Source: an uncultured Granulosicoccus sp. (GTDB lineage Bacteria > Pseudomonadota > Gammaproteobacteria > Granulosicoccales > Granulosicoccaceae). Taken from it: a DNA stretch of 64,000 nt. Of the stretch, positions 1-64,000 are shown piece by piece. Each line of letters begins with the position of its first letter. The first letter of the stretch is position 1. The stretch is taken from the NCBI GenBank assembly GCA_947495035.1, contig CANLXI010000008.1:1-64000 (forward strand), written 5' to 3'. The notes beneath the pieces are model-generated. The model was not told the DNA's origin. It searched no databases and saw only the letters and a list, made by a program, of their open reading frames with translations. The translations under genes and the position numbers were made by a program.

Positions 1-108
1 TCACAGTCACAGTCACAGTCACAGTCACAGTCACAGTCACAGTCACAGTCACAGTCACAGTCACAGTCACAGTCACAGTCACAACCGCAACCGCAACCGC
101 AACCACAG
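1..108 (+). repeat. In-frame TCACAG tandem repeat
   Basis: Positions 1-78 are thirteen uninterrupted copies of the hexamer TCACAG, and the array runs off the left edge. Positions 79-108 continue as diverged hexamers (TCACAA, three CCGCAA, CCACAG). The array is in frame with the response-regulator gene that follows, so it encodes alternating Ser-Gln and then Pro-Gln dipeptides. Because the unit is six bases, changes in copy number alter linker length without shifting the frame. Confidence 0.95.
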
Positions 109-1386
109 ATCCTTTTCGTGGATGATGAAAAGCCGATTCTGAACTCCCTGAACCGGTTGTTCAGGCCGACAGGCTACAAGATCCATCTGGCCAATTCCGG
201 CGACGAGGGTCTTGCCCTGCTGGAACAGGAGGCCATCGATATCGTTGTCAGTGACATGCGCATGCCTGGTATGGATGGTGCGAAATTCCTGTCGGAGGTG
301 GCGAGGCGGTGGCCATCCACGGCTCGCATGTTGCTGACCGGGTATGCCGATGTGTCGTCCGCCATCGAAGCCATCAATCAGGGAGAAATCTCCCGATACC
401 TGACAAAGCCCTGGGATGACTCGGATATCGTCATGTGTGTGCAGCAGGCGGTGGAGACCAAGCGTTTGCAGGAGGAAAAGAATCGCCTTGAACTGCTGAC
501 TGCTCGGCAGAACGAGGAGCTGTCGGCATTGAATGAAGGGCTTGAGCAGAAAGTCGAGGAGCGCACCAGGGAGATCGAGCAGGCCAGGCAGGAAATCTGC
601 GATGCTCATGATGCACTGCATGCTGGCTATGCCGCCACCATCGAAGTCTTCTCCCGAATGGTCCAGTCGCGTGGAGGATTGAGCTCGCGAGCCACAGTGG
701 CCGACGATGCCAGGGCGGTGGGTCGCAACATGGGGTTGGAGAAAAGTACCTGTGATGCCTTGTATAACGCAGCCCTGCTGTGCGATATCGGTAAACTCGG
801 TTTGTCGGATGAGTCCGTCCTGACGCCGTATATTTCTTTGACGGCGAGCCAGCAGCGGGAGTATCAGCGACACCCGGTGGTGGCTGAAGCCACCTTGCTC
901 AGTCTGGATCCACTGACCGATGCAGCCAACACCATCAGGCATCACTGCGAACGTATGGATGGTACGGGGTTTCCGGATCGCAGGCCGGGCAAGGAGATCC
1001 CCATGTCGTCGCGCATTCTGGCTGTGGCCAAGGCCTACGTCGATCTGCAGGATGGGCGAATCCTGGAGGAGCAATTGACAGCCGCAGAGGCGCGCAAGTA
1101 TCTGCAATCAGAGTCGGGCAAGCGCTATGACGGACAAGTGGTCAATCAGTTTCTGAAATGGCTGGATAGCCCCAAACGGGAAGTGTCCGATGTGGCGGAG
1201 CGCAGAACGACCATTGGTGCACTGATGGCTGGGAAAACACTGTCAAGGGATCTGTGTGACCCCAATGGCGTACTGGTCATCGCAAAGGGGAAAAGGGTGT
1301 CCGAGAGCCTGCTGGAGAAACTTCGCTGCCTGCAGGAGTCCTTTGCCGAGGACATCACGGTGTATGTCGAAGACAGAAGGATGTAA
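1..1386 (+). CDS. Response regulator with degenerate HD-GYP domain (5' partial)
   Basis: The frame is open from the left edge. It reads a Ser-Gln/Pro-Gln tract, then a CheY-like receiver starting QILFVDDEK at 106, with the phospho-acceptor Asp at codon 253-255 in SDMRMPG. A charged coiled coil lies at about 460-600, followed by an HD-GYP-like domain. The domain keeps GK, a later His-Pro, HH-x-E-x-x-DG and GTGFP. However, the metal-binding HD pair reads Cys-Asp (CDIGK, codon 781-783) and the distal conserved Asp reads Lys (AVAKAY, codon 1030-1032). RpfG-type HD-GYP proteins hydrolyse cyclic-di-GMP; these substitutions suggest a non-catalytic, perhaps binding-only output. A GTG at 118 could be called as the start, but it lies inside the first receiver strand, so the true start is upstream of the window. 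Confidence 0.85.
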   Translation, partial: SQSQSQSQSQSQSQSQSQSQSQSQSQSQPQPQPQPQILFVDDEKPILNSLNRLFRPTGYKIHLANSGDEGLALLEQEAIDIVVSDMRMPGMDGAKFLSEVARRWPSTARMLLTGYADVSSAIEAINQGEISRYLTKPWDDSDIVMCVQQAVETKRLQEEKNRLELLTARQNEELSALNEGLEQKVEERTREIEQARQEICDAHDALHAGYAATIEVFSRMVQSRGGLSSRATVADDARAVGRNMGLEKSTCDALYNAALLCDIGKLGLSDESVLTPYISLTASQQREYQRHPVVAEATLLSLDPLTDAANTIRHHCERMDGTGFPDRRPGKEIPMSSRILAVAKAYVDLQDGRILEEQLTAAEARKYLQSESGKRYDGQVVNQFLKWLDSPKREVSDVAERRTTIGALMAGKTLSRDLCDPNGVLVIAKGKRVSESLLEKLRCLQESFAEDITVYVEDRRM

Positions 1387-1482
1387 CGGGACGGGCGTCG
1401 GTCTGTTTCGCTCGCTTGCAAGGAACGACGCGTGTCGACCAGCCGCTTCGCCGGCTGTCATCGGCCGGCGGATATGGCCGGA

Positions 1483-2211
1483 TCAGTGGGTCAGGATTTT
1501 CGACAGGAATTCCCTGGCACGTTCACTGCCCTGTGCTTTGAAGAATTCATCCTTGGGCGAGTCCTCGACGATTCTGCCTTCATCCATGAAGACGATTCGG
1601 TCAGCCACTTTCTGGGCGAATCCCATTTCATGGGTCACCACCATCATGGTCATGCCATCCTGTGCCAGGTCCACCATGACATCCAGCACGTCGTTGATCA
1701 TTTCGGGATCCAGTGCCGAGGTGGGTTCGTCGAAGAGCATCGCCACAGGGTCCATGGCCAGACCTCTGGCGATGGCCACTCGCTGTTGCTGGCCACCTGA
1801 CAGCTGTGCCGGGTACTTGCTGGCATGGTCCGCCAGGCCGACCTGCTCCAGCAAGGCTCGGGCCCGTTCTCCTGCCTCTTCGGTGCTGCGTTTCAGCACC
1901 TTGAGTTGGCCCAGCATGACATTGTCCTGCACACTCATGTGAGGAAAGAGTTCGAAACTCTGAAACACCATGCCGATGCGTGAACGCAATCGATTGAGGT
2001 TGGTCTTGCGACCGTTGACCTTCGACCCATCAACCGAAATCTCGCCCGAACCAATGGCCTCGAGACCATTCACGCATTTGATCAGCGTGCTCTTGCCCGA
2101 GCCCGATGGACCACAGACGACCACGACCTCACCCTTGTCGACATGAGTCGTGCAGTCATCCAGTACCTGGAAGTCTCCATACCATTTGCTGGCGTGCTTG
2201 ATTTCGATCAT
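1483..2211 (-). CDS. gltL: Polar amino-acid ABC transporter ATPase (GltL/GlnQ type)
   Basis: This 242-residue cytoplasmic ATPase powers an acidic or polar amino-acid importer. Walker A is GPSGSGKST (residues 34-42), the signature is LSGGQQQR, Walker B is AMLFDEPTSALD, and the switch His lies in VVTHEMGF. Length and motifs match the PAAT family. Its start overlaps the stop of the permease gene at 2208 by four bases (ATGA), so the two are probably translationally coupled. It is the last gene of the run that begins with the PLP enzyme at 5625. The gltL symbol reflects family and gene order; the substrate is not shown by the sequence. Confidence 0.9.
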   Translation of the reverse strand: MIEIKHASKWYGDFQVLDDCTTHVDKGEVVVVCGPSGSGKSTLIKCVNGLEAIGSGEISVDGSKVNGRKTNLNRLRSRIGMVFQSFELFPHMSVQDNVMLGQLKVLKRSTEEAGERARALLEQVGLADHASKYPAQLSGGQQQRVAIARGLAMDPVAMLFDEPTSALDPEMINDVLDVMVDLAQDGMTMMVVTHEMGFAQKVADRIVFMDEGRIVEDSPKDEFFKAQGSERAREFLSKILTH

Positions 2212-2864
2212 ACGGACAGTTTGCGTTGCAGATGGCGGGCGTACAGGGAACCCGCAAAACAGAAGATGAAGTAGATGAAGGCCACGAAAACGAACATCTC
2301 GACCAGTCGCTGGTCACGATTGGCAACCAGTTCTGCGCTGACCAGGAAGTCCTTCAAGCCGACGACATAGACGAGCGAGGTGTCCTGAAACAGCACGATG
2401 GCCTGTGTCAACAGAACGGGAACCATGGAACGAAAGGCCTGCGGCAGCACGATGTATCGCATCGTTTGCGGATAGCTCAGACCGATCGCCCGACCGGCTG
2501 CGACCTGTCCACTGCGAACACTGGAAATGCCGGCCCGGATGATTTCCGAGTAATACGCGGCTTCGAACAGAATGAAGGCAATCAGCACCGAGTAGAAGCT
2601 GCCAACCGGTCTGCCCAGAAACAAGGGCACCAGAAAGTAGAGCCAGAAGATCACCAGAATCAGAGGCAGAGAGCGAAAGAAGTTGACGTAGGCGGCAGCT
2701 ACCCATGAGATGACCGGCACCCTGGCAATACGGATCAGGGCCAGCAGCGTGCCCAGCAGGATACCGCCCACCACGGCCAGAAAGGTGAGCAGAAATGTCA
2801 CCTTGAGCCCGTCGATCAACAACGGCAGGTTGTCGAGTATGACGGAATAGTCGAAATCGCCCAT
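2208..2864 (-). CDS. gltK: Amino-acid ABC transporter permease (GltK type)
   Basis: This inner-membrane permease of 218 residues belongs to the HisM/GltK family. Several hydrophobic helices are evident, and the cytoplasmic EAA loop that docks on the ATPase reads GQVAAGRAIGLSYPQTMRYIVLPQA. It should form the translocation pore together with the permease encoded just upstream, seven bases away. Gene order binding protein, permease, permease, ATPase is that of E. coli gltIJKL. Confidence 0.88.
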   Translation of the reverse strand: MGDFDYSVILDNLPLLIDGLKVTFLLTFLAVVGGILLGTLLALIRIARVPVISWVAAAYVNFFRSLPLILVIFWLYFLVPLFLGRPVGSFYSVLIAFILFEAAYYSEIIRAGISSVRSGQVAAGRAIGLSYPQTMRYIVLPQAFRSMVPVLLTQAIVLFQDTSLVYVVGLKDFLVSAELVANRDQRLVEMFVFVAFIYFIFCFAGSLYARHLQRKLSV

Positions 2865-2871
2865 ATCGCTT

Positions 2872-3588
2872 TCAGCTCGTTGAAATCATGCCGGGAATGC
2901 GAGCTCGTCGTTCGACGAAGCGCATCAGCAACATCACTGTGAAGGTCACCACACTGTAGATGACGGTTGCCGCGGTAAAGGCCTCGAAGCCCTGAAAGGT
3001 GTATTCCTCGATCTGGCGTGTCATGGCGGTGAGTTCGACCACACCGATGGTCAGTGCCAGGGAAGAATTCTTGAAGATGGTCAGGAATTCGCTGGTCAGT
3101 GGCGGGATGATGATGCGGAAGGCATTTGGCAGCAGGATGTAGCGGTACACCTGCCACTCGTTCATGCCGATGGCCTTGCCGGCGTTGCGTTGACCAACGC
3201 CGACAGCGGCTATGCCGGATCGCACCTGCTCGCATACTCGCGAGGCTGTATACAGCCCGATGGCAATGATGGCGGTAGTCAGTGCCGGCATCGGCATTTC
3301 GCGCTTGACCCAGCGTCCTGCTTCATCGGGAAGCAGTTCAGGGAATACGAAATACCAGAGGAACAACTGTACCAACAGGGGAATATTCCTGAACAGTTCG
3401 ACATACACGGTGGCTATCAACTGCAGTGGGCGGCTGCTGCAGGTACGCATGATGCCCAGCACCGACCCCAGGCTGAAGGCGATGAGCCAGGCAAGCAGGG
3501 ACAGGGAGACTGTCCACATCAGTCCCTCAACCAGCCAGTCGAAGTACGGTTCGCGGAACAGAATGCCCCAATCCCAGTTGTAATTCAT
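2872..3588 (-). CDS. gltJ: Amino-acid ABC transporter permease (GltJ type)
   Basis: This 238-residue inner-membrane permease of the polar amino-acid family has an EAA loop around GQRNAGKAIGMNEWQVYRYILLP. It carries the longer N-terminal segment typical of GltJ, with an aromatic stretch (NYNWDWGILF) before the first membrane helix. It lies 46 bases downstream of the binding-protein gene and is separated by seven bases from the second permease, consistent with one operon. It is expected to pair with the 2208-2864 product. Confidence 0.88.
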   Translation of the reverse strand: MNYNWDWGILFREPYFDWLVEGLMWTVSLSLLAWLIAFSLGSVLGIMRTCSSRPLQLIATVYVELFRNIPLLVQLFLWYFVFPELLPDEAGRWVKREMPMPALTTAIIAIGLYTASRVCEQVRSGIAAVGVGQRNAGKAIGMNEWQVYRYILLPNAFRIIIPPLTSEFLTIFKNSSLALTIGVVELTAMTRQIEEYTFQGFEAFTAATVIYSVVTFTVMLLMRFVERRARIPGMISTS

Positions 3589-3634
3589 GGCTACACCTCG
3601 TTGCCGTCAGGGTCGTGACTCTCGCCAGTGATGG

Positions 3635-4522
3635 CTATTCCGGCAATGCCTGGATGTCGAATGCGGTCTTGAGGGTGTCGGACAAGGGCATGTTGATATT
3701 GGTGGGTCCCGGCGCAAACCACTGGTTGTACAGCGATTCCATTTCACCGGAACGCATCATCTCCGACATGACCACTCTGCCGAGTCGAGCGAAGGTGGAA
3801 TCATTGCGTGGCACCATGATGGCGTAGGGGTCGAACGACAGATAGCGACCGGTAACCTGATAGTCGTCGGGTGATTTGGACTTTGAAATGAGACCGTACA
3901 ACAGTACATCGTCTGACCCATAGGCATCGATACGGTCGGTTTCCATCGCCAGCCAACCCTGACTGTGATCCTTGACGGGGACGACCTTGACGTCCAGAGA
4001 CAGTTCCTCGATAGCAGCCTTGATGGCTTTTTCGTTGGTTGTTCCCGCTGCCAGTCCGATGATCTTGCCATCCAGGTCTTCGATTTCCGTGATGCCTGAA
4101 TCCTTGCGACTCGCCAGTTTCGTACCAGTGATGAAAGTCGTTGACAGATAGTCCACCTGTTTCTGACGGGTCAGATTGTTGGTGGTGGAGCCGCACTCCA
4201 GATCGATGGTGCCATTGGCAATCAGTGGTATGCGAGTCTGGCCGGTTACCGGGACATACTTGACACCCAGCTCGTCATTGCCGAGCTCTGCCTTGATGGC
4301 GTCCACGATCTTCAGACAGATGTCGATGGAGTAGCCGATCGGTTCGTTGCCTTCGCCGATGTAGGAGAAGGGAATCGAGGTTTCCCGGTGGCCGATGGTG
4401 ACCATTCCTCGCTCTTCGATTCGCTGTAATACAGGGGAGTCACCAGCATCCGCGGAGGCGGTCAGCGAACTCAGACTGAGCAGGGTGCTGGCGACAAGGC
4501 TCGGTATGACGGACTTGAACAT
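3635..4522 (-). CDS. gltI: GltI-like periplasmic amino-acid-binding protein
   Basis: This 295-residue protein has a signal peptide (about residues 1-24, ending near ASADAG) followed by a type-3 extracellular solute-binding domain. GltI-typical segments include GHRETSIPFSY, TGQTRIPLIANGTIDLECGSTTNN (split here only by reading), KDHSQGW and DDVLLYG. E. coli GltI binds glutamate and aspartate. In this locus the neighbour is a cysteate/D-cysteine lyase-type enzyme, and cysteate is the sulfonate analogue of aspartate, so cysteate is a reasonable alternative ligand. That assignment is inference. A stem-loop at 4572-4595 lies between this gene and the upstream enzyme gene. Confidence 0.88.
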   Translation of the reverse strand: MFKSVIPSLVASTLLSLSSLTASADAGDSPVLQRIEERGMVTIGHRETSIPFSYIGEGNEPIGYSIDICLKIVDAIKAELGNDELGVKYVPVTGQTRIPLIANGTIDLECGSTTNNLTRQKQVDYLSTTFITGTKLASRKDSGITEIEDLDGKIIGLAAGTTNEKAIKAAIEELSLDVKVVPVKDHSQGWLAMETDRIDAYGSDDVLLYGLISKSKSPDDYQVTGRYLSFDPYAIMVPRNDSTFARLGRVVMSEMMRSGEMESLYNQWFAPGPTNINMPLSDTLKTAFDIQALPE

Positions 4523-4571
4523 GGGCTTTTCCTGTTGTTGAAATCGTGGTTGCGACGTTGCAAGAAGGGCG

Positions 4572-4595
4572 AGCGACTGTCATTTGCCAGTCGCT
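4572..4595 (-). other. Intercistronic stem-loop
   Basis: AGCGACTG and CAGTCGCT form a perfect 8-bp stem around an 8-base loop between the PLP-enzyme stop and the binding-protein start. No T-run follows on the minus strand, so it is not a classical terminator. Its position just upstream of a binding-protein gene suggests an mRNA-stabilising or processing hairpin that raises binding-protein output. Confidence 0.5.
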
Positions 4596-4611
4596 GCCGT
4601 GTTCGTGATGC

Positions 4612-5625
4612 TCAAACCCCCTGCTGCTCATTGCTGAAAGCACCGTGGTAGCCGAACAGGGCGGCTGAGCCGCCGGTGTGCAGGAATACGATACGCTGAC
4701 CCTTGGTGAAATGTCCCTGGCGCACCAGATCGATCAGGCCGGCCATGCCCTTGCCGGAATAAACCGGGTCGAGCAATATGCCTTCGAGTTCGGCCAGCAT
4801 GTGGATGGCCTCGAGGGTGCCGGCAGCGGGAATGCCATAACCTTCTCCGACATAGTTGCAATTGGCAATGACAGCTTGCTCCTGCAATGCACCGGCCTTG
4901 TCGAACAGGGCGAGTGTACTGTCGGCCAGGGCGCGCACCGAGGCTTCCTGCCTGTCACGCGGTGCGCGTACACCGATGCCCAGTACCGGCAGGGGGGAAC
5001 CGATCAATGTCAGACCCGCCACCAGTCCGGCCTGAGTGCCTGCGCTGCCCGTGGCATGCACGAGCTGATCGAAGGGCAGTCCCTGATCGTTGATCTGCGA
5101 CTGCAGTTCGAAAGCGCAGTTGACGTAGCCAAGGGCACCGGTTGGATTGGATCCACCGCCGGGAATGACGTAGCAACGGGCGCCGTCAGCATCGAGCTTT
5201 TCTGCCGCTTCCGCCAGTTCCTGCGCCATGTCGAGATCTGCAGGCCGCTCTTCAAAGCTTGCACCGTGCAGGGAGTCGAGCAGGACATTGCCATTGCGCA
5301 GATAGCGTGGATCGGTCGAGCCGGTACGATTTTCCAGCAGTAGATGGCATTTGAGTCCATGCCGGGCGGCGGCCGCCGCGGTCTGCCTTGCATGATTGGA
5401 TTGCGTTGCGCCCTGGGTAACCAGAGTATCGGCTCCAGCCTCGAGGGCAGCGGCAACCAGGAACTCGAGCTTGCGTGTCTTGTTGCCACCTGTCGACAAA
5501 CCGGTGCAGTCATCCCGTTTGATCCAGATCTCGGGCCCTCCCAGTGCCTTGCTGAGTCGTGGCAGTGGTTCCAGGGGAGTAGGAAGGTGCGCCAGGCGCA
5601 CCCGCGGAAATCGGGTCAGATCCAT
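4612..5625 (-). CDS. D-cysteine desulfhydrase / L-cysteate sulfo-lyase family PLP enzyme
   Basis: This 337-residue fold-type II PLP enzyme belongs to the DcyD/CuyA/ACC-deaminase family. The PLP lysine is probably K49 in GGNKTRKLE, and the substrate loop is [18 protein letters not shown], followed by [12 protein letters not shown] and GSAGTQAG cofactor loops. DcyD releases sulfide, ammonia and pyruvate from D-cysteine; CuyA releases sulfite, ammonia and pyruvate from L-cysteate. The protein is cytosolic, with no signal peptide. It heads a run with a glutamate/aspartate-type importer and is divergent from a LysR gene. An acidic-amino-acid transporter suits cysteate better than cysteine, so cuyA is favoured, but sequence alone does not separate the two. 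Confidence 0.8.
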
Positions 5626-5718
5626 GTAGAGCTCTCGGCAAGCGGTGGATGATTCTGTCAGCGATGCAGCGAAGAGTGCCGCAACTGGTGTGTCACGCTA
5701 GCATGCAGTCGTCATGGC

Positions 5719-5760
5719 TTGCACGTGCAAATATTGTCGTTTAGCATGCATGTCATGCAT
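5719..5760. promoter_or_regulatory. Candidate LysR operator in divergent promoter
   Basis: The 149-bp gap between the divergent enzyme and LysR genes holds a perfect 12-bp palindrome TTGCACGTGCAA (5719-5730) and, 12 bp further on, the nested repeats TTAGCATGCATGTCATGCAT (5741-5760). Dyads of this kind in a divergent LysR promoter are plausible recognition and activation sites for the neighbouring regulator. Confidence 0.45.
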
Positions 5761-5774
5761 ATAGAGGCGTAATC

Positions 5775-6725
5775 ATGGACCAGCAAACCCTGAAAGATCT
5801 GTTGGCCCTGATCAATGTCCGCAATCTGACCCTCGCGGCCGAACAGCGCAATGTCTCCCAATCGGCTTACTCACGCCGTCTTCAGGCCATCGAACTGCGC
5901 CATGGCATCACCCTGTTCGATCGCTCACGACGACCTGCACGACCTTCGCCGATGCTGGATGCCATGCGCGGTGATATCGAACTGGCACTCAGCACACTGC
6001 AGCGCATGGAAAAGCGCCTGTCGGACAGCCACACCATCGAGGAGCATTTGACGATCGTCGGCATGCATTCGCTGTCGGCAGGCGTTCTGCCCATCGCCAT
6101 GAAACGACTTGGCACCCTGCTGGACAATCATCCGGTAAGAATGCGCTCGGCCAACCGGGACGGTTGTTTCCAGCTGCTGATGACCGGAGAAGTGGCTCTG
6201 ATGATCAGCTACGAAACCGATGCCAGGGCCTTGCGGGCACCACCGCATCTGGTAACCACGAAGCGCCTGTGTCAAGACCCCTTTGTGCCGGTGTGCAACC
6301 CGGTCATTCATGGCAGTCTGTCGAAGCTCGTCAGCAAGTCCAGTCCCATCCCCTTGCTCGCTTATCCAACCGAGGTGTTTCTCGGGCGCATATTGAGTGA
6401 TGACATTCTGCCGCGGTCGGCTCTGGCCTTCTCGGCGCGATTGACGGCGGGAATGACCAGTGTGCTGTTGGGTGCCGCCATCAATGGTCTGGGGGTTGCC
6501 TGGTTACCGGCGTCGACGGCGGGCGAGGCCATTCGATCCGGACGGCTCATCCGGATTCACGATCCGGCCTTTCCGACCCTGCAGCTGACGGTATCCATGT
6601 TGTGGCTCCGCACTCCTGAAATGCATCGCTACGATGAACTTCATGAGGCACTGGGCGGCGAGATTGCCAGGGCCGTTGGCGAGTTGCACGAGGCCGGATT
6701 CGACGAACGGGTGGCAGGGACCTGA
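5775..6725 (+). CDS. LysR-family transcriptional regulator
   Basis: This 316-residue protein has an N-terminal winged helix-turn-helix (residues about 5-62, with AAEQRNVSQSAYSRRLQAIE as recognition region) and a LysR substrate-binding domain. The start is the ATG at 5775, preceded by AGAGGCG. It is transcribed away from the PLP enzyme/GltIJKL run, the usual arrangement for a LysR protein that controls its neighbour, and probably senses the imported amino acid or a metabolite of it. It could correspond to CuyR if the enzyme is a cysteate lyase; that link is inferred from position only. Confidence 0.88.
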   Translation: MDQQTLKDLLALINVRNLTLAAEQRNVSQSAYSRRLQAIELRHGITLFDRSRRPARPSPMLDAMRGDIELALSTLQRMEKRLSDSHTIEEHLTIVGMHSLSAGVLPIAMKRLGTLLDNHPVRMRSANRDGCFQLLMTGEVALMISYETDARALRAPPHLVTTKRLCQDPFVPVCNPVIHGSLSKLVSKSSPIPLLAYPTEVFLGRILSDDILPRSALAFSARLTAGMTSVLLGAAINGLGVAWLPASTAGEAIRSGRLIRIHDPAFPTLQLTVSMLWLRTPEMHRYDELHEALGGEIARAVGELHEAGFDERVAGT

Positions 6726-6839
6726 CAAGCATTTTTCAGCGCAGCAGGGGGACTTGAACTTTCCGCGAAGCACCCGATCATACGTCTCGCAAGGCGATGA
6801 AGTTGTCGAGAAATTGCCTGTTTCACAGCGATTCAGGCA

Positions 6840-6868
6840 CTTGAATACGAAGCTTTCAGACCCTAGCT
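6840..6868 (+). promoter_or_regulatory. Candidate sigma-32 heat-shock promoter
   Basis: CTTGAAT (6840-6846) and CCCTAGCT (6861-6868) are separated by 14 bases. This matches the sigma-32 arrangement (CTTGAAA, then CCCCATnT) well and lies about 70 bp upstream of an Hsp20 start codon. Confidence 0.65.
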
Positions 6869-6875
6869 TGTTGTT

Positions 6876-6941
6876 GCGTCGAGGTCTCCATGAGAGTCGA
6901 CGCGCTAAATCATATTGCTTCTTTTGGAGAATACTGTAATG
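6876..6941 (+). promoter_or_regulatory. ROSE-like RNA thermometer in Hsp20 leader
   Basis: The leader folds into two hairpins. GCGTCGA (6876-6882) pairs with TCGACGC (6897-6903). Nearest the gene, TATTGCTTC (6913-6921) pairs with GGAGAATA (6926-6933) across a TTTT loop, leaving G6917 bulged. The Shine-Dalgarno GGAG (6926-6929) is thereby buried nine bases before the ATG. A UUGCU strand with a bulged G opposite the ribosome site is the hallmark of ROSE thermosensors found upstream of small heat-shock genes. Confidence 0.7.
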
Positions 6942-7391
6942 AAAATCGATCTGACTCCCCTGTACGCAAACACCGTTGGTTTTGACCGTTTCGGTTCATT
7001 GCTGGATGCAGCCCTGAGTGCCGACAGACAATCTGCCGGTTACCCTCCCTACGACATCGAACTGGTTGGCGAGAACAAGTACGCCATCACGCTGGCAGTA
7101 GCCGGTTTCCAGGACAATGAAATCGATGTCCAGGTAGAGCAAGGTGTGCTGACAGTGCGCGGTAGAAAGGAAGACCAGAAAAAGGATTCCCGTTACCTGC
7201 ACCGCGGTATTGCTACTCGTTCCTTCGAGCGCAAGTTCAACCTGGCGGACCATGTCGAGGTCGTCAATGCACAGTTGGACAACGGTCTGTTGAAGATCGC
7301 TCTGGTCAAGGAAATTCCTGAAGCCATGAAGCCTCGAAAGATTCCGGTTGGCAACCAGACACCGGCAATCGAGAATTCGGTCGAAAGCTGA
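6939..7391 (+). CDS. ibpA: Small heat-shock protein, Hsp20/IbpA family
   Basis: This 150-residue cytosolic ATP-independent chaperone holds unfolded proteins for DnaK/ClpB refolding. The IbpA-type N-terminus (MKIDLTPLYANTVGFDRF) precedes an alpha-crystallin domain (about residues 38-125, PYDIELVGENKYAI to LDNGLLKIAL) and an I-P-V C-terminal anchor in PRKIPVG. The ATG at 6939 is chosen because GGAG lies nine bases upstream and the protein then starts as IbpA does. It appears to be a single-gene unit, with a sigma-32-like promoter and ROSE-like leader before it and a strong terminator after it. Confidence 0.93.
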   Translation: MKIDLTPLYANTVGFDRFGSLLDAALSADRQSAGYPPYDIELVGENKYAITLAVAGFQDNEIDVQVEQGVLTVRGRKEDQKKDSRYLHRGIATRSFERKFNLADHVEVVNAQLDNGLLKIALVKEIPEAMKPRKIPVGNQTPAIENSVES

Positions 7392-7463
7392 TTTCCGACC
7401 GATCGCTGAAGGCAATCCGGCATCACTGAAAGTTCAGGCTGCCGGATTGAACCACGACAGGGG

Positions 7464-7487
7464 GCGGCGTCTTCGGACGCCGCTTTT
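7464..7487 (+). terminator. Rho-independent terminator after Hsp20 gene
   Basis: GCGGCGTC and GACGCCGC form an 8-bp stem closed by a TTCG tetraloop, followed directly by TTTT. It lies 72 bp after the Hsp20 stop and before the convergent sulfatase gene. Confidence 0.9.
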
Positions 7488-7586
7488 GTGCGTGTGGGGA
7501 AATGCTCGAAGGCCGGATGATCGGCGCCGGGGTCTTCCGTCCGCCGCCACGTTTCAATCGTCGATTGATGACCTCATGACGCTGCC

Positions 7587-9134
7587 TTACGCATGTGCAA
7601 CGCGTGGCATGATCATGGGCTCCGATTTCAACATTCCCTGCACGAAATCCTGCAACAGTGCCTGTTTGATGTCTGCTGCCGCAGGGCTGTCCCACAGGTT
7701 GTGATGCTCCATCGGGTCTTCGTCCAGGTCGAACAATTCGCCGAACTCCCCTTCCTTGTATACCGTGATCTTGTAGCGTTTGCCGATATAGCTCACCAGA
7801 TGCGGCATGTGCGGATTGTGCCGGTTCTCGCATAGCGCAAAGTCCCTGACTTCCTCCACCTCATTCGTCCAGACGGGAATCTGCGAGAGCCCTTGCAATT
7901 GCTCTGGAACACCGAGTCCCGCGGCATCGAGAAAGCTCGGTGTCAGGTCGACCAGACTCTGAATGGCGTTGCTGACCTTGCCGGCCGTCACCTTGTTCGG
8001 CCAACGCACGATCATCGGTATGCGCAACATGTCCTCGTAGTGAAACGGCCCCTTGGCTACCAGACCGTGCTGACCGAGAAAATGCCCATGGTCAGTCGTG
8101 AAGACCAGCAGCGTGTTCTCCGCCATGCCCAGCTCGTCCAGCTTGTCGAGGATCCTGCCGACTTCCCGATCCACGAAACTCATCATGCCGTAATAGACCG
8201 CCATGTCCTTCTTCAGTGCGTCATGCGAATAGAGGTGACTGGCGCAGCCGTGCGCTTCGAAGGGGGTATGCCACTGCGTGAAGTCAGGGCCTGTTTCCTG
8301 AGTCTTGGCAAAGTGAGGGCCATTGCGTGCATGCTCTCCGGGCAACAGTTGTCCGGGCTGCATGTCCTGTGGATCGTACATGGAGGCCCAGGGTTCGGGA
8401 ACCACATAGGGAGGATGAGGGTCATGGAAGCTTGACCAGAGAAAGAACGGATTGTCCTGCGTTGCCTGTTGTTCCAGAAAGGCCAGACTGCGTTCTCCGG
8501 TCCAGTGGGTGTAGTGAAGGTGCTCCGGTAATTCCCAGCTGCGTTGCTCGCGTGCCCAATAGGGCAGATCTTGCCCGGTATCAGGCGCATGACTTGCAGT
8601 ATCGCCGGGCAGTGGCTGAAAGTAGTCACGCCAGTTGCTCAGTCCCTGTTCTTCCAGCCAGATGGCATAGTGTTGTCCGACATGGCTTTCATCGGCATGA
8701 TTTCGTGACAGCTCGATGTGATCGAAGCCGTACCAGGGACCGTGGAAGCCACGCCAGAAGTCCAGATCCCGAAGTGTGGGTTGCGACTCCAGGGATTCAC
8801 ATCCGGGGCGTGATGCCAGTGGTTGAAAGTGCGCCTTGCCGATCAGGCCCGTTCTGTAGCCATTGGCGGAGAGCCGGGAACCCACGGTTGCAGTGTTCTC
8901 GGGCAGTTTGACACCAATGGTCCAGGCACCATGATGCGACGGATACAGGCCGGTGATCATGCTGGCTCTGGAAGGCGTGCAGACCGGACTGGGACAGTAG
9001 GCGCGGTCGAAGCGGGTTCCCTCACGGCAGAGTCTGTCCAGATTGGGGGTGCGGATGGCGGGATTGACAGCGCCCAGCGCACTGAAGTGCTGCTGATCGG
9101 TGGAGATCAGCAGGATATTGACTTTATCATTCAT
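7587..9134 (-). CDS. Type I sulfatase, probably cytoplasmic
   Basis: This 515-residue member of the alkaline phosphatase/sulfatase superfamily should hydrolyse a sulfate ester. The N-terminal metal site is ISTDQQ, and the formylglycine motif is C52-T-P-S-R56, so maturation by a formylglycine-generating enzyme or anSME is needed; none is encoded in the window. Later motifs include IGKAHFQP, TTDHGHFLGQHG and KGPFHYED. There is no signal peptide, unlike most secreted polysaccharide sulfatases, so it probably acts on an imported small sulfated molecule. It is the last gene behind a carbohydrate-type ABC importer on the same strand (38-bp gap). A phosphonate monoester hydrolase activity cannot be excluded. 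Confidence 0.88.
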   Translation of the reverse strand: MNDKVNILLISTDQQHFSALGAVNPAIRTPNLDRLCREGTRFDRAYCPSPVCTPSRASMITGLYPSHHGAWTIGVKLPENTATVGSRLSANGYRTGLIGKAHFQPLASRPGCESLESQPTLRDLDFWRGFHGPWYGFDHIELSRNHADESHVGQHYAIWLEEQGLSNWRDYFQPLPGDTASHAPDTGQDLPYWAREQRSWELPEHLHYTHWTGERSLAFLEQQATQDNPFFLWSSFHDPHPPYVVPEPWASMYDPQDMQPGQLLPGEHARNGPHFAKTQETGPDFTQWHTPFEAHGCASHLYSHDALKKDMAVYYGMMSFVDREVGRILDKLDELGMAENTLLVFTTDHGHFLGQHGLVAKGPFHYEDMLRIPMIVRWPNKVTAGKVSNAIQSLVDLTPSFLDAAGLGVPEQLQGLSQIPVWTNEVEEVRDFALCENRHNPHMPHLVSYIGKRYKITVYKEGEFGELFDLDEDPMEHHNLWDSPAAADIKQALLQDFVQGMLKSEPMIMPRVAHA

Positions 9135-9172
9135 GATGGTTGTCAGTCCGGTAAGCCTGCTTGTGCGAGTAC

Positions 9173-10042
9173 TCAGCCCTTGACCGCACCAGCCAGGCCG
9201 TTGATGAAATAGCGCTGCAGCAGGATGAACAGCAGCACGATAGGCACGACGGAAATGGTCGAGGCCGCGGCCATGCCGGACCAGTCGATCGATTGTTCGC
9301 CCTTGAAGGCATAGATGCCGACCGACAGGGTGCGAATGGCCGGGTTGGCCAGCGTGATGACCAGCGGCAGCAGGAAGTCATTCCATGCGTGCAGAACCTG
9401 CATGATGATGACGGTGACCGCTATCGGTCGGGCCAGTGGCAGCATGACGTACCAGAATATCCTGAAGAAACCGACACCATCCATGATGGCGGCGTCTTCC
9501 AGCTCATCGGGCAGTTGCCTGAAATAGCCGGCAAACAGCAAGACATAGATCGCCATGGCATGCCCACTGGTAGCCAGTGTCAGGCCCCACAGGCTGGTGG
9601 ACAGATTGAAGAAGCTGAGCATCTCGAAGATGGGGATGATGGTGAATCCCTGTGGCACGAAAACCGTGGCAACAAAGGCTGCGATCAGCAGAGACTTGCC
9701 GCGGAACGCATACCGGCCCAGTACGTATCCGAGCAGCGAGGTGCAGACGGTAACGACGATCAGTGAGCCGACGGTCACCAGCAAGGTATTGATGAAGTAG
9801 CGGCCCATGTGCGCATCGGTCCAGGCGCGACCATAGTTCTCCAGAACGGGAGTGTCCGGTATCAGACCGGTGCCCATGAAGATCTCGCCGGTTGTCTTGA
9901 GGCTGGTGGAGATCATCCACAGAAAGGGATAGATCCACAGACAGCACAGTGCGGCCAGCAACAGACTGGTGATGGCCACGCCTCTGCCTGGTTTGTGATC
10001 GCCGAACACCAGATAGCGTGGCCAGTACAGCAGGGTTTTCAT
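9173..10042 (-). CDS. Carbohydrate ABC transporter permease (MalG/UgpE type)
   Basis: This 289-residue inner-membrane permease has about six membrane helices and an EAA loop near ELEDAAIMDGVGFFRIFWYVMLPLARP. The frame stays open further upstream, but the ATG at 10042 (MKTLLYWPRYL) is chosen because it overlaps the stop of the preceding permease by four bases and gives the family's normal length. It should pair with the 10039-10941 permease. Confidence 0.92.
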   Translation of the reverse strand: MKTLLYWPRYLVFGDHKPGRGVAITSLLLAALCCLWIYPFLWMISTSLKTTGEIFMGTGLIPDTPVLENYGRAWTDAHMGRYFINTLLVTVGSLIVVTVCTSLLGYVLGRYAFRGKSLLIAAFVATVFVPQGFTIIPIFEMLSFFNLSTSLWGLTLATSGHAMAIYVLLFAGYFRQLPDELEDAAIMDGVGFFRIFWYVMLPLARPIAVTVIIMQVLHAWNDFLLPLVITLANPAIRTLSVGIYAFKGEQSIDWSGMAAASTISVVPIVLLFILLQRYFINGLAGAVKG

Positions 10043-10941
10043 GACGTTTTCCCCGATCGGCGTGAGATCAGCGCCTGCACCAGCGTCAGTGACATGATCA
10101 GCAGGCCGAACAGCACACCGGCAGCAGCGGCATAGCCAAGTTGAGTACGGGTTCCCTCGGCGGTGGCAAATGCCGAACGATAGATGAAGATCTCGATGAC
10201 TTCGGAGGAGAAGAAGGGACCGCCATTGGTCATGCTCATGATCAGCGGGAAGACATTCAGGGCACCGACGGCGGAGATCAGCAGAATCACCAGGGCAAAG
10301 GGCCGGATGATGGGCAGGATGACGAACAGCAGCAGGCGACCACCCTTGCAATTATCCAGTCTGGCTGCCTCGTAGACATCCTCGGGAACCGTCTGCAGGG
10401 CGGCAAGCCAGTAGATCATCGTCAGCCCCAGCCATTTCCAGACATAGACGGCAATGACGGATGGCATGACCGTGTCGGAGGAGCCGAGGAAATCGATCGG
10501 TCGAGTCAGCAGTCCGAGGTCGAGCAGCAGGCCATTGATGGGACCGTTGAACGGGCTGAGCAGGAAGGTCCAGACAATACCGATGACGGCTACCGGAGTG
10601 ACGACCGGCAGGAAGATCAGGGTACGAAAGACATTGGACAGTTTCAGCAGACGATTGTTGAGCAGTACGGCAATCCACAGTGAAATGAACATCTGCAAGG
10701 GGACGGTGCCCAGCAGGAAGATCAGTGAACGCCGGAAGGCTCCCCAGAAGAAGGGGTCTGTCATCAGGCGGGAAAAGTTCTCCAGCCCGATGAAGACCTT
10801 GGGTGAATTGAACCCGGACCAGTCGAACAGGGCGTAATAGCCAGCCGCCACTATCGGATAGAAGGTGAACATGCCGGCCAGCACCAGTCCCGGTACCATG
10901 GCCAGATAGACGGCTCGCGGTTGACGTTTTCTGTTGGACAC
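10039..10941 (-). CDS. Carbohydrate ABC transporter permease (MalF/UgpA type)
   Basis: This 300-residue inner-membrane permease of the CUT1 family has an EAA loop around YEAARLDNCKGGRLLLFVILPIIRP. It lies between the binding-protein gene (12-bp gap) and the second permease (4-bp overlap). No ATPase gene is present in the cluster, so the importer probably borrows a shared MsmK/UgpC-like ATPase encoded elsewhere. Confidence 0.92.
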   Translation of the reverse strand: MSNRKRQPRAVYLAMVPGLVLAGMFTFYPIVAAGYYALFDWSGFNSPKVFIGLENFSRLMTDPFFWGAFRRSLIFLLGTVPLQMFISLWIAVLLNNRLLKLSNVFRTLIFLPVVTPVAVIGIVWTFLLSPFNGPINGLLLDLGLLTRPIDFLGSSDTVMPSVIAVYVWKWLGLTMIYWLAALQTVPEDVYEAARLDNCKGGRLLLFVILPIIRPFALVILLISAVGALNVFPLIMSMTNGGPFFSSEVIEIFIYRSAFATAEGTRTQLGYAAAAGVLFGLLIMSLTLVQALISRRSGKTS

Positions 10942-10953
10942 GGGCGGCTCGCG

Positions 10954-12483
10954 CTAGTAGTCCTTGCTACCGAAGTCGTCTGCCGGATTCCAGTTGGCAA
11001 ATACCAGATCATCACGGCTGACATCGCTGCCGGCGGCTCTTGCCTTGTCGAAGGCCTGATTCAGGGCGTCATCGTAGCGTGTCTTCAAAGCCTTCATTTC
11101 CTTGCTGACATCGCTCAGCTGACCGCCGACCAGGCCCTGCACCGTCAGGGCAAAGCTCAGGTCTGGTGCCTGGAAGGCGCTGACTACTGCGGACAGAGCC
11201 GGGTTGCCAACCACGGGGTTGGGTCCGACCCGGATCTGTTCATTGAAAAGTTGCAATACCGCTTTGGCGCGAGGTGACATGTCTGCATTCTCGATGGCCT
11301 CCGGCATGATCGGTGGATCGCCGGCACCCACCACATTGGCCCAGGCTGTCTGACCCTGCAGTGTGCCCAGATAGTGAAAGATGTCGCCGGCGATGGCGCC
11401 CTGAGTCGAACCGCTCCAGAGCCACATGGTGTTGGGTGCCGCGGCACCCTGGCCGATGGTCAGATGACCGGCAGCACCTTCGTCGGGCAAGGGGGCGGAG
11501 CCAATGCCGAAGTCGAACTCGGGATTCTGGCTTTCCCAGGCGGGAATGTTCCAGGGGCCCTGAAGAATCATGCCGGCAGCGCCCTGAGGCATGAAGGCTC
11601 GTGCCTGAGGTGCATTGATGCCCATGACACCGGGAAACATGCTGCCATCCTTCTGCAGGGCAATGAGCAGTTCGACCGCCTGGATGTACTGATCGCTGTC
11701 GAAGGTGTATTCGCCGGTACGAAAATCGATATCCGCTTCGATCACGCTGTCCGCACCAGCACTGGCGCCGGCCAGGCGGGCGATATCTCTGACGATGGCG
11801 GACCAGCGTCCGATCTGGTTGCCTCCGAGTATGAAACCGAAATAACGTCCCTTGCCGTTCTCGGTGATCTTGCGTGCGGCCTCGCGAAAGTCACTGTGTG
11901 TCAGGGCTGTGGTCTCGGGGTCGAAGCCGGCTTCCTGCAGATAGGCGCGATTGAACAGCAGATGAGTGGATGAACGTTTGTTGGAGGTGAAGGGCAGGCC
12001 ATAGGTCTTGCCATCGAAGACGTTGATGCCGGGCAGGAAGGCCCCTTCAGGGAATCCGGCTTTCCAGGTGTCGATATCGGGAATGAAATCGTCATAGGGC
12101 TGTAGCCAGCCTTCGTTCACGGCATCTGCGGGGTTGGTATTCTGTGGCAGGGCGAACACGTCATGGGCCGTCTTGTTGCGTACGCCCAGGGGAACCACCT
12201 TGGCGATCTCGTTCCACGGCAGAGGATCGTAGATGACCTCGATGCCTCGATTCTGTGCGTACTGCTGGAAGAATGCCTTGTAGAAAACCGCCTTCTGGTC
12301 TCCGCTGTCTATCCAGCGCAGCACGCTGCCCGGTGTCAGTGTATTGATGGCCGGTGGCAGAGAGCCTGATGATTGCGCCAGCACTGGCGACAGGGCGGTT
12401 CCGGCTCCCAGCGCGGCAGCGCCTCCGGCAATCTGCTTGATGAAGCGGCGTCTCGACAGAGACGTCTGGTTATGGCTCGACAT
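10954..12483 (-). CDS. Tat-exported carbohydrate-binding protein of ABC importer
   Basis: This 509-residue family-1 extracellular solute-binding protein has a twin-arginine signal (SRRRFIKQIAGGAAALGAG) near the N-terminus, so it is probably exported folded. The ATG at 12483 is chosen because AGGAAA precedes it at good spacing and it places the Tat motif near the start. It heads the minus-strand run binding protein, permease, permease, sulfatase. The natural ligand is probably a sulfated sugar or a related sulfated osmolyte, inferred from the co-transcribed sulfatase. Confidence 0.9.
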   Translation of the reverse strand: MSSHNQTSLSRRRFIKQIAGGAAALGAGTALSPVLAQSSGSLPPAINTLTPGSVLRWIDSGDQKAVFYKAFFQQYAQNRGIEVIYDPLPWNEIAKVVPLGVRNKTAHDVFALPQNTNPADAVNEGWLQPYDDFIPDIDTWKAGFPEGAFLPGINVFDGKTYGLPFTSNKRSSTHLLFNRAYLQEAGFDPETTALTHSDFREAARKITENGKGRYFGFILGGNQIGRWSAIVRDIARLAGASAGADSVIEADIDFRTGEYTFDSDQYIQAVELLIALQKDGSMFPGVMGINAPQARAFMPQGAAGMILQGPWNIPAWESQNPEFDFGIGSAPLPDEGAAGHLTIGQGAAAPNTMWLWSGSTQGAIAGDIFHYLGTLQGQTAWANVVGAGDPPIMPEAIENADMSPRAKAVLQLFNEQIRVGPNPVVGNPALSAVVSAFQAPDLSFALTVQGLVGGQLSDVSKEMKALKTRYDDALNQAFDKARAAGSDVSRDDLVFANWNPADDFGSKDY

Positions 12484-12566
12484 GGCGATTTCCTGCGGCT
12501 TCCGAGTGGTGTTGGGAAAAATGCCACGAGCGACAAATAAAATCCAATCACTTATTATTAGAAATT

Positions 12567-12583
12567 GATAACGATATGTTATC
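12567..12583. promoter_or_regulatory. Candidate LysR operator (GATAAC-N5-GTTATC)
   Basis: A perfect 6-bp inverted repeat with a 5-bp spacer sits in the AT-rich 125-bp gap between the divergent binding-protein and LysR genes. Size and position fit a LysR-type dyad. Confidence 0.5.
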
Positions 12584-12608
12584 GAATGGGTGAAGCCGGG
12601 AGAGTCAG

Positions 12609-13547
12609 GTGTTTTCAAATCTCGAGAACCTGCGCAGACTGATAGCCATAGCCGACTGCGGAACGGTCCATGGAGCGGCGGAAGCGCTGTCGCTGACCCA
12701 GCCTGCTCTGTCACGCACCATTCGCCTGATGGAAGCGCAATGCCGGGAGCAGCTGTTCGAACGACATCCGCGGGGGTTGCGCCTGACCCCATTCGGACAC
12801 CGCGCCTGTCAGCATGCCCGGCATCTGCTGCGCGAATGCCAGCTGGCTGAAGACGACCTGATGGCGCTGGGCGGTGGGGGAATGGGAGTCATTCGGCTGG
12901 CAGCGGCACCCGTGTGGATGTCGCTGATCCTGCCGCAAGCCATTGCCGATCTGCACCGTCATTATCCGGATCTGCAGGTGCAGCTGAGTGTGAGGAATTT
13001 TGCCGCGGCACTGGAAGAGCTCGATAACGGCAAGCTGGACATCTACTGTGGCGGTTTTCAGAAAACCGAAGCAATGCCTTCGTTTCTGGTTCGCAAGCCG
13101 CTGTTCGGTACTCGTCTGAATGTCGTGGCGCGTCAGGATCATCCCGTTCTGGCCAGTCCTCTGGAGAGTCTTCATCCCTTGCTGGACTATCCCTGGGTGT
13201 CCTATCTCAGTGATCGAGGTTATCTGGATACCGTCATGGACAAGGTCAAGCGTACAACCGGACAGCGACGCGAGGCCTCCGTGTCCTGCGATTCACTGCT
13301 GGCGGTACTGAACCTGCTCAACAATGGAGATTATCTGGCGTTTCTGCCCAGTACCTTCATCCAGCTGCTGCCCGGCTTCGACCTGCAGATCATTCAGACA
13401 AGCATCGCCGAAGCCGGGTTCAATTCGGGGATCATCTATCGCCGCAGTCTGCAGCGCAGCCTGATACTGGAAGCCTTTCAGGCGTCGATCGAAGCGCGCA
13501 TGAATGACTGCTCGTTCGATCCCCTGCTGCAGGAAACGGATGATTGA
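12609..13547 (+). CDS. LysR-family regulator of the sulfatase locus
   Basis: This 312-residue protein has an N-terminal helix-turn-helix (NLRRLIAIADCGTVHGAAEALSL, TQPALSRTIRLMEA) and a LysR effector domain. The start is the GTG at 12609, with GGGAG about nine bases before it. It is divergent from the sulfatase importer run across a gap with an inverted repeat, so it probably regulates that run. The binding-protein substrate or its desulfated product is the likely effector. Confidence 0.88.
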   Translation: MFSNLENLRRLIAIADCGTVHGAAEALSLTQPALSRTIRLMEAQCREQLFERHPRGLRLTPFGHRACQHARHLLRECQLAEDDLMALGGGGMGVIRLAAAPVWMSLILPQAIADLHRHYPDLQVQLSVRNFAAALEELDNGKLDIYCGGFQKTEAMPSFLVRKPLFGTRLNVVARQDHPVLASPLESLHPLLDYPWVSYLSDRGYLDTVMDKVKRTTGQRREASVSCDSLLAVLNLLNNGDYLAFLPSTFIQLLPGFDLQIIQTSIAEAGFNSGIIYRRSLQRSLILEAFQASIEARMNDCSFDPLLQETDD

Positions 13548-13600
13548 TCCGGCGCTGTGCTGGCGCTGCGGGGTGGGTTTGCGGTAGTCTTGCCAGAATA

Positions 13601-13616
13601 CTGTATATAAAGACAG
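13601..13616 (+). promoter_or_regulatory. LexA (SOS) box
   Basis: CTGT-ATATAAAG-ACAG is an exact CTGT-N8-ACAG LexA site, flanked 5' by TA as in the extended consensus. Its AT-rich core doubles as a -10-like element, and it ends five bases before the ATG at 13621. Confidence 0.75.
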
Positions 13617-13620
13617 CTTG

Positions 13621-13983
13621 ATGGTGATGAACGAGGCGCAACTGGCATTTCTGGAACAAATGGGAGAACGCATACCGCTGCTGTTCGACGCCATTGCCAA
13701 AGGCAATGTGAAGAGCGAGTTCATCATCGGCGTTCGAACCATCAACAGTCGGCCGGTACGGCTCAAGCTGGTGGCAGAGGTCGTGGATCCGGGCAGCAAC
13801 CCGTTGGCGACTCATGGGCAGGTCCGACCGTCGCACTCGGACATGCCGTCTACCTCCACCGATGAAGCCGATGTGGCAGCAGGCGGGGCCTCAACGACGG
13901 CTGGCAGCGCCTGTTCCGGAGCTGTCAATTCCTCGGAGGTGTCGAAACCGCCAGCTGGCAGGCGGCGAACGCGCCGGCGGTGA
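13621..13983 (+). CDS. Small unknown protein behind a LexA box
   Basis: I do not recognise this protein of about 120 residues. The N-terminal half (NEAQLAFLEQMGERIPLLFDAIAKGNVK) looks helical, followed by a short beta-rich part (EFIIGVRTINSRPVRLKLVAEVV). The C-terminal half is Ser/Thr/Ala/Pro-rich, apparently disordered, and ends in the basic tail RRRTRRR. No signal peptide or membrane helix is seen. Starts at 13621 or 13627 are both possible and neither has a clear ribosome site. The LexA box immediately upstream predicts DNA-damage induction. The basic tail could bind nucleic acid, but that is inference. Confidence 0.6.
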   Translation: MVMNEAQLAFLEQMGERIPLLFDAIAKGNVKSEFIIGVRTINSRPVRLKLVAEVVDPGSNPLATHGQVRPSHSDMPSTSTDEADVAAGGASTTAGSACSGAVNSSEVSKPPAGRRRTRRR

Positions 13984-14009
13984 TCCGTCCTGCTGCGCAG
14001 CTCTCCTTA

Positions 14010-14032
14010 CCCGTCCGTACAGGCAGGACGGG
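14010..14032. terminator. Possible bidirectional terminator hairpin
   Basis: CCCGTCC and GGACGGG form a 7-bp stem around a 9-base loop between two convergent genes. There is no T-run, so the role is uncertain. Confidence 0.35.
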
Positions 14033-14052
14033 AAATCACGGTCAGATCTGCC

Positions 14053-14562
14053 TTACGTCCGGGCATGGCTCTCTTCATCGGTCCAGCCACGATTGATCAT
14101 GAACAGCACCAGACCCAGAATCAGAATGGACAGCGCGGCATAGAACAGACTGCCTCCATCACTCTGACCTTCATGCAGCACCTCGACCCCCAAAGGTGAG
14201 ACCAGATGGAAGAATACAGCACCGGCCATTACTGCTGAGGCCATCAGGCCCCCGTACATGTGGAACCTGCGCCGAGTAGCACCAAAGTGCGTGCCTCTCT
14301 GTCGGGCCAGCAACCACAGGACCGCCGGTAGCAGCAATACGATGGAGGTCAGCAGTTCGAAGCTGCCGATGACATAGGCCCCCAGCTCACTGAACAGATT
14401 GCCGAAGGCGGGTCCCAGAAACGTGCCCAGCCAGTCACCGATGGTGCCGAAGATGTGTTGTGTATCGGGATGCTTGCTGAACTTGTACGGAAGTGAGCCG
14501 AGAAATACATAGCACATCCACAGAACAATCAGCCAGGAAACGACTGCTCGCTGGTATTTCAT
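14053..14562 (-). CDS. Four-helix inner-membrane protein, DoxX-like
   Basis: This 169-residue protein has about four membrane helices (around VVSWLIVLWMCYVFLGSLPYKF, ELGAYVIGSFELLTSIVLLLP, LMASAVMAGAVFFHLV and LFYAALSILILGLVLFMIN). The arrangement and the LPYKF segment after helix one resemble DoxX/DUF417-type proteins. The ATG at 14562 is used; a GTG at 14574 is also possible. No function can be assigned, and no neighbour points to one. Confidence 0.7.
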   Translation of the reverse strand: MKYQRAVVSWLIVLWMCYVFLGSLPYKFSKHPDTQHIFGTIGDWLGTFLGPAFGNLFSELGAYVIGSFELLTSIVLLLPAVLWLLARQRGTHFGATRRRFHMYGGLMASAVMAGAVFFHLVSPLGVEVLHEGQSDGGSLFYAALSILILGLVLFMINRGWTDEESHART

Positions 14563-14627
14563 CTTGGTCACCACAAAGGTCGGGGATAGTCCTTCAACAG
14601 AGTCGTTCGCTGCAGATAAGTTGCAGA

Positions 14628-15044
14628 TCAGGCATATCGTTCGTGTTCGATGAACTTGTCGGCAACCTGCAGATAATCGATTTCGTACTCGTCTGCGGCA
14701 ATCGCGGCCTTGATTCTTTCGACCTTTTCGGTATCGAAACGGCGATTGCTGACACGGGGTCCGGGGGTGGACTGCTTGCTCTCAGCCGGTTGTGCGCCGG
14801 TAGCGGTCTTGTCTTTTTCCGTTGCTTCGTCCGAGACCTTGGAAGCTGCCTTGGCTTTTACCGGTCCGGTCTTCTTCTTCGCTGGAGCCTTGCCCGCCGA
14901 CTTCTCCACCGAACTGGTCGATTGTTTCTTCTTTGCTACAGGGCCTGAACTCTTCTCCGATGTAACTCTGGTTGAACGTTTCTTGCGCATCGCATCCAGT
15001 TGCGTCACATTACTTCCCGCCTTGCCGCTCTTGGATAGAGCCAT
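14628..15044 (-). CDS. flgM: FlgM-like anti-sigma-28 factor with basic N-terminal tail
   Basis: The last 40 residues of this 138-residue protein (RFDTEKVERIKAAIAADEYEIDYLQ, VADKFIEHERYA) follow the FlgM C-terminal pattern, in which two helices bind FliA. The first 95 residues are a low-complexity Lys/Ala/Ser/Thr tract resembling a histone-like tail, which FlgM of enterics lacks. GAGGAC precedes the ATG. A fliA gene lies 3 kb away and fleQ is divergent, which supports a flagellar role. The C-terminal similarity is short, so the assignment is moderate. Confidence 0.6.
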   Translation of the reverse strand: MALSKSGKAGSNVTQLDAMRKKRSTRVTSEKSSGPVAKKKQSTSSVEKSAGKAPAKKKTGPVKAKAASKVSDEATEKDKTATGAQPAESKQSTPGPRVSNRRFDTEKVERIKAAIAADEYEIDYLQVADKFIEHERYA

Positions 15045-15490
15045 GTTGTACGTCCTCGTCGCAATCCTCTGGCCCTCGCTGGAAAGAAAGTGGCCGGATT
15101 ATTCTTGTTTTTATGTTTGCCGTCCGGATTACAGCAGAGCAAACCGTTTCGCAGTTCATCCTGTCCTTGAAACAGATCGTACTGACCGTATCTAGCGGTT
15201 AAGCCAAGGATCGGCGTCTGTTTTTTATTATGTAACCCCAAATGGCGGGACACACGGACAGGTCACAATGTAACAGCGCATAATTGGCGACAGGCCATCA
15301 ACTTCATTTGCAAAGCGCGAAGCAGTATCAATTGTGCCATTGGTGACAGAAAGCCGGCGTTGTCAATCGAAGTGAATGTCGGCTTTTTCCGGTGTTTTGC
15401 TCGTCAAATCTTTGTCTTCTGAAAACTGTCTTCTATTCTTTGGGAGTCCTTTTTAACTTTCGACACGGCCGCAATGCGGAGAGCGTCAAA
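15045..15490 (+). other. Long leader/intergenic region before fleQ
   Basis: This 446-bp gap separates the divergent FlgM-like and FleQ genes and holds no convincing coding sequence. AAAGCCG (15350-15356) and CGGCTTT (15380-15386) can pair across a 23-base loop and are followed by more T and C, giving a weak terminator- or attenuator-like element about 100 bp upstream of fleQ. I see no clear sigma-54 or sigma-28 promoter by eye. Confidence 0.4.
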
Positions 15491-16963
15491 ATGAGTGGAA
15501 AAAAAGAAACCCGAAAGATCCTGATCCTCGATCAGGATGCTGATAGTGCCCAACGTCTCTCTCACCAGCTTGAGTTCATCGAGTACGAGCCCAGGACACT
15601 CAGTTCTCCGGAGCTGCTGGAAAGCATGGGTGACCTGTCGGATTACTCCTCGATCCTGGTGGCCAACTTTCATGGCATCGTGGCATGGGCCGAGAAACTG
15701 CGTTCGAGTCGAGAGAACTGCCCGCCCCTGGTTCTGTTACTGGGCAATCAGCCAGCTGACATTTCCCAGGAGGAGATCGACAGCAATTTCGTCGGTTGCC
15801 TGAAATCGGATATTCGTTACGGCACCTTGTCCGACATCCTGCATCGTTCCAAGGTGCGCGGATCTGCCAATACGGCGCCAGCCAAGGAAGGCACACAGAA
15901 CCCGGAGCTGTTTCGGTCACTGGTCGGTAACAGCCGGTCCGTGCAGCGAGTGCGCAAGATGATCGATCAGGTTGCGCCCACCGAGGCAACCGTGCTGATT
16001 CTGGGTGAATCCGGAACCGGCAAGGAAGTGGTGGCTCGCAACATCCACTATTATTCCAATCGGCGTAACAAGCCCTTCGTCCCCATCAACTGTGGGGCAA
16101 TTCCGGGTGAGTTGCTCGAAAGCGAATTGTTTGGCCACGAGAAGGGCTCGTTTACCGGGGCTGTGGGCTCCCGTCAGGGGCGCTTCGAGCTGGCAGAAGG
16201 TGGCACGATTTTCCTGGATGAAATCGGCGACATGCCATTGACCATGCAGGTGAAGCTGCTGCGCGTCATTCAGGAACGCTCGTTCGAGCGGGTCGGTAGC
16301 AACAAGAGTATCAAGAGCGATGTGCGTATTGTCGCCGCGACACACCGCGACCTGGAAACGCTGATCGAGGACGGTCGCTTCCGGGAAGATCTGTACTATC
16401 GCCTGAATGTCTTTCCCATAGAGATGCCACCACTGAGCAGCCGCGCGGAAGATCTGCCGTTGCTGGTCAATGAACTGATCACGCGGCTGGAGCACGAAAA
16501 GAAATCCTCGGTGCGCTTGACACCCGCTGCCATGATGGCCCTGTGCAATTACGACTGGCCAGGCAATGTCCGTGAGCTGGCGAACCTGATGGAGCGCATG
16601 ACCATCCTGCATCCCTACGGTGTCGTGGATGCGGCCGACCTGCCGCCGAAGATGGCGCCGCATGGCCGTGCCCTGAGCGATAGTCGGGAAGAGTCGGAGC
16701 CGGCCTCCGGCAGTGGTGGCAATGGCTTGCCGATGGTCTCCGGCATGCCGGCCGTGCCGCTCAACAACAAGCCACGCCTGCCTCGGGAAGGGATCGATCT
16801 GAAACAGCACCTGACCGATATCGAGATCAGCCTGATCGAACAGGCTCTGGACGAGTGCTCCGGTGTGGTTGCGCATGCCGCCAATCGACTGAAGATCCGG
16901 CGAACCACGCTGGTCGAGAAAATGCGTAAATACAATATTCAGCGACCTGAAGAAGTGTCGTAA
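15491..16963 (+). CDS. fleQ: Flagellar master regulator FleQ/FlrA
   Basis: This 490-residue bacterial enhancer-binding protein comprises a degenerate FleQ receiver (about residues 8-120; no phospho-acceptor context), an AAA+ domain (about 142-370) and a Fis-type helix-turn-helix near the C-terminus ([21 protein letters not shown]). Walker A is GESGTGKE (172-179), Walker B is FLDEIGD (241-247), and the sigma-54 loop reads GSFTGA (219-224) instead of GAFTGA. FleQ activates flagellar genes with sigma-54 and responds to cyclic-di-GMP and FleN. The ATG at 15491 gives the FleQ-like start [14 protein letters not shown]; the open frame extends upstream without family similarity. fleN and fliA follow. 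Confidence 0.93.
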
Positions 16964-16971
16964 GCCTGACA

Positions 16972-17003
16972 GGGCACAGGACGTGACCCCGCGTGCTGTG
17001 CCC
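16972..17003 (+). terminator. Hairpin after fleQ
   Basis: GGGCACAG and CTGTGCCC form a perfect 8-bp stem around a 16-base loop nine bases after the fleQ stop. No T-run follows, so it may be a factor-dependent terminator or a 3'-end stabiliser. Confidence 0.45.
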
Positions 17004-17196
17004 GAAGCTGCGTTACGGTGGTGCCGAATCCGGGCTGATTCGGGTTGGTTCACAGATAAATTGCGGGACGCTTCCCAAAACAGGCGTTTCAACCACCACA
17101 GATAGGCTCACTGGCGGCCAGCTGGCATCCGCTGGTTCGAGACTTGCTCCCTGACACCTCGAAACCGTTTCGATACATCCGCCTGTGAATGGGGGG

Positions 17197-18120
17197 ATGT
17201 CGACACGGACAGTCGAGGAACTCAGCGTAGATGTCAGTCTTGTCCACCATACGGGTAATTGCCCGGTGAATTTTCCGGTCTCTCCAACACTGTCGTTGAA
17301 CCGACGTCCGGTTCAGACGATTGCCGTTGCCGGTGGCAAGGGCGGAGTAGGCAAGTCGAACGTGGCTGTCAATCTGGCAGCTGCATTGGGAGCAAGTGAG
17401 CACGAAGTCCTGCTGGTTGACGGCGACTTCGAACTGGGCAATATCGATCGTTTACTGAATCTGCGTCCAGCGTACACACTCAGTGATGTCTTTGCGGGCA
17501 GCTGTCGCCTGGACGACATCGTGCTGCAGGGGCCACGGGGTGTTTCGGTCATCCCCAGCGCAAGTGGTGCCATGGAGATGGCGCACCTGACCCACGTCGA
17601 ACACGCCGGTCTGATCGGCCTGTTCAGCGAGCTGCCGACCAGCGCCGATACGCTGATCATCGACATTGCCACAGGCCTGTCGGAGAGCGTGATGAGCTTC
17701 TGTCGAGCGGTGCGTGAAGTCATCGTGGTGGTCGTCGACGAACCGACTGCCTTGCAGGATGCCTTTTCCACGGTTCGGGTCCTGAACGAATGCTGCCATG
17801 TGCGCCGTTTTCGGGTCGTGGCCAACAAGACAGAGAGTTCGCAACATGGTCTGGATCTGTATGCCGCGCTGAGCGACATGACAGACCGCTGTCTGGATGT
17901 GTTACTCGACTATTGCGGGTCGATTCCGCTGGACGCTCAGCTGAAGCAGGCCGTCAGTCAGCAGAGTGCCGTGGTGGATGTGTTTCCACGGTCGGCCTCT
18001 GCACTGGCCTTCAGGAAGCTGGCGACCCGCGTTGCTCGCTGGCCGCAACCACAGACGCCCTGCGGGCATATCGAATTTTTTGTAGAGCGACTGATAGAAG
18101 TCGCCGACAGTACACGGTGA
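17197..18120 (+). CDS. fleN: FleN/FlhG MinD-like flagellar number ATPase
   Basis: This P-loop ATPase of about 307 residues has a deviant Walker A, GGKGGVGKSNVAVNLAAALG, followed by LLVDGDFELGNIDRLL and TLIIDIATGLSESV. FleN limits flagellar number and restrains FleQ by binding it in the ATP state. The ATG at 17197 is used; a GTG at 17185 adds four residues, and neither has a well-spaced ribosome site. The gene lies between fleQ and fliA. In Pseudomonas flhF directly precedes fleN; here flhF is absent from the locus. Confidence 0.9.
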   Translation: MSTRTVEELSVDVSLVHHTGNCPVNFPVSPTLSLNRRPVQTIAVAGGKGGVGKSNVAVNLAAALGASEHEVLLVDGDFELGNIDRLLNLRPAYTLSDVFAGSCRLDDIVLQGPRGVSVIPSASGAMEMAHLTHVEHAGLIGLFSELPTSADTLIIDIATGLSESVMSFCRAVREVIVVVVDEPTALQDAFSTVRVLNECCHVRRFRVVANKTESSQHGLDLYAALSDMTDRCLDVLLDYCGSIPLDAQLKQAVSQQSAVVDVFPRSASALAFRKLATRVARWPQPQTPCGHIEFFVERLIEVADSTR

Positions 18121-18133
18121 GAAAAGAGTCCGT

Positions 18134-18862
18134 ATGAATGCACACGCGATGTACAACGAAGTCACCACAGTCGATCCGGATGGCCTGGTTGCAGCCAATG
18201 CCAATCTGGTGAAGCGAATAGCGTTCCATCTGATGAATCGTCTGCCACCCAGTGTTCAGGCGGAGGATCTGATCCAGGCCGGCATGATCGGTCTGCTTGA
18301 AGCTGCCAGGCATTACGACCCCTCACAGGGTGCCAGCTTCGAGACGTATGCCGGGATCCGGGTTCGCGGGGCGATGCTCGATGAGATTCGTCGCTCGGAC
18401 TGGACCCCGCGCTCGGTTCATCGAAAGTCGCGCGAAGCAGCCGAGGTACTGAGAAATGTGGAACAGACCAGCGGTAGAGAAGCCAAGGCTGCCATCGTGG
18501 CCGAGAAGCTCGGCATCGAGCTGTCCGCCTATCACCTGATACTGACCGAAAGCTCCGCCGCCCATATCTTCAGTTTTGATCAGCCCGACGAGCATACGGG
18601 TGAAACCATTGCCCTGCCGCAGAGTGCCGAGGCCAGTCCGGGCGATCAGGTCGAGTATCAGTCCTTCCGTGAAGCGCTGGCTGTATCGATCAAGAACTTA
18701 CCTGAACGTGAAGCACTCGTCATGTCGCTGTACTACGATGATGATCTGAATCTTCGTGAAATAGGCGACATTCTGGGAGTCAGTGAATCCCGAGTCTGTC
18801 AGATCCATGGTCAGGCTCTGGTTCGCTTGAAGGCACGCATGACTGAATGGACAATGAAGTAG
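18134..18862 (+). CDS. fliA: Flagellar RNA polymerase sigma-28 factor FliA
   Basis: This 242-residue sigma factor directs late flagellar and chemotaxis genes. It has region 2 (LVKRIAFHLMNRLP to YAGIRVRGAMLDEIRRSDW, TPRSVHRKSR), region 3, and a region 4 helix-turn-helix (LPEREALVMSLYYDDDLNLREIGDILGVSESRVCQ). It starts 13 bp after fleN and is presumably co-transcribed. Its expected antagonist, a FlgM-like protein, is encoded at 14628-15044. Confidence 0.95.
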   Translation: MNAHAMYNEVTTVDPDGLVAANANLVKRIAFHLMNRLPPSVQAEDLIQAGMIGLLEAARHYDPSQGASFETYAGIRVRGAMLDEIRRSDWTPRSVHRKSREAAEVLRNVEQTSGREAKAAIVAEKLGIELSAYHLILTESSAAHIFSFDQPDEHTGETIALPQSAEASPGDQVEYQSFREALAVSIKNLPEREALVMSLYYDDDLNLREIGDILGVSESRVCQIHGQALVRLKARMTEWTMK

Positions 18863-18872
18863 GTGAGTCGAA

Positions 18873-19313
18873 ATGGTCGCTGATGAATCCCAATGGTATG
18901 TACAGAAAGGCTCGCGCGTGCAGGGGCCCTTTTCCACCAATGAAGTCGGACGCTTCCTGCTGTTGGGGCGGGTTCGCAACACTGACAGAGTCAGTCGGGA
19001 CGGGGAGTTGTGGGAGCCGGTGACCCAGGTGCCGGAACTGATTCCCGAAGAGCTGCTGAATCTGCAGTCCGACGATGGCTGGAACCGATTTCTGAAGGTC
19101 AGGGACGGGCAGGATGAACGCCGCAGCGACAAGGATGTGGCGCTTGAGCGTCGCAGGATTCCCGATACCGTGCCACAGCAACTGCGTGACGAGTGGCAGG
19201 GCAACGCCACACCGGTATCCCAGAGTGTGCTGCCCTGGTCATTGCTGGGAATAACCCTGGCCGCTTTGTGTGTCGTGTTGTACTTGAACGCCAGCACCGG
19301 CATTGCAGGGTAG
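18873..19313 (+). CDS. GYF-like domain membrane-anchored protein
   Basis: This 146-residue protein has an N-terminal DUF4339/GYF_2-like domain (about residues 8-58: WYVQKGSRVQGPFSTNEVGR, GELWEPVTQVPEL), a charged linker, and one C-terminal membrane helix (LPWSLLGITLAALCVVLYLNA). GYF_2 domains are thought to bind peptides. The protein would be anchored with its domain on the cytoplasmic side. It begins ten bases after fliA, so it may belong to the same transcript, but a motility role is not shown. Confidence 0.7.
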   Translation: MVADESQWYVQKGSRVQGPFSTNEVGRFLLLGRVRNTDRVSRDGELWEPVTQVPELIPEELLNLQSDDGWNRFLKVRDGQDERRSDKDVALERRRIPDTVPQQLRDEWQGNATPVSQSVLPWSLLGITLAALCVVLYLNASTGIAG

Positions 19314-19379
19314 ATTGTCCCTGCGGTTTGGTCCGCTGTTTGCAAGATTCTGATTCCCTGGAATCGTGAAGCGCTTGTC

Positions 19380-20309
19380 ATGGTCGCTGTCAGTGCCAAA
19401 CACTCGGCATTAACCTCATCCGATACGTTGCGCCAGCAACGCCTTGACGTGCAGCTGAGGCAGCTTGAATTCAATGCTCTGCTGCATCGCAAACTCGACC
19501 TCGAGCGCCTGTTCGAGTGTCTGTTGACCGAAGGTCAGAGTTTCGTGAAATTCGACGGCTTGCAGTATGTCGCTGCAGACCGTGGTGCCGACATCATGCT
19601 GGGGTTCACGCGTCAGTACCGGCAGCGTTTCGAACTGAAGCTCGGTGATCGCTCGCTGGGTGAAATCCTCCTGATGCGCAGCCGGGCATTCACCCCACGT
19701 GACGAGCGCGATGCCGAACGCCTGGTCGAGAGCCTGATCTATCCGCTGGAAAATGCGCTGGAGCATTTTGAAGTGCTGATGAAGGCAATGACCGACAGCA
19801 CCACCGGTCTGCGTAACCAACGAGCACTGGATGAGCTGCTGCCGCGCGAGATCCGGCTGGTGCGGCGAGTGGAACAACCACTGTCCATCATGCTGCTGAG
19901 CGTCGACCATCTGGATTCGATCAGCGAAGACCATGGGGCCAAGGTGGGCGATGAGGCCTGGCATACCGTGGCGGAGACGCTGGCTGAGCGGCTGCGTCAA
20001 AGTGACCTGATCTTTCGTACCGACAGCGATGCCTTCTGCATCATCCTCAATCAGACGGATATGGAAGGGGCTCTGATCCTGGCGGAGCGCTTGCGCCAGG
20101 CAGTGGACCACTGCGTGAGCTTCGACAATGTGCAGTTCGTGCTGACGGCCAGCGCGGGGGTCACGGAGCTGGCTGCCGGGGACAATGCACAGAGTCTGAT
20201 GTCTCGTACCCGCGAGGCACTGGTCGTTGCCCGTCGGGCAGGACCCAATCAGGTGCGGGCAGTTGCGGCTGAAGAAGCGGGTGAAGGAGAGGGTCCTGAC
20301 GTTGCCTGA
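19380..20309 (+). CDS. GAF-like plus degenerate GGDEF protein
   Basis: This 309-residue cytosolic protein has a GAF-like N-terminal part (about residues 20-130) and a diguanylate-cyclase-fold domain (about 135-295). The domain keeps the opening motif MTDSTTGLRNQRAL and the metal-site Asp in SVDHLDSI. The active-site signature reads DSDAF (215-219) where GGDEF is expected, losing both glycines and the Glu, so cyclic-di-GMP synthesis is unlikely. A sensory or GTP-binding role is possible. It follows the fleN-fliA run in the same direction. Confidence 0.8.
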   Translation: MVAVSAKHSALTSSDTLRQQRLDVQLRQLEFNALLHRKLDLERLFECLLTEGQSFVKFDGLQYVAADRGADIMLGFTRQYRQRFELKLGDRSLGEILLMRSRAFTPRDERDAERLVESLIYPLENALEHFEVLMKAMTDSTTGLRNQRALDELLPREIRLVRRVEQPLSIMLLSVDHLDSISEDHGAKVGDEAWHTVAETLAERLRQSDLIFRTDSDAFCIILNQTDMEGALILAERLRQAVDHCVSFDNVQFVLTASAGVTELAAGDNAQSLMSRTREALVVARRAGPNQVRAVAAEEAGEGEGPDVA

Positions 20310-20350
20310 AAAAATTTTCGCAAGAAACAACACACAGCAAAAAATATCCG

Positions 20351-20356
20351 TATAAT
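20351..20356 (+). promoter_or_regulatory. -10 element before tRNA-Glu
   Basis: A consensus TATAAT lies 42 bp upstream of the tRNA, followed by a CGC start-region context. No good -35 hexamer is seen 16-18 bp further upstream. Confidence 0.55.
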
Positions 20357-20397
20357 ACGCAGCTTAACGAAGGCGTCGGCCTGGCCGACAACACAGC

Positions 20398-20473
20398 GTC
20401 CCCTTCGTCTAGTGGCCTAGGACACCGCCCTTTCACGGCGGTAACAGGGGTTCGAGTCCCCTAGGGGACGCCA
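20398..20473 (+). tRNA. tRNA-Glu (anticodon UUC)
   Basis: This 76-base cloverleaf has acceptor stem GTCCCCT/AGGGGAC, anticodon stem CCGCC/GGCGG with loop CTTTCAC (anticodon TTC), T-arm CAGGGGTTCGAGTCCCCT and an encoded CCA end. Confidence 0.97.
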
Positions 20474-20482
20474 TCTTTCGTT

Positions 20483-20528
20483 TCTGCGAAATGTTTCGCA
20501 GATCACAGTAAGTATCAAGTGATCTGCG
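20483..20528. other. Two mutually exclusive hairpins downstream of tRNA-Glu
   Basis: TCTGCGAAA (20483-20491) pairs perfectly with TTTCGCAGA (20494-20502). The segment CGCAGATCAC (20497-20506) pairs perfectly with GTGATCTGCG (20519-20528). The two stems share CGCAGA, so only one can form at a time. There is no T-run. Confidence 0.6.
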
Positions 20529-20700
20529 TAACGATGATGATGCGTCTCTTCTCCTCGATGGGCACTTGAGTCCGACACCGCTCCCTTGTTGTACAAGGTC
20601 CGAGCCCTGTCATTCCCACCCATTCATTCCGACTTTACTGCAAGTTCTGCGTTTATCGCTGCGTCTGCTCGACTATCTGCCGAGCTGGACGGGCGGATTC

Positions 20701-23700
20701 TCAGGTGGATGATTCGATCGAGGTGATGTGGGGGGCCTGCTGCCGATGTGCGCGTCTGCGCAACAGGCGAGAAGCCACGCGATCTCCCAGTACCAGCAGG
20801 CACGGTGTCAGAAACAATGTCAGCAGGGTCGTGAAGGCCAGGCCTCCGGCAATGGCGCTGGACAATTGCGTCCACCACTGCGTGGAGGGTGCGCCGAACG
20901 ACAGCTCGCGATCGATCAGATCGACATTCATTGCCAGTACCATCGGCATCAGACCCAGAATGGTGGTGATGGCTGTCAGCAATACAGGTCGTGCCCGCAC
21001 GGAGCCGGTGATCAGTGCCGCCTGAATGGCGGGAGCGCCTTGTCGCACATAGCTGTTGTAGGTATCGATCAGCACGATGTTGTTGTTCACGACAATACCG
21101 GCCAGGGCAATGATGCCGATACCCACCATGACGATGCCGAAGGTCTGGCCGGTGATCATCAGGCCGATCAGCACGCCAGAGGTGGAAAACACGATCGCTG
21201 TCAGAACCAGAAACGCCTGATAGAGACTGTTGAACTGGGTGACCAGAATCAGGGTCATCAGGAAAACGGCGGAGACAAAGGCGGTCATCAGAAAGATCAT
21301 GGTTTCCTGCTGCTCTTCGGCCTCGCCCTTGAACGCGATCCTGATCTCGGGATCGGGAGACAGTTCCGACAATGTTGCCTGCAGGGTCTTCAGTTCGGTG
21401 TCAACCAGGCTGCCTTCGGCAACGTCGGCCTCCACGGTAATGACGCGGCGACCGTCGGCACGTTTGATGACGCCGGTCTTCGGGGCAGGGCTGACGCTGA
21501 CGAAATTGGAAATCGGTACCATCCCGCGGGAGGTGGGGACGCGAAGCTGGCTGATCTGGTCGAGGTGGCGCAGATCGAGCGGGTAGCGAACCCGGATGTC
21601 CAGCTCGTCGGTTGCGTCATCCGGTCGATAGCCTGCCACGCGTATTCCGGTGGTGATCAGCTGTATGGCATTGCCGATCAGCGCCACATCGGCACCGTAA
21701 CGAGCCGCCTGCTGACGATCGACCTGCAGACGCCATTCCACACCGGGCAGGGCGCGGTTGTCGCTGACATCCACGAAATTTCCCTGCTCACGCATGATGC
21801 GGCGCAAGTTATCCACCGTGTCGTCCATCTTGTCCGACGGTGCGCTGACCTGAATGTTGATGGGCTTGCCTCCGCCATCCGGGCCGCCTTCATTGGCTGC
21901 GAATTCCACCCGAATGCCGGCAATGTCGCTCAGTTCCTCTCGCAGCTCGGTGGTGATCTCGGCGGCCTTGCGACGCTGGTCCCAGTCGATGAATTCCAGG
22001 TTGATGGTGCCGATGGTGTCTCCACCGTCATCGTTGCCCGAGGTGCCGGTGCGGGTGTAGACGGATTCGATTTCGTCACGGTCGAACAGGCGCTGTTCCA
22101 CTCGCCTCATGATCCGGTCCTTTTCGCGAATGGACAGATCACCACGCGCGTGTACCTGAATGGCCATGGATTCGGGTTCGACCCCGGGGAAGAATTCGAC
22201 TCCCTTGCCGATCATGCCGTAGAGCACATAGCTGGCCACGGTGAAGGCAAGTACCGACAACAGTGTCTTGACGGGGTTGAGCAGTAGCGTATGCAGAAGA
22301 GACAGATAGCCGGCGCGTGCACGTCCACTGTCTGACGTCAGCTTCTCCAGCGTCTGCTGTTCGGGGTCGTAGATATCTTCGTGACCCTGAACCGTAGCGC
22401 CATCCGATAGTCGTGCTGCCGGGTTTTCACGACCGATGAACCTGCCGAGAACCGGAATGAAGATCAGAGCCATGGCCAGCGAGGCCAGCAGGCAGCTGAT
22501 GACGGTGATGGGCATGTAGCGCATGAACTGTCCGATCAGTCCAGGCCAGAACAACAGCGGAAAGAACACGGCCAGCGTGGTGAAGGTTGAGGCGATGACC
22601 GGCCAGGCCATGCGCTTGCTGGCATTGGCATAGGCATCGGCGCTGGTCATGCCGGCGTCGATGTTGCGATCGGCCAGTTCCGAGACGATGATGGCGCCGT
22701 CCACGAGCATGCCGACCACCAGGATCAGGCTGAACAGGACCACCACGTTCATGGTGTAGCCCATGGCATTGATCACCAGGATGCCCATGAGAAAGGAGCC
22801 CGGTATGGCAAAGCCGACCAGAATGGAAGAGCGGATGCCAAGGGTGGCCATGATCACGATCATGACGAGAACGACGCCTGAGATGACATTGTTCTGCAGA
22901 TCGGTCAGCATGATCTGGGTCTCTTCCGACTTGTCCTGATGAAAGCCGATATCGAGTGTGGCTGGCAGGCGCTGCTGTTCCTCGCTGACCACCTCACGGA
23001 CCGCGTCAATGGTCTCGATGATGTTGGCACCAAGGCGTTTGGATATCTCCAGCACCAGTGTTGGCTGCCCGTCGAGTCTGGCAAAGCTGTCCGGGTCCTT
23101 GTAGGTGCGGCGGATGCTGGCAACATCACCGAAGGTCACCACGGCACTGTCGGTGACCTTCACCGGCAGGGTCATGACATCGGCAATGTCTTCGATGACG
23201 CCCGGTACTTTCAGAACCATGCGGCCGGCACCGGTGTCGATGGCTCCCGCTGCCACCAGCAGATTGTTGTTGCGGATCAGCGAGAACAGCGTATCGAAAT
23301 CCAGGTGGTAACTCTCCATGACCAGTGGGTCGACCACGATTTCCAGTACTTCTTCCCGTTCACCGGCGATGTCTGCCTCGAGAACGCCGGGCAGGGCTTC
23401 CAGTTTGTCCTTCAGGTTGCGGGCAATGCGTATCAGGGTGCGCTCTGGCAGGGGGCCGGACAGGCTGATGTTGAGTACCGGAAACAGCGCGATGTTGACT
23501 TCATTGACGCTGGGCTCGTCGGTGGCTGCCGGCAGGCTTGATCTGGCCACATCCACGCGTTCGCGTACATCGGCCAGGGCCTTGTCGCCATCGAATCCGG
23601 CATCGAACTCCAGCAGCACGGAGGCGTGACCTTCGCCAGCGGTGCTGCTCATTTCCTTGACTCCGCTGATGCTCTGCAGCTCCTTCTCCATGGGGCGAAC

Positions 23701-23892
23701 CAGCAGTCGCTCGGCGTCGTCGGGGGAGATGCCGTCGTGAGTCATCGATACATAGATGATCGGAATCGGTACATCAGGTTCGGATTCCTTGGGGATGCTG
23801 GCATAGGCCACGATACCGCTGGCCATCAGGAACAGCATCAGCATGATGACCGTGCGGCTGCGGTCGAAGGCAGCATCGATGAGCGCGTACAT
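20701..23892 (-). CDS. RND family efflux pump inner-membrane subunit
   Basis: This 1063-residue proton-driven resistance-nodulation-division transporter has an N-terminal helix (RTVIMLMLFLMASGIVAYASIP), periplasmic porter domains, and helix four with VVGMLVDGAIIVSEL holding the likely proton-relay Asp. The open frame extends upstream, but the ATG at 23892 (MYALIDAAFDRSRT) gives the family N-terminus and follows the membrane-fusion gene stop by one base. No outer-membrane factor gene is linked, so a TolC-like protein elsewhere is expected. The substrate is unknown. Confidence 0.92.
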   Translation of the reverse strand: MYALIDAAFDRSRTVIMLMLFLMASGIVAYASIPKESEPDVPIPIIYVSMTHDGISPDDAERLLVRPMEKELQSISGVKEMSSTAGEGHASVLLEFDAGFDGDKALADVRERVDVARSSLPAATDEPSVNEVNIALFPVLNISLSGPLPERTLIRIARNLKDKLEALPGVLEADIAGEREEVLEIVVDPLVMESYHLDFDTLFSLIRNNNLLVAAGAIDTGAGRMVLKVPGVIEDIADVMTLPVKVTDSAVVTFGDVASIRRTYKDPDSFARLDGQPTLVLEISKRLGANIIETIDAVREVVSEEQQRLPATLDIGFHQDKSEETQIMLTDLQNNVISGVVLVMIVIMATLGIRSSILVGFAIPGSFLMGILVINAMGYTMNVVVLFSLILVVGMLVDGAIIVSELADRNIDAGMTSADAYANASKRMAWPVIASTFTTLAVFFPLLFWPGLIGQFMRYMPITVISCLLASLAMALIFIPVLGRFIGRENPAARLSDGATVQGHEDIYDPEQQTLEKLTSDSGRARAGYLSLLHTLLLNPVKTLLSVLAFTVASYVLYGMIGKGVEFFPGVEPESMAIQVHARGDLSIREKDRIMRRVEQRLFDRDEIESVYTRTGTSGNDDGGDTIGTINLEFIDWDQRRKAAEITTELREELSDIAGIRVEFAANEGGPDGGGKPINIQVSAPSDKMDDTVDNLRRIMREQGNFVDVSDNRALPGVEWRLQVDRQQAARYGADVALIGNAIQLITTGIRVAGYRPDDATDELDIRVRYPLDLRHLDQISQLRVPTSRGMVPISNFVSVSPAPKTGVIKRADGRRVITVEADVAEGSLVDTELKTLQATLSELSPDPEIRIAFKGEAEEQQETMIFLMTAFVSAVFLMTLILVTQFNSLYQAFLVLTAIVFSTSGVLIGLMITGQTFGIVMVGIGIIALAGIVVNNNIVLIDTYNSYVRQGAPAIQAALITGSVRARPVLLTAITTILGLMPMVLAMNVDLIDRELSFGAPSTQWWTQLSSAIAGGLAFTTLLTLFLTPCLLVLGDRVASRLLRRRAHRQQAPHITSIESST

Positions 23893-23893
23893 G

Positions 23894-24979
23894 TCAGTTC
23901 GTGTCGCTGGCGGCTGGCTGATCCTGCGCCTGTGCCAGGCGAGTCTGGACCTCTTCGCCCAGAGCGACAAAACCCTGCCCCAGGGTGATGATGCGTGTCT
24001 GTGCCGGAATGCCGCTGACCCAGGCACCATCCAGCGATGTACTGACCAGCTCGATGGGCAGGAAGTAGACCCGGTTGTCGGCATCCACCGCCTTGATGCC
24101 GAGTTCGCCATCGTCTCCCAGTGACAGGGCAGAGGGTGTGATGAAGGCCGCCTCGATCTGCTCCACGGGTATCGTCAGTGTGGCGCTGATACCGGCAGCC
24201 AGAGCGGCTTTTGGATTCTCGACACGGGCTTCGACCCGGAAACTGCGCGTTTGGGGATCGGCGATGGACGAGATATAGGTCAGTTTGCCCGGCAGGGATT
24301 CACCGGTGATCAGATCGACACTGACATCCTGGCCGATCAGCAGTGACGAGACGGCCTGCTGCGCGGCTTGGGCGGTGACATCGAAGGCGCTGTTGTCGAC
24401 CAGCTCGGCAATCACGTCGCCGCGTTCGATGAGCTCCCCGCGTTCCACCGGCAGATCATTCACGAGAGCGTCGAAGGGTGCGGCAATGGTCGTACGGCTG
24501 ATGTCCAGTTCGATGTTGTGCAGCTGGGCCAGGGCAGACTCCAGAGCCGCTTCCGCCTGCTCGGTCTGCACTTTCGACTGCAGGCGCTGGCGTCGCAGGG
24601 TCTCGGCCGCTTCCTGTTCGCTGCGCGCACTCTTGACGCGGGCCGATGCTTCGGCGAGCGTGTTCAGGCGACTCCCCGGATCAAGCTGCACAAGTGCATC
24701 GCCACTGCTCACCTGGACACCCTTGCGAACCAGCAATTGCTCGACCCTGCCGCTGGTTTCGGCCTTGACCTGCAGATAGCGTGCGGGTTCCAGCTCTCCT
24801 TGCAGGGAGATCTTGCGCGCCATTTCCTGCAGTTCGACCGTCTCGATCTCCACCGTCATCAAGGGGTCAGGCTTGGTTTCGTCCGCTACCGAGGAGTCCT
24901 CGGATTGCAACAGGCCGGTGGCCATCCATAAGCTCAGGACGATAACAAGGGTCCCGGCTGCGAGCCACGACTTTTTCAC
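23894..24979 (-). CDS. RND periplasmic adaptor (membrane fusion protein)
   Basis: This 361-residue protein has an N-terminal signal anchor (WLAAGTLVIVLSLWMATGL), a split lipoyl/barrel domain (QGELEPARYLQVKAETSGRV and later DLPVERGELIERGDVIAEL), and an alpha-hairpin of charged heptads (RVKSARSEQEAAETLRRQRLQ). It bridges the RND pump and an outer-membrane channel. The gene is immediately upstream of the pump gene on the same strand. Confidence 0.92.
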   Translation of the reverse strand: MKKSWLAAGTLVIVLSLWMATGLLQSEDSSVADETKPDPLMTVEIETVELQEMARKISLQGELEPARYLQVKAETSGRVEQLLVRKGVQVSSGDALVQLDPGSRLNTLAEASARVKSARSEQEAAETLRRQRLQSKVQTEQAEAALESALAQLHNIELDISRTTIAAPFDALVNDLPVERGELIERGDVIAELVDNSAFDVTAQAAQQAVSSLLIGQDVSVDLITGESLPGKLTYISSIADPQTRSFRVEARVENPKAALAAGISATLTIPVEQIEAAFITPSALSLGDDGELGIKAVDADNRVYFLPIELVSTSLDGAWVSGIPAQTRIITLGQGFVALGEEVQTRLAQAQDQPAASDTN

Positions 24980-25114
24980 GATCCTTACTGCTCCTTCGGC
25001 GTATCCGTTACAGTATAGTGGTTGTTTGACAGTGCAGGAGCCGTCTTGACGTGTTACAAGCGATTCATGCCCGTGCCATGTCAGGCAAGCGCAAGCGCTT
25101 GAAAGGACAGTTCG

Positions 25115-26053
25115 ATGATGTCTGAGTCGTCATTCCGCAGTGCTCTGCAGCCGTTGGCGCGCTACGCCACGCTGTTGCTGCTTTGCCTGCTGCAGGCATG
25201 CGCGACCCCGACCAACAAGCTGGATGAACTGGCGCAGAGTCAGGGTTTCGAACGCTCCGAGCTGCTGGCTGAAGGCTACCGTTTGCTGGTGTATGACAAT
25301 GCTCGGGCCCGAAGCGATGCCAGGGCTCGACGCTCGTCAGCCGATAGCGCGATCCTGCATGTCTATCTGGAAGGCGATGGGTCACCCTGGACGCATCGCA
25401 CCATTGTCATGGCCGATCCCACGCCAAGGCGTCCGCTGATGCTGCGATTGATGAAGCTGGACCGGGAGGCCGCCGTCTATCTGGGGCGCCCCTGTTACAA
25501 CGGCACGTCCAGTGACGATGGCTGCGACAGTTCTCTGTGGACCTCCGGTCGCTACTCTCGAACGGTGATCGACAGCATGGCCTCCGGTCTGCGGGTTCTG
25601 GCTCACCGTTACGGCGCCAGTGAACTGTGGTTGATGGGGCACAGTGGCGGTGGGGCGCTGGCCATGCTGCTGGCGCGCGAGAACCCGATGGTGACGCGAG
25701 TGGTCACGATTGCCGGAAATCTGAATACCCGTGCGTGGACCGCGCACCACGGTTATACCCCTCTGTACAGTTCGATCAACCCGGCCGATCTGCCGCCGAT
25801 TCGTGATGAAGTCTGGCAATGGCATTTTCTGGGAGGGCAGGATGCCGTGATTCCGCCACCGCTGGTGCGGCGATTCATCATGCAGCAACCGCAGGCCAGC
25901 GGCTTTCTGATGAAGCAGTTTTCACACGGTTGTTGCTGGCATCTGCTATGGCCACGCATGCTGAAGGCGCTGGAGCAGGACGACCCCGGATTGATTACCG
26001 GTGCTCAGTTCAAGTACCGAGATACTCTGCTAGACGCTTCGGATAGTCGGTGA
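25115..26053 (+). CDS. Alpha/beta-hydrolase lipoprotein
   Basis: This 312-residue protein has a lipoprotein signal with lipobox LLQAC, followed by an alpha/beta-hydrolase core. The nucleophile elbow is GHSGGG, with AGNLNTRAWTAHHGYTPLY, a probable acid in FLGGQDAVIPP, and a C-terminal His in SHGCCWH. Substrate is unknown. The ATG at 25115 has AAGGA at good spacing. Its 3' end overlaps the convergent phosphodiesterase gene by 44 bp. Confidence 0.82.
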   Translation: MMSESSFRSALQPLARYATLLLLCLLQACATPTNKLDELAQSQGFERSELLAEGYRLLVYDNARARSDARARRSSADSAILHVYLEGDGSPWTHRTIVMADPTPRRPLMLRLMKLDREAAVYLGRPCYNGTSSDDGCDSSLWTSGRYSRTVIDSMASGLRVLAHRYGASELWLMGHSGGGALAMLLARENPMVTRVVTIAGNLNTRAWTAHHGYTPLYSSINPADLPPIRDEVWQWHFLGGQDAVIPPPLVRRFIMQQPQASGFLMKQFSHGCCWHLLWPRMLKALEQDDPGLITGAQFKYRDTLLDASDSR

Positions 26054-26795
26054 AAATGCCATGGACTCCGGCCGTGGCATCGTGCTCGGCGCTCTGCTCA
26101 CCACTGATGCCGAGTAGCCGCGCAGCCTGCTCCGGGTCATTCACGGTGTAACAGTAGATACCGAGACCGGCCTGACGCAGTTCGCGTGTCTGCTGCGGCG
26201 TCAGGCTTGCGCCATCACAATGAATGTTGCGGCAGCCGTAGGTGTCTGTCAGTGCCTGCCAGTCATCGGGGATGGCACCGACCAGCAGGCCACGAGGGGT
26301 GTCCGGCAGACGTTCCCGGGCCATCGCCAGTGAGCTCCAGCTGAAACTGGAAAATACCAGTGGCAGATGCGCAGGCCAGCGTTCTTCCACCAGTGCGCAG
26401 ATGGCGTCGACGGTTTCGCGTTCCAGACCCTTGCGCGGTTTGATTTCCAGGTTCAATCCCAAGCCGCGTGCCTGCAGCAGGTCGAAAACGGCAGTCAGCC
26501 GAGGCAGTGGTTCGCCGGAGTATCCGGGCATGCCCTTGCCGGCATCCAGCAGGTCGAGCTCGGCAGCGCTGTGTTCGCACAGCAGGCCCTGACCACTGGT
26601 GCAACGATCGAGTTTGTCGTCGTGGTGTACGAAGGGGATTCCGTCGGCGCTGATCGACACATCGATTTCGACGCAGCTCGCACCGTGGTCGGCTGCCAGT
26701 GACAGGGCTGCCAGTGTGTTTTCAGGGGCATCACCCGAGGCACCGCGGTGGGCGATGATGCGGGCAAGCAGGGCCGGGCCGGTGGCGTCGGACAT
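26010..26795 (-). CDS. ugpQ: Glycerophosphodiester phosphodiesterase (UgpQ-like)
   Basis: This 261-residue cytosolic TIM-barrel enzyme hydrolyses glycerophosphodiesters to glycerol-3-phosphate and an alcohol. Catalytic and metal motifs are IIAHRGASGDAPENT, VEIDVSIS and FVHHDDKLDR, plus LNLEIKP later. There is no signal peptide, as in UgpQ and unlike periplasmic GlpQ. It lies ten bases after the small lipoprotein gene on the same strand and converges on the hydrolase gene. Confidence 0.9.
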   Translation of the reverse strand: MSDATGPALLARIIAHRGASGDAPENTLAALSLAADHGASCVEIDVSISADGIPFVHHDDKLDRCTSGQGLLCEHSAAELDLLDAGKGMPGYSGEPLPRLTAVFDLLQARGLGLNLEIKPRKGLERETVDAICALVEERWPAHLPLVFSSFSWSSLAMARERLPDTPRGLLVGAIPDDWQALTDTYGCRNIHCDGASLTPQQTRELRQAGLGIYCYTVNDPEQAARLLGISGEQSAEHDATAGVHGIFTDYPKRLAEYLGT

Positions 26796-26804
26796 GGGGG
26801 CGGA

Positions 26805-27101
26805 TCAGTTCGGTTGTTCTGGGCTGTGTAGTGTAATCGCCTCTCGTTCGACGCGCCATTCACGCTGCGACTGGCTGCGCAGATAGTCCTGTCGCAGACG
26901 CTCGTATTCCAGGTACTCACGGGCAAAGGTGCGCGTGCAGAAATCGTCCAGACGATTCAGTTTGCAATCTTCCTGACGCAGCATCTCATAGGCAATCTGA
27001 GTCAGATTGACATGGGCGCAGCCACCGGTGAGCGGCACTACGGTTGCCAGCGCCAGTGCGCCGAGCATGAACGGATTCTGTGGTCGTCTTGTTGCGATCA
27101 T
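26805..27101 (-). CDS. Small unknown lipoprotein
   Basis: This 98-residue protein has a lipoprotein signal (MLGALALATVVPLTGGC) and a short charged mature part with Cys residues (EDCKLNRLDDFCTRTF) and an Arg/Glu-rich helix. The ATG at 27101 is chosen because it puts the lipobox at normal depth; the frame is open further upstream. I do not recognise the family. It probably shares a transcript with the UgpQ-like gene. Confidence 0.65.
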   Translation of the reverse strand: MIATRRPQNPFMLGALALATVVPLTGGCAHVNLTQIAYEMLRQEDCKLNRLDDFCTRTFAREYLEYERLRQDYLRSQSQREWRVEREAITLHSPEQPN

Positions 27102-27390
27102 GTCGTGTACGGAAAAACTTGCCGGTCTCGGGGTATAGGCAGTACGCCGAATCAAATCAAGCTGACAGACCCGGCAGATAACGGTATTTCGCAAGCCGCC
27201 GGGTTATCAGGCTGCAGCCGACGGGTTCTTGCGACACCGACTCTGGCAGTCGAACAAAAGTGCAGCGGGTCCTGATTCGCCGTTCCTGTTGGCGGTGTGA
27301 GATCATGCCTCGGATTCAAGGCAAGACCGTCGCCATCCTCGGCATTCCTGACGGTTGTTTACGGTTACTCGAACTGCGACTGCACAAACA

Positions 27391-28218
27391 ATGAACCTGA
27401 TCAAGAATTCACCGGTGGACGTACCGCCGGAAATGCTCGCACAATTGATGGCTGCTGCGGAACGCGCAGCGCAAGCAGCCGGCGAGGTCACTCTGCGGTA
27501 TTTTCGCGCCGACATGCAGATCGACAACAAGGCAGGGGAGCGGGCCTTCGATCCGGTTACCGAGGCGGATCGTCAGGCAGAGCTGGCCATCCGCGAGTGT
27601 CTGCTCAGCGAGTTTCCCGATATCGGCTTTCATGGCGAAGAGCATGCAGCCGTGCTCGGTGACAGTGGCTTGACCTGGGTCGTGGACCCCATCGATGGTA
27701 CTCGAGCCTTCATGAGTGGCATGCCGATGTGGGGTACGCTGATCGGTCTGTTCAATGGTCAGGATGCAATACTGGGTGTCATGGATCAGCCGTTTCTGGG
27801 CGAGCGCTATCTGTCGGTCGGTGGTCGATCATGGTTGCAGAGTCGGGATCGGCGAACCGAACTGAAGACACGCCAGAACGTATTGCTGGACAGTGCCACT
27901 CTGTACTGTACGACGCCGGACATGTTCGATACCGCTGACTCGAAAGCGGCCTTCCTGCGAGTCAGGGACGAGGCTCGTCTGTCGCGTTATGGTGGGGACT
28001 GTTACGCCTATGCCTTGCTGGCTTCGGGCTTCGTGGATGTCGTGCTCGATTGCGACCTGCAGCCCTACGATATTCTGGCGCTCATTCCGCTGATCGAGGC
28101 TGCGGGCGGTGTGGTCAGCAACTGGGAAGGCGAGAGCGCCGTGGACGGTGGCTTCGTCATCGCCGCAGGCTCGGCCGAACTGCATCGGCAGACCCTGCGG
28201 CTGTTGCAGACTATCTGA
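27391..28218 (+). CDS. Inositol monophosphatase family, histidinol-phosphatase-like
   Basis: This 275-residue Mg-dependent phosphatase has metal motifs DPVTEADRQAE, GEE, WVVDPIDGTRAFMSG and, near the C-terminus, DLQPYDILALIPLIEAAGG. The DPIDGTRAF-M-G pattern and length match HisN-type histidinol-phosphatases more than classical SuhB. The ATG at 27391 gives the family length. It overlaps the convergent lipoprotein gene by eight bases. No other histidine-biosynthesis gene is nearby, so substrate is uncertain. Confidence 0.85.
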   Translation: MNLIKNSPVDVPPEMLAQLMAAAERAAQAAGEVTLRYFRADMQIDNKAGERAFDPVTEADRQAELAIRECLLSEFPDIGFHGEEHAAVLGDSGLTWVVDPIDGTRAFMSGMPMWGTLIGLFNGQDAILGVMDQPFLGERYLSVGGRSWLQSRDRRTELKTRQNVLLDSATLYCTTPDMFDTADSKAAFLRVRDEARLSRYGGDCYAYALLASGFVDVVLDCDLQPYDILALIPLIEAAGGVVSNWEGESAVDGGFVIAAGSAELHRQTLRLLQTI

Positions 28219-29614
28219 TATCCAGCTGGAAGGCGTCGCTGACTGTTCCACCCTTGCCATCGCTGGCATTGACACGAACCAGCCAGCGACCCTGGTTGCT
28301 GCGACCAGACTCACCACTGATGACGCCCTTGGTGCTGATCTCGACATCGTCGGGCAGGCCTTCGGCACTGAATTCCAGGGTATCGCCGTCAGGGTCGCTG
28401 AAGAATCTGCGAATGTCGTATTTGAATTTCTTGCGTACGATGCGATTGCTGATATCCGAAACCCGGGGCGCCGTGTTGTCCGGGTCGGCATCGGGTTCGA
28501 CCACGCTCAACAGGAATGCATCACTGATGGATTCGAGCCCATCGCTGACCAGCAGTTCGATGCGGTATCTGCCGATGTCTGTCAGGTTCGGCTCGGCGCG
28601 CAGCAGGCCGGCGGGGCTGAGTGTGATGTTGCCGGAAGCGGGCAGTTGCTCTGCCGGAATGAAGAACGTCAAGGTGTCACCGTCCGGATCGCTGAAGTAG
28701 ATCGACAGATCGAGCAACTGTGCCTCGGGGCTGCTTGTCTCGATGCCGGCCGTCACCGTCAGGCTGGTATCCGGTACTGCCTGCAGACGAACCGGAGCTT
28801 CGTTGTCTGCGGCGACGCGCAATACGGCCGTGCCCGTCACCTGGTGCAGGCCATCGGTCACCGAGTAGACAAATCGATCTTCAGCGAAGCCTCTGGCATC
28901 GAGCGGGATATCGCTGCGCGGCTCGTACAGGAAGCCGCCATCCGGATCGAAGGAGAATTGTGCGGCATGGGCGGGCTGAGTGATGATGCCGCTGACCGTG
29001 AGTGCCGAGTTGCGCACATCGTCATCATCCTTGTCATTTGCCAGCAGACTGTTGCCGGCATCAGCCGCTACAACCAGTACTTCTCCCGGAATCGCCAGGT
29101 AGTTGTCATCATCTGCCGACGGGGCCTCATTGATCGAGAGTCCACAGAACAGTTGCTGTCGTTCGAGCACCGTGCCATCCGACCGGTTCGCCAACAGGCG
29201 GTAGCTCAGTGCCACCGGTGCGCGTAGCGAGGGCAGTTGCAGCGTAAAGCTGGTGGCACTGTCTTCACTGCTGGTCTCATCGATGGCGAAGCTGCAGTTG
29301 TTGCGATCACTACAGGCGTCGTTCAGCGAATCAACGGCAAGTTGTTCATCAAAGCCGTTGAAGGCGTTGCATCGCCCCTGTACGTCAGTGCCGTCAATTT
29401 CCCAGCGCCAACCGGTCAGTTCCGCGCCTTCGCCTGCAAGTGGTGCCGTGAGTGGCACGTTCTCGGTGAGGGGCAGGGCTTCGCCATTGCGCAGGCTGGC
29501 AGTGACAGTTGCCCCCTGGACTCCGGTAGAATCTACCCAGTCGCAGCCGGCAAGGCTGAACAGCAACAGGACGAGAGGCAGTCGGCCTGTAATGGCGCTG
29601 GCGTAGTGGTTCAT
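28211..29614 (-). CDS. Cell-surface lipoprotein with cadherin/Ig-like repeats
   Basis: This 467-residue protein has a lipoprotein signal with lipobox SLAGC. It has a Cys-containing N-terminal region (RCNAF, NDACSDRNNCSF, LFCGL) and then three Asp-rich beta-sandwich modules with calcium-type motifs. These include LLANDKDDDDV, two copies of YFSDPDGDTL-type sequence (IYFSDPDGDTLTF and RFFSDPDGDTLEF) and FVYSVTDGL. The pattern is that of VCBS/cadherin-like adhesion domains. The function is probably surface binding; no partner gene is evident. Confidence 0.75.
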   Translation of the reverse strand: MNHYASAITGRLPLVLLLFSLAGCDWVDSTGVQGATVTASLRNGEALPLTENVPLTAPLAGEGAELTGWRWEIDGTDVQGRCNAFNGFDEQLAVDSLNDACSDRNNCSFAIDETSSEDSATSFTLQLPSLRAPVALSYRLLANRSDGTVLERQQLFCGLSINEAPSADDDNYLAIPGEVLVVAADAGNSLLANDKDDDDVRNSALTVSGIITQPAHAAQFSFDPDGGFLYEPRSDIPLDARGFAEDRFVYSVTDGLHQVTGTAVLRVAADNEAPVRLQAVPDTSLTVTAGIETSSPEAQLLDLSIYFSDPDGDTLTFFIPAEQLPASGNITLSPAGLLRAEPNLTDIGRYRIELLVSDGLESISDAFLLSVVEPDADPDNTAPRVSDISNRIVRKKFKYDIRRFFSDPDGDTLEFSAEGLPDDVEISTKGVISGESGRSNQGRWLVRVNASDGKGGTVSDAFQLDIR

Positions 29615-29804
29615 TGCTGAGTGTCCGGAGGCTCATCGGGTGAGATGTGCAGCTTAGTGAGCTGGCCTGAAATGTCCGTGGCCCTCCTCTCAAAGTCGTC
29701 GAGCTGCAAAATGAGACCATGGTCCGGTTTGGGGAATTGCTGGTCCGGTCTCAGTTGTGTTGCCAGTATGAAACCCGCAAACTGGGCGCTTGATTGATTG
29801 ACCG

Positions 29805-31097
29805 ATGAATATCGAAACCCGAGACGAGACATTCACCCGCAGCCGTAGCACCTGGTTGGTTCTGACCATTGCTGCGTTGTTGTGGGTGGGCCTGTGCTTC
29901 TGGGCTGTCAAATCGATCGGTTTTACCGGTAATGCCGTGCCCGAATCCGATCAACAGCGTGTCACTACGGACAGCGGCCAGGTCGACAGTGATGCACAGG
30001 CAGCCGAACAGGCCTTGCTGGCGCTGGAAGCCGAGGAAGAGCGCCGCTTGCAGGCCCAGGCGGCTGCCGCCGAGCAGCGACAGCTGGCGGCGGCCAGGGC
30101 TGAAGAGCAAGCGCGTCTGGACGCTGAGGCGGAAGCCGCAGAGCGCGCCAGGCTGGCTGCGGTGGCACAGGCGAGACAACAGGCCTTGCTGGCCGAAGAG
30201 GCGGCGCGCGCGGAACGTGAACGCCTGGCAGCGATCGCCGCCGAGGAACAAGCCGCGGAACAGGCGCGATTGGCTGCGGAGGCCGAAGCGGCGGAGCAGG
30301 CGAGGTTGGCTGCAGAGGCGGCGGAACAGGCACGACTGGCTGCGGAGGCAGAGGCGGCGGAGCAGGCACGACTGGCCGCGGAGGCCGAAGCGGCGGAACA
30401 GGCACGACTGGCCGCGGAGGCAGAGGCGGCGGAGCAGGCACGACTGGCTGCGGAGGCAGAAGCGGCGGAACAGGCACGACTGGCTGCGGAAGCAGAAGCG
30501 GCGGAACAGGCGCGACTGGCTGCGGAGGCAGAGGCGGCGGAACAGGCACGACTGGCCGCGGAGGCAGAGGCGGCGGAGCAGGCACGACTGGCCGCGGAGG
30601 CCGAAGCGGCGGAGCAGGCACGACTGGCCGCTATCGAGGCTGAAAGGGAGCAGGCGGCTCAGAGTGCCATTGATGAACGTGCCAGGCAGGCGGCTGCGGC
30701 TGAAGCCGCACGAGTGGCGGCCGTTGCCCGGCAGTTGCGACGGTATGAGAACCTGAGAGAGCGAGAGCTGCAGGTGCTGGATGGACTGTCGAGTCGCATT
30801 CGCTTCGAACCGGGCTCTGCCACGGTTTCACGCGATATCGAACGCTTGCTGGATGACATCTTCAATCCGCTCTATCTGTACTCTGACCTGCCTGTGCTGG
30901 TCTCGGTGGCCGGCAATGAGTACGATGGTGTCACGAGCGATGGTCTGTTGAGTCGAGATCGTGGGCGGGCCATCGCATCCTATCTGATCAATCGCGGCCT
31001 GGAGAAGGACAGGTTCCGCATTCTTATCGAGTCCGGGGAAGACCTGGTATCCGGCACTCACCGTGTCAGAGTGTCTGCAGAGGAAGTTCGTCAATGA
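29805..31097 (+). CDS. TolA/OmpA-like envelope protein with long Ala/Glu helix
   Basis: This 430-residue protein has a short cytoplasmic tail, one membrane helix (about residues 16-38), a helical region of about 280 residues rich in Ala, Glu, Gln and Arg, and a C-terminal OmpA-like domain (about 325-425: RIRFEPGSATVS, SRDRGRAIASYLINRGL). Such proteins tether the inner membrane to peptidoglycan or the outer membrane. The central helix is encoded by a 36-bp tandem repeat (30270-30623). The next gene overlaps it by four bases and the MocR-type gene follows, so the three form an operon. Its function is unknown; a cell-envelope scaffold is inferred. Confidence 0.75.
   Translation: MNIETRDETFTRSRSTWLVLTIAALLWVGLCFWAVKSIGFTGNAVPESDQQRVTTDSGQVDSDAQAAEQALLALEAEEERRLQAQAAAAEQRQLAAARAEEQARLDAEAEAAERARLAAVAQARQQALLAEEAARAERERLAAIAAEEQAAEQARLAAEAEAAEQARLAAEAAEQARLAAEAEAAEQARLAAEAEAAEQARLAAEAEAAEQARLAAEAEAAEQARLAAEAEAAEQARLAAEAEAAEQARLAAEAEAAEQARLAAEAEAAEQARLAAIEAEREQAAQSAIDERARQAAAAEAARVAAVARQLRRYENLRERELQVLDGLSSRIRFEPGSATVSRDIERLLDDIFNPLYLYSDLPVLVSVAGNEYDGVTSDGLLSRDRGRAIASYLINRGLEKDRFRILIESGEDLVSGTHRVRVSAEEVRQ
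30270..30623 (+). repeat. 36-bp coding tandem repeat, ten units
   Basis: Nine 36-bp units and one 30-bp unit (30306-30335) encode L-A-A-E-A-E-A-A-E-Q-A-R. Units differ by a few synonymous changes (GCT/GCC, GAG/GAA, GCA/GCC). A 12-residue period suits an extended helix, and high identity suggests recent expansion by slippage or recombination. Confidence 0.95.
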
Positions 31098-31795
31098 GTG
31101 TCGATTCACCCCTAGCTCTCTTGTCCAGTCTGGTCGCCGTTACCCTGCTGGGCATCATCATGGGATATTGTCTGGGGCTGCTGCGTTCCAAGCGAAGGGC
31201 CCGCCAGGCCATCCAGACCGCGCGACAGGAACTGGCGAAATCGCGATCGACCGTGGAGGTGGATCTGGGTTCGGCTCGTGCCGTCATTGTGGATCAGCGT
31301 CAGGCTCTGGCCATGGAGCGAGAGAGAACGCAAAAGGCCTTGAAGCGGGAGTCTGCACTGGAGCTGCATTCTCAACTGCAGGCACAGCGGATTCAGACGC
31401 TGGAGTCGCAGGTAAGGTCCTATGAGGATCAACAGATTCGGCTGAAGCGCGATTTCGCGAGCTACAAGTCCAACAAGTCCAGAGAACTGGAGCTGGCCAA
31501 GAACAAACCGGACGCCTGGTCCAGTGCCAACGAGTTACCCGTGTTGCAGAAGCGCATCGTCGATCCTGCGGTTCGGCGGAACAGACAGGCCTCGGTGCAT
31601 GCGATCGATACTTCTCGCAACGAACAGGAGCAGCTTGCCCGGAGTACACAGCGTTCCGGTCGTGGACTGAGTTCGCCATTGTCCAGAGAACTGGAGATAC
31701 CGGCGCTGTCGGAATCGGAATTGCCTGACTCGGTGGAGGACCTGGATTTCGAACTGCTGGATCAGGATGCCAACGGAGAGGTGACTCGTGGTTAG
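31094..31795 (+). CDS. Membrane-anchored coiled-coil protein, unknown
   Basis: This 233-residue protein has an N-terminal membrane helix (LLSSLVAVTLLGIIMGYCLGLL), then a basic and coiled-coil segment (about residues 32-140), and an acidic C-terminus (SELPDSVEDLDFELLDQD). Topology predicts a cytoplasmic coiled coil, reminiscent of ZapG/YhcB-type proteins but without convincing motif similarity. It overlaps the preceding envelope-protein gene by four bases (ATGA) and the following regulator gene by eight, so co-expression is very likely. Confidence 0.65.
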   Translation: MSVDSPLALLSSLVAVTLLGIIMGYCLGLLRSKRRARQAIQTARQELAKSRSTVEVDLGSARAVIVDQRQALAMERERTQKALKRESALELHSQLQAQRIQTLESQVRSYEDQQIRLKRDFASYKSNKSRELELAKNKPDAWSSANELPVLQKRIVDPAVRRNRQASVHAIDTSRNEQEQLARSTQRSGRGLSSPLSRELEIPALSESELPDSVEDLDFELLDQDANGEVTRG

Positions 31796-33326
31796 AACAC
31801 ATGAAAAGCCCATGTGGCATCAGCTGATCAAGCTGGACTCCGGCAGCGGCCAGAGTCTGCAGGCACAGCTGCGCCAGGCGCTGGTCAAGGCGATACTCGA
31901 TGGTCGCATTCCGGTGAATGTGCCCCTGCCTTCATCTCGGGAACTGTCCCGTCAGTTGAGCGTTGCACGCAACACCGTAGTGCTGGCCTACCAGCATCTG
32001 ATCGATGAAAACTATCTGCAGTCGCACGAGCGGCGTGGCTACTTCGTCAATCCGGATATCCTGGATGGCCGAGTCGAAACACCGCGGCCGGATCCTTCCC
32101 CGGGCAAGCGTGTCGGCTTTCGCGACCTGTCTGCCGAACGGGGTCCCGATGTGGTTCTCGACCTGCTGGATCAACGCAGTATCAACAGGCCACTGGAGTG
32201 GCGGCGGTACGAATACCCCTTCATCTACGGTCAGGCGGATGCCTCGCTTTTTCCCGTCAACGACTGGCGAGAGGCCTGTCGACTGTCGTTGCGTGTGGAT
32301 GCCATCAGTCGCTGGACCCAGGATCGGGTAGATCATGATGATGAGCTGCTGGTAGAACAGATACACACACGAGTACTGCCAAGGCGAGGCGTCTGGGCGG
32401 AAAAGGATGAGATCCTGATCACCTCGGGTGCACAGAATGCTCTGTATCTGATTGCGCAGTTGTTGCTGGACAAGGACAGTACCGTCGGCATCGAAGATCC
32501 CTGCTACGTGGATGCACGCAATATCTTCAGCCTGTGTACTCGTCATCGTGAGTTGTTTCCGGTGGGAGAACGGGGCGTTGAAACAGACGAGCGACTCAGC
32601 CGTTGCAAGATGATCTACGTCACGCCGAGTCACCAGTGTCCGACCACCACAACCATGCCACTGGAGGTACGCAAGAGCCTGCTCGAGCAGGCGGCCCGCC
32701 ATGACGTGACCATCGTGGAAGATGATTATGAGAGTGAACTCAACTTCGTCGGCAAGCCTACGCCGGCTCTGAAGAGCCTGGATTCCGAACACCGTGTGAT
32801 CTATGTGGGCAGCCTGTCAAAGACGCTGGCCCCCGGGCTGCGTGTCGGTTTCATGGTGGGGCCGAAGAAGTTCATCCAGCAGGCAAGGGCGCTGCGTCGT
32901 CTCATGTACCGTCATCCGCCATCGAACAACCAGCGAACCGTCGCACATTTTCTGTCGCTGGGGCATCACGATTCCGCTCTGCTGCGATTGTCGCAATCGT
33001 TCAAGGCGCGGTGGCAGATCATGGATGAAGCCTTGAAGCGTCATGATGTCTTTTCGTCACTGAAACCGACCTTTGGCGGCTCCGCGTTCTGGGTGCAATT
33101 GCCGGAATCGGTGTCGGCCCGCGAGCTGGAAGTGCTGGCTGCGAACAATGGCATCATCATCAATGCCGGAGACCATTACTTTGCCAGTCGCGAAGGGCCT
33201 GGCAATTTCTGCCGTCTGGGTTTTTCCTCGATTCCGGAAGATCGCATCGAGGCGGGCATCGACAAGTTGGCCGGGCTGGTGAGGTCATTGGCCGAGGATG
33301 GCAGGCAGCGCCCCTACTCGAGTTGA
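31788..33326 (+). CDS. MocR/PdxR-type GntR-aminotransferase regulator
   Basis: This 512-residue protein has an N-terminal GntR winged helix (about residues 18-88, PLPSSRELSRQLSVARNTV) fused to a fold-type I aminotransferase-like domain. The PLP lysine is probably K345 in GSLSKTLAPGLR, with the pyridine-binding Asp in VEDDYESE and an asparagine-loop motif TSGAQNAL. Such regulators sense PLP or amino compounds and often act on a divergent target. Here it is the third gene of an overlapping operon with envelope genes, which is unusual. The GTG at 31788 is chosen because GGAGAGG precedes it. Confidence 0.88.
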   Translation: MVRTHEKPMWHQLIKLDSGSGQSLQAQLRQALVKAILDGRIPVNVPLPSSRELSRQLSVARNTVVLAYQHLIDENYLQSHERRGYFVNPDILDGRVETPRPDPSPGKRVGFRDLSAERGPDVVLDLLDQRSINRPLEWRRYEYPFIYGQADASLFPVNDWREACRLSLRVDAISRWTQDRVDHDDELLVEQIHTRVLPRRGVWAEKDEILITSGAQNALYLIAQLLLDKDSTVGIEDPCYVDARNIFSLCTRHRELFPVGERGVETDERLSRCKMIYVTPSHQCPTTTTMPLEVRKSLLEQAARHDVTIVEDDYESELNFVGKPTPALKSLDSEHRVIYVGSLSKTLAPGLRVGFMVGPKKFIQQARALRRLMYRHPPSNNQRTVAHFLSLGHHDSALLRLSQSFKARWQIMDEALKRHDVFSSLKPTFGGSAFWVQLPESVSARELEVLAANNGIIINAGDHYFASREGPGNFCRLGFSSIPEDRIEAGIDKLAGLVRSLAEDGRQRPYSS

Positions 33327-33344
33327 CAGGCGGCCAGGCAGGTA

Positions 33345-33391
33345 GATGGTCGGGTAGTCAGGTAGCTGGATGGTCAGGTAGTCGGGTCATC
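33345..33391. repeat. Two imperfect 24-bp direct repeats
   Basis: GATGGTCGGGTAGTCAGG... (33345-33368) is followed directly by GATGGTCAGGTAGTCGGG... (33369-33391). They lie in the 188-bp gap after the MocR-type gene; no function is apparent. Confidence 0.6.
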
Positions 33392-33441
33392 CAGCTGCCA
33401 ATCGGCCACCGGTCCCTGTCCTTCTCTGCATTTTCAGGATT

Positions 33442-33476
33442 CCCGGGTCTCGGCAGTTGTCCCGGGCCGGTTTTTT
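33442..33476 (+). terminator. Probable terminator after MocR operon
   Basis: CCCGGG at 33442-33447 and 33461-33466 can pair around a 13-base loop, followed by CCGG and six Ts (33471-33476). Its position 115 bp after the MocR-type stop and before a new gene supports termination. Confidence 0.55.
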
Positions 33477-33514
33477 GCTAAGTGCAGTGACTGGACCCTT
33501 CGAATCTGTCGACC

Positions 33515-35314
33515 ATGCAGCTCCTTCCTGCCTCTCGCCTGTACCTGCTGCTCGCTACCGCATTGTTCGGTAGTGGTGCTATCGCTGACACCCTGGCGAA
33601 TACTTCGTGGAAATCGATTACCACCAGCGACGACAGTTTTGCCACGAAGCGCCATGAAGCGGCAGCCGTGGCGGTGGACGGCAAGTTGTATCTGATGGGC
33701 GGCAGGGGGAGCAGGCCGATCGAGGTCTATGACTCGAGTACGAAGCGATGGCGGGTGATCGGCAACCCACCGGAGGAACTGCATCACTTTCAACCGGTTG
33801 TCATCGGCAGCAAGATCTACGTGATCGGTGCATTCACGTGTTGCTATCCGGACGAGCCGAGTGTCCAGACGATCCATGTTTTCGATACAGCCACCGAACA
33901 ATGGTCCACCGCAGGCAAGATACCGAGCAATCGTCTGCGAGGATCGGCTGGTGCCGTCGTGCATGATGGCGAGATCTATCTGGTGGGTGGCAATACCCAG
34001 GGGCATGATGGTGGCGCGGTAAACTGGTTCGATCGCTATGACCCGGTCAGCAAGGACTGGGATACCTTGCCGAATGCGCCACATGCACGCGATCATTTCA
34101 TGGCGGTGATCGTCGATGGAAAGCTGGTCGCTGCGGCGGGCAGAGAATCCGATCAGCCCAATACCTTCGACGACGCGGTCAGGCAAACCGATGTCTATGA
34201 CTTCTCCACCAATAGCTGGAGTACCGGTGCGAACATCCCGACCGTCAGAGCGGGTGTGTTTGCGGCACCTGCAGGTAATGAGGTACTGGTGGCGGGAGGC
34301 GAGATCGATACCAGCGGTGTGGCTCTGGATGTTACCGAAGCCTACAACGTCAAGACCAATAGCTGGCGTACCTTGAAGTCACTGCTGCAGGCCCGCCACA
34401 GTGGTGGCAGTGCGACGATAGGTTCGCAATGGCATGTCGTTTCCGGCAGTGTCAGAAAGGGCGGCGGTAACAACAACGAAACCGTGTCCCACGAGGTTCT
34501 GGAGCTGAGCGTCGAGACGGATTCTGACGGAGACGGGTTGAGTGATACAGATGAAGAAGCCATTTACAACACCGACCCGACCGACCCGGACAGCGACGAT
34601 GACGGCGCCAATGATGGCGATGAAGTGGATGCCGGCAGTGATCCCGGTGATCGAGACAGTGATGATGATGGCCTCGAGGACGGGGCTGAAATCCATGATC
34701 ATCTGACCAGCCCCATACTGGCTGACACGGATGAAGATGGCCTGAGTGATGGTGATGAAGTGTTGCTCTGGAACACCAATCCGTTGTTGCAGGACACGGA
34801 CAATGACGGTCTGGACGATGCGGATGAAATCGACCGTGGCACGCTTGCCGATGTGGCGGACACGGATGCAGACGGGCTTGATGATGGCGCTGAAATCATT
34901 GCGGGTACCGATCCGCTGAACCCCGATACCGACGAAGACGGCCTGTCCGACTCGGAGGATCCTGCACCACTGGTACCTCGAACCGTGGAACCGGAAACCA
35001 CGGGTGGAGGTGAAACCGGCGGTGACTCGGGCGCGGACACGGGAACGGATTCCGGTACGGGAGAGGGTGCTGGTGATGGCTCCGACAGCGGGGGTAGTGG
35101 TGTTGATTCAGGCAATGATTCGGGCAGCGATTCAGGCAGTGATGGCGATGAATCGGCAGCTCGCAGTGGTGGAGGTGTGGTGGCCGGTCTGCCGCTGCTG
35201 TTGCTGCTGCTCTGGCTTGGCCGCCTGATCGAGCGCCAGGGCTGCGAAGGCAGCGGGCCGTCAAATTATCGACGAATCAAGCGTCGAACGGCTCCCATCG
35301 GCAAGAAACGTTGA
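33515..35314 (+). CDS. Kelch propeller plus calcium-repeat protein with GlyGly-CTERM-like tail
   Basis: This 599-residue exported protein has a signal peptide (about residues 1-24). A Kelch-type beta-propeller follows (about 40-335; repeats such as GKLYLMGG, GEIYLVGG and NEVLVAGGE with aromatic YD/W partners). Next is a run of thrombospondin type 3-like calcium repeats (about 337-495; DSDGDGLSD, DSDDDGANDGDE, DTDEDGLSDGDE and so on). Then comes a Gly/Ser/Asp/Thr linker and a hydrophobic segment SGGGVVAGLPLLLLLLWLGR. The last part resembles a GlyGly-CTERM rhombosortase signal. It is followed by about 30 extra, basic residues, which is atypical. A surface or secreted calcium-dependent role is inferred. 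Confidence 0.8.
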   Translation: MQLLPASRLYLLLATALFGSGAIADTLANTSWKSITTSDDSFATKRHEAAAVAVDGKLYLMGGRGSRPIEVYDSSTKRWRVIGNPPEELHHFQPVVIGSKIYVIGAFTCCYPDEPSVQTIHVFDTATEQWSTAGKIPSNRLRGSAGAVVHDGEIYLVGGNTQGHDGGAVNWFDRYDPVSKDWDTLPNAPHARDHFMAVIVDGKLVAAAGRESDQPNTFDDAVRQTDVYDFSTNSWSTGANIPTVRAGVFAAPAGNEVLVAGGEIDTSGVALDVTEAYNVKTNSWRTLKSLLQARHSGGSATIGSQWHVVSGSVRKGGGNNNETVSHEVLELSVETDSDGDGLSDTDEEAIYNTDPTDPDSDDDGANDGDEVDAGSDPGDRDSDDDGLEDGAEIHDHLTSPILADTDEDGLSDGDEVLLWNTNPLLQDTDNDGLDDADEIDRGTLADVADTDADGLDDGAEIIAGTDPLNPDTDEDGLSDSEDPAPLVPRTVEPETTGGGETGGDSGADTGTDSGTGEGAGDGSDSGGSGVDSGNDSGSDSGSDGDESAARSGGGVVAGLPLLLLLLWLGRLIERQGCEGSGPSNYRRIKRRTAPIGKKR

Positions 35315-35391
35315 ATATTGTCCGTCGGCATACGACAATCAGTACTTGATGCCGTGAGGCAGTGCTTTCGACTTAACTGGAGTCATTCATC

Positions 35392-36789
35392 GTGCGTAAA
35401 CTGACCATGTCCCTGTTGGGCGTCATGAGTAGCTGTCTGGCTATTCTGCCGGCTACCGCCCAACAGGCAGACAGTAATCTGGTACTGCCGGATGCCAAGC
35501 CTGGCGAGTGTTATGCGAAAGTCATTACACCCGCACGTTTCGAGACTCGTACCGAAGAGGTCGTTGTTCAGGAGGCTTCCGAACGTATCGAAACTCAGGA
35601 AGCCGAGTATCAGAGTGTCGAGGAACAGATAACCGTCAAGGAGGCTTCACAGGATATCGACGTGACGCCCGCCGCCTTCATCCGCGAGACCGAATCGGTG
35701 GAAACACGGGCGGCAGAGCTCGTCTGGGTGAACGGCAGCGTCGACAGTGGGCAGCCTGTCAGTCCGGAGGCTGTCGAACAGATTGCCAGTTCCGGTGTGG
35801 ACACAGCGGCCGTGGAGCCGGGTAGCTGCTTCGTGGAATACTACACCGAGGCACAGTACCGTACCGAATCGGTGCGTGTGCTGGTCAAGGAAGCGACACA
35901 GAGTATCGAAATCGTTCCTGCCCGTTTCGAAACGGTGGCAGAACGCGTGGTTGTCAAGGAAGCATCCAGTGAAGTGGTGGATGTGCCGGCGGTCTATCGT
36001 ACCGTGACCGAATCGGTGCTGGTCGAGCCGGCCCGCAGTGTGTGGCAGGAAGACTGTGGTGTGGTCGAACAGGTCGACAATGCCACTGGTGAGGTGATGT
36101 GTCTGGTCGAGCTGCCGGCTCGCTACGAGACCTTGACCAAGACGGTACTGGACAAGCCGGCAACCACCAAGACCATCAACATCCCTGCCGAATACAAGAC
36201 TGTCGAGGTGGAGAAGCTGGTCAGCCCGGCACGGGAGGAAAGGGTGGATGTACCGGCGGAGTACACCACGGTGGAACGGCAGGTGAAGGTGTCCGATCCT
36301 GCCTTTTTCTGGTTGGCCAAGGATGAGCAGGCAGATTCGAATGCCATCGCGACCGGCCGCGAGATCTGTCTGAATCAGCGCCCGGCCGAGAAGGTCGATG
36401 TGGTGCGTGAAGTGGTCAGCACGCCTGCGGTGGCCAGTCCGCGAGAGGTCCCTGCGCAGATCGAATCCATCGAGGTGCAGCGTCTGCTTTCACCGGCATC
36501 GGAGCGACGCATCCAGATTCCGGCACGGACCAGAACGGTCAGCAGTCAGGTAGAGGTCGCACCGGCGAAGGTCGAATGGGTTCAGGTACTGTGCCAGGTG
36601 AACATGACTCGCGACATCATCACCCGATTGCAGGAGGCACTCAAGCGTGAAGGGTATGATCCGGGTCCGATCGACGGATTTGTCGGGCAGGGAACCCTGA
36701 GAGCGATGGAAGAATATCAGGCGGCCGAAGGGATCAACGGTGGCGGTATCACACTGGAGCTACTGAAGCATCTGAAGGTGGAGACCTGA
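35392..36789 (+). CDS. Periplasmic protein with four Cys-to-Trp repeat modules and a peptidoglycan-binding domain
   Basis: This 465-residue protein has a signal peptide (about residues 1-24). Four modules each run from a Cys to a Trp: C40-W112, C146-W218, C237-W307 and C326-W396. Each contains about three strand-like units of the form P-A-x-[YF]-x-T-V-x-x-x-V-x-V-x-x-A. Residues 404-462 form a peptidoglycan-binding type 1 domain (ITRLQEALKREGYDPGPIDGFVGQGTLRAMEEYQ). The start is GTG at 35392 with GGAG upstream. I do not know a named function; an envelope or spore-coat-like structural role would be guesswork. Confidence 0.7.
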   Translation: MRKLTMSLLGVMSSCLAILPATAQQADSNLVLPDAKPGECYAKVITPARFETRTEEVVVQEASERIETQEAEYQSVEEQITVKEASQDIDVTPAAFIRETESVETRAAELVWVNGSVDSGQPVSPEAVEQIASSGVDTAAVEPGSCFVEYYTEAQYRTESVRVLVKEATQSIEIVPARFETVAERVVVKEASSEVVDVPAVYRTVTESVLVEPARSVWQEDCGVVEQVDNATGEVMCLVELPARYETLTKTVLDKPATTKTINIPAEYKTVEVEKLVSPAREERVDVPAEYTTVERQVKVSDPAFFWLAKDEQADSNAIATGREICLNQRPAEKVDVVREVVSTPAVASPREVPAQIESIEVQRLLSPASERRIQIPARTRTVSSQVEVAPAKVEWVQVLCQVNMTRDIITRLQEALKREGYDPGPIDGFVGQGTLRAMEEYQAAEGINGGGITLELLKHLKVET

Positions 36790-36824
36790 GCGACTCGGTT
36801 TGAACGATCCGGTTTGACTCGGCG

Positions 36825-36850
36825 AGGCCGCCTGATTGATCGGGCGGCCT
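36825..36850. terminator. Bidirectional terminator hairpin
   Basis: AGGCCGCC and GGCGGCCT form a perfect 8-bp stem around a 10-base loop between two convergent stop codons (36789 and 36855). The T-tract is poor on both sides. Confidence 0.55.
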
Positions 36851-36854
36851 GCTT

Positions 36855-37562
36855 TCAGAGATTGTCCCAGATCCAGTCGGGCAACAGGGCGGGTCGCCAG
36901 TCGGTATACAGTGCCTGCCACTGGTTCCAGGCGATGTCCCAGGGCGCTGTCCAGAACCAGGCAACCAGCGTGATGAATATCACCAGGCAACTGGCTGGCA
37001 GTTGTTGCAGATCCAGTGGCTTGATGGCGCTGCCGAAGGAGCGGCGCACACGCACCCCCGTGAAATCGACGCTGTAGAGCTCGTCCAGTATCAGGTGGAT
37101 GAGATAACCCAGTGTCATGAAGATGCCCAGCAGCCAGCTCTGCAATTCACTGGTTTCCATCTGCTGCCAGGCGATGGCACACATCAGCACACCCGCCATG
37201 ATGGCGGCGATCAGCGAGTGCAGGATGCCGCGATGCCGAGTGACGGAGTGGAACAGCCACCAGACGGGAAATCTCACGAGCAGGAAGACGGTAATTGCCC
37301 CGAGCCAGAGCTCCAGACCCGTGAATCCATCGACGTTGGCAAACAGCCAGACCAGTGCGGCGATGGTTCCCAATCCGGAAAACAGGGCACGAGACGGTTG
37401 TGATTGCTTGAGATCGATGTCGGGAATGATGCCGCCGATCATGCCGGCTATCGTCAGCATCAGACCATCTGTCATGCCCAGTGACAACAATTTGGTACAA
37501 CAGGTCGCTCCAAGGCTGACAACGGCTGCTGCGCCAAAAATGTGTGTGTTAAAGTCGGCCAC
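36855..37562 (-). CDS. YdjM-like inner-membrane protein (DUF457, metal-dependent hydrolase family)
   Basis: This 235-residue protein begins MADFNTHI and has several membrane helices. The conserved His/Asp motifs of the YdjM/LexA-regulated hydrolase family are present: N-T-H, GGIIPDIDLKQS, HSVTRHRGILHS and LGYLIHLILDELYSVDF. The catalytic activity of the family is not established. The start is GTG at 37562 with AGGAAA upstream. It is divergent from the DUF1840 gene with only 26 bp between start codons. Confidence 0.85.
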   Translation of the reverse strand: MADFNTHIFGAAAVVSLGATCCTKLLSLGMTDGLMLTIAGMIGGIIPDIDLKQSQPSRALFSGLGTIAALVWLFANVDGFTGLELWLGAITVFLLVRFPVWWLFHSVTRHRGILHSLIAAIMAGVLMCAIAWQQMETSELQSWLLGIFMTLGYLIHLILDELYSVDFTGVRVRRSFGSAIKPLDLQQLPASCLVIFITLVAWFWTAPWDIAWNQWQALYTDWRPALLPDWIWDNL

Positions 37563-37588
37563 TATCGGGTTTCCTAAATGAGGTCGTC

Positions 37589-37927
37589 GTGCTGGTAACT
37601 TTCAGGACAAGCGCATACTCGGACATAACCATGTTCGGAACGGCGGCAGTATCACTGCTGAAGCTGATGGGACAAAGCGGCAATGTGCCGGGTGCCATAC
37701 TGGCCGCGGACGTACCGCAGGCGTTGAAGACTTTACACGAAGGTCTGGCGAAGTTGGAAGCCGAGGAGTTGAATCCGGGGTCCGCCGATGCGGAAGAGAA
37801 CTCTCAGGGGGGCTTCGATGATGAAGAGCAGGAAGCGCCGGTTGCCCTGCATACGCGCGCGGGTCCTCTGATCAGTCTGCTGGAAGCTGCCGCTGCAGCC
37901 GATGAAAGCGTGCTCTGGGATAATTAG
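37589..37927 (+). CDS. DUF1840 protein
   Basis: This 112-residue cytosolic protein begins MLVTFRTSAYSDITMFG and continues LLKLMGQSGNVPGAILAADVP, the characteristic DUF1840 pattern. The function is unknown. The start is GTG at 37589 with GAGG upstream, fixed by the conserved MLVTF N-terminus. Such proteins are common in beta- and gammaproteobacteria. Confidence 0.85.
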   Translation: MLVTFRTSAYSDITMFGTAAVSLLKLMGQSGNVPGAILAADVPQALKTLHEGLAKLEAEELNPGSADAEENSQGGFDDEEQEAPVALHTRAGPLISLLEAAAAADESVLWDN

Positions 37928-37937
37928 CCTCATTGAA

Positions 37938-37971
37938 GCCTGATACGATCGGGACCGTGATCGTATCAGGC
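37938..37971. terminator. Perfect 13-bp inverted repeat after DUF1840 gene
   Basis: GCCTGATACGATC and GATCGTATCAGGC pair without mismatch around an 8-base loop, eleven bases after the DUF1840 stop and between convergent genes. No T-run follows on either strand. It may be a factor-dependent terminator or a protein-binding site. Confidence 0.55.
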
Positions 37972-38056
37972 AAACGCCCGGATGCTGGCTCGACACCGGG
38001 CAGGCGTTCCCGGCGTTAGACAGTCGATTCGCGATACGATCAGGGCGCCCGGTGGA

Positions 38057-38099
38057 TCGAATCAGGTGAGAGGGCGCTCTGTAGTTCGAATCAGGTGAG
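38057..38099. repeat. 14-bp direct repeat at the 3' end of the DUF1501 gene
   Basis: TCGAATCAGGTGAG occurs at 38057-38070 and 38086-38099; the second copy spans the DUF1501 stop codon. This looks like a short local duplication. Confidence 0.7.
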
Positions 38100-39497
38100 C
38101 ATGAAGCCCAGATCCTTCTCCGCAAAGTTCTGCAGATCCGGCAAGGCGTTGTTCAGATCGCTTTCCGAGACACCCATCCAGCGTGACAGGGTAGCGGCAT
38201 ACTGATTGACCGAGATTTTCGGAATGATGCGCCCGGCAAAACTGCCGTCTTCCTCACCGGCATCATCGGGGTTGTCGGAGTCGGAATAATCCGGCGTTTC
38301 CCCGATCACTCGGCCGCCATCGACGGCTCCACCGAACACGAAGCTGTGACCGCCCCAGCCATGATCGGTGCCGTTGCCATTGCTGCTCAGGGTACGACCG
38401 AAGTCGGACGCCGTGAACGTGGTGACACTGCCGGCCTTGTTGATGTCATCGATGGTGCCCTGAAAGGCATTGACCGCTTCATTCAGGTCCTTCAGCAGAT
38501 CCGGCTGGCGCTCCAGCTGATCCGAATGGGTATCCCAGCCGCCCATCAAGACAAAGAACACCTGCTTCTGCATGCCCAGTTCCTCGCGTGAGGCGATCAT
38601 GCGTGCCACCAGATGCAGCTGCTTTGCCAGCTTGTTGCTGCCGTTGTACTGCATTTGTGGCAGTTCATTGGCCCGCAGGGCAGAGTGCAACGAGGCGGTA
38701 GCATCGGAGGCACGACCCACCGCATTGGCAATGGCGCGCATCATCAAAGGGTTGCTGCTGGCCTGGCCCTGGGCAATCAGTTCGTTCAGGGTGCGGCCGA
38801 CGTTGCTCAGTCGACGCGGTGGAATCCAGTCACTGATATTGTCGAATCCGTACATGCGTTCCACGGCAACGTCGGCATTCAATGTCACGTAGTTGGTACT
38901 GGCCGAGGCCAGCCAGTCGGTACTGCCGCCCATGGAAAAGGCTGGTGCTACCGGAATGCTGCCATTGCAGTTGGCGGCATGGGCACTGATGGCACCACCC
39001 CAGCCGAAGGAGGTGCTGCCGTTGACGATGCCGGCCCCGGTCTGCCACAGCTTCTGCTGCGTGTTGTGAGCAAACAGGGATTGCGGCAATGCCACGGTTC
39101 CCAGGTAATCGGACTTGGTGGTCGGCTGTATCAGGGTGCCGGTGTTGCTCAACACGCTCAGGCGCTGTTCGTCATAGAGTCGCTGGAAATCCGGCAGCAG
39201 ATTGTGAAAGCCGAATTCACCTTGTTGCGCATCGCTGACGGCCAGCAGGTCCGATTCTGCCACTGCCAGCTCGTTGCGCGAGCCCAGGTAATCGTCGTAG
39301 CGGCTGCCACCGGGGACGAACATGTTGAATGAATCGGCACCGCCTGCCAGGAAGATGCACACCAGAGACCTGGCTTCATCACACTGCTCGGCATGGGCCT
39401 TGCCCGAACCTGCCATCATGGACACACCGCCACCCAGTGGCAGGGCTGCCAGAGCTTTCAGTAAACGGCGTCTTTCTTTATCTACCGGATTTCGCAT
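38091..39497 (-). CDS. DUF1501 family Tat-exported protein
   Basis: This 468-residue protein has an N-terminal twin-arginine-like signal (KERRRLLKALAALPLGGG) and the DUF1501 motifs LVCIFLAGGADSFNMFVP, GGWDTHSDQ, TASDFGRTLSSNG, GTDHGWGGHSFVFGG and GRVIGETP. Members resemble alkaline phosphatase/sulfatase-fold proteins, but their activity is unknown. It is encoded directly after a DUF1800 gene on the same strand, a very common pairing that implies a shared envelope function. Confidence 0.88.
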   Translation of the reverse strand: MRNPVDKERRRLLKALAALPLGGGVSMMAGSGKAHAEQCDEARSLVCIFLAGGADSFNMFVPGGSRYDDYLGSRNELAVAESDLLAVSDAQQGEFGFHNLLPDFQRLYDEQRLSVLSNTGTLIQPTTKSDYLGTVALPQSLFAHNTQQKLWQTGAGIVNGSTSFGWGGAISAHAANCNGSIPVAPAFSMGGSTDWLASASTNYVTLNADVAVERMYGFDNISDWIPPRRLSNVGRTLNELIAQGQASSNPLMMRAIANAVGRASDATASLHSALRANELPQMQYNGSNKLAKQLHLVARMIASREELGMQKQVFFVLMGGWDTHSDQLERQPDLLKDLNEAVNAFQGTIDDINKAGSVTTFTASDFGRTLSSNGNGTDHGWGGHSFVFGGAVDGGRVIGETPDYSDSDNPDDAGEEDGSFAGRIIPKISVNQYAATLSRWMGVSESDLNNALPDLQNFAEKDLGFMLT

Positions 39498-39640
39498 GGT
39501 CTGTGTCGCAAGTCATCAGCCTCGTGGCAAGCAGGCTGTTGTTGGATCTGAAGGGTCTGCCAGCAAGATCGCTGAGGCTATGCATCAGCGGCAATGTCAA
39601 CGCTGCTTGAGCGCTGCCGCTGGCCTGGCTGAATCGACAG

Positions 39641-41449
39641 CTAGCGCTGAACATGATACTGAGGCGTTGTCAGCACCATGAACAAGGTGTCCTGAACCGC
39701 TGCAAACCTGCCGGCGTCATCACTGCCCAGTGAACGCGCGTAATCGAACAGAGTCTGGCGCATGTCATCGGGCATCGAGCCGGCAAAGAAGATCAGGTTG
39801 TACCAGTCGAGTAGCGCATCAGGGTCGGTGGCCAGGTCGACCAGGGGTTGCAGGTCGATGATGGTGACCCGGGGGTTGTCGTCACTCAGGTCCGAACGAT
39901 CATTGAAGCGGTAGACCTGATGGTGAAAGTTGTTGTGCGTCGAGGCCAGATTTGCCTCGGTCATGATCTGCATCTCCGGTGACAGCGTGCTGCCGCCGGG
40001 CACGATGGTGTGATCCGGCCGGTAGAAGTTGAACACGGAAGGGGACTGCAGGACTTCCTGTCCGGTCATCTCGTCAATGCGCGACAAGGTGAAGTTCGGC
40101 GTGTTGTGTACCCCTTCGGACAATGGTCCGGGGGTGCCATCCAGTGCTCTCCAGACGTGGGCCAGACGCATCACGGGCTCGCGCAGTTTGCCGAAATCCG
40201 GATCTTCGTTGTGACCATTGCGGGCTTCCTCATCCAGCAGGATGGCCTTGACCACAGCGGCCAGATCACCGCGTTCGCCGCTGCCGTTGTCATTGAAAAC
40301 CGAGACGATACGCTGGATGTATTCCGGGCTGGGGTTGCTGGTGACCAGGCGCTGTATGAGCTGTCCGGAGATGAAGGGGCCGACATTGGGGTGCTGGAAG
40401 ATGGTGTCCAGCGCGAAGGCCATGTCATCGCGTGTACTCAGACCAGCGGGAGCCACTCGGCCATTGAGCAGTGTCTTGCTGCCGGTATCGTGAAAGCGTT
40501 CGTCGGTGACCATCGGTGTGGTAAAGGTGTCGCCACCACCCAGGTTGTTGGTTTCCCAGGAGGTCACCAGATCATAGTTCCAGCCGGTGAACACACGCGC
40601 GAACTCTTCCACCTGGCTCTGGGTGTAGGCCGGGACAGGGTTGTCGGCCGGCACAGCCTCGCCGCGTTCGTTGAGTTCATAGAGACCGATGGAGAACAGT
40701 TGCAGGACTTCACGAGCGTAGTTTTCATCTGGCCGGATGTTCTCGGCGATATTGGCCTTTTCGTTGCGTACCATGCTCAGATACACCCCCATGACCGGGT
40801 GCAGAGTGACATCCTCCAGCAATTGGCGATAGTTGCCGAAGGCGTTGCGACTCAGCATGTCGTAGTAGTTGGCCATACCCCACTGGTTGTTGGCCAGCAG
40901 GTAATCCAGGTCGGACACCACGAAAATCTGACTCAGCGCAAAGGCGACCCGCTGCCGCAACTGGTCAGGCTCGTCCAGCACATTGTTCCACCAGGCTTCG
41001 TGGCGAGCGTCGCCCTGACTGCCGTTGCTGTTATTGCGGGTATACGGTTCGGTGAGCGAGACCGGCAGGTTCATCTGCTCGTCGATCCAGTCCTCGAACG
41101 TCGTGTCGCGCAGCTCGGCGATGGTCTCTGGCGTGGCGCCGAAGCTTGTCTGGGCCAGAAAGCGTGAAGCGGCGACATCCTGTGCGTCCAGATTCGACAC
41201 GCTGCTCACCGGTGGCAGTTCGCCTGAAGGCCCGCCGTTGTCGGGTTCTTCCAGGTCCTCGCCGGTGGGGGTGCCACCTCCGCTGTTATCGCCGCCCGCG
41301 CCCGAGCCGTTGTCGATCACCACGCCGCTGTCGCTGCAGGCCTGCAGCAACAGGACCAGCGAGAACAGGATGGCCAGCCAGCCACGATGGTTCAATGAAG
41401 ACGATGAAACGCGCTGGCGCATCTGGCGGTTTTCGTGAGGTCGTTGCAT
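39641..41449 (-). CDS. DUF1800 family lipoprotein
   Basis: This protein of about 602 residues has a lipoprotein signal (LAILFSLVLLLQAC), a Gly/Ser/Asp-rich linker and a DUF1800 domain. Visible motifs are ASRFLAQTSFGATPETI, WIDEQMNLP, HPVMGVYLSM, ENYAREVLQLFSIGLYELNERG and QSPSVFNFYRPDH. Its function is unknown. The ATG at 41449 is one of several possible starts (41566, 41495, 41422); none has a strong ribosome site, but all include the lipobox. Confidence 0.85.
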   Translation of the reverse strand: MQRPHENRQMRQRVSSSSLNHRGWLAILFSLVLLLQACSDSGVVIDNGSGAGGDNSGGGTPTGEDLEEPDNGGPSGELPPVSSVSNLDAQDVAASRFLAQTSFGATPETIAELRDTTFEDWIDEQMNLPVSLTEPYTRNNSNGSQGDARHEAWWNNVLDEPDQLRQRVAFALSQIFVVSDLDYLLANNQWGMANYYDMLSRNAFGNYRQLLEDVTLHPVMGVYLSMVRNEKANIAENIRPDENYAREVLQLFSIGLYELNERGEAVPADNPVPAYTQSQVEEFARVFTGWNYDLVTSWETNNLGGGDTFTTPMVTDERFHDTGSKTLLNGRVAPAGLSTRDDMAFALDTIFQHPNVGPFISGQLIQRLVTSNPSPEYIQRIVSVFNDNGSGERGDLAAVVKAILLDEEARNGHNEDPDFGKLREPVMRLAHVWRALDGTPGPLSEGVHNTPNFTLSRIDEMTGQEVLQSPSVFNFYRPDHTIVPGGSTLSPEMQIMTEANLASTHNNFHHQVYRFNDRSDLSDDNPRVTIIDLQPLVDLATDPDALLDWYNLIFFAGSMPDDMRQTLFDYARSLGSDDAGRFAAVQDTLFMVLTTPQYHVQR

Positions 41450-41913
41450 GGCGTGTGAAGACACTTCCCGAGGAAGGCGGATCGGTTGCGGCATAACGTA
41501 CCAGATGCTCGCTGCAAGCGAGGTGGAAAGAAAACCGAAATGGCGGGCAAGTTCATGCATCGGCATGCAATGGCCGAGGTAATGAGATCTGCTTCACAAG
41601 CTTGCAGTCGGATACCGTTTGTCTGCCGGGTTGCGGAAGAATTCACGAGCTTGGCGGCTGCCATTGTCCGTGCATATCGGCGGACATTCTGGCACGGCAG
41701 AACCGTCAGTTGAAGCATGGTGCACGGCAACAGGCCGTTTGTTATCACTTTTTAACCCATGGTGCGGCGCAGCCTGGAGTGGGACGAACGGCTGAGCCTG
41801 ACGGCTTCGCAATCATGAACTATTCGGTGGCGATCTGAGACAATGGTGATCAGTCGAGTTGTACGAGGCAGGCGTATCCTGTTGCGCTTGCCCTACCGGG
41901 AACAGGAAAAGCG
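41450..41913. other. Intergenic region without recognised feature
   Basis: This 464-bp gap lies between the divergent DUF1800 and molybdopterin oxidoreductase genes. No convincing gene, terminator or operator is seen. It must hold both promoters, and AGGAAA lies just before the oxidoreductase start. Confidence 0.6.
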
Positions 41914-43986
41914 ATGTCAAGCCGAATGCGCAGTGTATGTCCACACGATTGCCCCAGTGTCTGTGCCCTGGATATCGAGGTGCAGGATGACAAGCGCATC
42001 GGCAAGGTCTACGGCGCCAAGGATCACAGCTATACCCAGGGCGTCATCTGCGCCAAGGTATCACGCTATGCCGAGCGCATACATCACCCGGATCGCCTGC
42101 TGCAGCCTCTGATGCGCAGATCGGGCAAGGGCTCATCCGGCAGCAAGGCCAGCGCCCGTTTCGAGGCAGTGAGCTGGGACGATGCGCTTGACCGGATTTG
42201 CGAGCGTTTCGAGCACATTCGTCACCATCAGGGGGCCGAAGCCATCTGGCCATTCCATTACGCGGGGACCATGGGACTGGTGCAGCGCGATGGACTGGAT
42301 CGTTTTCGCCATGCCTATGGCACCTCGCGTCAACATTCGACCTACTGCGTCGCGGTGGCTGATGCAGGCTTCAGGGCTGGCGCCGGGATCAAGAGTGGCA
42401 GCGATGTGCGTCTCATGCACAAGAGTGAACTGGTGGTGGTCTGGGGCGGTAACCCGGTCAGCACGCAGGTCAATGTGATGCAGCATCTGGCTCAGGCGAA
42501 ACGTGCCAATGGCGCAAGGCTTGTGGTGGTGGACCCCTACCGCACCAAGACAGCCGAGAAGGCTGATCTGCATCTGATGCTGAAGCCCGGTACCGACGGC
42601 GCATTGGCCTGTGCCGTGATGCATGTGATGTTCGAGGAAGGGCTGGCCGATCAGGCCTACATGGCGGACCATACCGACAAGCCCGAAGCCCTGCGACAGC
42701 ACCTGGCCAGTCGGACGCCGGCCTGGGCGTCGGAGATCACCGGTCTGCCGGTGGCGCAGATCGTCGAGTTTGCGCGGCTGTACGGTACGACCCGAAAGTC
42801 CTTTCTGCGCATCGGTTATGGCTTCTCGCGTTCGCGCAACGGTGCCGTCAATCTGCATGCGGTGAGCTGCCTACCCGCGGTCTCGGGTGCGTGGCAGTAT
42901 GAGGGCGGCGGGGCTCTGTATGGCAATGCCAGCATCTATGATCTGGATCGCACGCAGATTCAGGGGCTGGACATACCGTGTCGGACACGCAGGATGGATC
43001 AGTCACGCATCGGCCGGGTGCTCACCGGTGAAGCTCGCGAGTTGCAGGGAGGACCGGCCGTGCAAGCCCTGTTCGTGCAGAATACCAATCCGGCGGTAGT
43101 GGCTCCCGAGACTCGACTTGTATTGAAAGGGCTGGCGCGCGAGGATCTGTTTACCGTGGTACACGAGCAGTTCATGACGGAAACGGCGGAATATGCCGAT
43201 GTCATCCTGCCTGCCACCATGTTCATGGAACATGACGATATCTATACGGCCAGCGGTCATACGCATATCCAGATTGGCCGCAAGCTGGTGGATCCTCCGG
43301 GTGAGTGTCGCAGCAATCATCAGGTATTGCAGGGCATGGCGGAGCGGCTGGGACTGACGCATGCCGGTTTCCACAGGAGTGAGCGCGAGTTGATCGAGAA
43401 TCTGTTGCAGTCTTCCGGTCTGCCGGACTTCGATGCCATGGTTGCCAGTGGTGGCCATGACTGCGCACATGCCAGCTTCGAGGACGCCAACTTTCTCAAC
43501 GGCTTCGGCACACCGGACAAGCGATTTCACTTCTCGCCGGACTGGTCGACGGTTGGTGATCATACCGCCGGGATGCCGGCCTTTCCGGATCACTGGGCGG
43601 TGATCGATGAGCCAACGGAGCAGCACCCGTTGCGACTGGTTGCCGCACCGGCGCGACAGTTTCTGAATACCAGTTTCACCGAAACGGATTCCAGCCGTCG
43701 CATGGAAAAGCAGCCGGTGGCCAGGCTCCACCCGGATGATCTGCAGCGCTATGGGCTGGAGGATGGTGCAATGGTGACCCTGGGCAATGAACAGGGAGAG
43801 GTCAGCTTGCAGGCCATGGCTTTCGACGGCGTGCAAACTGGCACGGTGGTGGTCGAGAGTCTGTGGCCCAATCGCTTCTTTGCCGGTGGTCTGGGAATCA
43901 ATACCCTGGTCAGCAGTGAGCCGGCACAACCCGATGGCGGCGCGGTCTTTCATGACACGGCGGTGTGGGTGAGGGCGGGTGCATGA
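41914..43986 (+). CDS. Molybdopterin-dependent oxidoreductase with [4Fe-4S] site
   Basis: This 690-residue enzyme of the DMSO reductase superfamily has a cluster-binding motif C9-x3-C13-x3-C17 with C46, followed by molybdopterin domains (VVWGGNPVSTQVNVMQHL, VDPYRTKTAEKADLHLMLKPGTDGALA, QNTNPAVVAPET, and a C-terminal MGD-binding beta-barrel around RLHPDDLQRYGLEDGAMV). There is no Tat or Sec signal, so it is probably cytoplasmic. Substrate is not evident; no partner subunit or cofactor gene is nearby. AGGAAA precedes the ATG. Confidence 0.88.
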   Translation: MSSRMRSVCPHDCPSVCALDIEVQDDKRIGKVYGAKDHSYTQGVICAKVSRYAERIHHPDRLLQPLMRRSGKGSSGSKASARFEAVSWDDALDRICERFEHIRHHQGAEAIWPFHYAGTMGLVQRDGLDRFRHAYGTSRQHSTYCVAVADAGFRAGAGIKSGSDVRLMHKSELVVVWGGNPVSTQVNVMQHLAQAKRANGARLVVVDPYRTKTAEKADLHLMLKPGTDGALACAVMHVMFEEGLADQAYMADHTDKPEALRQHLASRTPAWASEITGLPVAQIVEFARLYGTTRKSFLRIGYGFSRSRNGAVNLHAVSCLPAVSGAWQYEGGGALYGNASIYDLDRTQIQGLDIPCRTRRMDQSRIGRVLTGEARELQGGPAVQALFVQNTNPAVVAPETRLVLKGLAREDLFTVVHEQFMTETAEYADVILPATMFMEHDDIYTASGHTHIQIGRKLVDPPGECRSNHQVLQGMAERLGLTHAGFHRSERELIENLLQSSGLPDFDAMVASGGHDCAHASFEDANFLNGFGTPDKRFHFSPDWSTVGDHTAGMPAFPDHWAVIDEPTEQHPLRLVAAPARQFLNTSFTETDSSRRMEKQPVARLHPDDLQRYGLEDGAMVTLGNEQGEVSLQAMAFDGVQTGTVVVESLWPNRFFAGGLGINTLVSSEPAQPDGGAVFHDTAVWVRAGA

Positions 43987-44094
43987 TTCCGATCGGGTCT
44001 GCCCACTGCAGGGAGCTGGCAAACAGCAGAAGACGAACCTTTGAGGCATCAGTGAGTCTGATGCGGTCTGACCACAACGAAACCTGCGCCTGAC

Positions 44095-44649
44095 ATGACA
44101 ACCCCGAATCCGCCTGGCGGCATGACCTCCCTATCTGCTCCGAGAGCGGCTCGGCCAATGGTATTGACCGGCGTACTCGGCCGGCAGTTGGCGACACTGG
44201 CAACAGTCATGGTTCTGTTGTTGGTGTCAAGTGCTGCTCAGGCGGCAGAGCCTGTCTCGAAATCCCGCCTTGGCGGTGTGGCAATCGGCGGACACGATGC
44301 GGTGGGCTATCACGAATTGCAGCGCACTCCACAGGCGCCGGCTGTCGAGGGCAGGAAGCGCTACACCGTAGAGTACAAGGGGGCCAAATGGCATTTTGCA
44401 TCGGCAGAGAGCAGTGAACGCTTTCGCGCCGACCCTGAACGATTCACACCGGCGTACAATGGTTTTTGCGCCAATGCCCTGAGTCTCGGCGAAGGGCTTG
44501 TCCGCACCAATGGCACGCATTGGGAAATATTCGACGACAATCTGTATCTGTTCTATGCGGCGGCCGGTCGCGAGCGATGGACTGATGGCAACTGGAAGAC
44601 GTTCAAGGAAGCGGCCGATGACGCATGGGGTGTGTTGTCGACGAAATAG
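44095..44649 (+). CDS. Exported YHS-domain protein
   Basis: This protein of up to 184 residues has a signal peptide (LATLATVMVLLLVSSAAQAAEP) and a YHS-like domain: GGHDAVGYHE, YTVEYKGAKWHFASAESSERFRADPERFTPAYNGFCA. YHS domains are usually metal-binding modules; secreted versions are uncharacterised. Starts at 44095, 44125 and 44158 are all possible. It precedes an EamA transporter gene by 30 bp. Confidence 0.8.
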   Translation: MTTPNPPGGMTSLSAPRAARPMVLTGVLGRQLATLATVMVLLLVSSAAQAAEPVSKSRLGGVAIGGHDAVGYHELQRTPQAPAVEGRKRYTVEYKGAKWHFASAESSERFRADPERFTPAYNGFCANALSLGEGLVRTNGTHWEIFDDNLYLFYAAAGRERWTDGNWKTFKEAADDAWGVLSTK

Positions 44650-44679
44650 TGGTACCACGCCGGTAACGGAGTTGCTCCG

Positions 44680-45561
44680 ATGCCGGTATTGAGCGCAAGG
44701 ACACGCGGCGACCTTCTGATTCTGCTGGCCGCATTGATCTGGGGGGTGGCATTCTACTTTCAGAAAGTGGCCATGCAGGATATCGGTCCGCTCTTGTTTC
44801 TGGGCATGCGCGGTGCCATTGCGGCGCTGGTCCTGTTGCCATTCGTCTGGCGCGAGCAACGCACTGATCTGCGACAGATGCGTCCCGGCAACGCGCGTAT
44901 CTGGCCTTACGGTGTTCTGGCAGGCGTGGTTTTCTTTCTCGCCGGTGGCACACAGCAGACCGGTATCGTCATTGCCACGGTCACCAATACGGGATTTCTC
45001 ACGGCGCTGTACGTGGTCGTGACCCCGTTTCTCTACTGGATCGTGCAGCGACAGCGTCCGGCATTGGCCACCTGGTTTTCTGCCGGGCTGGCCTTCGTGG
45101 GCGTCTGGGCTCTGGGGGGCGGCTCACTGGAGTCACTCAATCGCGGCGATATACTGGTTGCCTGTTCGTCGGTGTTCTGGGCCGTTCTCATCATCGTTTC
45201 CGGCAAGGCGTCGCGTCGGGCGCAGCCGCTGACATACACCTGCATTCAGTTTGCCGTGGTGGCCTTGCTGAGCATCATCAGTGCACTGCTGTTCGAGCGC
45301 GTTGAGATGGCTGCGCTGCGTGCCGCCCTGGTTCCCATCCTGTACGTGGGCGTTCTCTCCAGTGCCTTCACCTTCGGCATCATGGCGATTGCCTTGCAGG
45401 TAGTGCCACCTCCTCGGGCATCCATCCTGCTGTCGATGGAGACCGTCTTTGCGGCGATGGCCGGCTTCCTGTTGCTCGGAGAAAGACTGTCGGTTGCGGG
45501 GTGGGCTGGTGCCCTGTTGATACTCATGGCTGTGGTGGTGGTGCAGCGCACTCGCGAGTAG
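44680..45561 (+). CDS. EamA/DMT family transporter
   Basis: This 293-residue inner-membrane protein has about ten membrane helices in two EamA repeats (first ILLAALIWGVAFYFQKVAM; second GDILVACSSVFWAVLIIVSGKAS). The family includes metabolite and amino-acid exporters; the substrate is unknown. GGAG lies about nine bases before the ATG. It may share a transcript with the YHS gene. Confidence 0.88.
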   Translation: MPVLSARTRGDLLILLAALIWGVAFYFQKVAMQDIGPLLFLGMRGAIAALVLLPFVWREQRTDLRQMRPGNARIWPYGVLAGVVFFLAGGTQQTGIVIATVTNTGFLTALYVVVTPFLYWIVQRQRPALATWFSAGLAFVGVWALGGGSLESLNRGDILVACSSVFWAVLIIVSGKASRRAQPLTYTCIQFAVVALLSIISALLFERVEMAALRAALVPILYVGVLSSAFTFGIMAIALQVVPPPRASILLSMETVFAAMAGFLLLGERLSVAGWAGALLILMAVVVVQRTRE

Positions 45562-45798
45562 CCAATAGAGGTATTCCTGTTTGGTACCCATTACCCATGG
45601 CTGCGATGCCTGCTGTAAGCCATCATCTGGGCGTCGGATGGCAATAGTCACGACCTGGCAGACGAAACAGGCAGGAAGCGAAAAACTGCAGCATTGACGC
45701 TGGAGTCGGGTTCGTTCTCCTGGGGTGTCTCTGACAGGGGCAATCCGGACCCGATCCCGTTCTTCGGCAACCAGTGCAAGGCAGTCATCAATTCGACC

Positions 45799-47094
45799 AT
45801 GAATCATCCCGAAAGGTCTTTCGCAAACCTGGCAAGCAGCATCGTGAACGGTCTGTCGAGTCTGTGCAGCATGTACAGACCAGGCGAAGTCCCCGGGTCT
45901 GCCGGTTTGACCTTGCTGGCCGCTGCATTTGTCGTGATGCCCGCTGTGCCGGTGCATGCACAGCAGAGCACTCTGGAAGTGGATATCCTTTATATCGAGC
46001 AACGTGTGGAACATCCACCGGTTCTGTCCAATCTGGTGAGCTGGCCGGAGGATGAGGGTGAACGCGGTGCCAGTCTTGCCATCAGCGACAATAACACCAC
46101 AGGGCGTTTTCTCGGTCAGAGCTACAGGCTCGACGAATTGATTTTCGAACCGGACGAGTCTCCGGCGACACGCAATGAACGTATTCGAGAGAAGCTGGCG
46201 GAGGGGGCGCGGCTGGTGGTGGCCAATCTGCCGGCCAGTGATCTGACTGTCATTGCCACTCTGCCGGAAGCGGCCGATGATCTGATATTCAATGCGCAGA
46301 GCATGGATGGTGTATTGCGTAACGAACAGTGCCAGCCCAATGTCCTGCACACGATTCCCTCCCGTGCCATGCTCAGCGATGCGCTGGCGCAGTATCTCTA
46401 CAAGCGCCAATGGGAGGAGGTGTTCCTGATAGAAGGCAACTCCGAGAAGGACAAGGCCTTTGCCGAATCACTGCGGCGCTCGATGACCAAGTTCAGCCTG
46501 GATATCGTCCAGAGCAGGACCTGGATCGAAGATGCCGACATGCGCCGCTCGGCATCCACCGAAGTGCCAGTGTTCACGCAGGCAAGGAGTTACGATGTCG
46601 TTGTCGTGGCCGATGAACAACAGGACTTCTCGCAGTACATTCTCTACAACACCTGGTTGCCGAGACCGGTTGCCGGTAGTGCAGGCTTGACCCCTGTGGT
46701 CTGGTCCCCTGTCATCGAACAATGGGGGGCTGCCCAGCTGCAATCCCGGTTTCGAAAGCTGGCCGAGCGTGACATGACATCCCGTGATTACAGCAACTGG
46801 GCTGCCGTACGCAGTATGGGAGAGGCGGTCACGCGTACCGGCTCTGCGCAGCCGGCAGATATCCTCGACTATGTACTCTCGGATGAATTCGAACTGGCCG
46901 GTTTCAAGGGAGCACCACTGAGTTATCGCCACTGGAATGGCCAGATGCGCCAGAGCGTGCAGCTGGTTCATCCCAAGGCGGTCGTTGCCACAGCTCCCAT
47001 CGAAGGGTTTCTGCACCCGGTAACCGAACTGGATACCCTGGGACTTGATGAACCGGAAAGCCTCTGCGAGGGTTTTCAGCGGACTCGACAGTGA
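45799..47094 (+). CDS. PQQ-system ABC-type substrate-binding protein
   Basis: This protein of about 431 residues has a signal peptide ending near PVHAQQ and the family pattern of binding proteins tied to PQQ-dependent alcohol oxidation. Recognisable parts are LEVDILYIEQRVEHPPVLSNL, GQSYRLDEL, ARLVVANLPASDL, DYSNWAAVRSMGEAVTRT and LSYRHWNGQMRQ. The expected ATPase and permease genes of this ABC system are not beside it: a beta-propeller gene follows and then the strand changes. ATG codons at 45799 and 45871 are both possible. Its role may be sensing or scavenging rather than transport; that is inference. Confidence 0.8.
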   Translation: MNHPERSFANLASSIVNGLSSLCSMYRPGEVPGSAGLTLLAAAFVVMPAVPVHAQQSTLEVDILYIEQRVEHPPVLSNLVSWPEDEGERGASLAISDNNTTGRFLGQSYRLDELIFEPDESPATRNERIREKLAEGARLVVANLPASDLTVIATLPEAADDLIFNAQSMDGVLRNEQCQPNVLHTIPSRAMLSDALAQYLYKRQWEEVFLIEGNSEKDKAFAESLRRSMTKFSLDIVQSRTWIEDADMRRSASTEVPVFTQARSYDVVVVADEQQDFSQYILYNTWLPRPVAGSAGLTPVVWSPVIEQWGAAQLQSRFRKLAERDMTSRDYSNWAAVRSMGEAVTRTGSAQPADILDYVLSDEFELAGFKGAPLSYRHWNGQMRQSVQLVHPKAVVATAPIEGFLHPVTELDTLGLDEPESLCEGFQRTRQ

Positions 47095-47112
47095 GCGGAA
47101 GGAAATAACTTG

Positions 47113-48180
47113 ATGAAAAAACCACGGGAAGAACGAACAATGCAGGAATCTCCAGTGTCCGGAAAGTCCGGCGGCGCGCTGATGGAAGGTCGCCCAGGAC
47201 TGTTGACACTGACTTCACTGGGTCTGCTGCTGAGTGTCGGCAGCGGTACCGTCAGCGCTCACTGGGCCTATGTCAGCAATGAAAAGGACGATACGGTATC
47301 GGTCATCGATACCGAAACCAATGAGGTGATCAAGACGATCGAAGTAGGCGAGCGGCCACGCGGCGTGACCCTGAGTCATGACTACACGCGCCTGTTCATC
47401 TGCGCCTCGGACTCGGACACGGTGCAAGTGATGAATCTGAGCGATGACTCGATCATGTTCGAATTGCCCAGTGGCGAGGATCCCGAGCAGTTCGCCCTGC
47501 ACCCGGATAATCGGCATCTGTACATCGCCAACGAAGATGATGCCATTGCAACGGTCGTCGATATCGAAACCCGTCAGGTCGTCTCGCAGATCGATGTGGG
47601 TGTCGAGCCGGAAGGCATGGCGGTGAGTCACGATGGTAAATATGCCATCGTCACCTCCGAAACGTCCAATATGGCGCACTGGATCGATACAGCGACGCAA
47701 ACCATCATTGCCAATACGCTCGTGGATCAACGTCCGCGGGACGCCGAGTTCACCCCTGACGACAAGGAGCTATGGGTGTCGTCGGAAATCGGCGGAACCG
47801 TCTCGGTCATCGATACGGAAAGCCGGGAGATCAAGCAGAAGATCAGCTTCGAGATTCCCGGTGTGACACGTGATCAGATTCAGCCGGTGGGTATGGAAAT
47901 CACTGATGATGGCAGCACGGCCTTCATCGCGCTGGGCCCGTCGAATCATGTGGCGGTAGTGGATCGGGAGAGTCTGGAGGTGACCGATTACATACTGGTG
48001 GGTCGACGGGTATGGCATATGGCATTGACACCGGAACAGGACAAGCTCTACACCACCAATGGCGTCTCGGGTGATGTCACGATGATAGATGTGGCAAGTC
48101 GCAAGGCGGTGAAGACCATCAAGGTGGGGCGATACCCATGGGGAGTGACCATCCTGCCCAAGGACAGCATCCCGCAGTAG
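47113..48180 (+). CDS. YVTN beta-propeller protein of PQQ catabolism
   Basis: This 355-residue exported protein has repeated blades such as WAYVSNEKDDTVSVIDTETN, RLFICASDSDTVQVMNL and HLYIANEDDAIATVVDIET, about seven in all, and an N-terminal membrane-spanning signal. It matches the PQQ-dependent-catabolism-associated beta-propeller family; its biochemical role is unknown. The start is the ATG at 47113, with AAGGA about nine bases upstream. It follows the binding-protein gene by 18 bp, a conserved pairing. Confidence 0.85.
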   Translation: MKKPREERTMQESPVSGKSGGALMEGRPGLLTLTSLGLLLSVGSGTVSAHWAYVSNEKDDTVSVIDTETNEVIKTIEVGERPRGVTLSHDYTRLFICASDSDTVQVMNLSDDSIMFELPSGEDPEQFALHPDNRHLYIANEDDAIATVVDIETRQVVSQIDVGVEPEGMAVSHDGKYAIVTSETSNMAHWIDTATQTIIANTLVDQRPRDAEFTPDDKELWVSSEIGGTVSVIDTESREIKQKISFEIPGVTRDQIQPVGMEITDDGSTAFIALGPSNHVAVVDRESLEVTDYILVGRRVWHMALTPEQDKLYTTNGVSGDVTMIDVASRKAVKTIKVGRYPWGVTILPKDSIPQ

Positions 48181-48224
48181 CTCTGTTGTTTCATTCCAGG
48201 CCTGACACATCGACTGGCTCAGAT

Positions 48225-49682
48225 TTACAACTCCGGGAGTACCGTCGATTGCAGGCCTTGCTTTTTCTGTCCTTGTTCGCGTCGGAAGACGTTGATTTCC
48301 CGAACCCAGATCCAGACCGTCACGATCCCGGTCAACAGCAGCAGGACATGCCAGGGCAGTGATCGAGCGATGCCGCTGCCTTCCAGTCGCAACAGGAGTC
48401 TGTCGAGCACATTGCCCTCGAGAGCCAGGCTGGCCAGCAGGTCGGCGCGGTCGGGCAGGCCGACATTGATGCGCCGCGCCGGAATGATTGCCTGCCTGGC
48501 CGAATGGCTTGTCGTGTCGTACCAGGGCACGCGCACGGTATCCAGAAATACCGGAATGGGGCTCTGGGCAATCATGCGATAGTCGAAGACGGCGGTAGCC
48601 ACGATGTGCTCACCGACCAGACGTTGAGAGCGGGACTGCCCGATCAGAGTGGTTGTCAGGGCACGGCTTTCCGGCGGCATGATATCCGGCAGGTGATTGG
48701 CAAGGACATCTCGGGCATCAAGGGTGATGGTTCTGAGTATCTCATCGCCGGCGGTGAGCTCTCGAGGGTCGCTGGACCAGCTGTCATCGAGATTGACCGA
48801 ACTGGCCGGCAACCACCAGTGACTGCTGTCCACGGCCGGTTGAATCTGCAGGGTGTAGGGCGAGGACTGTCTGTCGAAGTCGGCTCGCTGCGTACGCGAT
48901 CGAATCACGGTACCAGTCCAGCCGACAGGGTCGAGGACCTGTCGACCGGAACGCTGCGCAAACAGGTGATAACGCCAGGCAGTCAGGCGCCATGACGTCT
49001 GGTCGGCCAAGGTGTCGATGGTTCTGCGTTCGACAAATTGCTCCAGTACATCAAAGCCGTCGAAATCGGGCAGCGATATCCGTTCATCGGCAATGGGATG
49101 TCGGTGTCTGAGTTCGATATCGGCAATGATGTGCTGGCCGACCAGCGCTTGTATTGTCGGTACTGGCACCGGATCGTCATCGTGTGCGCCGAGTTGTACC
49201 GAACCGTCAGCGGTGCGCAGGCTCACATTGATCTGCAGATCGTCGGCATCCGCCTGCCACTGCGACTCTGTCGGTGTCTGTACGTCGATGGTGATGATAT
49301 TCGACTGCACGAAATCCGTGACGCTGCCGGCCTGCAAGGGTCCGAGGATGAGTCGACCCTCGCGCCGCGGCAGAAGCTCCATCCTTCGTGATTTCATCTC
49401 GACAACCTGACCACTGACGACGGTGATGCGAGTACCCATGGTTTCGCGCAGCAGTTCCGTTTCCTGCAACAAGGGCGTGATATCCACAGGATCGTCCAGG
49501 CCGACCGCTTCGAGTTCGATGATGACACTGTCACCGAGATACACGGGCTCGAGGCTGCCAAGCAGGGTGATGCGCGGCGTGATTTCGGCGGCGCGGACAG
49601 GTCCGTTGAACAGGGCGAAGCACAGGCAGAGGCTGCAAAGGATGAAAAAGGCATGGACTGTCAGCCGAGTATGATGTTTCAT
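48225..49682 (-). CDS. BatD-like membrane-anchored protein
   Basis: This 485-residue protein has a signal peptide (FFILCSLCLCFALFNGPVRAAE) and beta-rich periplasmic domains. The first contains LGDSVIIELEAVGLDDPVDITPLL, and a later one contains VGQHIIADIELRH. A C-terminal membrane helix (WHVLLLLTGIVTVWIWV) precedes a short basic tail. The layout is that of BatD/oxygen-tolerance proteins. It is the last gene of a minus-strand run starting at 56619 and probably acts with the two VWA proteins and the TPR protein in maturing the quinoprotein dehydrogenase. Confidence 0.75.
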   Translation of the reverse strand: MKHHTRLTVHAFFILCSLCLCFALFNGPVRAAEITPRITLLGSLEPVYLGDSVIIELEAVGLDDPVDITPLLQETELLRETMGTRITVVSGQVVEMKSRRMELLPRREGRLILGPLQAGSVTDFVQSNIITIDVQTPTESQWQADADDLQINVSLRTADGSVQLGAHDDDPVPVPTIQALVGQHIIADIELRHRHPIADERISLPDFDGFDVLEQFVERRTIDTLADQTSWRLTAWRYHLFAQRSGRQVLDPVGWTGTVIRSRTQRADFDRQSSPYTLQIQPAVDSSHWWLPASSVNLDDSWSSDPRELTAGDEILRTITLDARDVLANHLPDIMPPESRALTTTLIGQSRSQRLVGEHIVATAVFDYRMIAQSPIPVFLDTVRVPWYDTTSHSARQAIIPARRINVGLPDRADLLASLALEGNVLDRLLLRLEGSGIARSLPWHVLLLLTGIVTVWIWVREINVFRREQGQKKQGLQSTVLPEL

Positions 49683-49740
49683 GAGGTGCTCGGTCCACCG
49701 CTTGTGCCAGGGGAAGTCGGTTTACGCCGTGAGGGTTGCA

Positions 49741-50613
49741 TCACCATGAGCTTCCACCTTCGGGAGCAGATTGTCCGGCCGCGTGACGGCGTCGTTGTTC
49801 CAGTCTGATGCGTCGCTGCAGGTACAGACTTGCATCGTGTTCGATCCGGTTCAACCACTGCGTGGTGGCCTGTTCCTTCTCCAGTTCGGTGCGACGCCCG
49901 GCGGCCTGAGATTCGCTGGTGGGTGAATCCGGTTCGGAACCACCGGAGGGTCTGCTGGCCGGCTGCGCATCGCTAGCTTCACCATCAAGGGCCCCGCTAC
50001 CGTCATCCTGAGCGGATGGCCTTTCCTGTTCGCTGGCCTGTGCCCCCTGGCCAGCCCGGGCCTGCGAGCGCTCGTTCATGGATAGATCGCCGGGCTCTTC
50101 CGGTTGTCCTTCAGGTGCGGAATCACCGGCCTTGCTCTGCTCTTCGCCGGTTTCGCCAATGCCGCGCTCCTGCCGATCATCCCGGGTGTCGAGGCGTCCG
50201 ATTTCCTCGCCTGAGGGCTGCCGGCCTCCTTGCTGCTGGTCCTGTGCTTTCGCCAGCAACTGACGCATCAGTTCGGCATTGTGCGAAGCATCCTCCAGCG
50301 AGGGATCCATCGACAAGGCGTGCTGATAGGCCTCCAGAGCCAGTTCGTGGTAACCCAGCTGGACGTAGCAGTTACCGAGATTGAATGCCGATACGGGGTC
50401 ACTGGCACGGATGAAGGCCTCGGCGGCGCGCCACCATTGCTCCGAGCGGTACAGGGCAACGCCTTTCCAGGCCGGGTCGGTGAATATCTCGCTCGCCTGA
50501 GCATACTCTCCGGCCTGAAACAGCCGGTGCGCCAGCAGATTGTCTTGATCGGCGAGCAGCTGCGTGGCGGGGTGGAGCAGCAGGCCGATCAGGAGTAGAG
50601 AGAACCGGCGCAT
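49741..50613 (-). CDS. BatC-like TPR protein
   Basis: This 290-residue exported protein has a signal peptide (residues about 1-21), TPR helices (about 26-112; SAFNLGNCYVQLGYHELALEAYQHALSMDP), a long acidic disordered region rich in Glu, Ser, Gly and Gln, and a C-terminal basic motif (LYLQRRIRLEQRRR) typical of BatC-like proteins. Its start overlaps the stop of the upstream VWA gene by one base. It is expected to scaffold the VWA proteins. Confidence 0.78.
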   Translation of the reverse strand: MRRFSLLLIGLLLHPATQLLADQDNLLAHRLFQAGEYAQASEIFTDPAWKGVALYRSEQWWRAAEAFIRASDPVSAFNLGNCYVQLGYHELALEAYQHALSMDPSLEDASHNAELMRQLLAKAQDQQQGGRQPSGEEIGRLDTRDDRQERGIGETGEEQSKAGDSAPEGQPEEPGDLSMNERSQARAGQGAQASEQERPSAQDDGSGALDGEASDAQPASRPSGGSEPDSPTSESQAAGRRTELEKEQATTQWLNRIEHDASLYLQRRIRLEQRRRHAAGQSAPEGGSSW

Positions 50614-51623
50614 CAGCGTGCAGACTCCCGGGAAAACAGCAGCAGCATTCCGGGAATGGCGAGCAGCAGAAGCCAGTGTGACTGATCACGCCACACCAGG
50701 CTCTTCAGACCATCGTGTGTCGAGGCGGTGGCCTGCTGATCGAGATCGAGTGTGGTGTAATCGATCACCCCGAAACTGTTGGCTCTGACCGCACGACCGT
50801 TGCCGGCATCGGCCAACGCCCGGGCTTGCTTCCACTGCACGCTGTTCGTGTCGCGGGCACCCGGTGTCTGGCTCCAGCTGTCGCCGACAGGTTCCGCAGG
50901 GGTCTGTGACCCTGTCGTGCCGGGCGGCGGTGAGGATGAACCGAATACCAGCATGTCGACGCGATGACCGGCATCGCCGAGAAAGCGCGCGGCAGCGATA
51001 CTGCCATTGCCGATACCGCCAGAATCGCCCAGTACGAGGATTCTGGCCTGGTGCAATCGGCTTTCTTCGACAACGGAGCTTGCCAATGACAGGGCGCGTG
51101 TCAGATTGGAACCGTCAAGCGGCACGATGCCGTATTCCAGCAGTGTTGCCTGTTCGTTGAAGACGGAGTGGTCGAAGGCCGGTGGTGCCACCAGAAAGGC
51201 ATCTCCGGCAAACAGGATCAACGCAATCGGCCGGGCCGCTGCCTGATGCGACAGTTCCGTCAGTGCTGCACGCATCGCTGCCAGACGTGAGGGCACGGTA
51301 TCGTTCAACGTCATGGAGCGTGAGACATCGGCCACAGCAATCCAGCCGATGCTGTGTCGCCAGGTGTCATCATCACTCTGGCGCTGGACGGGCTGACTCA
51401 GGCCTGCGGTGACGATCGATGCCAGTAGCAGCGGCAGATTGCAACGCGTGATGCGACGCCGGTCCGCTCCCAGATAGTCGAACAGGGCGGGTGACAGCAC
51501 GCTGCGCCAGTGACTGTGCGAATGCCTCAGGGGCCACAGCAGGGATCCGATCAACAGCAGTGCTGCGGCAACCAGGCAGCCAGGATACTGAATGCTCCAG
51601 TCATTCCATTGCCAGGCGCTCAT
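50613..51623 (-). CDS. VWA-domain membrane protein (BatB/MxaL-like)
   Basis: This 336-residue protein has two N-terminal membrane helices (about residues 17-32 and 62-75), a von Willebrand A domain with MIDAS motif D99-V-S101-R-S103, and a C-terminal helix (WLLLLAIPGMLLLF). The VWA domain would face the periplasm and bind a metal-bridged partner. It overlaps the next VWA gene by four bases and the TPR gene by one, a tightly coupled order matching MoxR-associated Bat and methylotroph mxaCKL modules. Confidence 0.82.
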   Translation of the reverse strand: MSAWQWNDWSIQYPGCLVAAALLLIGSLLWPLRHSHSHWRSVLSPALFDYLGADRRRITRCNLPLLLASIVTAGLSQPVQRQSDDDTWRHSIGWIAVADVSRSMTLNDTVPSRLAAMRAALTELSHQAAARPIALILFAGDAFLVAPPAFDHSVFNEQATLLEYGIVPLDGSNLTRALSLASSVVEESRLHQARILVLGDSGGIGNGSIAAARFLGDAGHRVDMLVFGSSSPPPGTTGSQTPAEPVGDSWSQTPGARDTNSVQWKQARALADAGNGRAVRANSFGVIDYTTLDLDQQATASTHDGLKSLVWRDQSHWLLLLAIPGMLLLFSRESAR

Positions 51624-52708
51624 CGGGAGAACCGTTGCCGGAGGAGACTGCCGGGCGTCCTGTGCAGGCGGCTTTGCCGGGCCGGAGTCTCACGTGCCCG
51701 CTCTCGGGATATCCAGCGGATTGGTCCTCCGGTTCGCTGGCGGATTCGCTCGAGCATCGTTGCGTCGAGTGCCAGCAACAGCAGGCAGAACAACAGCAGT
51801 ATCTGTGGCCACAGGCGCAGATCGTGGCGCAGGATCACTGGTGGGGCGGCCGCTTCCGCGCTCTCGAGTCTGTCGATGGCGCTGTAGACCTGCTGCAGAT
51901 CTGCCGTGCTGCTCGCCCGAAAGAACTCTCCGCCGGCCAGTTCGGCAATACGCGCGAGTGTCTCTTCATCCAGATCGGCAGATTGCGCCGTCTGGTATCC
52001 GCCGCGTTCTCCATCGATGCTTCCCAGGGCGATACTGTGGATACGGATGTTCAGCTCATTCGCCAGTTCGGCGGCGCTTTCCGGTTCCACCGAACCGGCA
52101 TTGTTGGTTCCGTCGGACAGCAATACAATGGCCTTCTGTTCGGCGGGATCTGCCTGCAGGGTCTTGATCGACAAGCCAATGGCGTCACCAATGGCGGTGG
52201 ATCTGCCAGCCATGCCGATACCGGCGCTGTCCAGTATATTGCTCAATGCGTGCAGATCGAACGTCAGTGGTGAGGCGATGAAGGCCTCCTTGCCATAGAG
52301 CACCAGACTCAAACGATCTCCACTGCGTCGAGCCATGAAGTCCGTGGCCACCTGCTTGACAATGCTCAGGCGGTCGCTGATCTCGCCGTCCAGTGAGAAG
52401 TCCTGTCTATCCATGCTGCCCGATACATCAACGGCCAGAGCGATGGCGCGGCCGCTGGCTGGCTGTATCACTGCATCAGTGGGTATCCAGGGTTGTGCTA
52501 TTGCACTCAGCAAGGCAATCCAGCAGATCCATGCCAGTCGTTGGCGAACATTCGCACCGCTGCGAGTCTGCATCGGCAGTGACTGCAAGGCTTCTTCCAT
52601 CGAGGGCGGAATGTCGATGGCGGTCAGCGCCGGTCTGGTACGCAGACGCTGCAACAGCCATGGCAGAGGTAGCAGCAGAAAGATCCATGGCCAGCTGAAG
52701 TGGATCAT
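51620..52708 (-). CDS. VWA-domain membrane protein (BatA/MxaC-like)
   Basis: This 362-residue protein begins MIHFSWPWIFLLLPLPWLLQR, as BatA-type proteins do. A second helix lies near residue 60-72, followed by a VWA domain with an intact MIDAS (D94-V-S96-G-S98) and later LLSDGTNNAG, then a C-terminal membrane helix. The ATG at 52708 is chosen by family N-terminus and by its 4-bp overlap with the DUF4381 gene; the frame is open further upstream. It is part of the MoxR-linked maturation module. Confidence 0.85.
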   Translation of the reverse strand: MIHFSWPWIFLLLPLPWLLQRLRTRPALTAIDIPPSMEEALQSLPMQTRSGANVRQRLAWICWIALLSAIAQPWIPTDAVIQPASGRAIALAVDVSGSMDRQDFSLDGEISDRLSIVKQVATDFMARRSGDRLSLVLYGKEAFIASPLTFDLHALSNILDSAGIGMAGRSTAIGDAIGLSIKTLQADPAEQKAIVLLSDGTNNAGSVEPESAAELANELNIRIHSIALGSIDGERGGYQTAQSADLDEETLARIAELAGGEFFRASSTADLQQVYSAIDRLESAEAAAPPVILRHDLRLWPQILLLFCLLLLALDATMLERIRQRTGGPIRWISRERARETPARQSRLHRTPGSLLRQRFSR

Positions 52709-53202
52709 GGCAGCCTCATGCTGGGCTGTGGTCGGGACGCATTGCGAGGTCTTGCCGGAAGTCGGCGAATCAGTCGCTCGATTCGAGTGCATGCTTCCTG
52801 CAACTCGGCGACACTCATCTGACCCGGCTTGTACAGCTCATCGCCGAACAGACGACCTTGCGCTTGCGTGAACCATTGCGTGTCAAAGGCATCGTCCAGC
52901 TCGGCCAGCCAACATCGGGCATTGCCGGAGATGGGGTATTGGCGATAGAGCAGAATCTGTCTGAGCAGTCTGGCCAGCGCCAGTGTCGCGACAGCCGGTT
53001 CCAGGAGGCGAGCCTGGCGCAGCTGAAACAGGGCATCACGACGCCATTGTTCGCGCATTCTGCGTCTCCGGTAATACAGGCCCAGCAATAGCATCAGCAG
53101 CATCATCAGATTGGCTGCGATCAGCCAGACGGAAGCAGCTTCGGGAGCCGGCGGCAGCTGGATATCGCGAAGCTGGCTGAGTATCTGTTCCGTTTCGTTC
53201 AT
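52705..53202 (-). CDS. DUF4381 membrane protein
   Basis: This 165-residue protein has one membrane helix (WLIAANLMMLLMLLLGLYY) after a short LRDIQLPPAPE segment typical of DUF4381, then a basic cytoplasmic helical domain (LARLLRQILLYRQYPISG). DUF4381 genes regularly sit between DUF58 and VWA genes in MoxR operons, as here. Function is unknown beyond the module. Confidence 0.82.
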   Translation of the reverse strand: MNETEQILSQLRDIQLPPAPEAASVWLIAANLMMLLMLLLGLYYRRRRMREQWRRDALFQLRQARLLEPAVATLALARLLRQILLYRQYPISGNARCWLAELDDAFDTQWFTQAQGRLFGDELYKPGQMSVAELQEACTRIERLIRRLPARPRNASRPQPSMRLP

Positions 53203-53304
53203 TCGTTCAGCGCCTCTTTCCGATTGAGGATGCTGTACTTGCCGCTCGCGAGTTGCCGGCTGACCATGGCTGCCTTGCAGGTCGCATCAGGCTTGGGTCG
53301 CCAT

Positions 53305-54429
53305 TCATGGTAAATGGCCGCTGTGCCGCAGAGCGGCCACGATTTCGTTCTTGCCCGTGCCGGAATGGTGCAGGGGAATCCGCAGAGCGGTAAAACGCTC
53401 CATCCTCCGTTGCTTCTGTTGTGACAGCCGTTGCTGCAGCTGCTTCGCGTGTCCGCGATCCAGTGTTGCACTGCGAGTGCGACGGTCATGCCAGTCACCG
53501 GAGCGATAACCATAGAGGCCTGTCGGCAAGCCCTGTTCGAGCATGCCATCGTCCATGTGAACGGCGGCCTGGCGATTCACTCGGGACAGGGTATTCATGG
53601 CGTCATCGAAGTGCTTGCCGAGATGATCGAAAGCGCTCAACCAGATCAGCGAACCGTGCAGTTGGCGTTGGGTACACAGCCAGCGGGCAACCTGGTCCAG
53701 TGTGATGTGCGAGCCTGTCTCATGCTGGTCGGAGGAGCCGGGGCTGATCAGGGCGTCAGGCGAGGACTCGGGTCGAGAGGGGCGGCTCGGCGGTTCGGCC
53801 GTGGTAGTTGCCTGGCCATGCCTTTGCGCATGACCGCCCGATATCGGCAGGTCGCTGCCCGCCGGGGTGGGCGCGGCATTGTCGCAGGACTTCGCACGCC
53901 GGTACTGTGCCTGTAAAGCCAGAAAGCGCCTTGCCAGCAAGGCACAGGCATCAATGGCAGCTCCATCGCCGATGCGATTGTCGCTGACGGTGAGGCCGCT
54001 GTCGCTGACAGCGATGACGCACAGCCGGCTGCCGCTTTCGATGGACTGCCACAAAAGCCGTGCTGTGAACCGGCAGGCTTGTACCGAACGCAGTATTGTC
54101 GTACCGGTGTACATGGTGCGCCGCATGTCCGTCACCAGCGTCACTCGGTGTTCTCGCTCTTCACGGTACAGTCTTGTGTAAAGCGTATTGCTGCGGGCAC
54201 TGGCTTTCCAGTCGACATGACGAAGTTCGTCCCCGGGGCTGTAAGGACGCAGATCATCGAAGTCGCTGCCATGACCGCGCCGCCTGCCGCGAAAGCTGCC
54301 TGCCCATCGTCCACCACCCTCGGGTTGCTGCAAGGTGCCTTGATGTACCGCGTGGCGTTCGTTCAGCAGGGAGTCGATGCTGAGCGTGATGGCCGAATCT
54401 GCCGACTTGTCCGAATCGGGCAGGCTCAT
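53305..54429 (-). CDS. DUF58 protein (MxaS-like)
   Basis: This 374-residue cytosolic protein has the DUF58 signature RPYSPGDELRHVDWKASAR (residues 61-79) and a VWA-like core (HRVTLVTDMRRTMYTGT). Its partner is the MoxR AAA+ ATPase encoded 82 bp upstream. The central part contains a Ser/Pro-rich insertion (about residues 205-240). In methylotrophs the equivalent MxaS is needed for active methanol dehydrogenase, probably at metal loading. Confidence 0.83.
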   Translation of the reverse strand: MSLPDSDKSADSAITLSIDSLLNERHAVHQGTLQQPEGGGRWAGSFRGRRRGHGSDFDDLRPYSPGDELRHVDWKASARSNTLYTRLYREEREHRVTLVTDMRRTMYTGTTILRSVQACRFTARLLWQSIESGSRLCVIAVSDSGLTVSDNRIGDGAAIDACALLARRFLALQAQYRRAKSCDNAAPTPAGSDLPISGGHAQRHGQATTTAEPPSRPSRPESSPDALISPGSSDQHETGSHITLDQVARWLCTQRQLHGSLIWLSAFDHLGKHFDDAMNTLSRVNRQAAVHMDDGMLEQGLPTGLYGYRSGDWHDRRTRSATLDRGHAKQLQQRLSQQKQRRMERFTALRIPLHHSGTGKNEIVAALRHSGHLP

Positions 54430-54511
54430 CTCAGTTCACGCCGATGACAAGGCAGGAGGCAGGTACTTCGTGTCGTGGGTTGGCAGGCGGCGGTGACATG
54501 ACAGGCAGGTA

Positions 54512-55507
54512 TCAGAGCCGCGGGGTGGATGTCAGCAGATCCTGCACAACCTGACGGGCGGTGACGCCGGCTGCACGAGCACGGTAGTCCAGTGAGAGGC
54601 GACCGCATAATATGTCCGGTGCCAGTTCGACAACGTCGTCAACCGTGACGAATTCCCGACCGGCGAGCCAGGCTCTGGCGCGTGAGGCAACGGCCAGATT
54701 GATCGAGGCGCGAGGGCTGGCTGCCTGGGAGATGTTCATGGCGGATTGGCCGCCGGCGCCGAGCCCGCGTGTTGCTCCAACCAGGCGCACGATATAGTCA
54801 CGTACGGCTTCGGACAGGAATACCTGTGGTACGCAGCGCCTGGCGCGCAGAATCAGATCGGCATTGCCAATGGCCGTGGGTTCGGTGGGATTGTCCAGTG
54901 GATCGGTCTCGCTCAGCACCCGGTCGAGAATCCTGCGTTCCTGCTCAAGACCGGGCAAGTCGATATTGACGAAGAACATGAAACGATCAAGCTGCGCCTC
55001 CGGTAGTGGATAGGTTCCTTCATGTTCGATCGGGTTCTGCGTTGCCGCGACGAGAAACGGTTCCCTGAGTTTACGCGTGACCCCATTGGTGCTGATCTGA
55101 TGTTCGCCCATGGCTTCCAGCAATGCACTTTGCACCTTGGGCGGTGCCCGGTTGACTTCGTCGACCAATACGATGTGGTTGAACAGGGGGCCGGCATTGA
55201 ACCGGAACTCTGCACCGTGTTGCTGGAAGATGTCGGTGCCCGTGATATCGGCCGGCAACAGATCCGGCGTGGCCTGAACGCGGACGAAGCTCATGTCCAG
55301 CAATCGGGCAAAGCGATTGATGCTGCGGGTCTTGGCGACACCGGGTGGGCCTTCGATCAGCAGATGTCCCCCCGTGAGCAGGGCAATCATCAGCCTGTCT
55401 ATCAGACTCTCGAGCCCGACCAGTTGATCAGCCAGAGTGACCCCGAGCTGTTGCATGGCGGTCAGGGTGCCATCCAGATCGGTGTGCCTGTCGGAATCTG
55501 CATTCAT
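54512..55507 (-). CDS. MoxR-family AAA+ ATPase (MxaR-like)
   Basis: This 331-residue cytosolic chaperone-type ATPase has Walker A GPPGVAKT (residues 53-60), Walker B HIVLVDEVNRAP with D116-E117, and sensor motif AATQNPIEHEGTYPLPEAQLDRF. MoxR ATPases assemble or metallate partner enzymes together with VWA and DUF58 proteins. Its start overlaps the upstream CxxxCW gene by four bases, tying the module physically to the PQQ system rather than being a stand-alone stress operon. Confidence 0.93.
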   Translation of the reverse strand: MNADSDRHTDLDGTLTAMQQLGVTLADQLVGLESLIDRLMIALLTGGHLLIEGPPGVAKTRSINRFARLLDMSFVRVQATPDLLPADITGTDIFQQHGAEFRFNAGPLFNHIVLVDEVNRAPPKVQSALLEAMGEHQISTNGVTRKLREPFLVAATQNPIEHEGTYPLPEAQLDRFMFFVNIDLPGLEQERRILDRVLSETDPLDNPTEPTAIGNADLILRARRCVPQVFLSEAVRDYIVRLVGATRGLGAGGQSAMNISQAASPRASINLAVASRARAWLAGREFVTVDDVVELAPDILCGRLSLDYRARAAGVTARQVVQDLLTSTPRL

Positions 55508-56619
55508 GGGCGGATGAACAGCGAGGGGAACCGGCGGCTTCGGGCATCCTCTGTGGTGAATTCATTCAGGTCTATCGGGTGGCTGTAGGGCGGCGGTGGG
55601 TCAGCCAGCACGTTGAGATCTCCCTGCAGCAATGTACCTCGCAGGCTGCCATCGTCCTGCCAGGCAAGCTGATAGTAGACGCCGTTCCAGAAATCGATAC
55701 CGAAGCTGCCTGGTGATTTCCAGATGAACAGCAGCTGGTATTCCAGCTCGGTCAGGTCGTCCGCGGAGATTCTGCCTTGCAATTTGTACGGATAGGGTAG
55801 GTGACAGAACCATTCTGCAGGATCGGTCAGACAGCGAAACGGTCGCATGGACAGAAACTGATCCACCAGACGTTCACTGTCCAGTTCCACCGCAAAGGTG
55901 CTGAAGCCTGCATCGGAGGGGGTGAAACGGACCGTGCCGAGCGCAAGCTCTGCGCCTTGCCGGTCAATCAGGTGGATAGTTGCGGAATCGGGAAAGAACT
56001 GCTGATCCGCCTCCTCGACGGAGGCTGCTTCTTCCGGTACGGCAGGGGTGGTGTCGTCGAAGAAGTTCACGGGCTGAATCCGTGTCAGCTCTCTTCCGTC
56101 CTCCAGCCAGCCGTCTGTGCCGAGCGGGTACCAGTACACGGCGCTGTAACCCCAGACAATGGCGCGGCGTGCCGCATTCCAGCTTTGCCAGCAGTCTGCG
56201 TTGCAGAAAAAGACCAATGGTGCATCCAGGCGGTTCCGCGACAGTCTTGCAATATTTCTCTTGAAGTAGTCTTCTGCTTCAAGGCTCAGGCTGCCGCGTC
56301 CAACCTCGGGTAACCAGATCGAACCGGGTATGGACTGGCGTATTTCCGATGTCACCCAGTGTCCGTCCAGTGGATCGGGGCCAAGCCCCTTGGGGGGATG
56401 GACATCGATCAGCACAGCCGTGCCCTGCCGCTGCATGTCGGCCAGCTGCTCGGTGGCCAGTGTCAGGCCGCCTGGGATGTCTGCCGGTACCGGTGCGCGA
56501 TATCGTTCCATGCGCAAGCCGGTTTCCGGGTCGACGTCATAGGCATCGAGAGACCGTTCCGCGCCGGTTGCAGGGTTGGCAAACAGCAAGACGATGATCA
56601 ACAGGGTTCTATCCAGCAT
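55504..56619 (-). CDS. PQQ-associated CxxxCW rhodanese-like protein with extra C-terminal domain
   Basis: This 371-residue exported protein has a signal peptide (residues about 1-20) and a rhodanese-like domain with C139-N-A-D-C143-W144 in FFCNADCWQSWNAARRAI, the hallmark of CxxxCW proteins found with PQQ dehydrogenases. Residues about 200-371 form an additional domain I do not recognise, with two Cys (FRCLTDPAEWFC) and a FWNGVYYQLAWQDDGSLRG-type beta region. It heads the MoxR/VWA operon. A thiol-redox or metal-handling role during dehydrogenase maturation is inferred. Confidence 0.78.
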   Translation of the reverse strand: MLDRTLLIIVLLFANPATGAERSLDAYDVDPETGLRMERYRAPVPADIPGGLTLATEQLADMQRQGTAVLIDVHPPKGLGPDPLDGHWVTSEIRQSIPGSIWLPEVGRGSLSLEAEDYFKRNIARLSRNRLDAPLVFFCNADCWQSWNAARRAIVWGYSAVYWYPLGTDGWLEDGRELTRIQPVNFFDDTTPAVPEEAASVEEADQQFFPDSATIHLIDRQGAELALGTVRFTPSDAGFSTFAVELDSERLVDQFLSMRPFRCLTDPAEWFCHLPYPYKLQGRISADDLTELEYQLLFIWKSPGSFGIDFWNGVYYQLAWQDDGSLRGTLLQGDLNVLADPPPPYSHPIDLNEFTTEDARSRRFPSLFIRP

Positions 56620-56660
56620 GCGCCATAGTATGCGCTGTGCCAGAGGCAGAGACAGTGGTA

Positions 56661-56740
56661 CAAAAGTCCAACGTCACGGGCAGGGGGCGGGCCTGGCATC
56701 GGCAAGCGGGTCTTGCGATGGTTCCAAAAGTACCATTTGG
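56661..56740. promoter_or_regulatory. Divergent promoter with repeated CAAAAGT motifs
   Basis: The 183-bp gap between the CxxxCW and cytochrome c550 genes contains CAAAAGTCCA (56661-56670) and CAAAAGTACC (56725-56734), the latter within the inverted repeat CCAAA-N7-TTTGG (56724-56740). A related sequence precedes the alcohol dehydrogenase gene. These are candidate binding sites for a shared activator. Confidence 0.4.
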
Positions 56741-56802
56741 GATGGTCTCGCTTTGGGCTACCCTTGCCACCTTCTTCACAGGTAGACGGGTTGTTGGTTA
56801 CG

Positions 56803-57249
56803 ATGAAAAAGCGATTGTTGACAGGTGCGGTTTCCGTACTGGTGTTATCTCAGTTCATGCTCGTGAAAACGGGCCTGGGTCATGGTGATGTGCAGCCTCA
56901 GGGCGTGGACACCGAAGGTCTGGAAGCTCTGCCCGAGGAGATCGCACTGGAGAATCCCTATCGTGGCATGGGCGGGGAGCAGTATGAGCTGGCGAAGACG
57001 ATAGGGTCGTCTGCCTACAACACCAACTGTGCCCGCTGCCATGGGCTGGAAGCGATTTCCGGCGGCATAGCCCCGGACCTGCGTCTGCTGGAAGACGGGG
57101 AGTTCGGCGATGAGTGGTTCATGGAAAGAGTGCGCAAGGGCTACTCGCAGAATGGTGCCTACAAGATGCCGCCGTTCGAGAACATTCTGAGCCAGGAGGC
57201 GATGTGGGCCATACGCTCGTATACTGAAACCCAGCCTCGTCCGGAATAG
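56803..57249 (+). CDS. pedF: Cytochrome c550, PedF-like
   Basis: This 148-residue periplasmic cytochrome c has a signal peptide (about residues 1-26), a single heme site C76-A-R-C79-H80, and probable axial M122 in YKMPPFENIL. It matches the c550 family that accepts electrons from quinoprotein alcohol dehydrogenases. The ATG at 56803 gives a normal signal peptide; the frame is open upstream. It starts the plus-strand run that ends with the dehydrogenase. Confidence 0.88.
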   Translation: MKKRLLTGAVSVLVLSQFMLVKTGLGHGDVQPQGVDTEGLEALPEEIALENPYRGMGGEQYELAKTIGSSAYNTNCARCHGLEAISGGIAPDLRLLEDGEFGDEWFMERVRKGYSQNGAYKMPPFENILSQEAMWAIRSYTETQPRPE

Positions 57250-57255
57250 CTGGCA

Positions 57256-58128
57256 ATGGGAATGGTCGGTTGCAGTAAGCATCTGCGACATCTTGCATTA
57301 TCTAGCCTGCTTGCAGTCGGGTTGTGTTCGCCCGCGCTGCAGGCACGGCCAGTGGATGATGTCGTGGACAGCGGCAAGCTGGTGGTGTTTGCCTACAGCG
57401 ACTATGCCCCCTATTCCTGGGAGGACGATTCGGGAGAGGCGCGGGGTATCGATGTGGATATCGGGCGCCGCTTCGCGGAGAGTCTGGGAGTGGATGTCGA
57501 GTTCCTGATTCGGGGTGCGGACGAAAACCTGGACGACGATCTGCGCGTCAACATCTGGAAAGGTGACCTGATCTACGGCAAGTATGCCGATGTCATGATG
57601 CATGTGCCCTATGACCGCGAAGTGGATGTGCGCAATGAACTGGCGGTACTGACGGCACCGTACTTTCAGGAGCAGATGGCGCTGATCTTCAACCGTGCCA
57701 TGCATCCCGCTGTCGAAACCTTCGGGCGTTTCGTCTCCAGCCCCATTGCGGTGGAAGTGGATACGGCGGGAGACTTCTTTCTGTCCAATGCCTTTCGTGG
57801 TCAGTTGCTGCAGAGCATTCGGCGTGGTCGCACCTTCAGGGATGCACAGGATCTGTATACCAGTACCGAGGTTGGAGCGCTGCTCGGTTCACGGGCGCAG
57901 ATGGAATGGGTGGCGCAGGAATCCCCCGATATCGATTCCGAAATCGTCCAGCCACCCATGCCGGGAATTGTCAGAACCGGGTGGCCCATCGGCATTGCGG
58001 TCAAGCACGACAGTCGCGATCTGGGTTATGCGCTGGGGGATGTTCTGACCGAGATGATCGAATCGGGCGACATGAAGAAGCTCTATGCCAGCTATGGGGT
58101 AGAGTGGTTGCCAGCAGAATTGCCATGA
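57256..58128 (+). CDS. MxaJ-like quinoprotein-associated binding protein
   Basis: This 290-residue periplasmic protein of the type-3 solute-binding fold has a signal peptide (LSSLLAVGLCSPALQA), GKLVVFAYSDYAPYSWED, DVDIGRRFAESLGV and GKYADVMMHVPYDREVDVRNEL. It resembles MxaJ/XoxJ, which are required for methanol dehydrogenase assembly or activation rather than transport. It begins seven bases after the cytochrome gene and overlaps the next gene by four bases. Confidence 0.82.
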   Translation: MGMVGCSKHLRHLALSSLLAVGLCSPALQARPVDDVVDSGKLVVFAYSDYAPYSWEDDSGEARGIDVDIGRRFAESLGVDVEFLIRGADENLDDDLRVNIWKGDLIYGKYADVMMHVPYDREVDVRNELAVLTAPYFQEQMALIFNRAMHPAVETFGRFVSSPIAVEVDTAGDFFLSNAFRGQLLQSIRRGRTFRDAQDLYTSTEVGALLGSRAQMEWVAQESPDIDSEIVQPPMPGIVRTGWPIGIAVKHDSRDLGYALGDVLTEMIESGDMKKLYASYGVEWLPAELP

Positions 58129-58931
58129 GGCGCGTACGCATGAAACAGATTGCAAGAGCCATGGTTGCATCATGCATGATATTGATCAGTAGTTCACTGA
58201 TGGCAAGGCAGTTGCCACCGGATCCTCTGAACTCCGTCATGTGGGAATCCATGGCTGAACGTTTCATGCCCGACGGCGAAATCGTTTTTGATGAGCGTGT
58301 GAAGCTCATGACACCGCTGGCAGCCGAGAACCAGTTCCATGTGCCGGTGACTGTGGATGCCACGGCTCTGGAAGGCGTGGTGGAAATCGTGGCCGTGGCC
58401 GATCTGAACCCGATTCCGCTGATCATGAGTCTGCGTCCTGCCGATGCGCTGCCCTTCATCGGTTTCCGGCTCAAATTGCAGCAGACGTCCCCGATTCATG
58501 TAGGTGTTCGCACGGCTGATGGCGTCTGGCATGTGGCCGGGGCCATCGTCGATGCGGCCGGTGGCGGCTGTACTGCGCCCGCAGCGGCACACGGTAACAG
58601 CAACTGGATGCAGACACTGGGTGAGACACGCGCTCATGCGGGCCGCGATGATGACAGCACGGCACGCATGACACTGCGCATGCGTCATCCCATGGATACC
58701 GGACTGGCTGTCGGCATTCCGGCGTTCTACCTCAATGAACTGGCGGTCAGGGACGATGAGGGCAATATCGTTGCCGAACTGGATCTGTACGAACCTGTCA
58801 GCGAGAATCCGACGCTGACGCTCAAACCGAAGGTCGGACCTCGAGCGTCGGTTCTGCATGTGTCCTCCAGAGACACCGAAGGCAATACCTTCCGTTTCCC
58901 GCTGGAAGTACCCGCCGCCACCGAACTGTGA
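58125..58931 (+). CDS. Quinoprotein-associated SoxYZ-like carrier
   Basis: This 268-residue exported protein fuses a SoxY-like domain and a SoxZ-like domain. The SoxY-type carrier Cys is C149 in AAGGGCTAP, here internal instead of C-terminal, and the SoxZ-like part (MTLRMRHPMDTGL, IPAFYLNELAV) follows. Such fusions occur with PQQ dehydrogenase genes; the carried group is unknown. The ATG at 58125 overlaps the previous stop (ATGA); 58140 is an alternative. Confidence 0.82.
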   Translation: MRRVRMKQIARAMVASCMILISSSLMARQLPPDPLNSVMWESMAERFMPDGEIVFDERVKLMTPLAAENQFHVPVTVDATALEGVVEIVAVADLNPIPLIMSLRPADALPFIGFRLKLQQTSPIHVGVRTADGVWHVAGAIVDAAGGGCTAPAAAHGNSNWMQTLGETRAHAGRDDDSTARMTLRMRHPMDTGLAVGIPAFYLNELAVRDDEGNIVAELDLYEPVSENPTLTLKPKVGPRASVLHVSSRDTEGNTFRFPLEVPAATEL

Positions 58932-59950
58932 AGGTGCTGCCCATGACGATCAAACCATCCCGCCAGGGCAGGGCAAGCGCTGCACCGATCTCGAAGGCAC
59001 GTCGGCAGGTCATGCAATGGTTTGCAGGTGGATGCGCATGTGCCGTCTGTGGTTCTGCCAATGCGCGATTACTGGATTTCGATCTGATGGCCGTGGAGGT
59101 GGCATCCCGTACCTGGGCGGTACTGGGACGCACCGAATACTTCAACATGGACAACGGCGGCAATATCGTCAACGTGGCATTCGTGGAAGTGCCGGACGGG
59201 GTCGTTGTCATCGATACTGGCCCTTCGAAACGATATGGGGATGCCCTGCGAAGACTGATCGAAAGAACCGTGCCGGGCAAACCGATACTGCGTGTCTACA
59301 ACACGCATCATCATCCGGATCATTTTCTGGGCAACCAGTCCTTTGATGCATCACTCATTGCCGCACCTCGCCAGGTCATCGACAACATTGCCCTGGAGGG
59401 TAATGGCTTTGCCGACAACATGTACCGCTTGCTGGGAGACTGGATGCGGGGTACCAATGCGGTGGCTCCCACGGTTGCTCTGCAAGCCGACCAGGAGGAT
59501 GTGGGAGGGCGGCGGTTCTCGCTGTATTATCTTTCGGGTCATACCAGCAGTGACCTTGTCATCAGGGATGATGACACCGGTGTGTTGTTCGCAGGCGATC
59601 TCGCCTTTCTGTATCGTGCGCCGACGACTCCGCATGCGGATATCGACAGCTGGCGAGAATCGTTGCAGACGCTTGCCGGCATCGACAAGTCATTGCTCAT
59701 ACCGGGTCACGGGCCCAGTGATGACAAGGATGAATCACTGGCGCAGACAGGTGATTACATCGACTGGCTGCATGGCAGTATCAGTGATTCGGTCATGCGG
59801 GGTCTCACCATGAACGAGGCCATGGCACTGCCCATACCCGCGCGTTTCGAAGGTCTGGGAGTGGTGCGCAGCGAGTACGAACGATCCGTCGTGCATCTGT
59901 ATCCCTCCCTTGAAGATGCACTCTATCCCGTTATAGAGATCAGCCAGTAG
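58928..59950 (+). CDS. Quinoprotein relay zinc metallohydrolase (MBL fold)
   Basis: This 340-residue metallo-beta-lactamase-fold protein has the metal motif THHHPDHFLGN (H127, H129, D131, H132), then YLSGHTSSD, FAGDLAF and IPGHGPS. It is a SoxH-related family linked to PQQ systems. The N-terminus carries QWFAGGCACAVCG, a possible membrane or lipoprotein-like signal with unusual Cys residues. GTG at 58928 overlaps the carrier gene stop by four bases; ATG 58943 is an alternative. It probably acts on the SoxYZ-like carrier. Confidence 0.85.
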   Translation: MKVLPMTIKPSRQGRASAAPISKARRQVMQWFAGGCACAVCGSANARLLDFDLMAVEVASRTWAVLGRTEYFNMDNGGNIVNVAFVEVPDGVVVIDTGPSKRYGDALRRLIERTVPGKPILRVYNTHHHPDHFLGNQSFDASLIAAPRQVIDNIALEGNGFADNMYRLLGDWMRGTNAVAPTVALQADQEDVGGRRFSLYYLSGHTSSDLVIRDDDTGVLFAGDLAFLYRAPTTPHADIDSWRESLQTLAGIDKSLLIPGHGPSDDKDESLAQTGDYIDWLHGSISDSVMRGLTMNEAMALPIPARFEGLGVVRSEYERSVVHLYPSLEDALYPVIEISQ

Positions 59951-59962
59951 ATATTCGGCGGG

Positions 59963-59977
59963 CAAAGTGTACCTTTG
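59963..59977. promoter_or_regulatory. Inverted repeat upstream of alcohol dehydrogenase
   Basis: CAAAG-TGTAC-CTTTG is a dyad 131 bp before the dehydrogenase start. Its reverse strand reads CAAAGGTACA, close to the CAAAAGTACC and CAAAAGTCCA motifs in the 56620-56802 promoter. Confidence 0.4.
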
Positions 59978-60107
59978 TCCACTATGGCAAGCACGGCAAC
60001 TTGGCTAGACTGCTGAATCAGCGGTGCGGTGTCTCTGGAGCTCTGGTAATACAACACTGTGCTTCCCGTCTCGATGCAGGCATTGAAGTCCATACTAGGA
60101 GTAGCGA

Positions 60108-61892
60108 ATGAAGCGAAGACCAACCATGCTGGCTGTTGCCGGTACCCTGGCCATCAGTGTTGCAGGGTTCTGCAATACGGTAGCCGCAGCGGAGGTGTCC
60201 ATCGAGGACATCATGAACGATCAGGCCAGCGGCGAGGATATCGTCTCCTATGGTCTCGGGCCGCGTGGACAACGCTACAGTCCGCTGGCGACACTGAACA
60301 AGGACAACATCAAGAACCTCTATCCCGTCTGGTCGTTTTCGTTTGGCGGAGAAAAGCAGCGTGGACAGGAGTCACAGCCTCTGATCAAGGACGGTGTCAT
60401 GTATGTCACCGGGTCCTACAGTCGCATGTGGGCCATCGATATTGCAACGGGTGAGGAACTGTGGCAATACGATGCCCGATTGCCCGAAGGCATCCTGCCC
60501 TGCTGTGATGTCGTCAACCGCGGAGCTGCCATCCTGGGAGACAAGGTCTTCTTCGGAACGCTTGATGCGAAGATCGTGGCGCTGGACGCCAAGACCGGCA
60601 AGGTCATCTGGCGCAAGACGCTGGGCGACTACGAAGCGGGCTATTCGTATACGGCAGCACCTCTGATCGTGCCGACCAAGGCACATGGACCGTTGATACT
60701 GACCGGCAATTCCGGTGGTGAATTCGGTATCGTCGGCCAGGTGGATGCCAGGAACCCCGATACCGGTGAGCTGGTCTGGTCCCGACCTACCATCGAAGGG
60801 CACATGGGAACACTCAATGGTGAAGAATCCACCATGACCGGGGTGAAGAACGAATCCTGGGCCGGGGACATGTGGCAGAACGGTGGTGGCGCAACCTGGC
60901 TGGGCGGTACTTACGATCCGGACACAGGCCTGGCATATTTCGGTACCGGTAATCCGGCGCCCTGGAACAGCTATCTGCGTCCGGGAGACAACAAGTGGAC
61001 CTCTGCACGTATAGCGATCGATCCGGAGAATGGCGAAATCGTCTGGGGCTTTCAGTCAACGCCTCACGATGGCTGGGATTTCGATGGCGTCAACGAGTTC
61101 ATTTCCTTCGACATGGAAAAGGATGGTGAGCTCATCAAGGCCGGCGCCACTGCCGATCGCAACGGCTTCTTCTACGTGCTGGACAGAACCAGTGGTGAAT
61201 TCATTTCAGCCACACCATTCGTGCAGGATATCACCTGGGCCAAGGGTATCGACGAGAACGGTGTTCCCTTGTTCGACCCGGAAAACCGTCCGGGAAATCC
61301 GTCGGAAAGTGCTGATGGCAAGAAAGGCAAGTCCATCTTCGCCGTGCCCAGTTTTCTCGGTGGCAAGAACTGGATGCCGATGGCCTATTCGCAGAAGACC
61401 AGCAACTTCTACATTCCATCCAATGAGTGGGGCATGGATATCTGGAACGAACCGGTCACCTACAAGAAAGGTGCAGCCTATCTGGGGGCCGGATTCACGA
61501 TCAAGCCGATATTCGATGATTACATCGGTTCTCTGAAGGCCATGGATCCGGTCAGTGGCGAGATCAAGTGGGAATACAAGAACAAGGCACCACTGTGGGG
61601 CGGCGTATTGACCACGGCCGGTGGTCTGGTCTTCACCGGTACACCGGAAGGTTATCTGAAGGCCTTTGATGACGAGACCGGCGAGGAGCTCTGGAAGTTC
61701 CAGACCGGCACCGGCATCGTCTCCTCGCCAATTACCTGGGAACAGGACGGTGAGCAGTATGTTGCGATCGTGACCGGCTGGGGTGGTGCTGTGCCTCTGT
61801 GGGGCGGCGAGGTTGCCAAGGTGGTCAGTTACCTGAACCAGGGTGGATCCGTCTGGGTATTCAAGGTGCCGGAAGGTCTGGCGTCACGTTAA
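60108..61892 (+). CDS. PQQ-dependent alcohol dehydrogenase, lanthanide-type active site
   Basis: This 594-residue periplasmic quinoprotein has a signal peptide (about residues 1-28) and an eight-bladed propeller with tryptophan-docking repeats. It has the vicinal disulfide C132-C133 ([10 protein letters not shown]), metal ligands in GGEFG (E205) and GTGNPAPW (N282), and the catalytic Asp in [11 protein letters not shown] (D324). D326, two residues on, marks lanthanide-dependent enzymes (XoxF, PedH); calcium enzymes have Ala or Ser there. The overall pattern ([17 protein letters not shown]) is closer to ethanol-type ExaA/PedH than to methanol dehydrogenases. AGGAG precedes the ATG. Cytochrome c550 encoded in the same run is the likely electron acceptor. 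Confidence 0.92.
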
Positions 61893-61904
61893 GCAGTGTT
61901 GGAA

Positions 61905-61932
61905 CCGGAGCCGGTCATGATGCCGGCTCCGG
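61905..61932. terminator. Hairpin between convergent dehydrogenase and FIST genes
   Basis: CCGGAGCCGG and CCGGCTCCGG form a perfect 10-bp stem around an 8-base loop, 13 bases after the dehydrogenase stop. The T-tract is weak. Confidence 0.6.
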
Positions 61933-61992
61933 AATCGGCTTTCCTGCCGAATGTGTCGGGCCAGGATACGGTGAGAACCGCCATTCGCACCA

Positions 61993-63207
61993 TCATTCGT
62001 GGTGACATTCATCTTCCGGACTCGACTCGGACGGTGTGCCAATGGCGATACCGGTGAAGGTCTGGTTGATGTGCATGGAATTGAATTGCTCGCCGTAGGT
62101 ATTGAAACCCACGAAGCGCTTTTCCCTGTACAGCTCGGCAATGCGATGGGTTGTCTGGCGATGCCGGGCATCGAGCTTTCGGTAAATGCAGTCGAATCCG
62201 ACAATGAGATCGATGGGGCCGATTTCCTGTTCCAGTGCGTCGATGGCCTGTCGGGAGGACTCAACCATGCCTTCGGATCGAGCAACGGTCATCACCAGGC
62301 CGTTGTCGATGGCGCAGAAGAACGTCAATGACATGTCTTCATTGAGTTGCTGGATCGAGCGGCTGTAGTGTTCTCCCCCAAATCGAACGATGACGGAGTA
62401 AGAGGCAAAGCTACCTGAATCCAGTTCCTCGGGGCTCATGCCGATGGCGTTGGCATAGGCCACTGCGGCCGGCTCGGCATTGAATTCGCTGACCCGTCGC
62501 AGATCCGGATCAGCCTCGGTGACTACCAGCTTGTGTTCGGTGGGCGCGAAGTTGTTGTTGGTGAACAGCTTGAAGGGCAGCTGGCAATCGATCAACGTCA
62601 GAATGGCAGCGCCGGACATTACCTGGTCATTGCTGATCTGCCAGGTTTTTTCGAACAAGAGGTCATCACCGGCGGAACCGCCTATCAATGGTATGCCGTC
62701 GAGTCCTCGATCGATGGCGACAGTGACGGTTTCTTCCGAATACGACAAGCCATCGATGAGCAACAGGGCGAATTGCGTGTGAGTCTCGTCAGGGTGGGGC
62801 AGGGTGTCGAGAAATCGTTTTCTGTGTTCTGCAGTGATTCCCGCGATATTCTCCATGCCGAGGCTGGCTGCATCCTGCATCACGACGGACTGTGCATTGA
62901 ACCAGCGGGCGGGAAGCAGGACGGCGATGAATCCCTGTTCCTGCATGCCATCGGGTGTGACTTCTCCACTGGTAGAGCATCCGCAGAAAGTCAGCGTCGG
63001 ACTGCGCTGGCGCAGCCCCGTGACCAGTTGTTCAGGCGCATGCCGACTGGCAGAGAACCAGATGATGGCAATCGCAATATCCTGCTTGTCGGCAATATCA
63101 CCAATACGGCTGCACAATTGATCCGTATTGGCCGTTTCGCTCCACAACACCTGTATTCCGCTGGTATAGCAGTTAACGGACACAGGGTCGGTTGCGGATG
63201 TATTCAT
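61993..63207 (-). CDS. FIST-domain sensor protein (NosP family)
   Basis: This 404-residue protein has FIST N-terminal (about residues 20-220; TLTFCGCSTSGEVTPDG, DGIPLIGGSAGDD) and FIST C-terminal domains (about 225-390; VGFDCIYRKLD, GFNTYGEQ). NosP-type FIST proteins bind heme and nitric oxide and control a histidine kinase. In Pseudomonas aeruginosa one lies beside the exa alcohol oxidation genes, as here. No kinase gene is in view. The ATG at 63207 (MNTSATDP) is chosen; upstream residues of the open frame lack family character. Confidence 0.83.
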   Translation of the reverse strand: MNTSATDPVSVNCYTSGIQVLWSETANTDQLCSRIGDIADKQDIAIAIIWFSASRHAPEQLVTGLRQRSPTLTFCGCSTSGEVTPDGMQEQGFIAVLLPARWFNAQSVVMQDAASLGMENIAGITAEHRKRFLDTLPHPDETHTQFALLLIDGLSYSEETVTVAIDRGLDGIPLIGGSAGDDLLFEKTWQISNDQVMSGAAILTLIDCQLPFKLFTNNNFAPTEHKLVVTEADPDLRRVSEFNAEPAAVAYANAIGMSPEELDSGSFASYSVIVRFGGEHYSRSIQQLNEDMSLTFFCAIDNGLVMTVARSEGMVESSRQAIDALEQEIGPIDLIVGFDCIYRKLDARHRQTTHRIAELYREKRFVGFNTYGEQFNSMHINQTFTGIAIGTPSESSPEDECHHE

Positions 63208-63241
63208 GAGTGACACGGGGCCGGCCCGATTGCACGTAACA

Positions 63242-63258
63242 GACACACAGAGTGTGTC
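63242..63258 (-). terminator. Short hairpin after DAHP synthase gene
   Basis: GACACAC-AGA-GTGTGTC is a 7-bp stem eight bases downstream of the minus-strand DAHP synthase stop. The T-tract is weak (TGTTACG on the minus strand). Confidence 0.35.
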
Positions 63259-63265
63259 ACAGAGT

Positions 63266-64000
63266 TCAGGTCGAGGTGAAGGGCTTGCCGAAAATTGCCT
63301 GCTGCATGGCTGATGCGAGCATTGACAGTGTCTCGTCGGTATCCTGCCATCCCATGCAGGCATCGGTGATGCTTTGCCCATAGGTCAGTTCTGCCGGAGG
63401 TGCCATGCTCTGCTTGCCTTCCACCAGATGGCTTTCGATCATGAGACCGGCAATCAGCGATGACTCGGCGGGCAGGCGAGCGGCGATATCGGCGGCTACC
63501 AGACGCTGGCGTTTGTGATCCTTGAGGCTGTTGCCATGGCTGCAATCGATCATGATGCGCGGGGAAATGCCCCGCTGTTGCTGGCTGTCGCTGGCTGCCT
63601 TGACGCTGGCCGTGTCGAAATTCGGGGTCTTGCCGCCACGCAGAATCAGGTGAGCGTCCTCATTGCCACGAGTTCTGAACAAGGCGATGCGGCCTTCGCT
63701 GGTGGGGCTGAGAAAGGCATGGGGGTGGCTGGCTGCCTGGATGGCATCGATGGCAATTCCGACATCGCCACTGGTGGCGTTCTTGAAGCCCACGGGGCAG
63801 GACAGTCCGGAGGCAATTTCCCGGTGGACCTGACTTTCGGTGGTGCGTGCGCCGATGGCGCCCCAACTGACCGTATCGGCATAGTACTGCCCGGTGGCGG
63901 CATCGAGAAATTCGCAGCCGGCGGGCATGCCGATGGCCGCCAGGTCCAGCAGCAGCTTGCGCGCCTTGTACAGACCTTCGTCGATCTGGAAGCTGTTGTC
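63266..64000 (-). CDS. DAHP synthase, AroG type (5' partial)
   Basis: The C-terminal two thirds of a class I 3-deoxy-7-phosphoheptulonate synthase are present; the start lies beyond the right edge. This enzyme joins phosphoenolpyruvate and erythrose-4-phosphate at the head of aromatic amino-acid synthesis. Family motifs are WGAIGARTTESQVHREIASG, PVGFKNATSG, LRGG, IMIDCSHGNS and SITDACMGW. The segment 63929-64000 continues in frame (FQIDEGLYKARKLLLD). Which of the AroF/G/H isozymes it is cannot be told from the visible part. Confidence 0.93.
   Translation of the reverse strand, partial: DNSFQIDEGLYKARKLLLDLAAIGMPAGCEFLDAATGQYYADTVSWGAIGARTTESQVHREIASGLSCPVGFKNATSGDVGIAIDAIQAASHPHAFLSPTSEGRIALFRTRGNEDAHLILRGGKTPNFDTASVKAASDSQQQRGISPRIMIDCSHGNSLKDHKRQRLVAADIAARLPAESSLIAGLMIESHLVEGKQSMAPPAELTYGQSITDACMGWQDTDETLSMLASAMQQAIFGKPFTST

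Follow-up and report, generated by a model that had tools for sequence, protein, structure and literature searches.

A Bat-type MoxR/VWA module co-inherited with a PedH-like PQQ alcohol dehydrogenase in Granulosicoccaceae, a candidate machine for quinoprotein assembly

Introduction

Among the systems that resemble the locus described here, the MxaRSACKL(D) set of methanol dehydrogenase comprises a MoxR ATPase, a DUF58 protein, two VWA proteins and a TPR-like protein, has a PQQ dehydrogenase as partner and is linked to mxaF/mxaI. The Bat operons, named for Bacteroides aerotolerance, have the gene order MoxR-DUF58-DUF4381-BatA-BatB-BatC-BatD, and we know of no client established for them. To our knowledge, the route by which lanthanides and PQQ get into periplasmic dehydrogenases is little known as well.

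In NorQ/NorD, a MoxR AAA+ protein acts with a VWA/MIDAS partner, a pair reported in a section of PMC13036017 to drive metal insertion. The ped cluster of Pseudomonas putida holds PedF, PedG, SoxYZ-like, SoxH-like and rhodanese proteins together with PedH, according to parts of PMC12997753, and the same families occur at the present locus. Since an excerpt of PMC4109929 describes mxaRSACKL copies in strains lacking mxaFJGI, Mxa-type genes alongside XoxF are not new in kind.

Results

In the window, the stretch of 64,000 nucleotides of an uncultured Granulosicoccus sp. that was analysed, eight genes lie head-to-tail on the minus strand at 48225-56619 (ORF coordinates) in the order CXXCW-MoxR-DUF58-DUF4381-VWA-VWA-TPR-BatD. 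The first-pass annotation had described this run with overlaps of 1-4 bp, and overlaps were indeed found at four junctions (4 bp at CXXCW/MoxR, DUF4381/VWA1 and VWA1/VWA2, 1 bp at VWA2/TPR), the remaining three being gaps of 82, 102 and 58 bp, values which assume that the start of VWA1 is moved to an internal ATG at 52708. The first gene (55504-56619) encodes a rhodanese-like CXXCW protein (TIGR03865, 180 bits, cut-off 128) in which Pfam Rhodanese covers positions 56-173 only; its additional C-terminal domain of about 180 aa gave no match in the Pfam search, and at locus L168 the counterpart of this domain is a separate gene, likewise with no Pfam match. It is followed by a Bat-type MoxR AAA+ ATPase (54512-55507; AAA_3, 1.6e-58, and trees), a DUF58 protein (53305-54429; PF01882, 3.9e-15, and tree) and a DUF4381 protein with a single hydrophobic segment by hydropathy (52705-53202; PF14316, 1.1e-14). 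Next come a BatA-like VWA protein with the MIDAS motif DVSGS (VWA1, 51620-52708, from the internal ATG; family profiles, motif and tree), a BatB-like VWA protein with DVSRS (VWA2, 50613-51623; family profiles and motif), a BatC-like TPR protein (49741-50613; family profiles) and a BatD-like protein with hydrophobic segments at its N- and C-terminus by hydropathy (48225-49682; PF13584, 7e-08). The seven proteins from MoxR to BatD all scored above their own Pfam cut-off, modestly so for BatD (33.4 against 24.1). Walker A and Walker B motifs are intact in 23/23 MoxRs of the module clade defined below, and the MIDAS motif DxSxS in 21 of 22 VWA1 and all 22 VWA2 proteins.

This run is transcribed divergently, across an intergenic region of 93 bp (56620-56712, by coordinates), from the plus-strand pedF operon. 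The latter encodes cytochrome c-550 PedF (56713-57249; TIGR04494, 176 bits, cut-off 122), a family-3 periplasmic binding protein (SBP; 57256-58128; PF00497) at the position given to PedG in parts of PMC12997753, a quinoprotein-associated SoxYZ-like carrier (58110-58931; TIGR04557, 197 bits, cut-off 140) of uncertain start, the longest ORF beginning at 57906, quinoprotein relay zinc metallohydrolase 1 (MBL; 58928-59950; TIGR04558, 378 bits, cut-off 300) and a PQQ alcohol dehydrogenase (ADH; 60108-61892; TIGR03075, 779 bits). On the other side of the module, the plus strand carries a PQQ_ABC_bind substrate-binding protein (45694-47094; TIGR03863, 477 bits, cut-off 414) and a PQQ-associated beta-propeller protein (47110-48180; TIGR03866, 507 bits, cut-off 287). 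A NosP-like gene on the minus strand (61993-63381; NF041558, 367 bits, below the cut-off of 450) is a possible extra member of the cassette, and also adjoins the ADH at other loci including the alphaproteobacterial L242. The genome was scored 6.89% contaminated; contamination or assembly error was rejected as the source of the cluster because it recurs in G321 (L085), a single contig of 7.78 Mb, as well as in G310 and G322.

The best PDB matches of the window ADH were 6zcv and 6zcw (841 bits), which we take to be structures of PedH, with ExaA 1flg at 708 bits and XoxF/MxaF at most 363; the PDB titles of these matches read quinoprotein ethanol dehydrogenase. The enzyme has an adjacent Cys-Cys and the motif HDGWDFDG, that is, a D-x-D metal site. 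From these matches, the motif and the tree it is PedH-like and probably lanthanide-type, in agreement with the earlier description of an ExaA/PedH-like enzyme with such a site. All 15 module-bearing ADHs are D-x-D; nearly all related enzymes without the module are as well, including 16 of the 17 PedH-like rows of the ADH tree that have no adjoining module. Therefore D-x-D alone does not predict the module.

That annotation had also called the module Mxa-like, an identity that the MoxR trees and the profile comparison led us to reject. In two MoxR trees the Mxa MoxRs, including the genome's own XoxF-linked copy, form one clade (100/100, starred), and the window MoxR falls outside it, among Bat MoxRs and on the Bat side of the very long branch that separates MxaR, although a forced module plus Mxa group was not rejected (p-AU 0.124), which leaves the side of the root unfixed. 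Profile comparison with Mxa proteins gave probabilities of 100 for MoxR-MxaR, 99 for VWA1-MxaC, 94 for VWA1-MxaL, 94 for TPR-MxaK, 83 for DUF58-MxaS and 16 for DUF4381-MxaA, and no match of BatD to any Mxa protein. The gene set and order are those of a Bat operon (MoxR, DUF58, DUF4381, two VWA, TPR, BatD). A true MxaDRSACKL set is present elsewhere in the genome, adjoining XoxF, and MxaI gave no match in this genome. The position of its MoxR among Bat MoxRs, and the presence of a BatD without a detected Mxa counterpart, assign the module to the Bat type rather than the Mxa type; within the Bat type, MoxR, VWA1 and DUF58 each place it in a distinct subclade; the VWA1 and DUF58 trees held no Mxa rows, so that they show the subclade while the Bat-versus-Mxa placement comes from MoxR. 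Contig C7 of the same genome holds a generic Bat operon (L055) of which the module is a paralogue; the two have an identical gene order, and their MoxR and BatD proteins share 47% and 27% identity, respectively.

Among 48 Granulosicoccaceae genomes, the module lies within 3.3 kb of CXXCW in 28, all of which encode a PQQ-ADH, and is cut by contig ends in 4 more. The ADH is on the same contig in 23 of the 28, at 4-19 kb from CXXCW (17-19 kb in two genomes, the linkage being retained), and on another contig in 5. With 38 of the 48 genomes carrying an ADH, the chance of 28/28 is 3e-5, assuming independent genomes, which they are not. Correspondingly, 28 of 41 CXXCW matches in 95 relatives, in 28 genomes, have a DUF4381 match at 2.4-3.3 kb. 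In a wider set, MoxR stands beside CXXCW at 31 of the best 80 of 86 CXXCW loci (28 from Granulosicoccaceae/Chromatiales and three from alphaproteobacteria, whose cassettes also carry the ADH) and not at the other 49, where some flanks are short. These loci were taken in several sets, one of them covering 20 of the 41 matches, and some later loci duplicate its regions; many surveyed genomes are fragmentary, and the scoring profiles were built from Granulosicoccaceae loci, so that scores favour that family. The cassette is present in Zhengella mangrovi X9-2-2, a named strain, and in a genome from the same genus as the window that is assembled as a single contig. A search of 397 genomes from Zhengella's order, with the BatD of Zhengella itself in the query, gave module-type BatD in 2, each of which has the cassette; in the same order, 41 of 45 genomes with a BatD-like match have a PQQ-ADH (E<=1e-100), a figure with no base rate for comparison. 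Bat-like BatDs of that order lie within 25 kb of an ADH in 5 of 53 cases, one being the Zhengella cassette. A chance neighbourhood was rejected on the linkage counts and the recurrence in alphaproteobacteria.

On the ADH tree the 15 module-bearing enzymes form one group (SH-aLRT 94), and module presence requires one change of state. The cassette modules together with L110 group in the MoxR trees (99/94 and 100/96, both starred), and the same set is recovered with DUF58 at 97 (starred) and with VWA1 at 91 (no star); the last two trees, like that of the ADH, were built in quick mode and carry no bootstrap values. In all three proteins L110 nests among the cassette modules, which by themselves therefore do not form a clade; a constraint making them one group was not rejected (p-AU 0.373, 0.168 and 0.104 for MoxR, VWA1 and DUF58). 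Taken together, linkage and trees show clade-specific association and co-inheritance of module and ADH across two classes. L110, placed next to the alphaproteobacterial modules in the MoxR tree, had no PQQ family genes in flanks of 7.6 and 5.8 kb, and its genome has a PedH-like ADH (L108) with no adjoining module. The possibility, raised at first pass, that the module is found as often without PQQ genes nearby thus applies to Bat operons generally, 81 of 109 DUF4381 matches in the 95 relatives not being near CXXCW, and not to the module clade, in which L110 is the sole member found to lack PQQ genes despite wide flanks.

The module was absent at 14/14 CXXCW loci examined outside Granulosicoccaceae, mostly XoxF clusters, and no hidden module was found in the 13 kb of L166. 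Sister Bat sets stand beside XoxF (L236, L269/L270) or beside a third D-x-D dehydrogenase, ADH3 (L271, L272, L268), an enzyme without the adjacent Cys-Cys; the flanking DNA examined around the ADH3-linked Bat operon gave no CXXCW. These sister operons raise the possibility that quinoproteins of three types have been partners of a single Bat subfamily.

Discussion

The presence of chaperone-like genes with one kind of alcohol-oxidising enzyme suggests an assembly role, and we give about even odds to the proposal that the module acts as an assembly machine dedicated to the PedH-like D-x-D ADH, most likely aiding metal or PQQ loading. A Bat (MoxR/VWA) envelope-machine paralogue would thus be fixed to this lanthanide-type PQQ-ADH. 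At the cytoplasmic face, a MoxR hexamer together with DUF58 would perform ATP-driven remodelling, passed to the periplasm via the two membrane VWA proteins with their MIDAS motifs, DUF4381, TPR and BatD. There the dehydrogenase in its apo form, either alone or complexed with its SBP/PedF partners, would be opened for entry of metal and PQQ, with CXXCW, SoxYZ and MBL taking care of sulfur and disulfide chemistry during this assembly. What the sequences show is the gene families, their intact motifs, a linkage specific to the clade and co-inheritance with the ADH; we infer the ADH as client, this topology and metal/PQQ loading as the step. A passage of PMC13036017 has the MoxR/VWA pair NorQD inserting metal elsewhere. 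Against an essential role stand the other PedH-like D-x-D enzymes without an adjoining module and the unlinked L110. Of the first-pass proposal of a module dedicated to a non-methanol quinoprotein, co-inheritance with this enzyme is supported by linkage and the ADH tree, and the Mxa nature of the machine is replaced by a Bat paralogue, whose task may include the loading of metal or discrimination between metals suggested there.

The machine could instead serve the sulfur/disulfide relay of CXXCW, SoxYZ and MBL, for instance by joining the adjacent Cys in a disulfide or by shielding PQQ from sulfur compounds, with no part in metal loading. The operon starts with CXXCW, whose gene overlaps that of MoxR; the window ADH has the Cys-Cys; and in parts of PMC12997753 the three relay proteins accompany adjacent-Cys ADHs, with roles proposed in forming the disulfide, stabilizing the cofactor or protecting PQQ. 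We still regard this as unlikely, given that many CXXCW/SoxYZ/MBL clusters have no module and that the related ADH3-linked Bat operon pairs with an enzyme devoid of Cys-Cys, with no CXXCW found in the DNA examined there. A stress-type Bat machine, shielding the envelope from enzyme-made aldehydes or oxidants and linked for co-regulation without a specific client in the ADH cluster, would suit the Bat-type gene content and tree and the generic paralogue in the same genome; its probability is put low, as the module clade splits by dehydrogenase type in the MoxR tree and the module is missing from most PQQ clusters examined.

Neutral adjacency, with an ordinary Bat operon hitchhiking in Granulosicoccaceae, would account for L110 and for the many DUF4381 matches away from CXXCW, and is nevertheless very improbable in view of the same cassette in three alphaproteobacteria, the single change on the ADH tree and the linkage kept at 17-19 kb in two genomes. 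In addition, across 32 loci, some of them the same region twice and with short flanks, the six window flank genes compared are for the most part missing (EamA, Mo-oxidoreductase, DUF1501 and DUF1800 at none, YHS-like at 3, NosP at 7, of which 6 distinct). Beyond the assembly role for the PedH-like enzyme, a broader and decidedly tentative reading would make one Bat subfamily a set of quinoprotein assembly ATPases, with one D-x-D dehydrogenase as the client of each of its three branches (PedH-like, XoxF, and the third without adjacent Cys). In the periplasm they would load lanthanide and PQQ, in the role that MxaRSACKL plays for calcium.

If true, the quinoprotein-assembly reading would provide Bat operons, long a puzzle, with a definite client, and the tie between a Bat subfamily and D-x-D dehydrogenases makes the questions of cofactor entry and Bat client approachable by deletion experiments. 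No Bat-type or MoxR module linked to PedH/ExaF was found in the literature searched, subscription papers apart: MoxR is absent from the accessible text of PMC11996626, and the accessible parts of PMC12997753 hold no such link, MoxR occurring there twice, with the one passage being a reference title. The ped-type families are shared with P. putida, and the PedH-like locus L066, from a genome of the same class as that species, has no module. NorQ/NorD consists of two proteins acting on the non-haem iron of NO reductase, whereas the window holds eight genes, several with membrane segments. The module departs from MxaRSACKL(D) in its BatD, in the weak DUF4381-MxaA similarity, in the lack of a detected MxaI and in having a PedH-like ADH as partner in place of mxaF/mxaI products. 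With the Bat operon, in contrast, the module and the C7 copy have their gene order in common, the module being set apart by its own clade, the CXXCW gene ahead of it and the adjoining PQQ-ADH.

Gene organization of the cassette

Eight genes, in the order CXXCW, MoxR, DUF58, DUF4381, VWA1, VWA2, TPR and BatD, occupy positions 48225-56619 on one strand, with 1-4 bp overlaps at four of their seven junctions and gaps of 58-102 bp at the other three, in agreement with the first-pass annotation of a head-to-tail run of eight genes with several such overlaps. At 93 bp from the CXXCW run, divergent genes encode PedF, a family-3 binding protein, a SoxYZ-like carrier, a zinc metallohydrolase and a PQQ alcohol dehydrogenase (ADH), the other flank being occupied by PQQ_ABC_bind and a PQQ beta-propeller protein, and PqqE is encoded in the same genome (522 bits, cut-off 381). 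The C-terminal part of the CXXCW protein (55504-56050) forms a conserved extra domain, some 180 aa long, that matches no Pfam family. Many Granulosicoccaceae have this domain as a fusion with CXXCW; it stands as a separate gene at L168:10492-11040, L166:2677-3234 and L163:873-1508, and was not found in some relatives.

A NosP-like gene (61993-63381) adjoins the ADH in the window, as it does in L081 (same region as L148), L085, L089, L159, L161 and the alphaproteobacterial L242. ABC transporter genes separate CXXCW from PedF or YVTN in the cassettes L078 (10972-13542, where an NMT1-like binding protein was read), L088, L075, L086, L168 and L171; they are absent from this position in the window cassette, and a metal complex as their putative substrate is a guess.

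Metal site and relatives of the dehydrogenase

Compared with the PDB, the window ADH best matched 6zcv/6zcw (841 bits), which we take to be PedH of P. putida, followed by ExaA (1flg, 708 bits), with XoxF and MxaF at 363 bits or less. Its metal site reads W-D-F-D, that is D-x-D, compared with D-Y-A in MxaF and D-F-S in ExaA. Since D-x-D is the metal site of lanthanide-type enzymes, the original description of an ExaA/PedH-like enzyme with a lanthanide-type site holds. D-x-D was present in 15/15 module-bearing ADHs of the ADH tree and also in 16 of 17 relatives without the module, and consequently follows the enzyme family, not the module. The window enzyme is 83% identical to the Zhengella ADH and 61% to the module-less PedH-like enzymes of L108 and L066. 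In one group of PedH-like enzymes (ADHs of L112, L182, L183, L187, L202, L213 and L222), PREGWDYDG or PREGWDFDG replaces the PHDGWD-type sequence at the catalytic loop.

Linkage and co-inheritance of the module with the dehydrogenase

Among 95 relatives, DUF4381 was located 2.4-3.3 kb from CXXCW for 28 of 41 CXXCW matches, corresponding to 28 genomes which all encode a PQQ-ADH, on the contig of CXXCW in 23 (4-19 kb off) and on another contig in 5. In G341 and G345, CXXCW and MoxR are neighbours on a short contig; in G299 and G323, the module is cut by a contig end and the ADH cluster is on a separate contig; and six other ADH genomes (G325, G328, G329, G334, G337 and G343) have no linked module. 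A PQQ-ADH was found in 38 of 48 family genomes, and no CXXCW match in any of the 10 genomes without one. Among the best 80 of 86 CXXCW loci in the named collection, MoxR lies beside CXXCW in 31, comprising 28 from Granulosicoccaceae/Chromatiales and three from alphaproteobacteria, namely a Phyllobacteriaceae MAG (L167), a Rhodobiaceae MAG (L168) and Zhengella mangrovi X9-2-2 (L171), and in all three of the latter a D-x-D ADH adjoins the metallohydrolase. The 49 other loci of these best 80 showed no MoxR in their available flanks, some of which are short; loci without MoxR near CXXCW include those of Neomegalonema, Ruegeria, Mameliella, Roseibium, Labrys and Rhodoblastus.

The 15 module-bearing ADHs (12 from Granulosicoccaceae and 3 from alphaproteobacteria) grouped together (SH-aLRT 94) in an ADH tree of 40 rows, on which module presence mapped as one change. 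Both MoxR trees recovered a clade of the module set plus L110 (starred supports of 99/94 and 100/96), the L110 protein being placed beside the alphaproteobacterial modules, and the identical set with L110 was obtained in the VWA1 (91, not starred) and DUF58 (97, starred) trees. Of the 397 genomes in Zhengella's order, two gave module-type BatD matches with a query that included Zhengella's own BatD: Zhengella itself (687 bits) and the Rhodobiaceae MAG (479 bits), the next best match being 120 bits. By its linkage, the module is dedicated to this ADH clade.

Module-less PedH-like enzymes occur in several lineages of the ADH tree, and L110, a member of the clade, has no PQQ family within its 20 kb, the examined genes of its flanks encoding a chemoreceptor, an amino-acid binding protein, an HDIG-domain protein, an aminotransferase, an RmlD-like reductase and a glycosyltransferase. 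Consequently, the module cannot be something that lanthanide-type enzymes require in general; it may be required by this enzyme clade or serve as an enhancer.

The module is of Bat type

Mxa profiles made from eight MxaI-bearing clusters and XoxF-linked sets matched the window families with probabilities of 100 (MxaR), 99 (MxaC), 94 (MxaL), 94 (MxaK) and 83 (MxaS), DUF4381 reached a probability of only 16 with MxaA, and BatD matched none of them. In the MoxR trees, Mxa proteins formed a single clade (starred 100/100), set off by a very long branch, and the window MoxR fell outside it, among Bat proteins; a forced grouping of module and Mxa MoxRs was not rejected (p-AU 0.124), so that the exact rooting is tentative. 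The gene order of the module recurs on contig C7 of this genome, in a generic Bat operon (L055). The module is therefore Bat-type and not Mxa-type, and the earlier label of "Mxa-like" is retained in part for the architecture, through the profile matches, but not for membership, given the MoxR trees and the unmatched BatD.

The nearest Bat operons outside the cassette clade also have, in part, quinoproteins nearby. In the MxaI-bearing genome G143 (L236), the Bat operon and xoxF are divergent and about 2.4 kb apart; in G271 (L245), also MxaI-bearing, a Bat-type operon has the same distance (about 2.4 kb) and orientation relative to a truncated ADH frame at the contig end, presumed to be XoxF; and in the XoxF cluster of the Rhodobiaceae MAG (L269/L270) it is about 10 kb from the enzyme. 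No ADH was found near the sister operons of G028, G151 and G095 in the available DNA, and these genomes do carry PQQ-ADHs. In G342 (L271:4322-13491), a third Bat set immediately precedes a third PQQ dehydrogenase in the same orientation; the set is split across contigs in G328 (L272, L273) and incomplete in the Rhodobiaceae MAG (L268), no MoxR being present in the available DNA of L268 and L272. In this third dehydrogenase, D-x-D is retained and the pair of adjacent cysteines (Cys-Cys) is missing. The MoxRs of the three Bat sets and L110 form one clade (starred 100/99, 20 rows). Of 53 BatD-like matches in Zhengella's order, only 5, the Zhengella cassette among them, lie within 25 kb of a PQQ-ADH, indicating that tight linkage is exceptional there.

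A Mxa set beside XoxF in the same genome

A true Mxa set (MxaD, R, S, A, C, K and L) is encoded on contig C49 of the window's genome (L052:5861-20000 and L053:1-2115), next to a D-x-D enzyme of XoxF type that scores 989 bits against 6oc5, and a search of this genome for MxaI gave no match. Such a set was found in three of the eight CXXCW/XoxF-type loci scanned in the family, that is the own genome, L079 (R-S-A-C-K-L) and L127 (C, K, L and D within the available stretch); the XoxF-type locus L084 has MxaD alone, and L072, L076, L077 and L091 have no Mxa set within the available stretch. Accessory mxa copies are known from strains without mxaFJGI (PMC4109929). With the Bat-type module by the PedH-like ADH and the Mxa set by XoxF, the two quinoproteins are accompanied by MoxR/VWA sets of different lineages.

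Proposed function and comparison with known systems

As to function, we infer that the ADH is probably the client of the module and that the step concerned may be metal or PQQ loading; the main rival reading is that sulfur-relay proteins are the client instead of the ADH. With the ADH as client, the module would be an ATP-driven machine working across the membrane on a periplasmic dehydrogenase, which is consistent with the intact Walker and MIDAS motifs of its proteins and with the hydrophobic segments seen by crude hydropathy in DUF4381, VWA1, VWA2 and BatD. Such an action would be NorQD-like, in that MoxR/VWA pairs remodel client enzymes, NorQD being reported (PMC13036017) to drive metal insertion through its VWA MIDAS partner.
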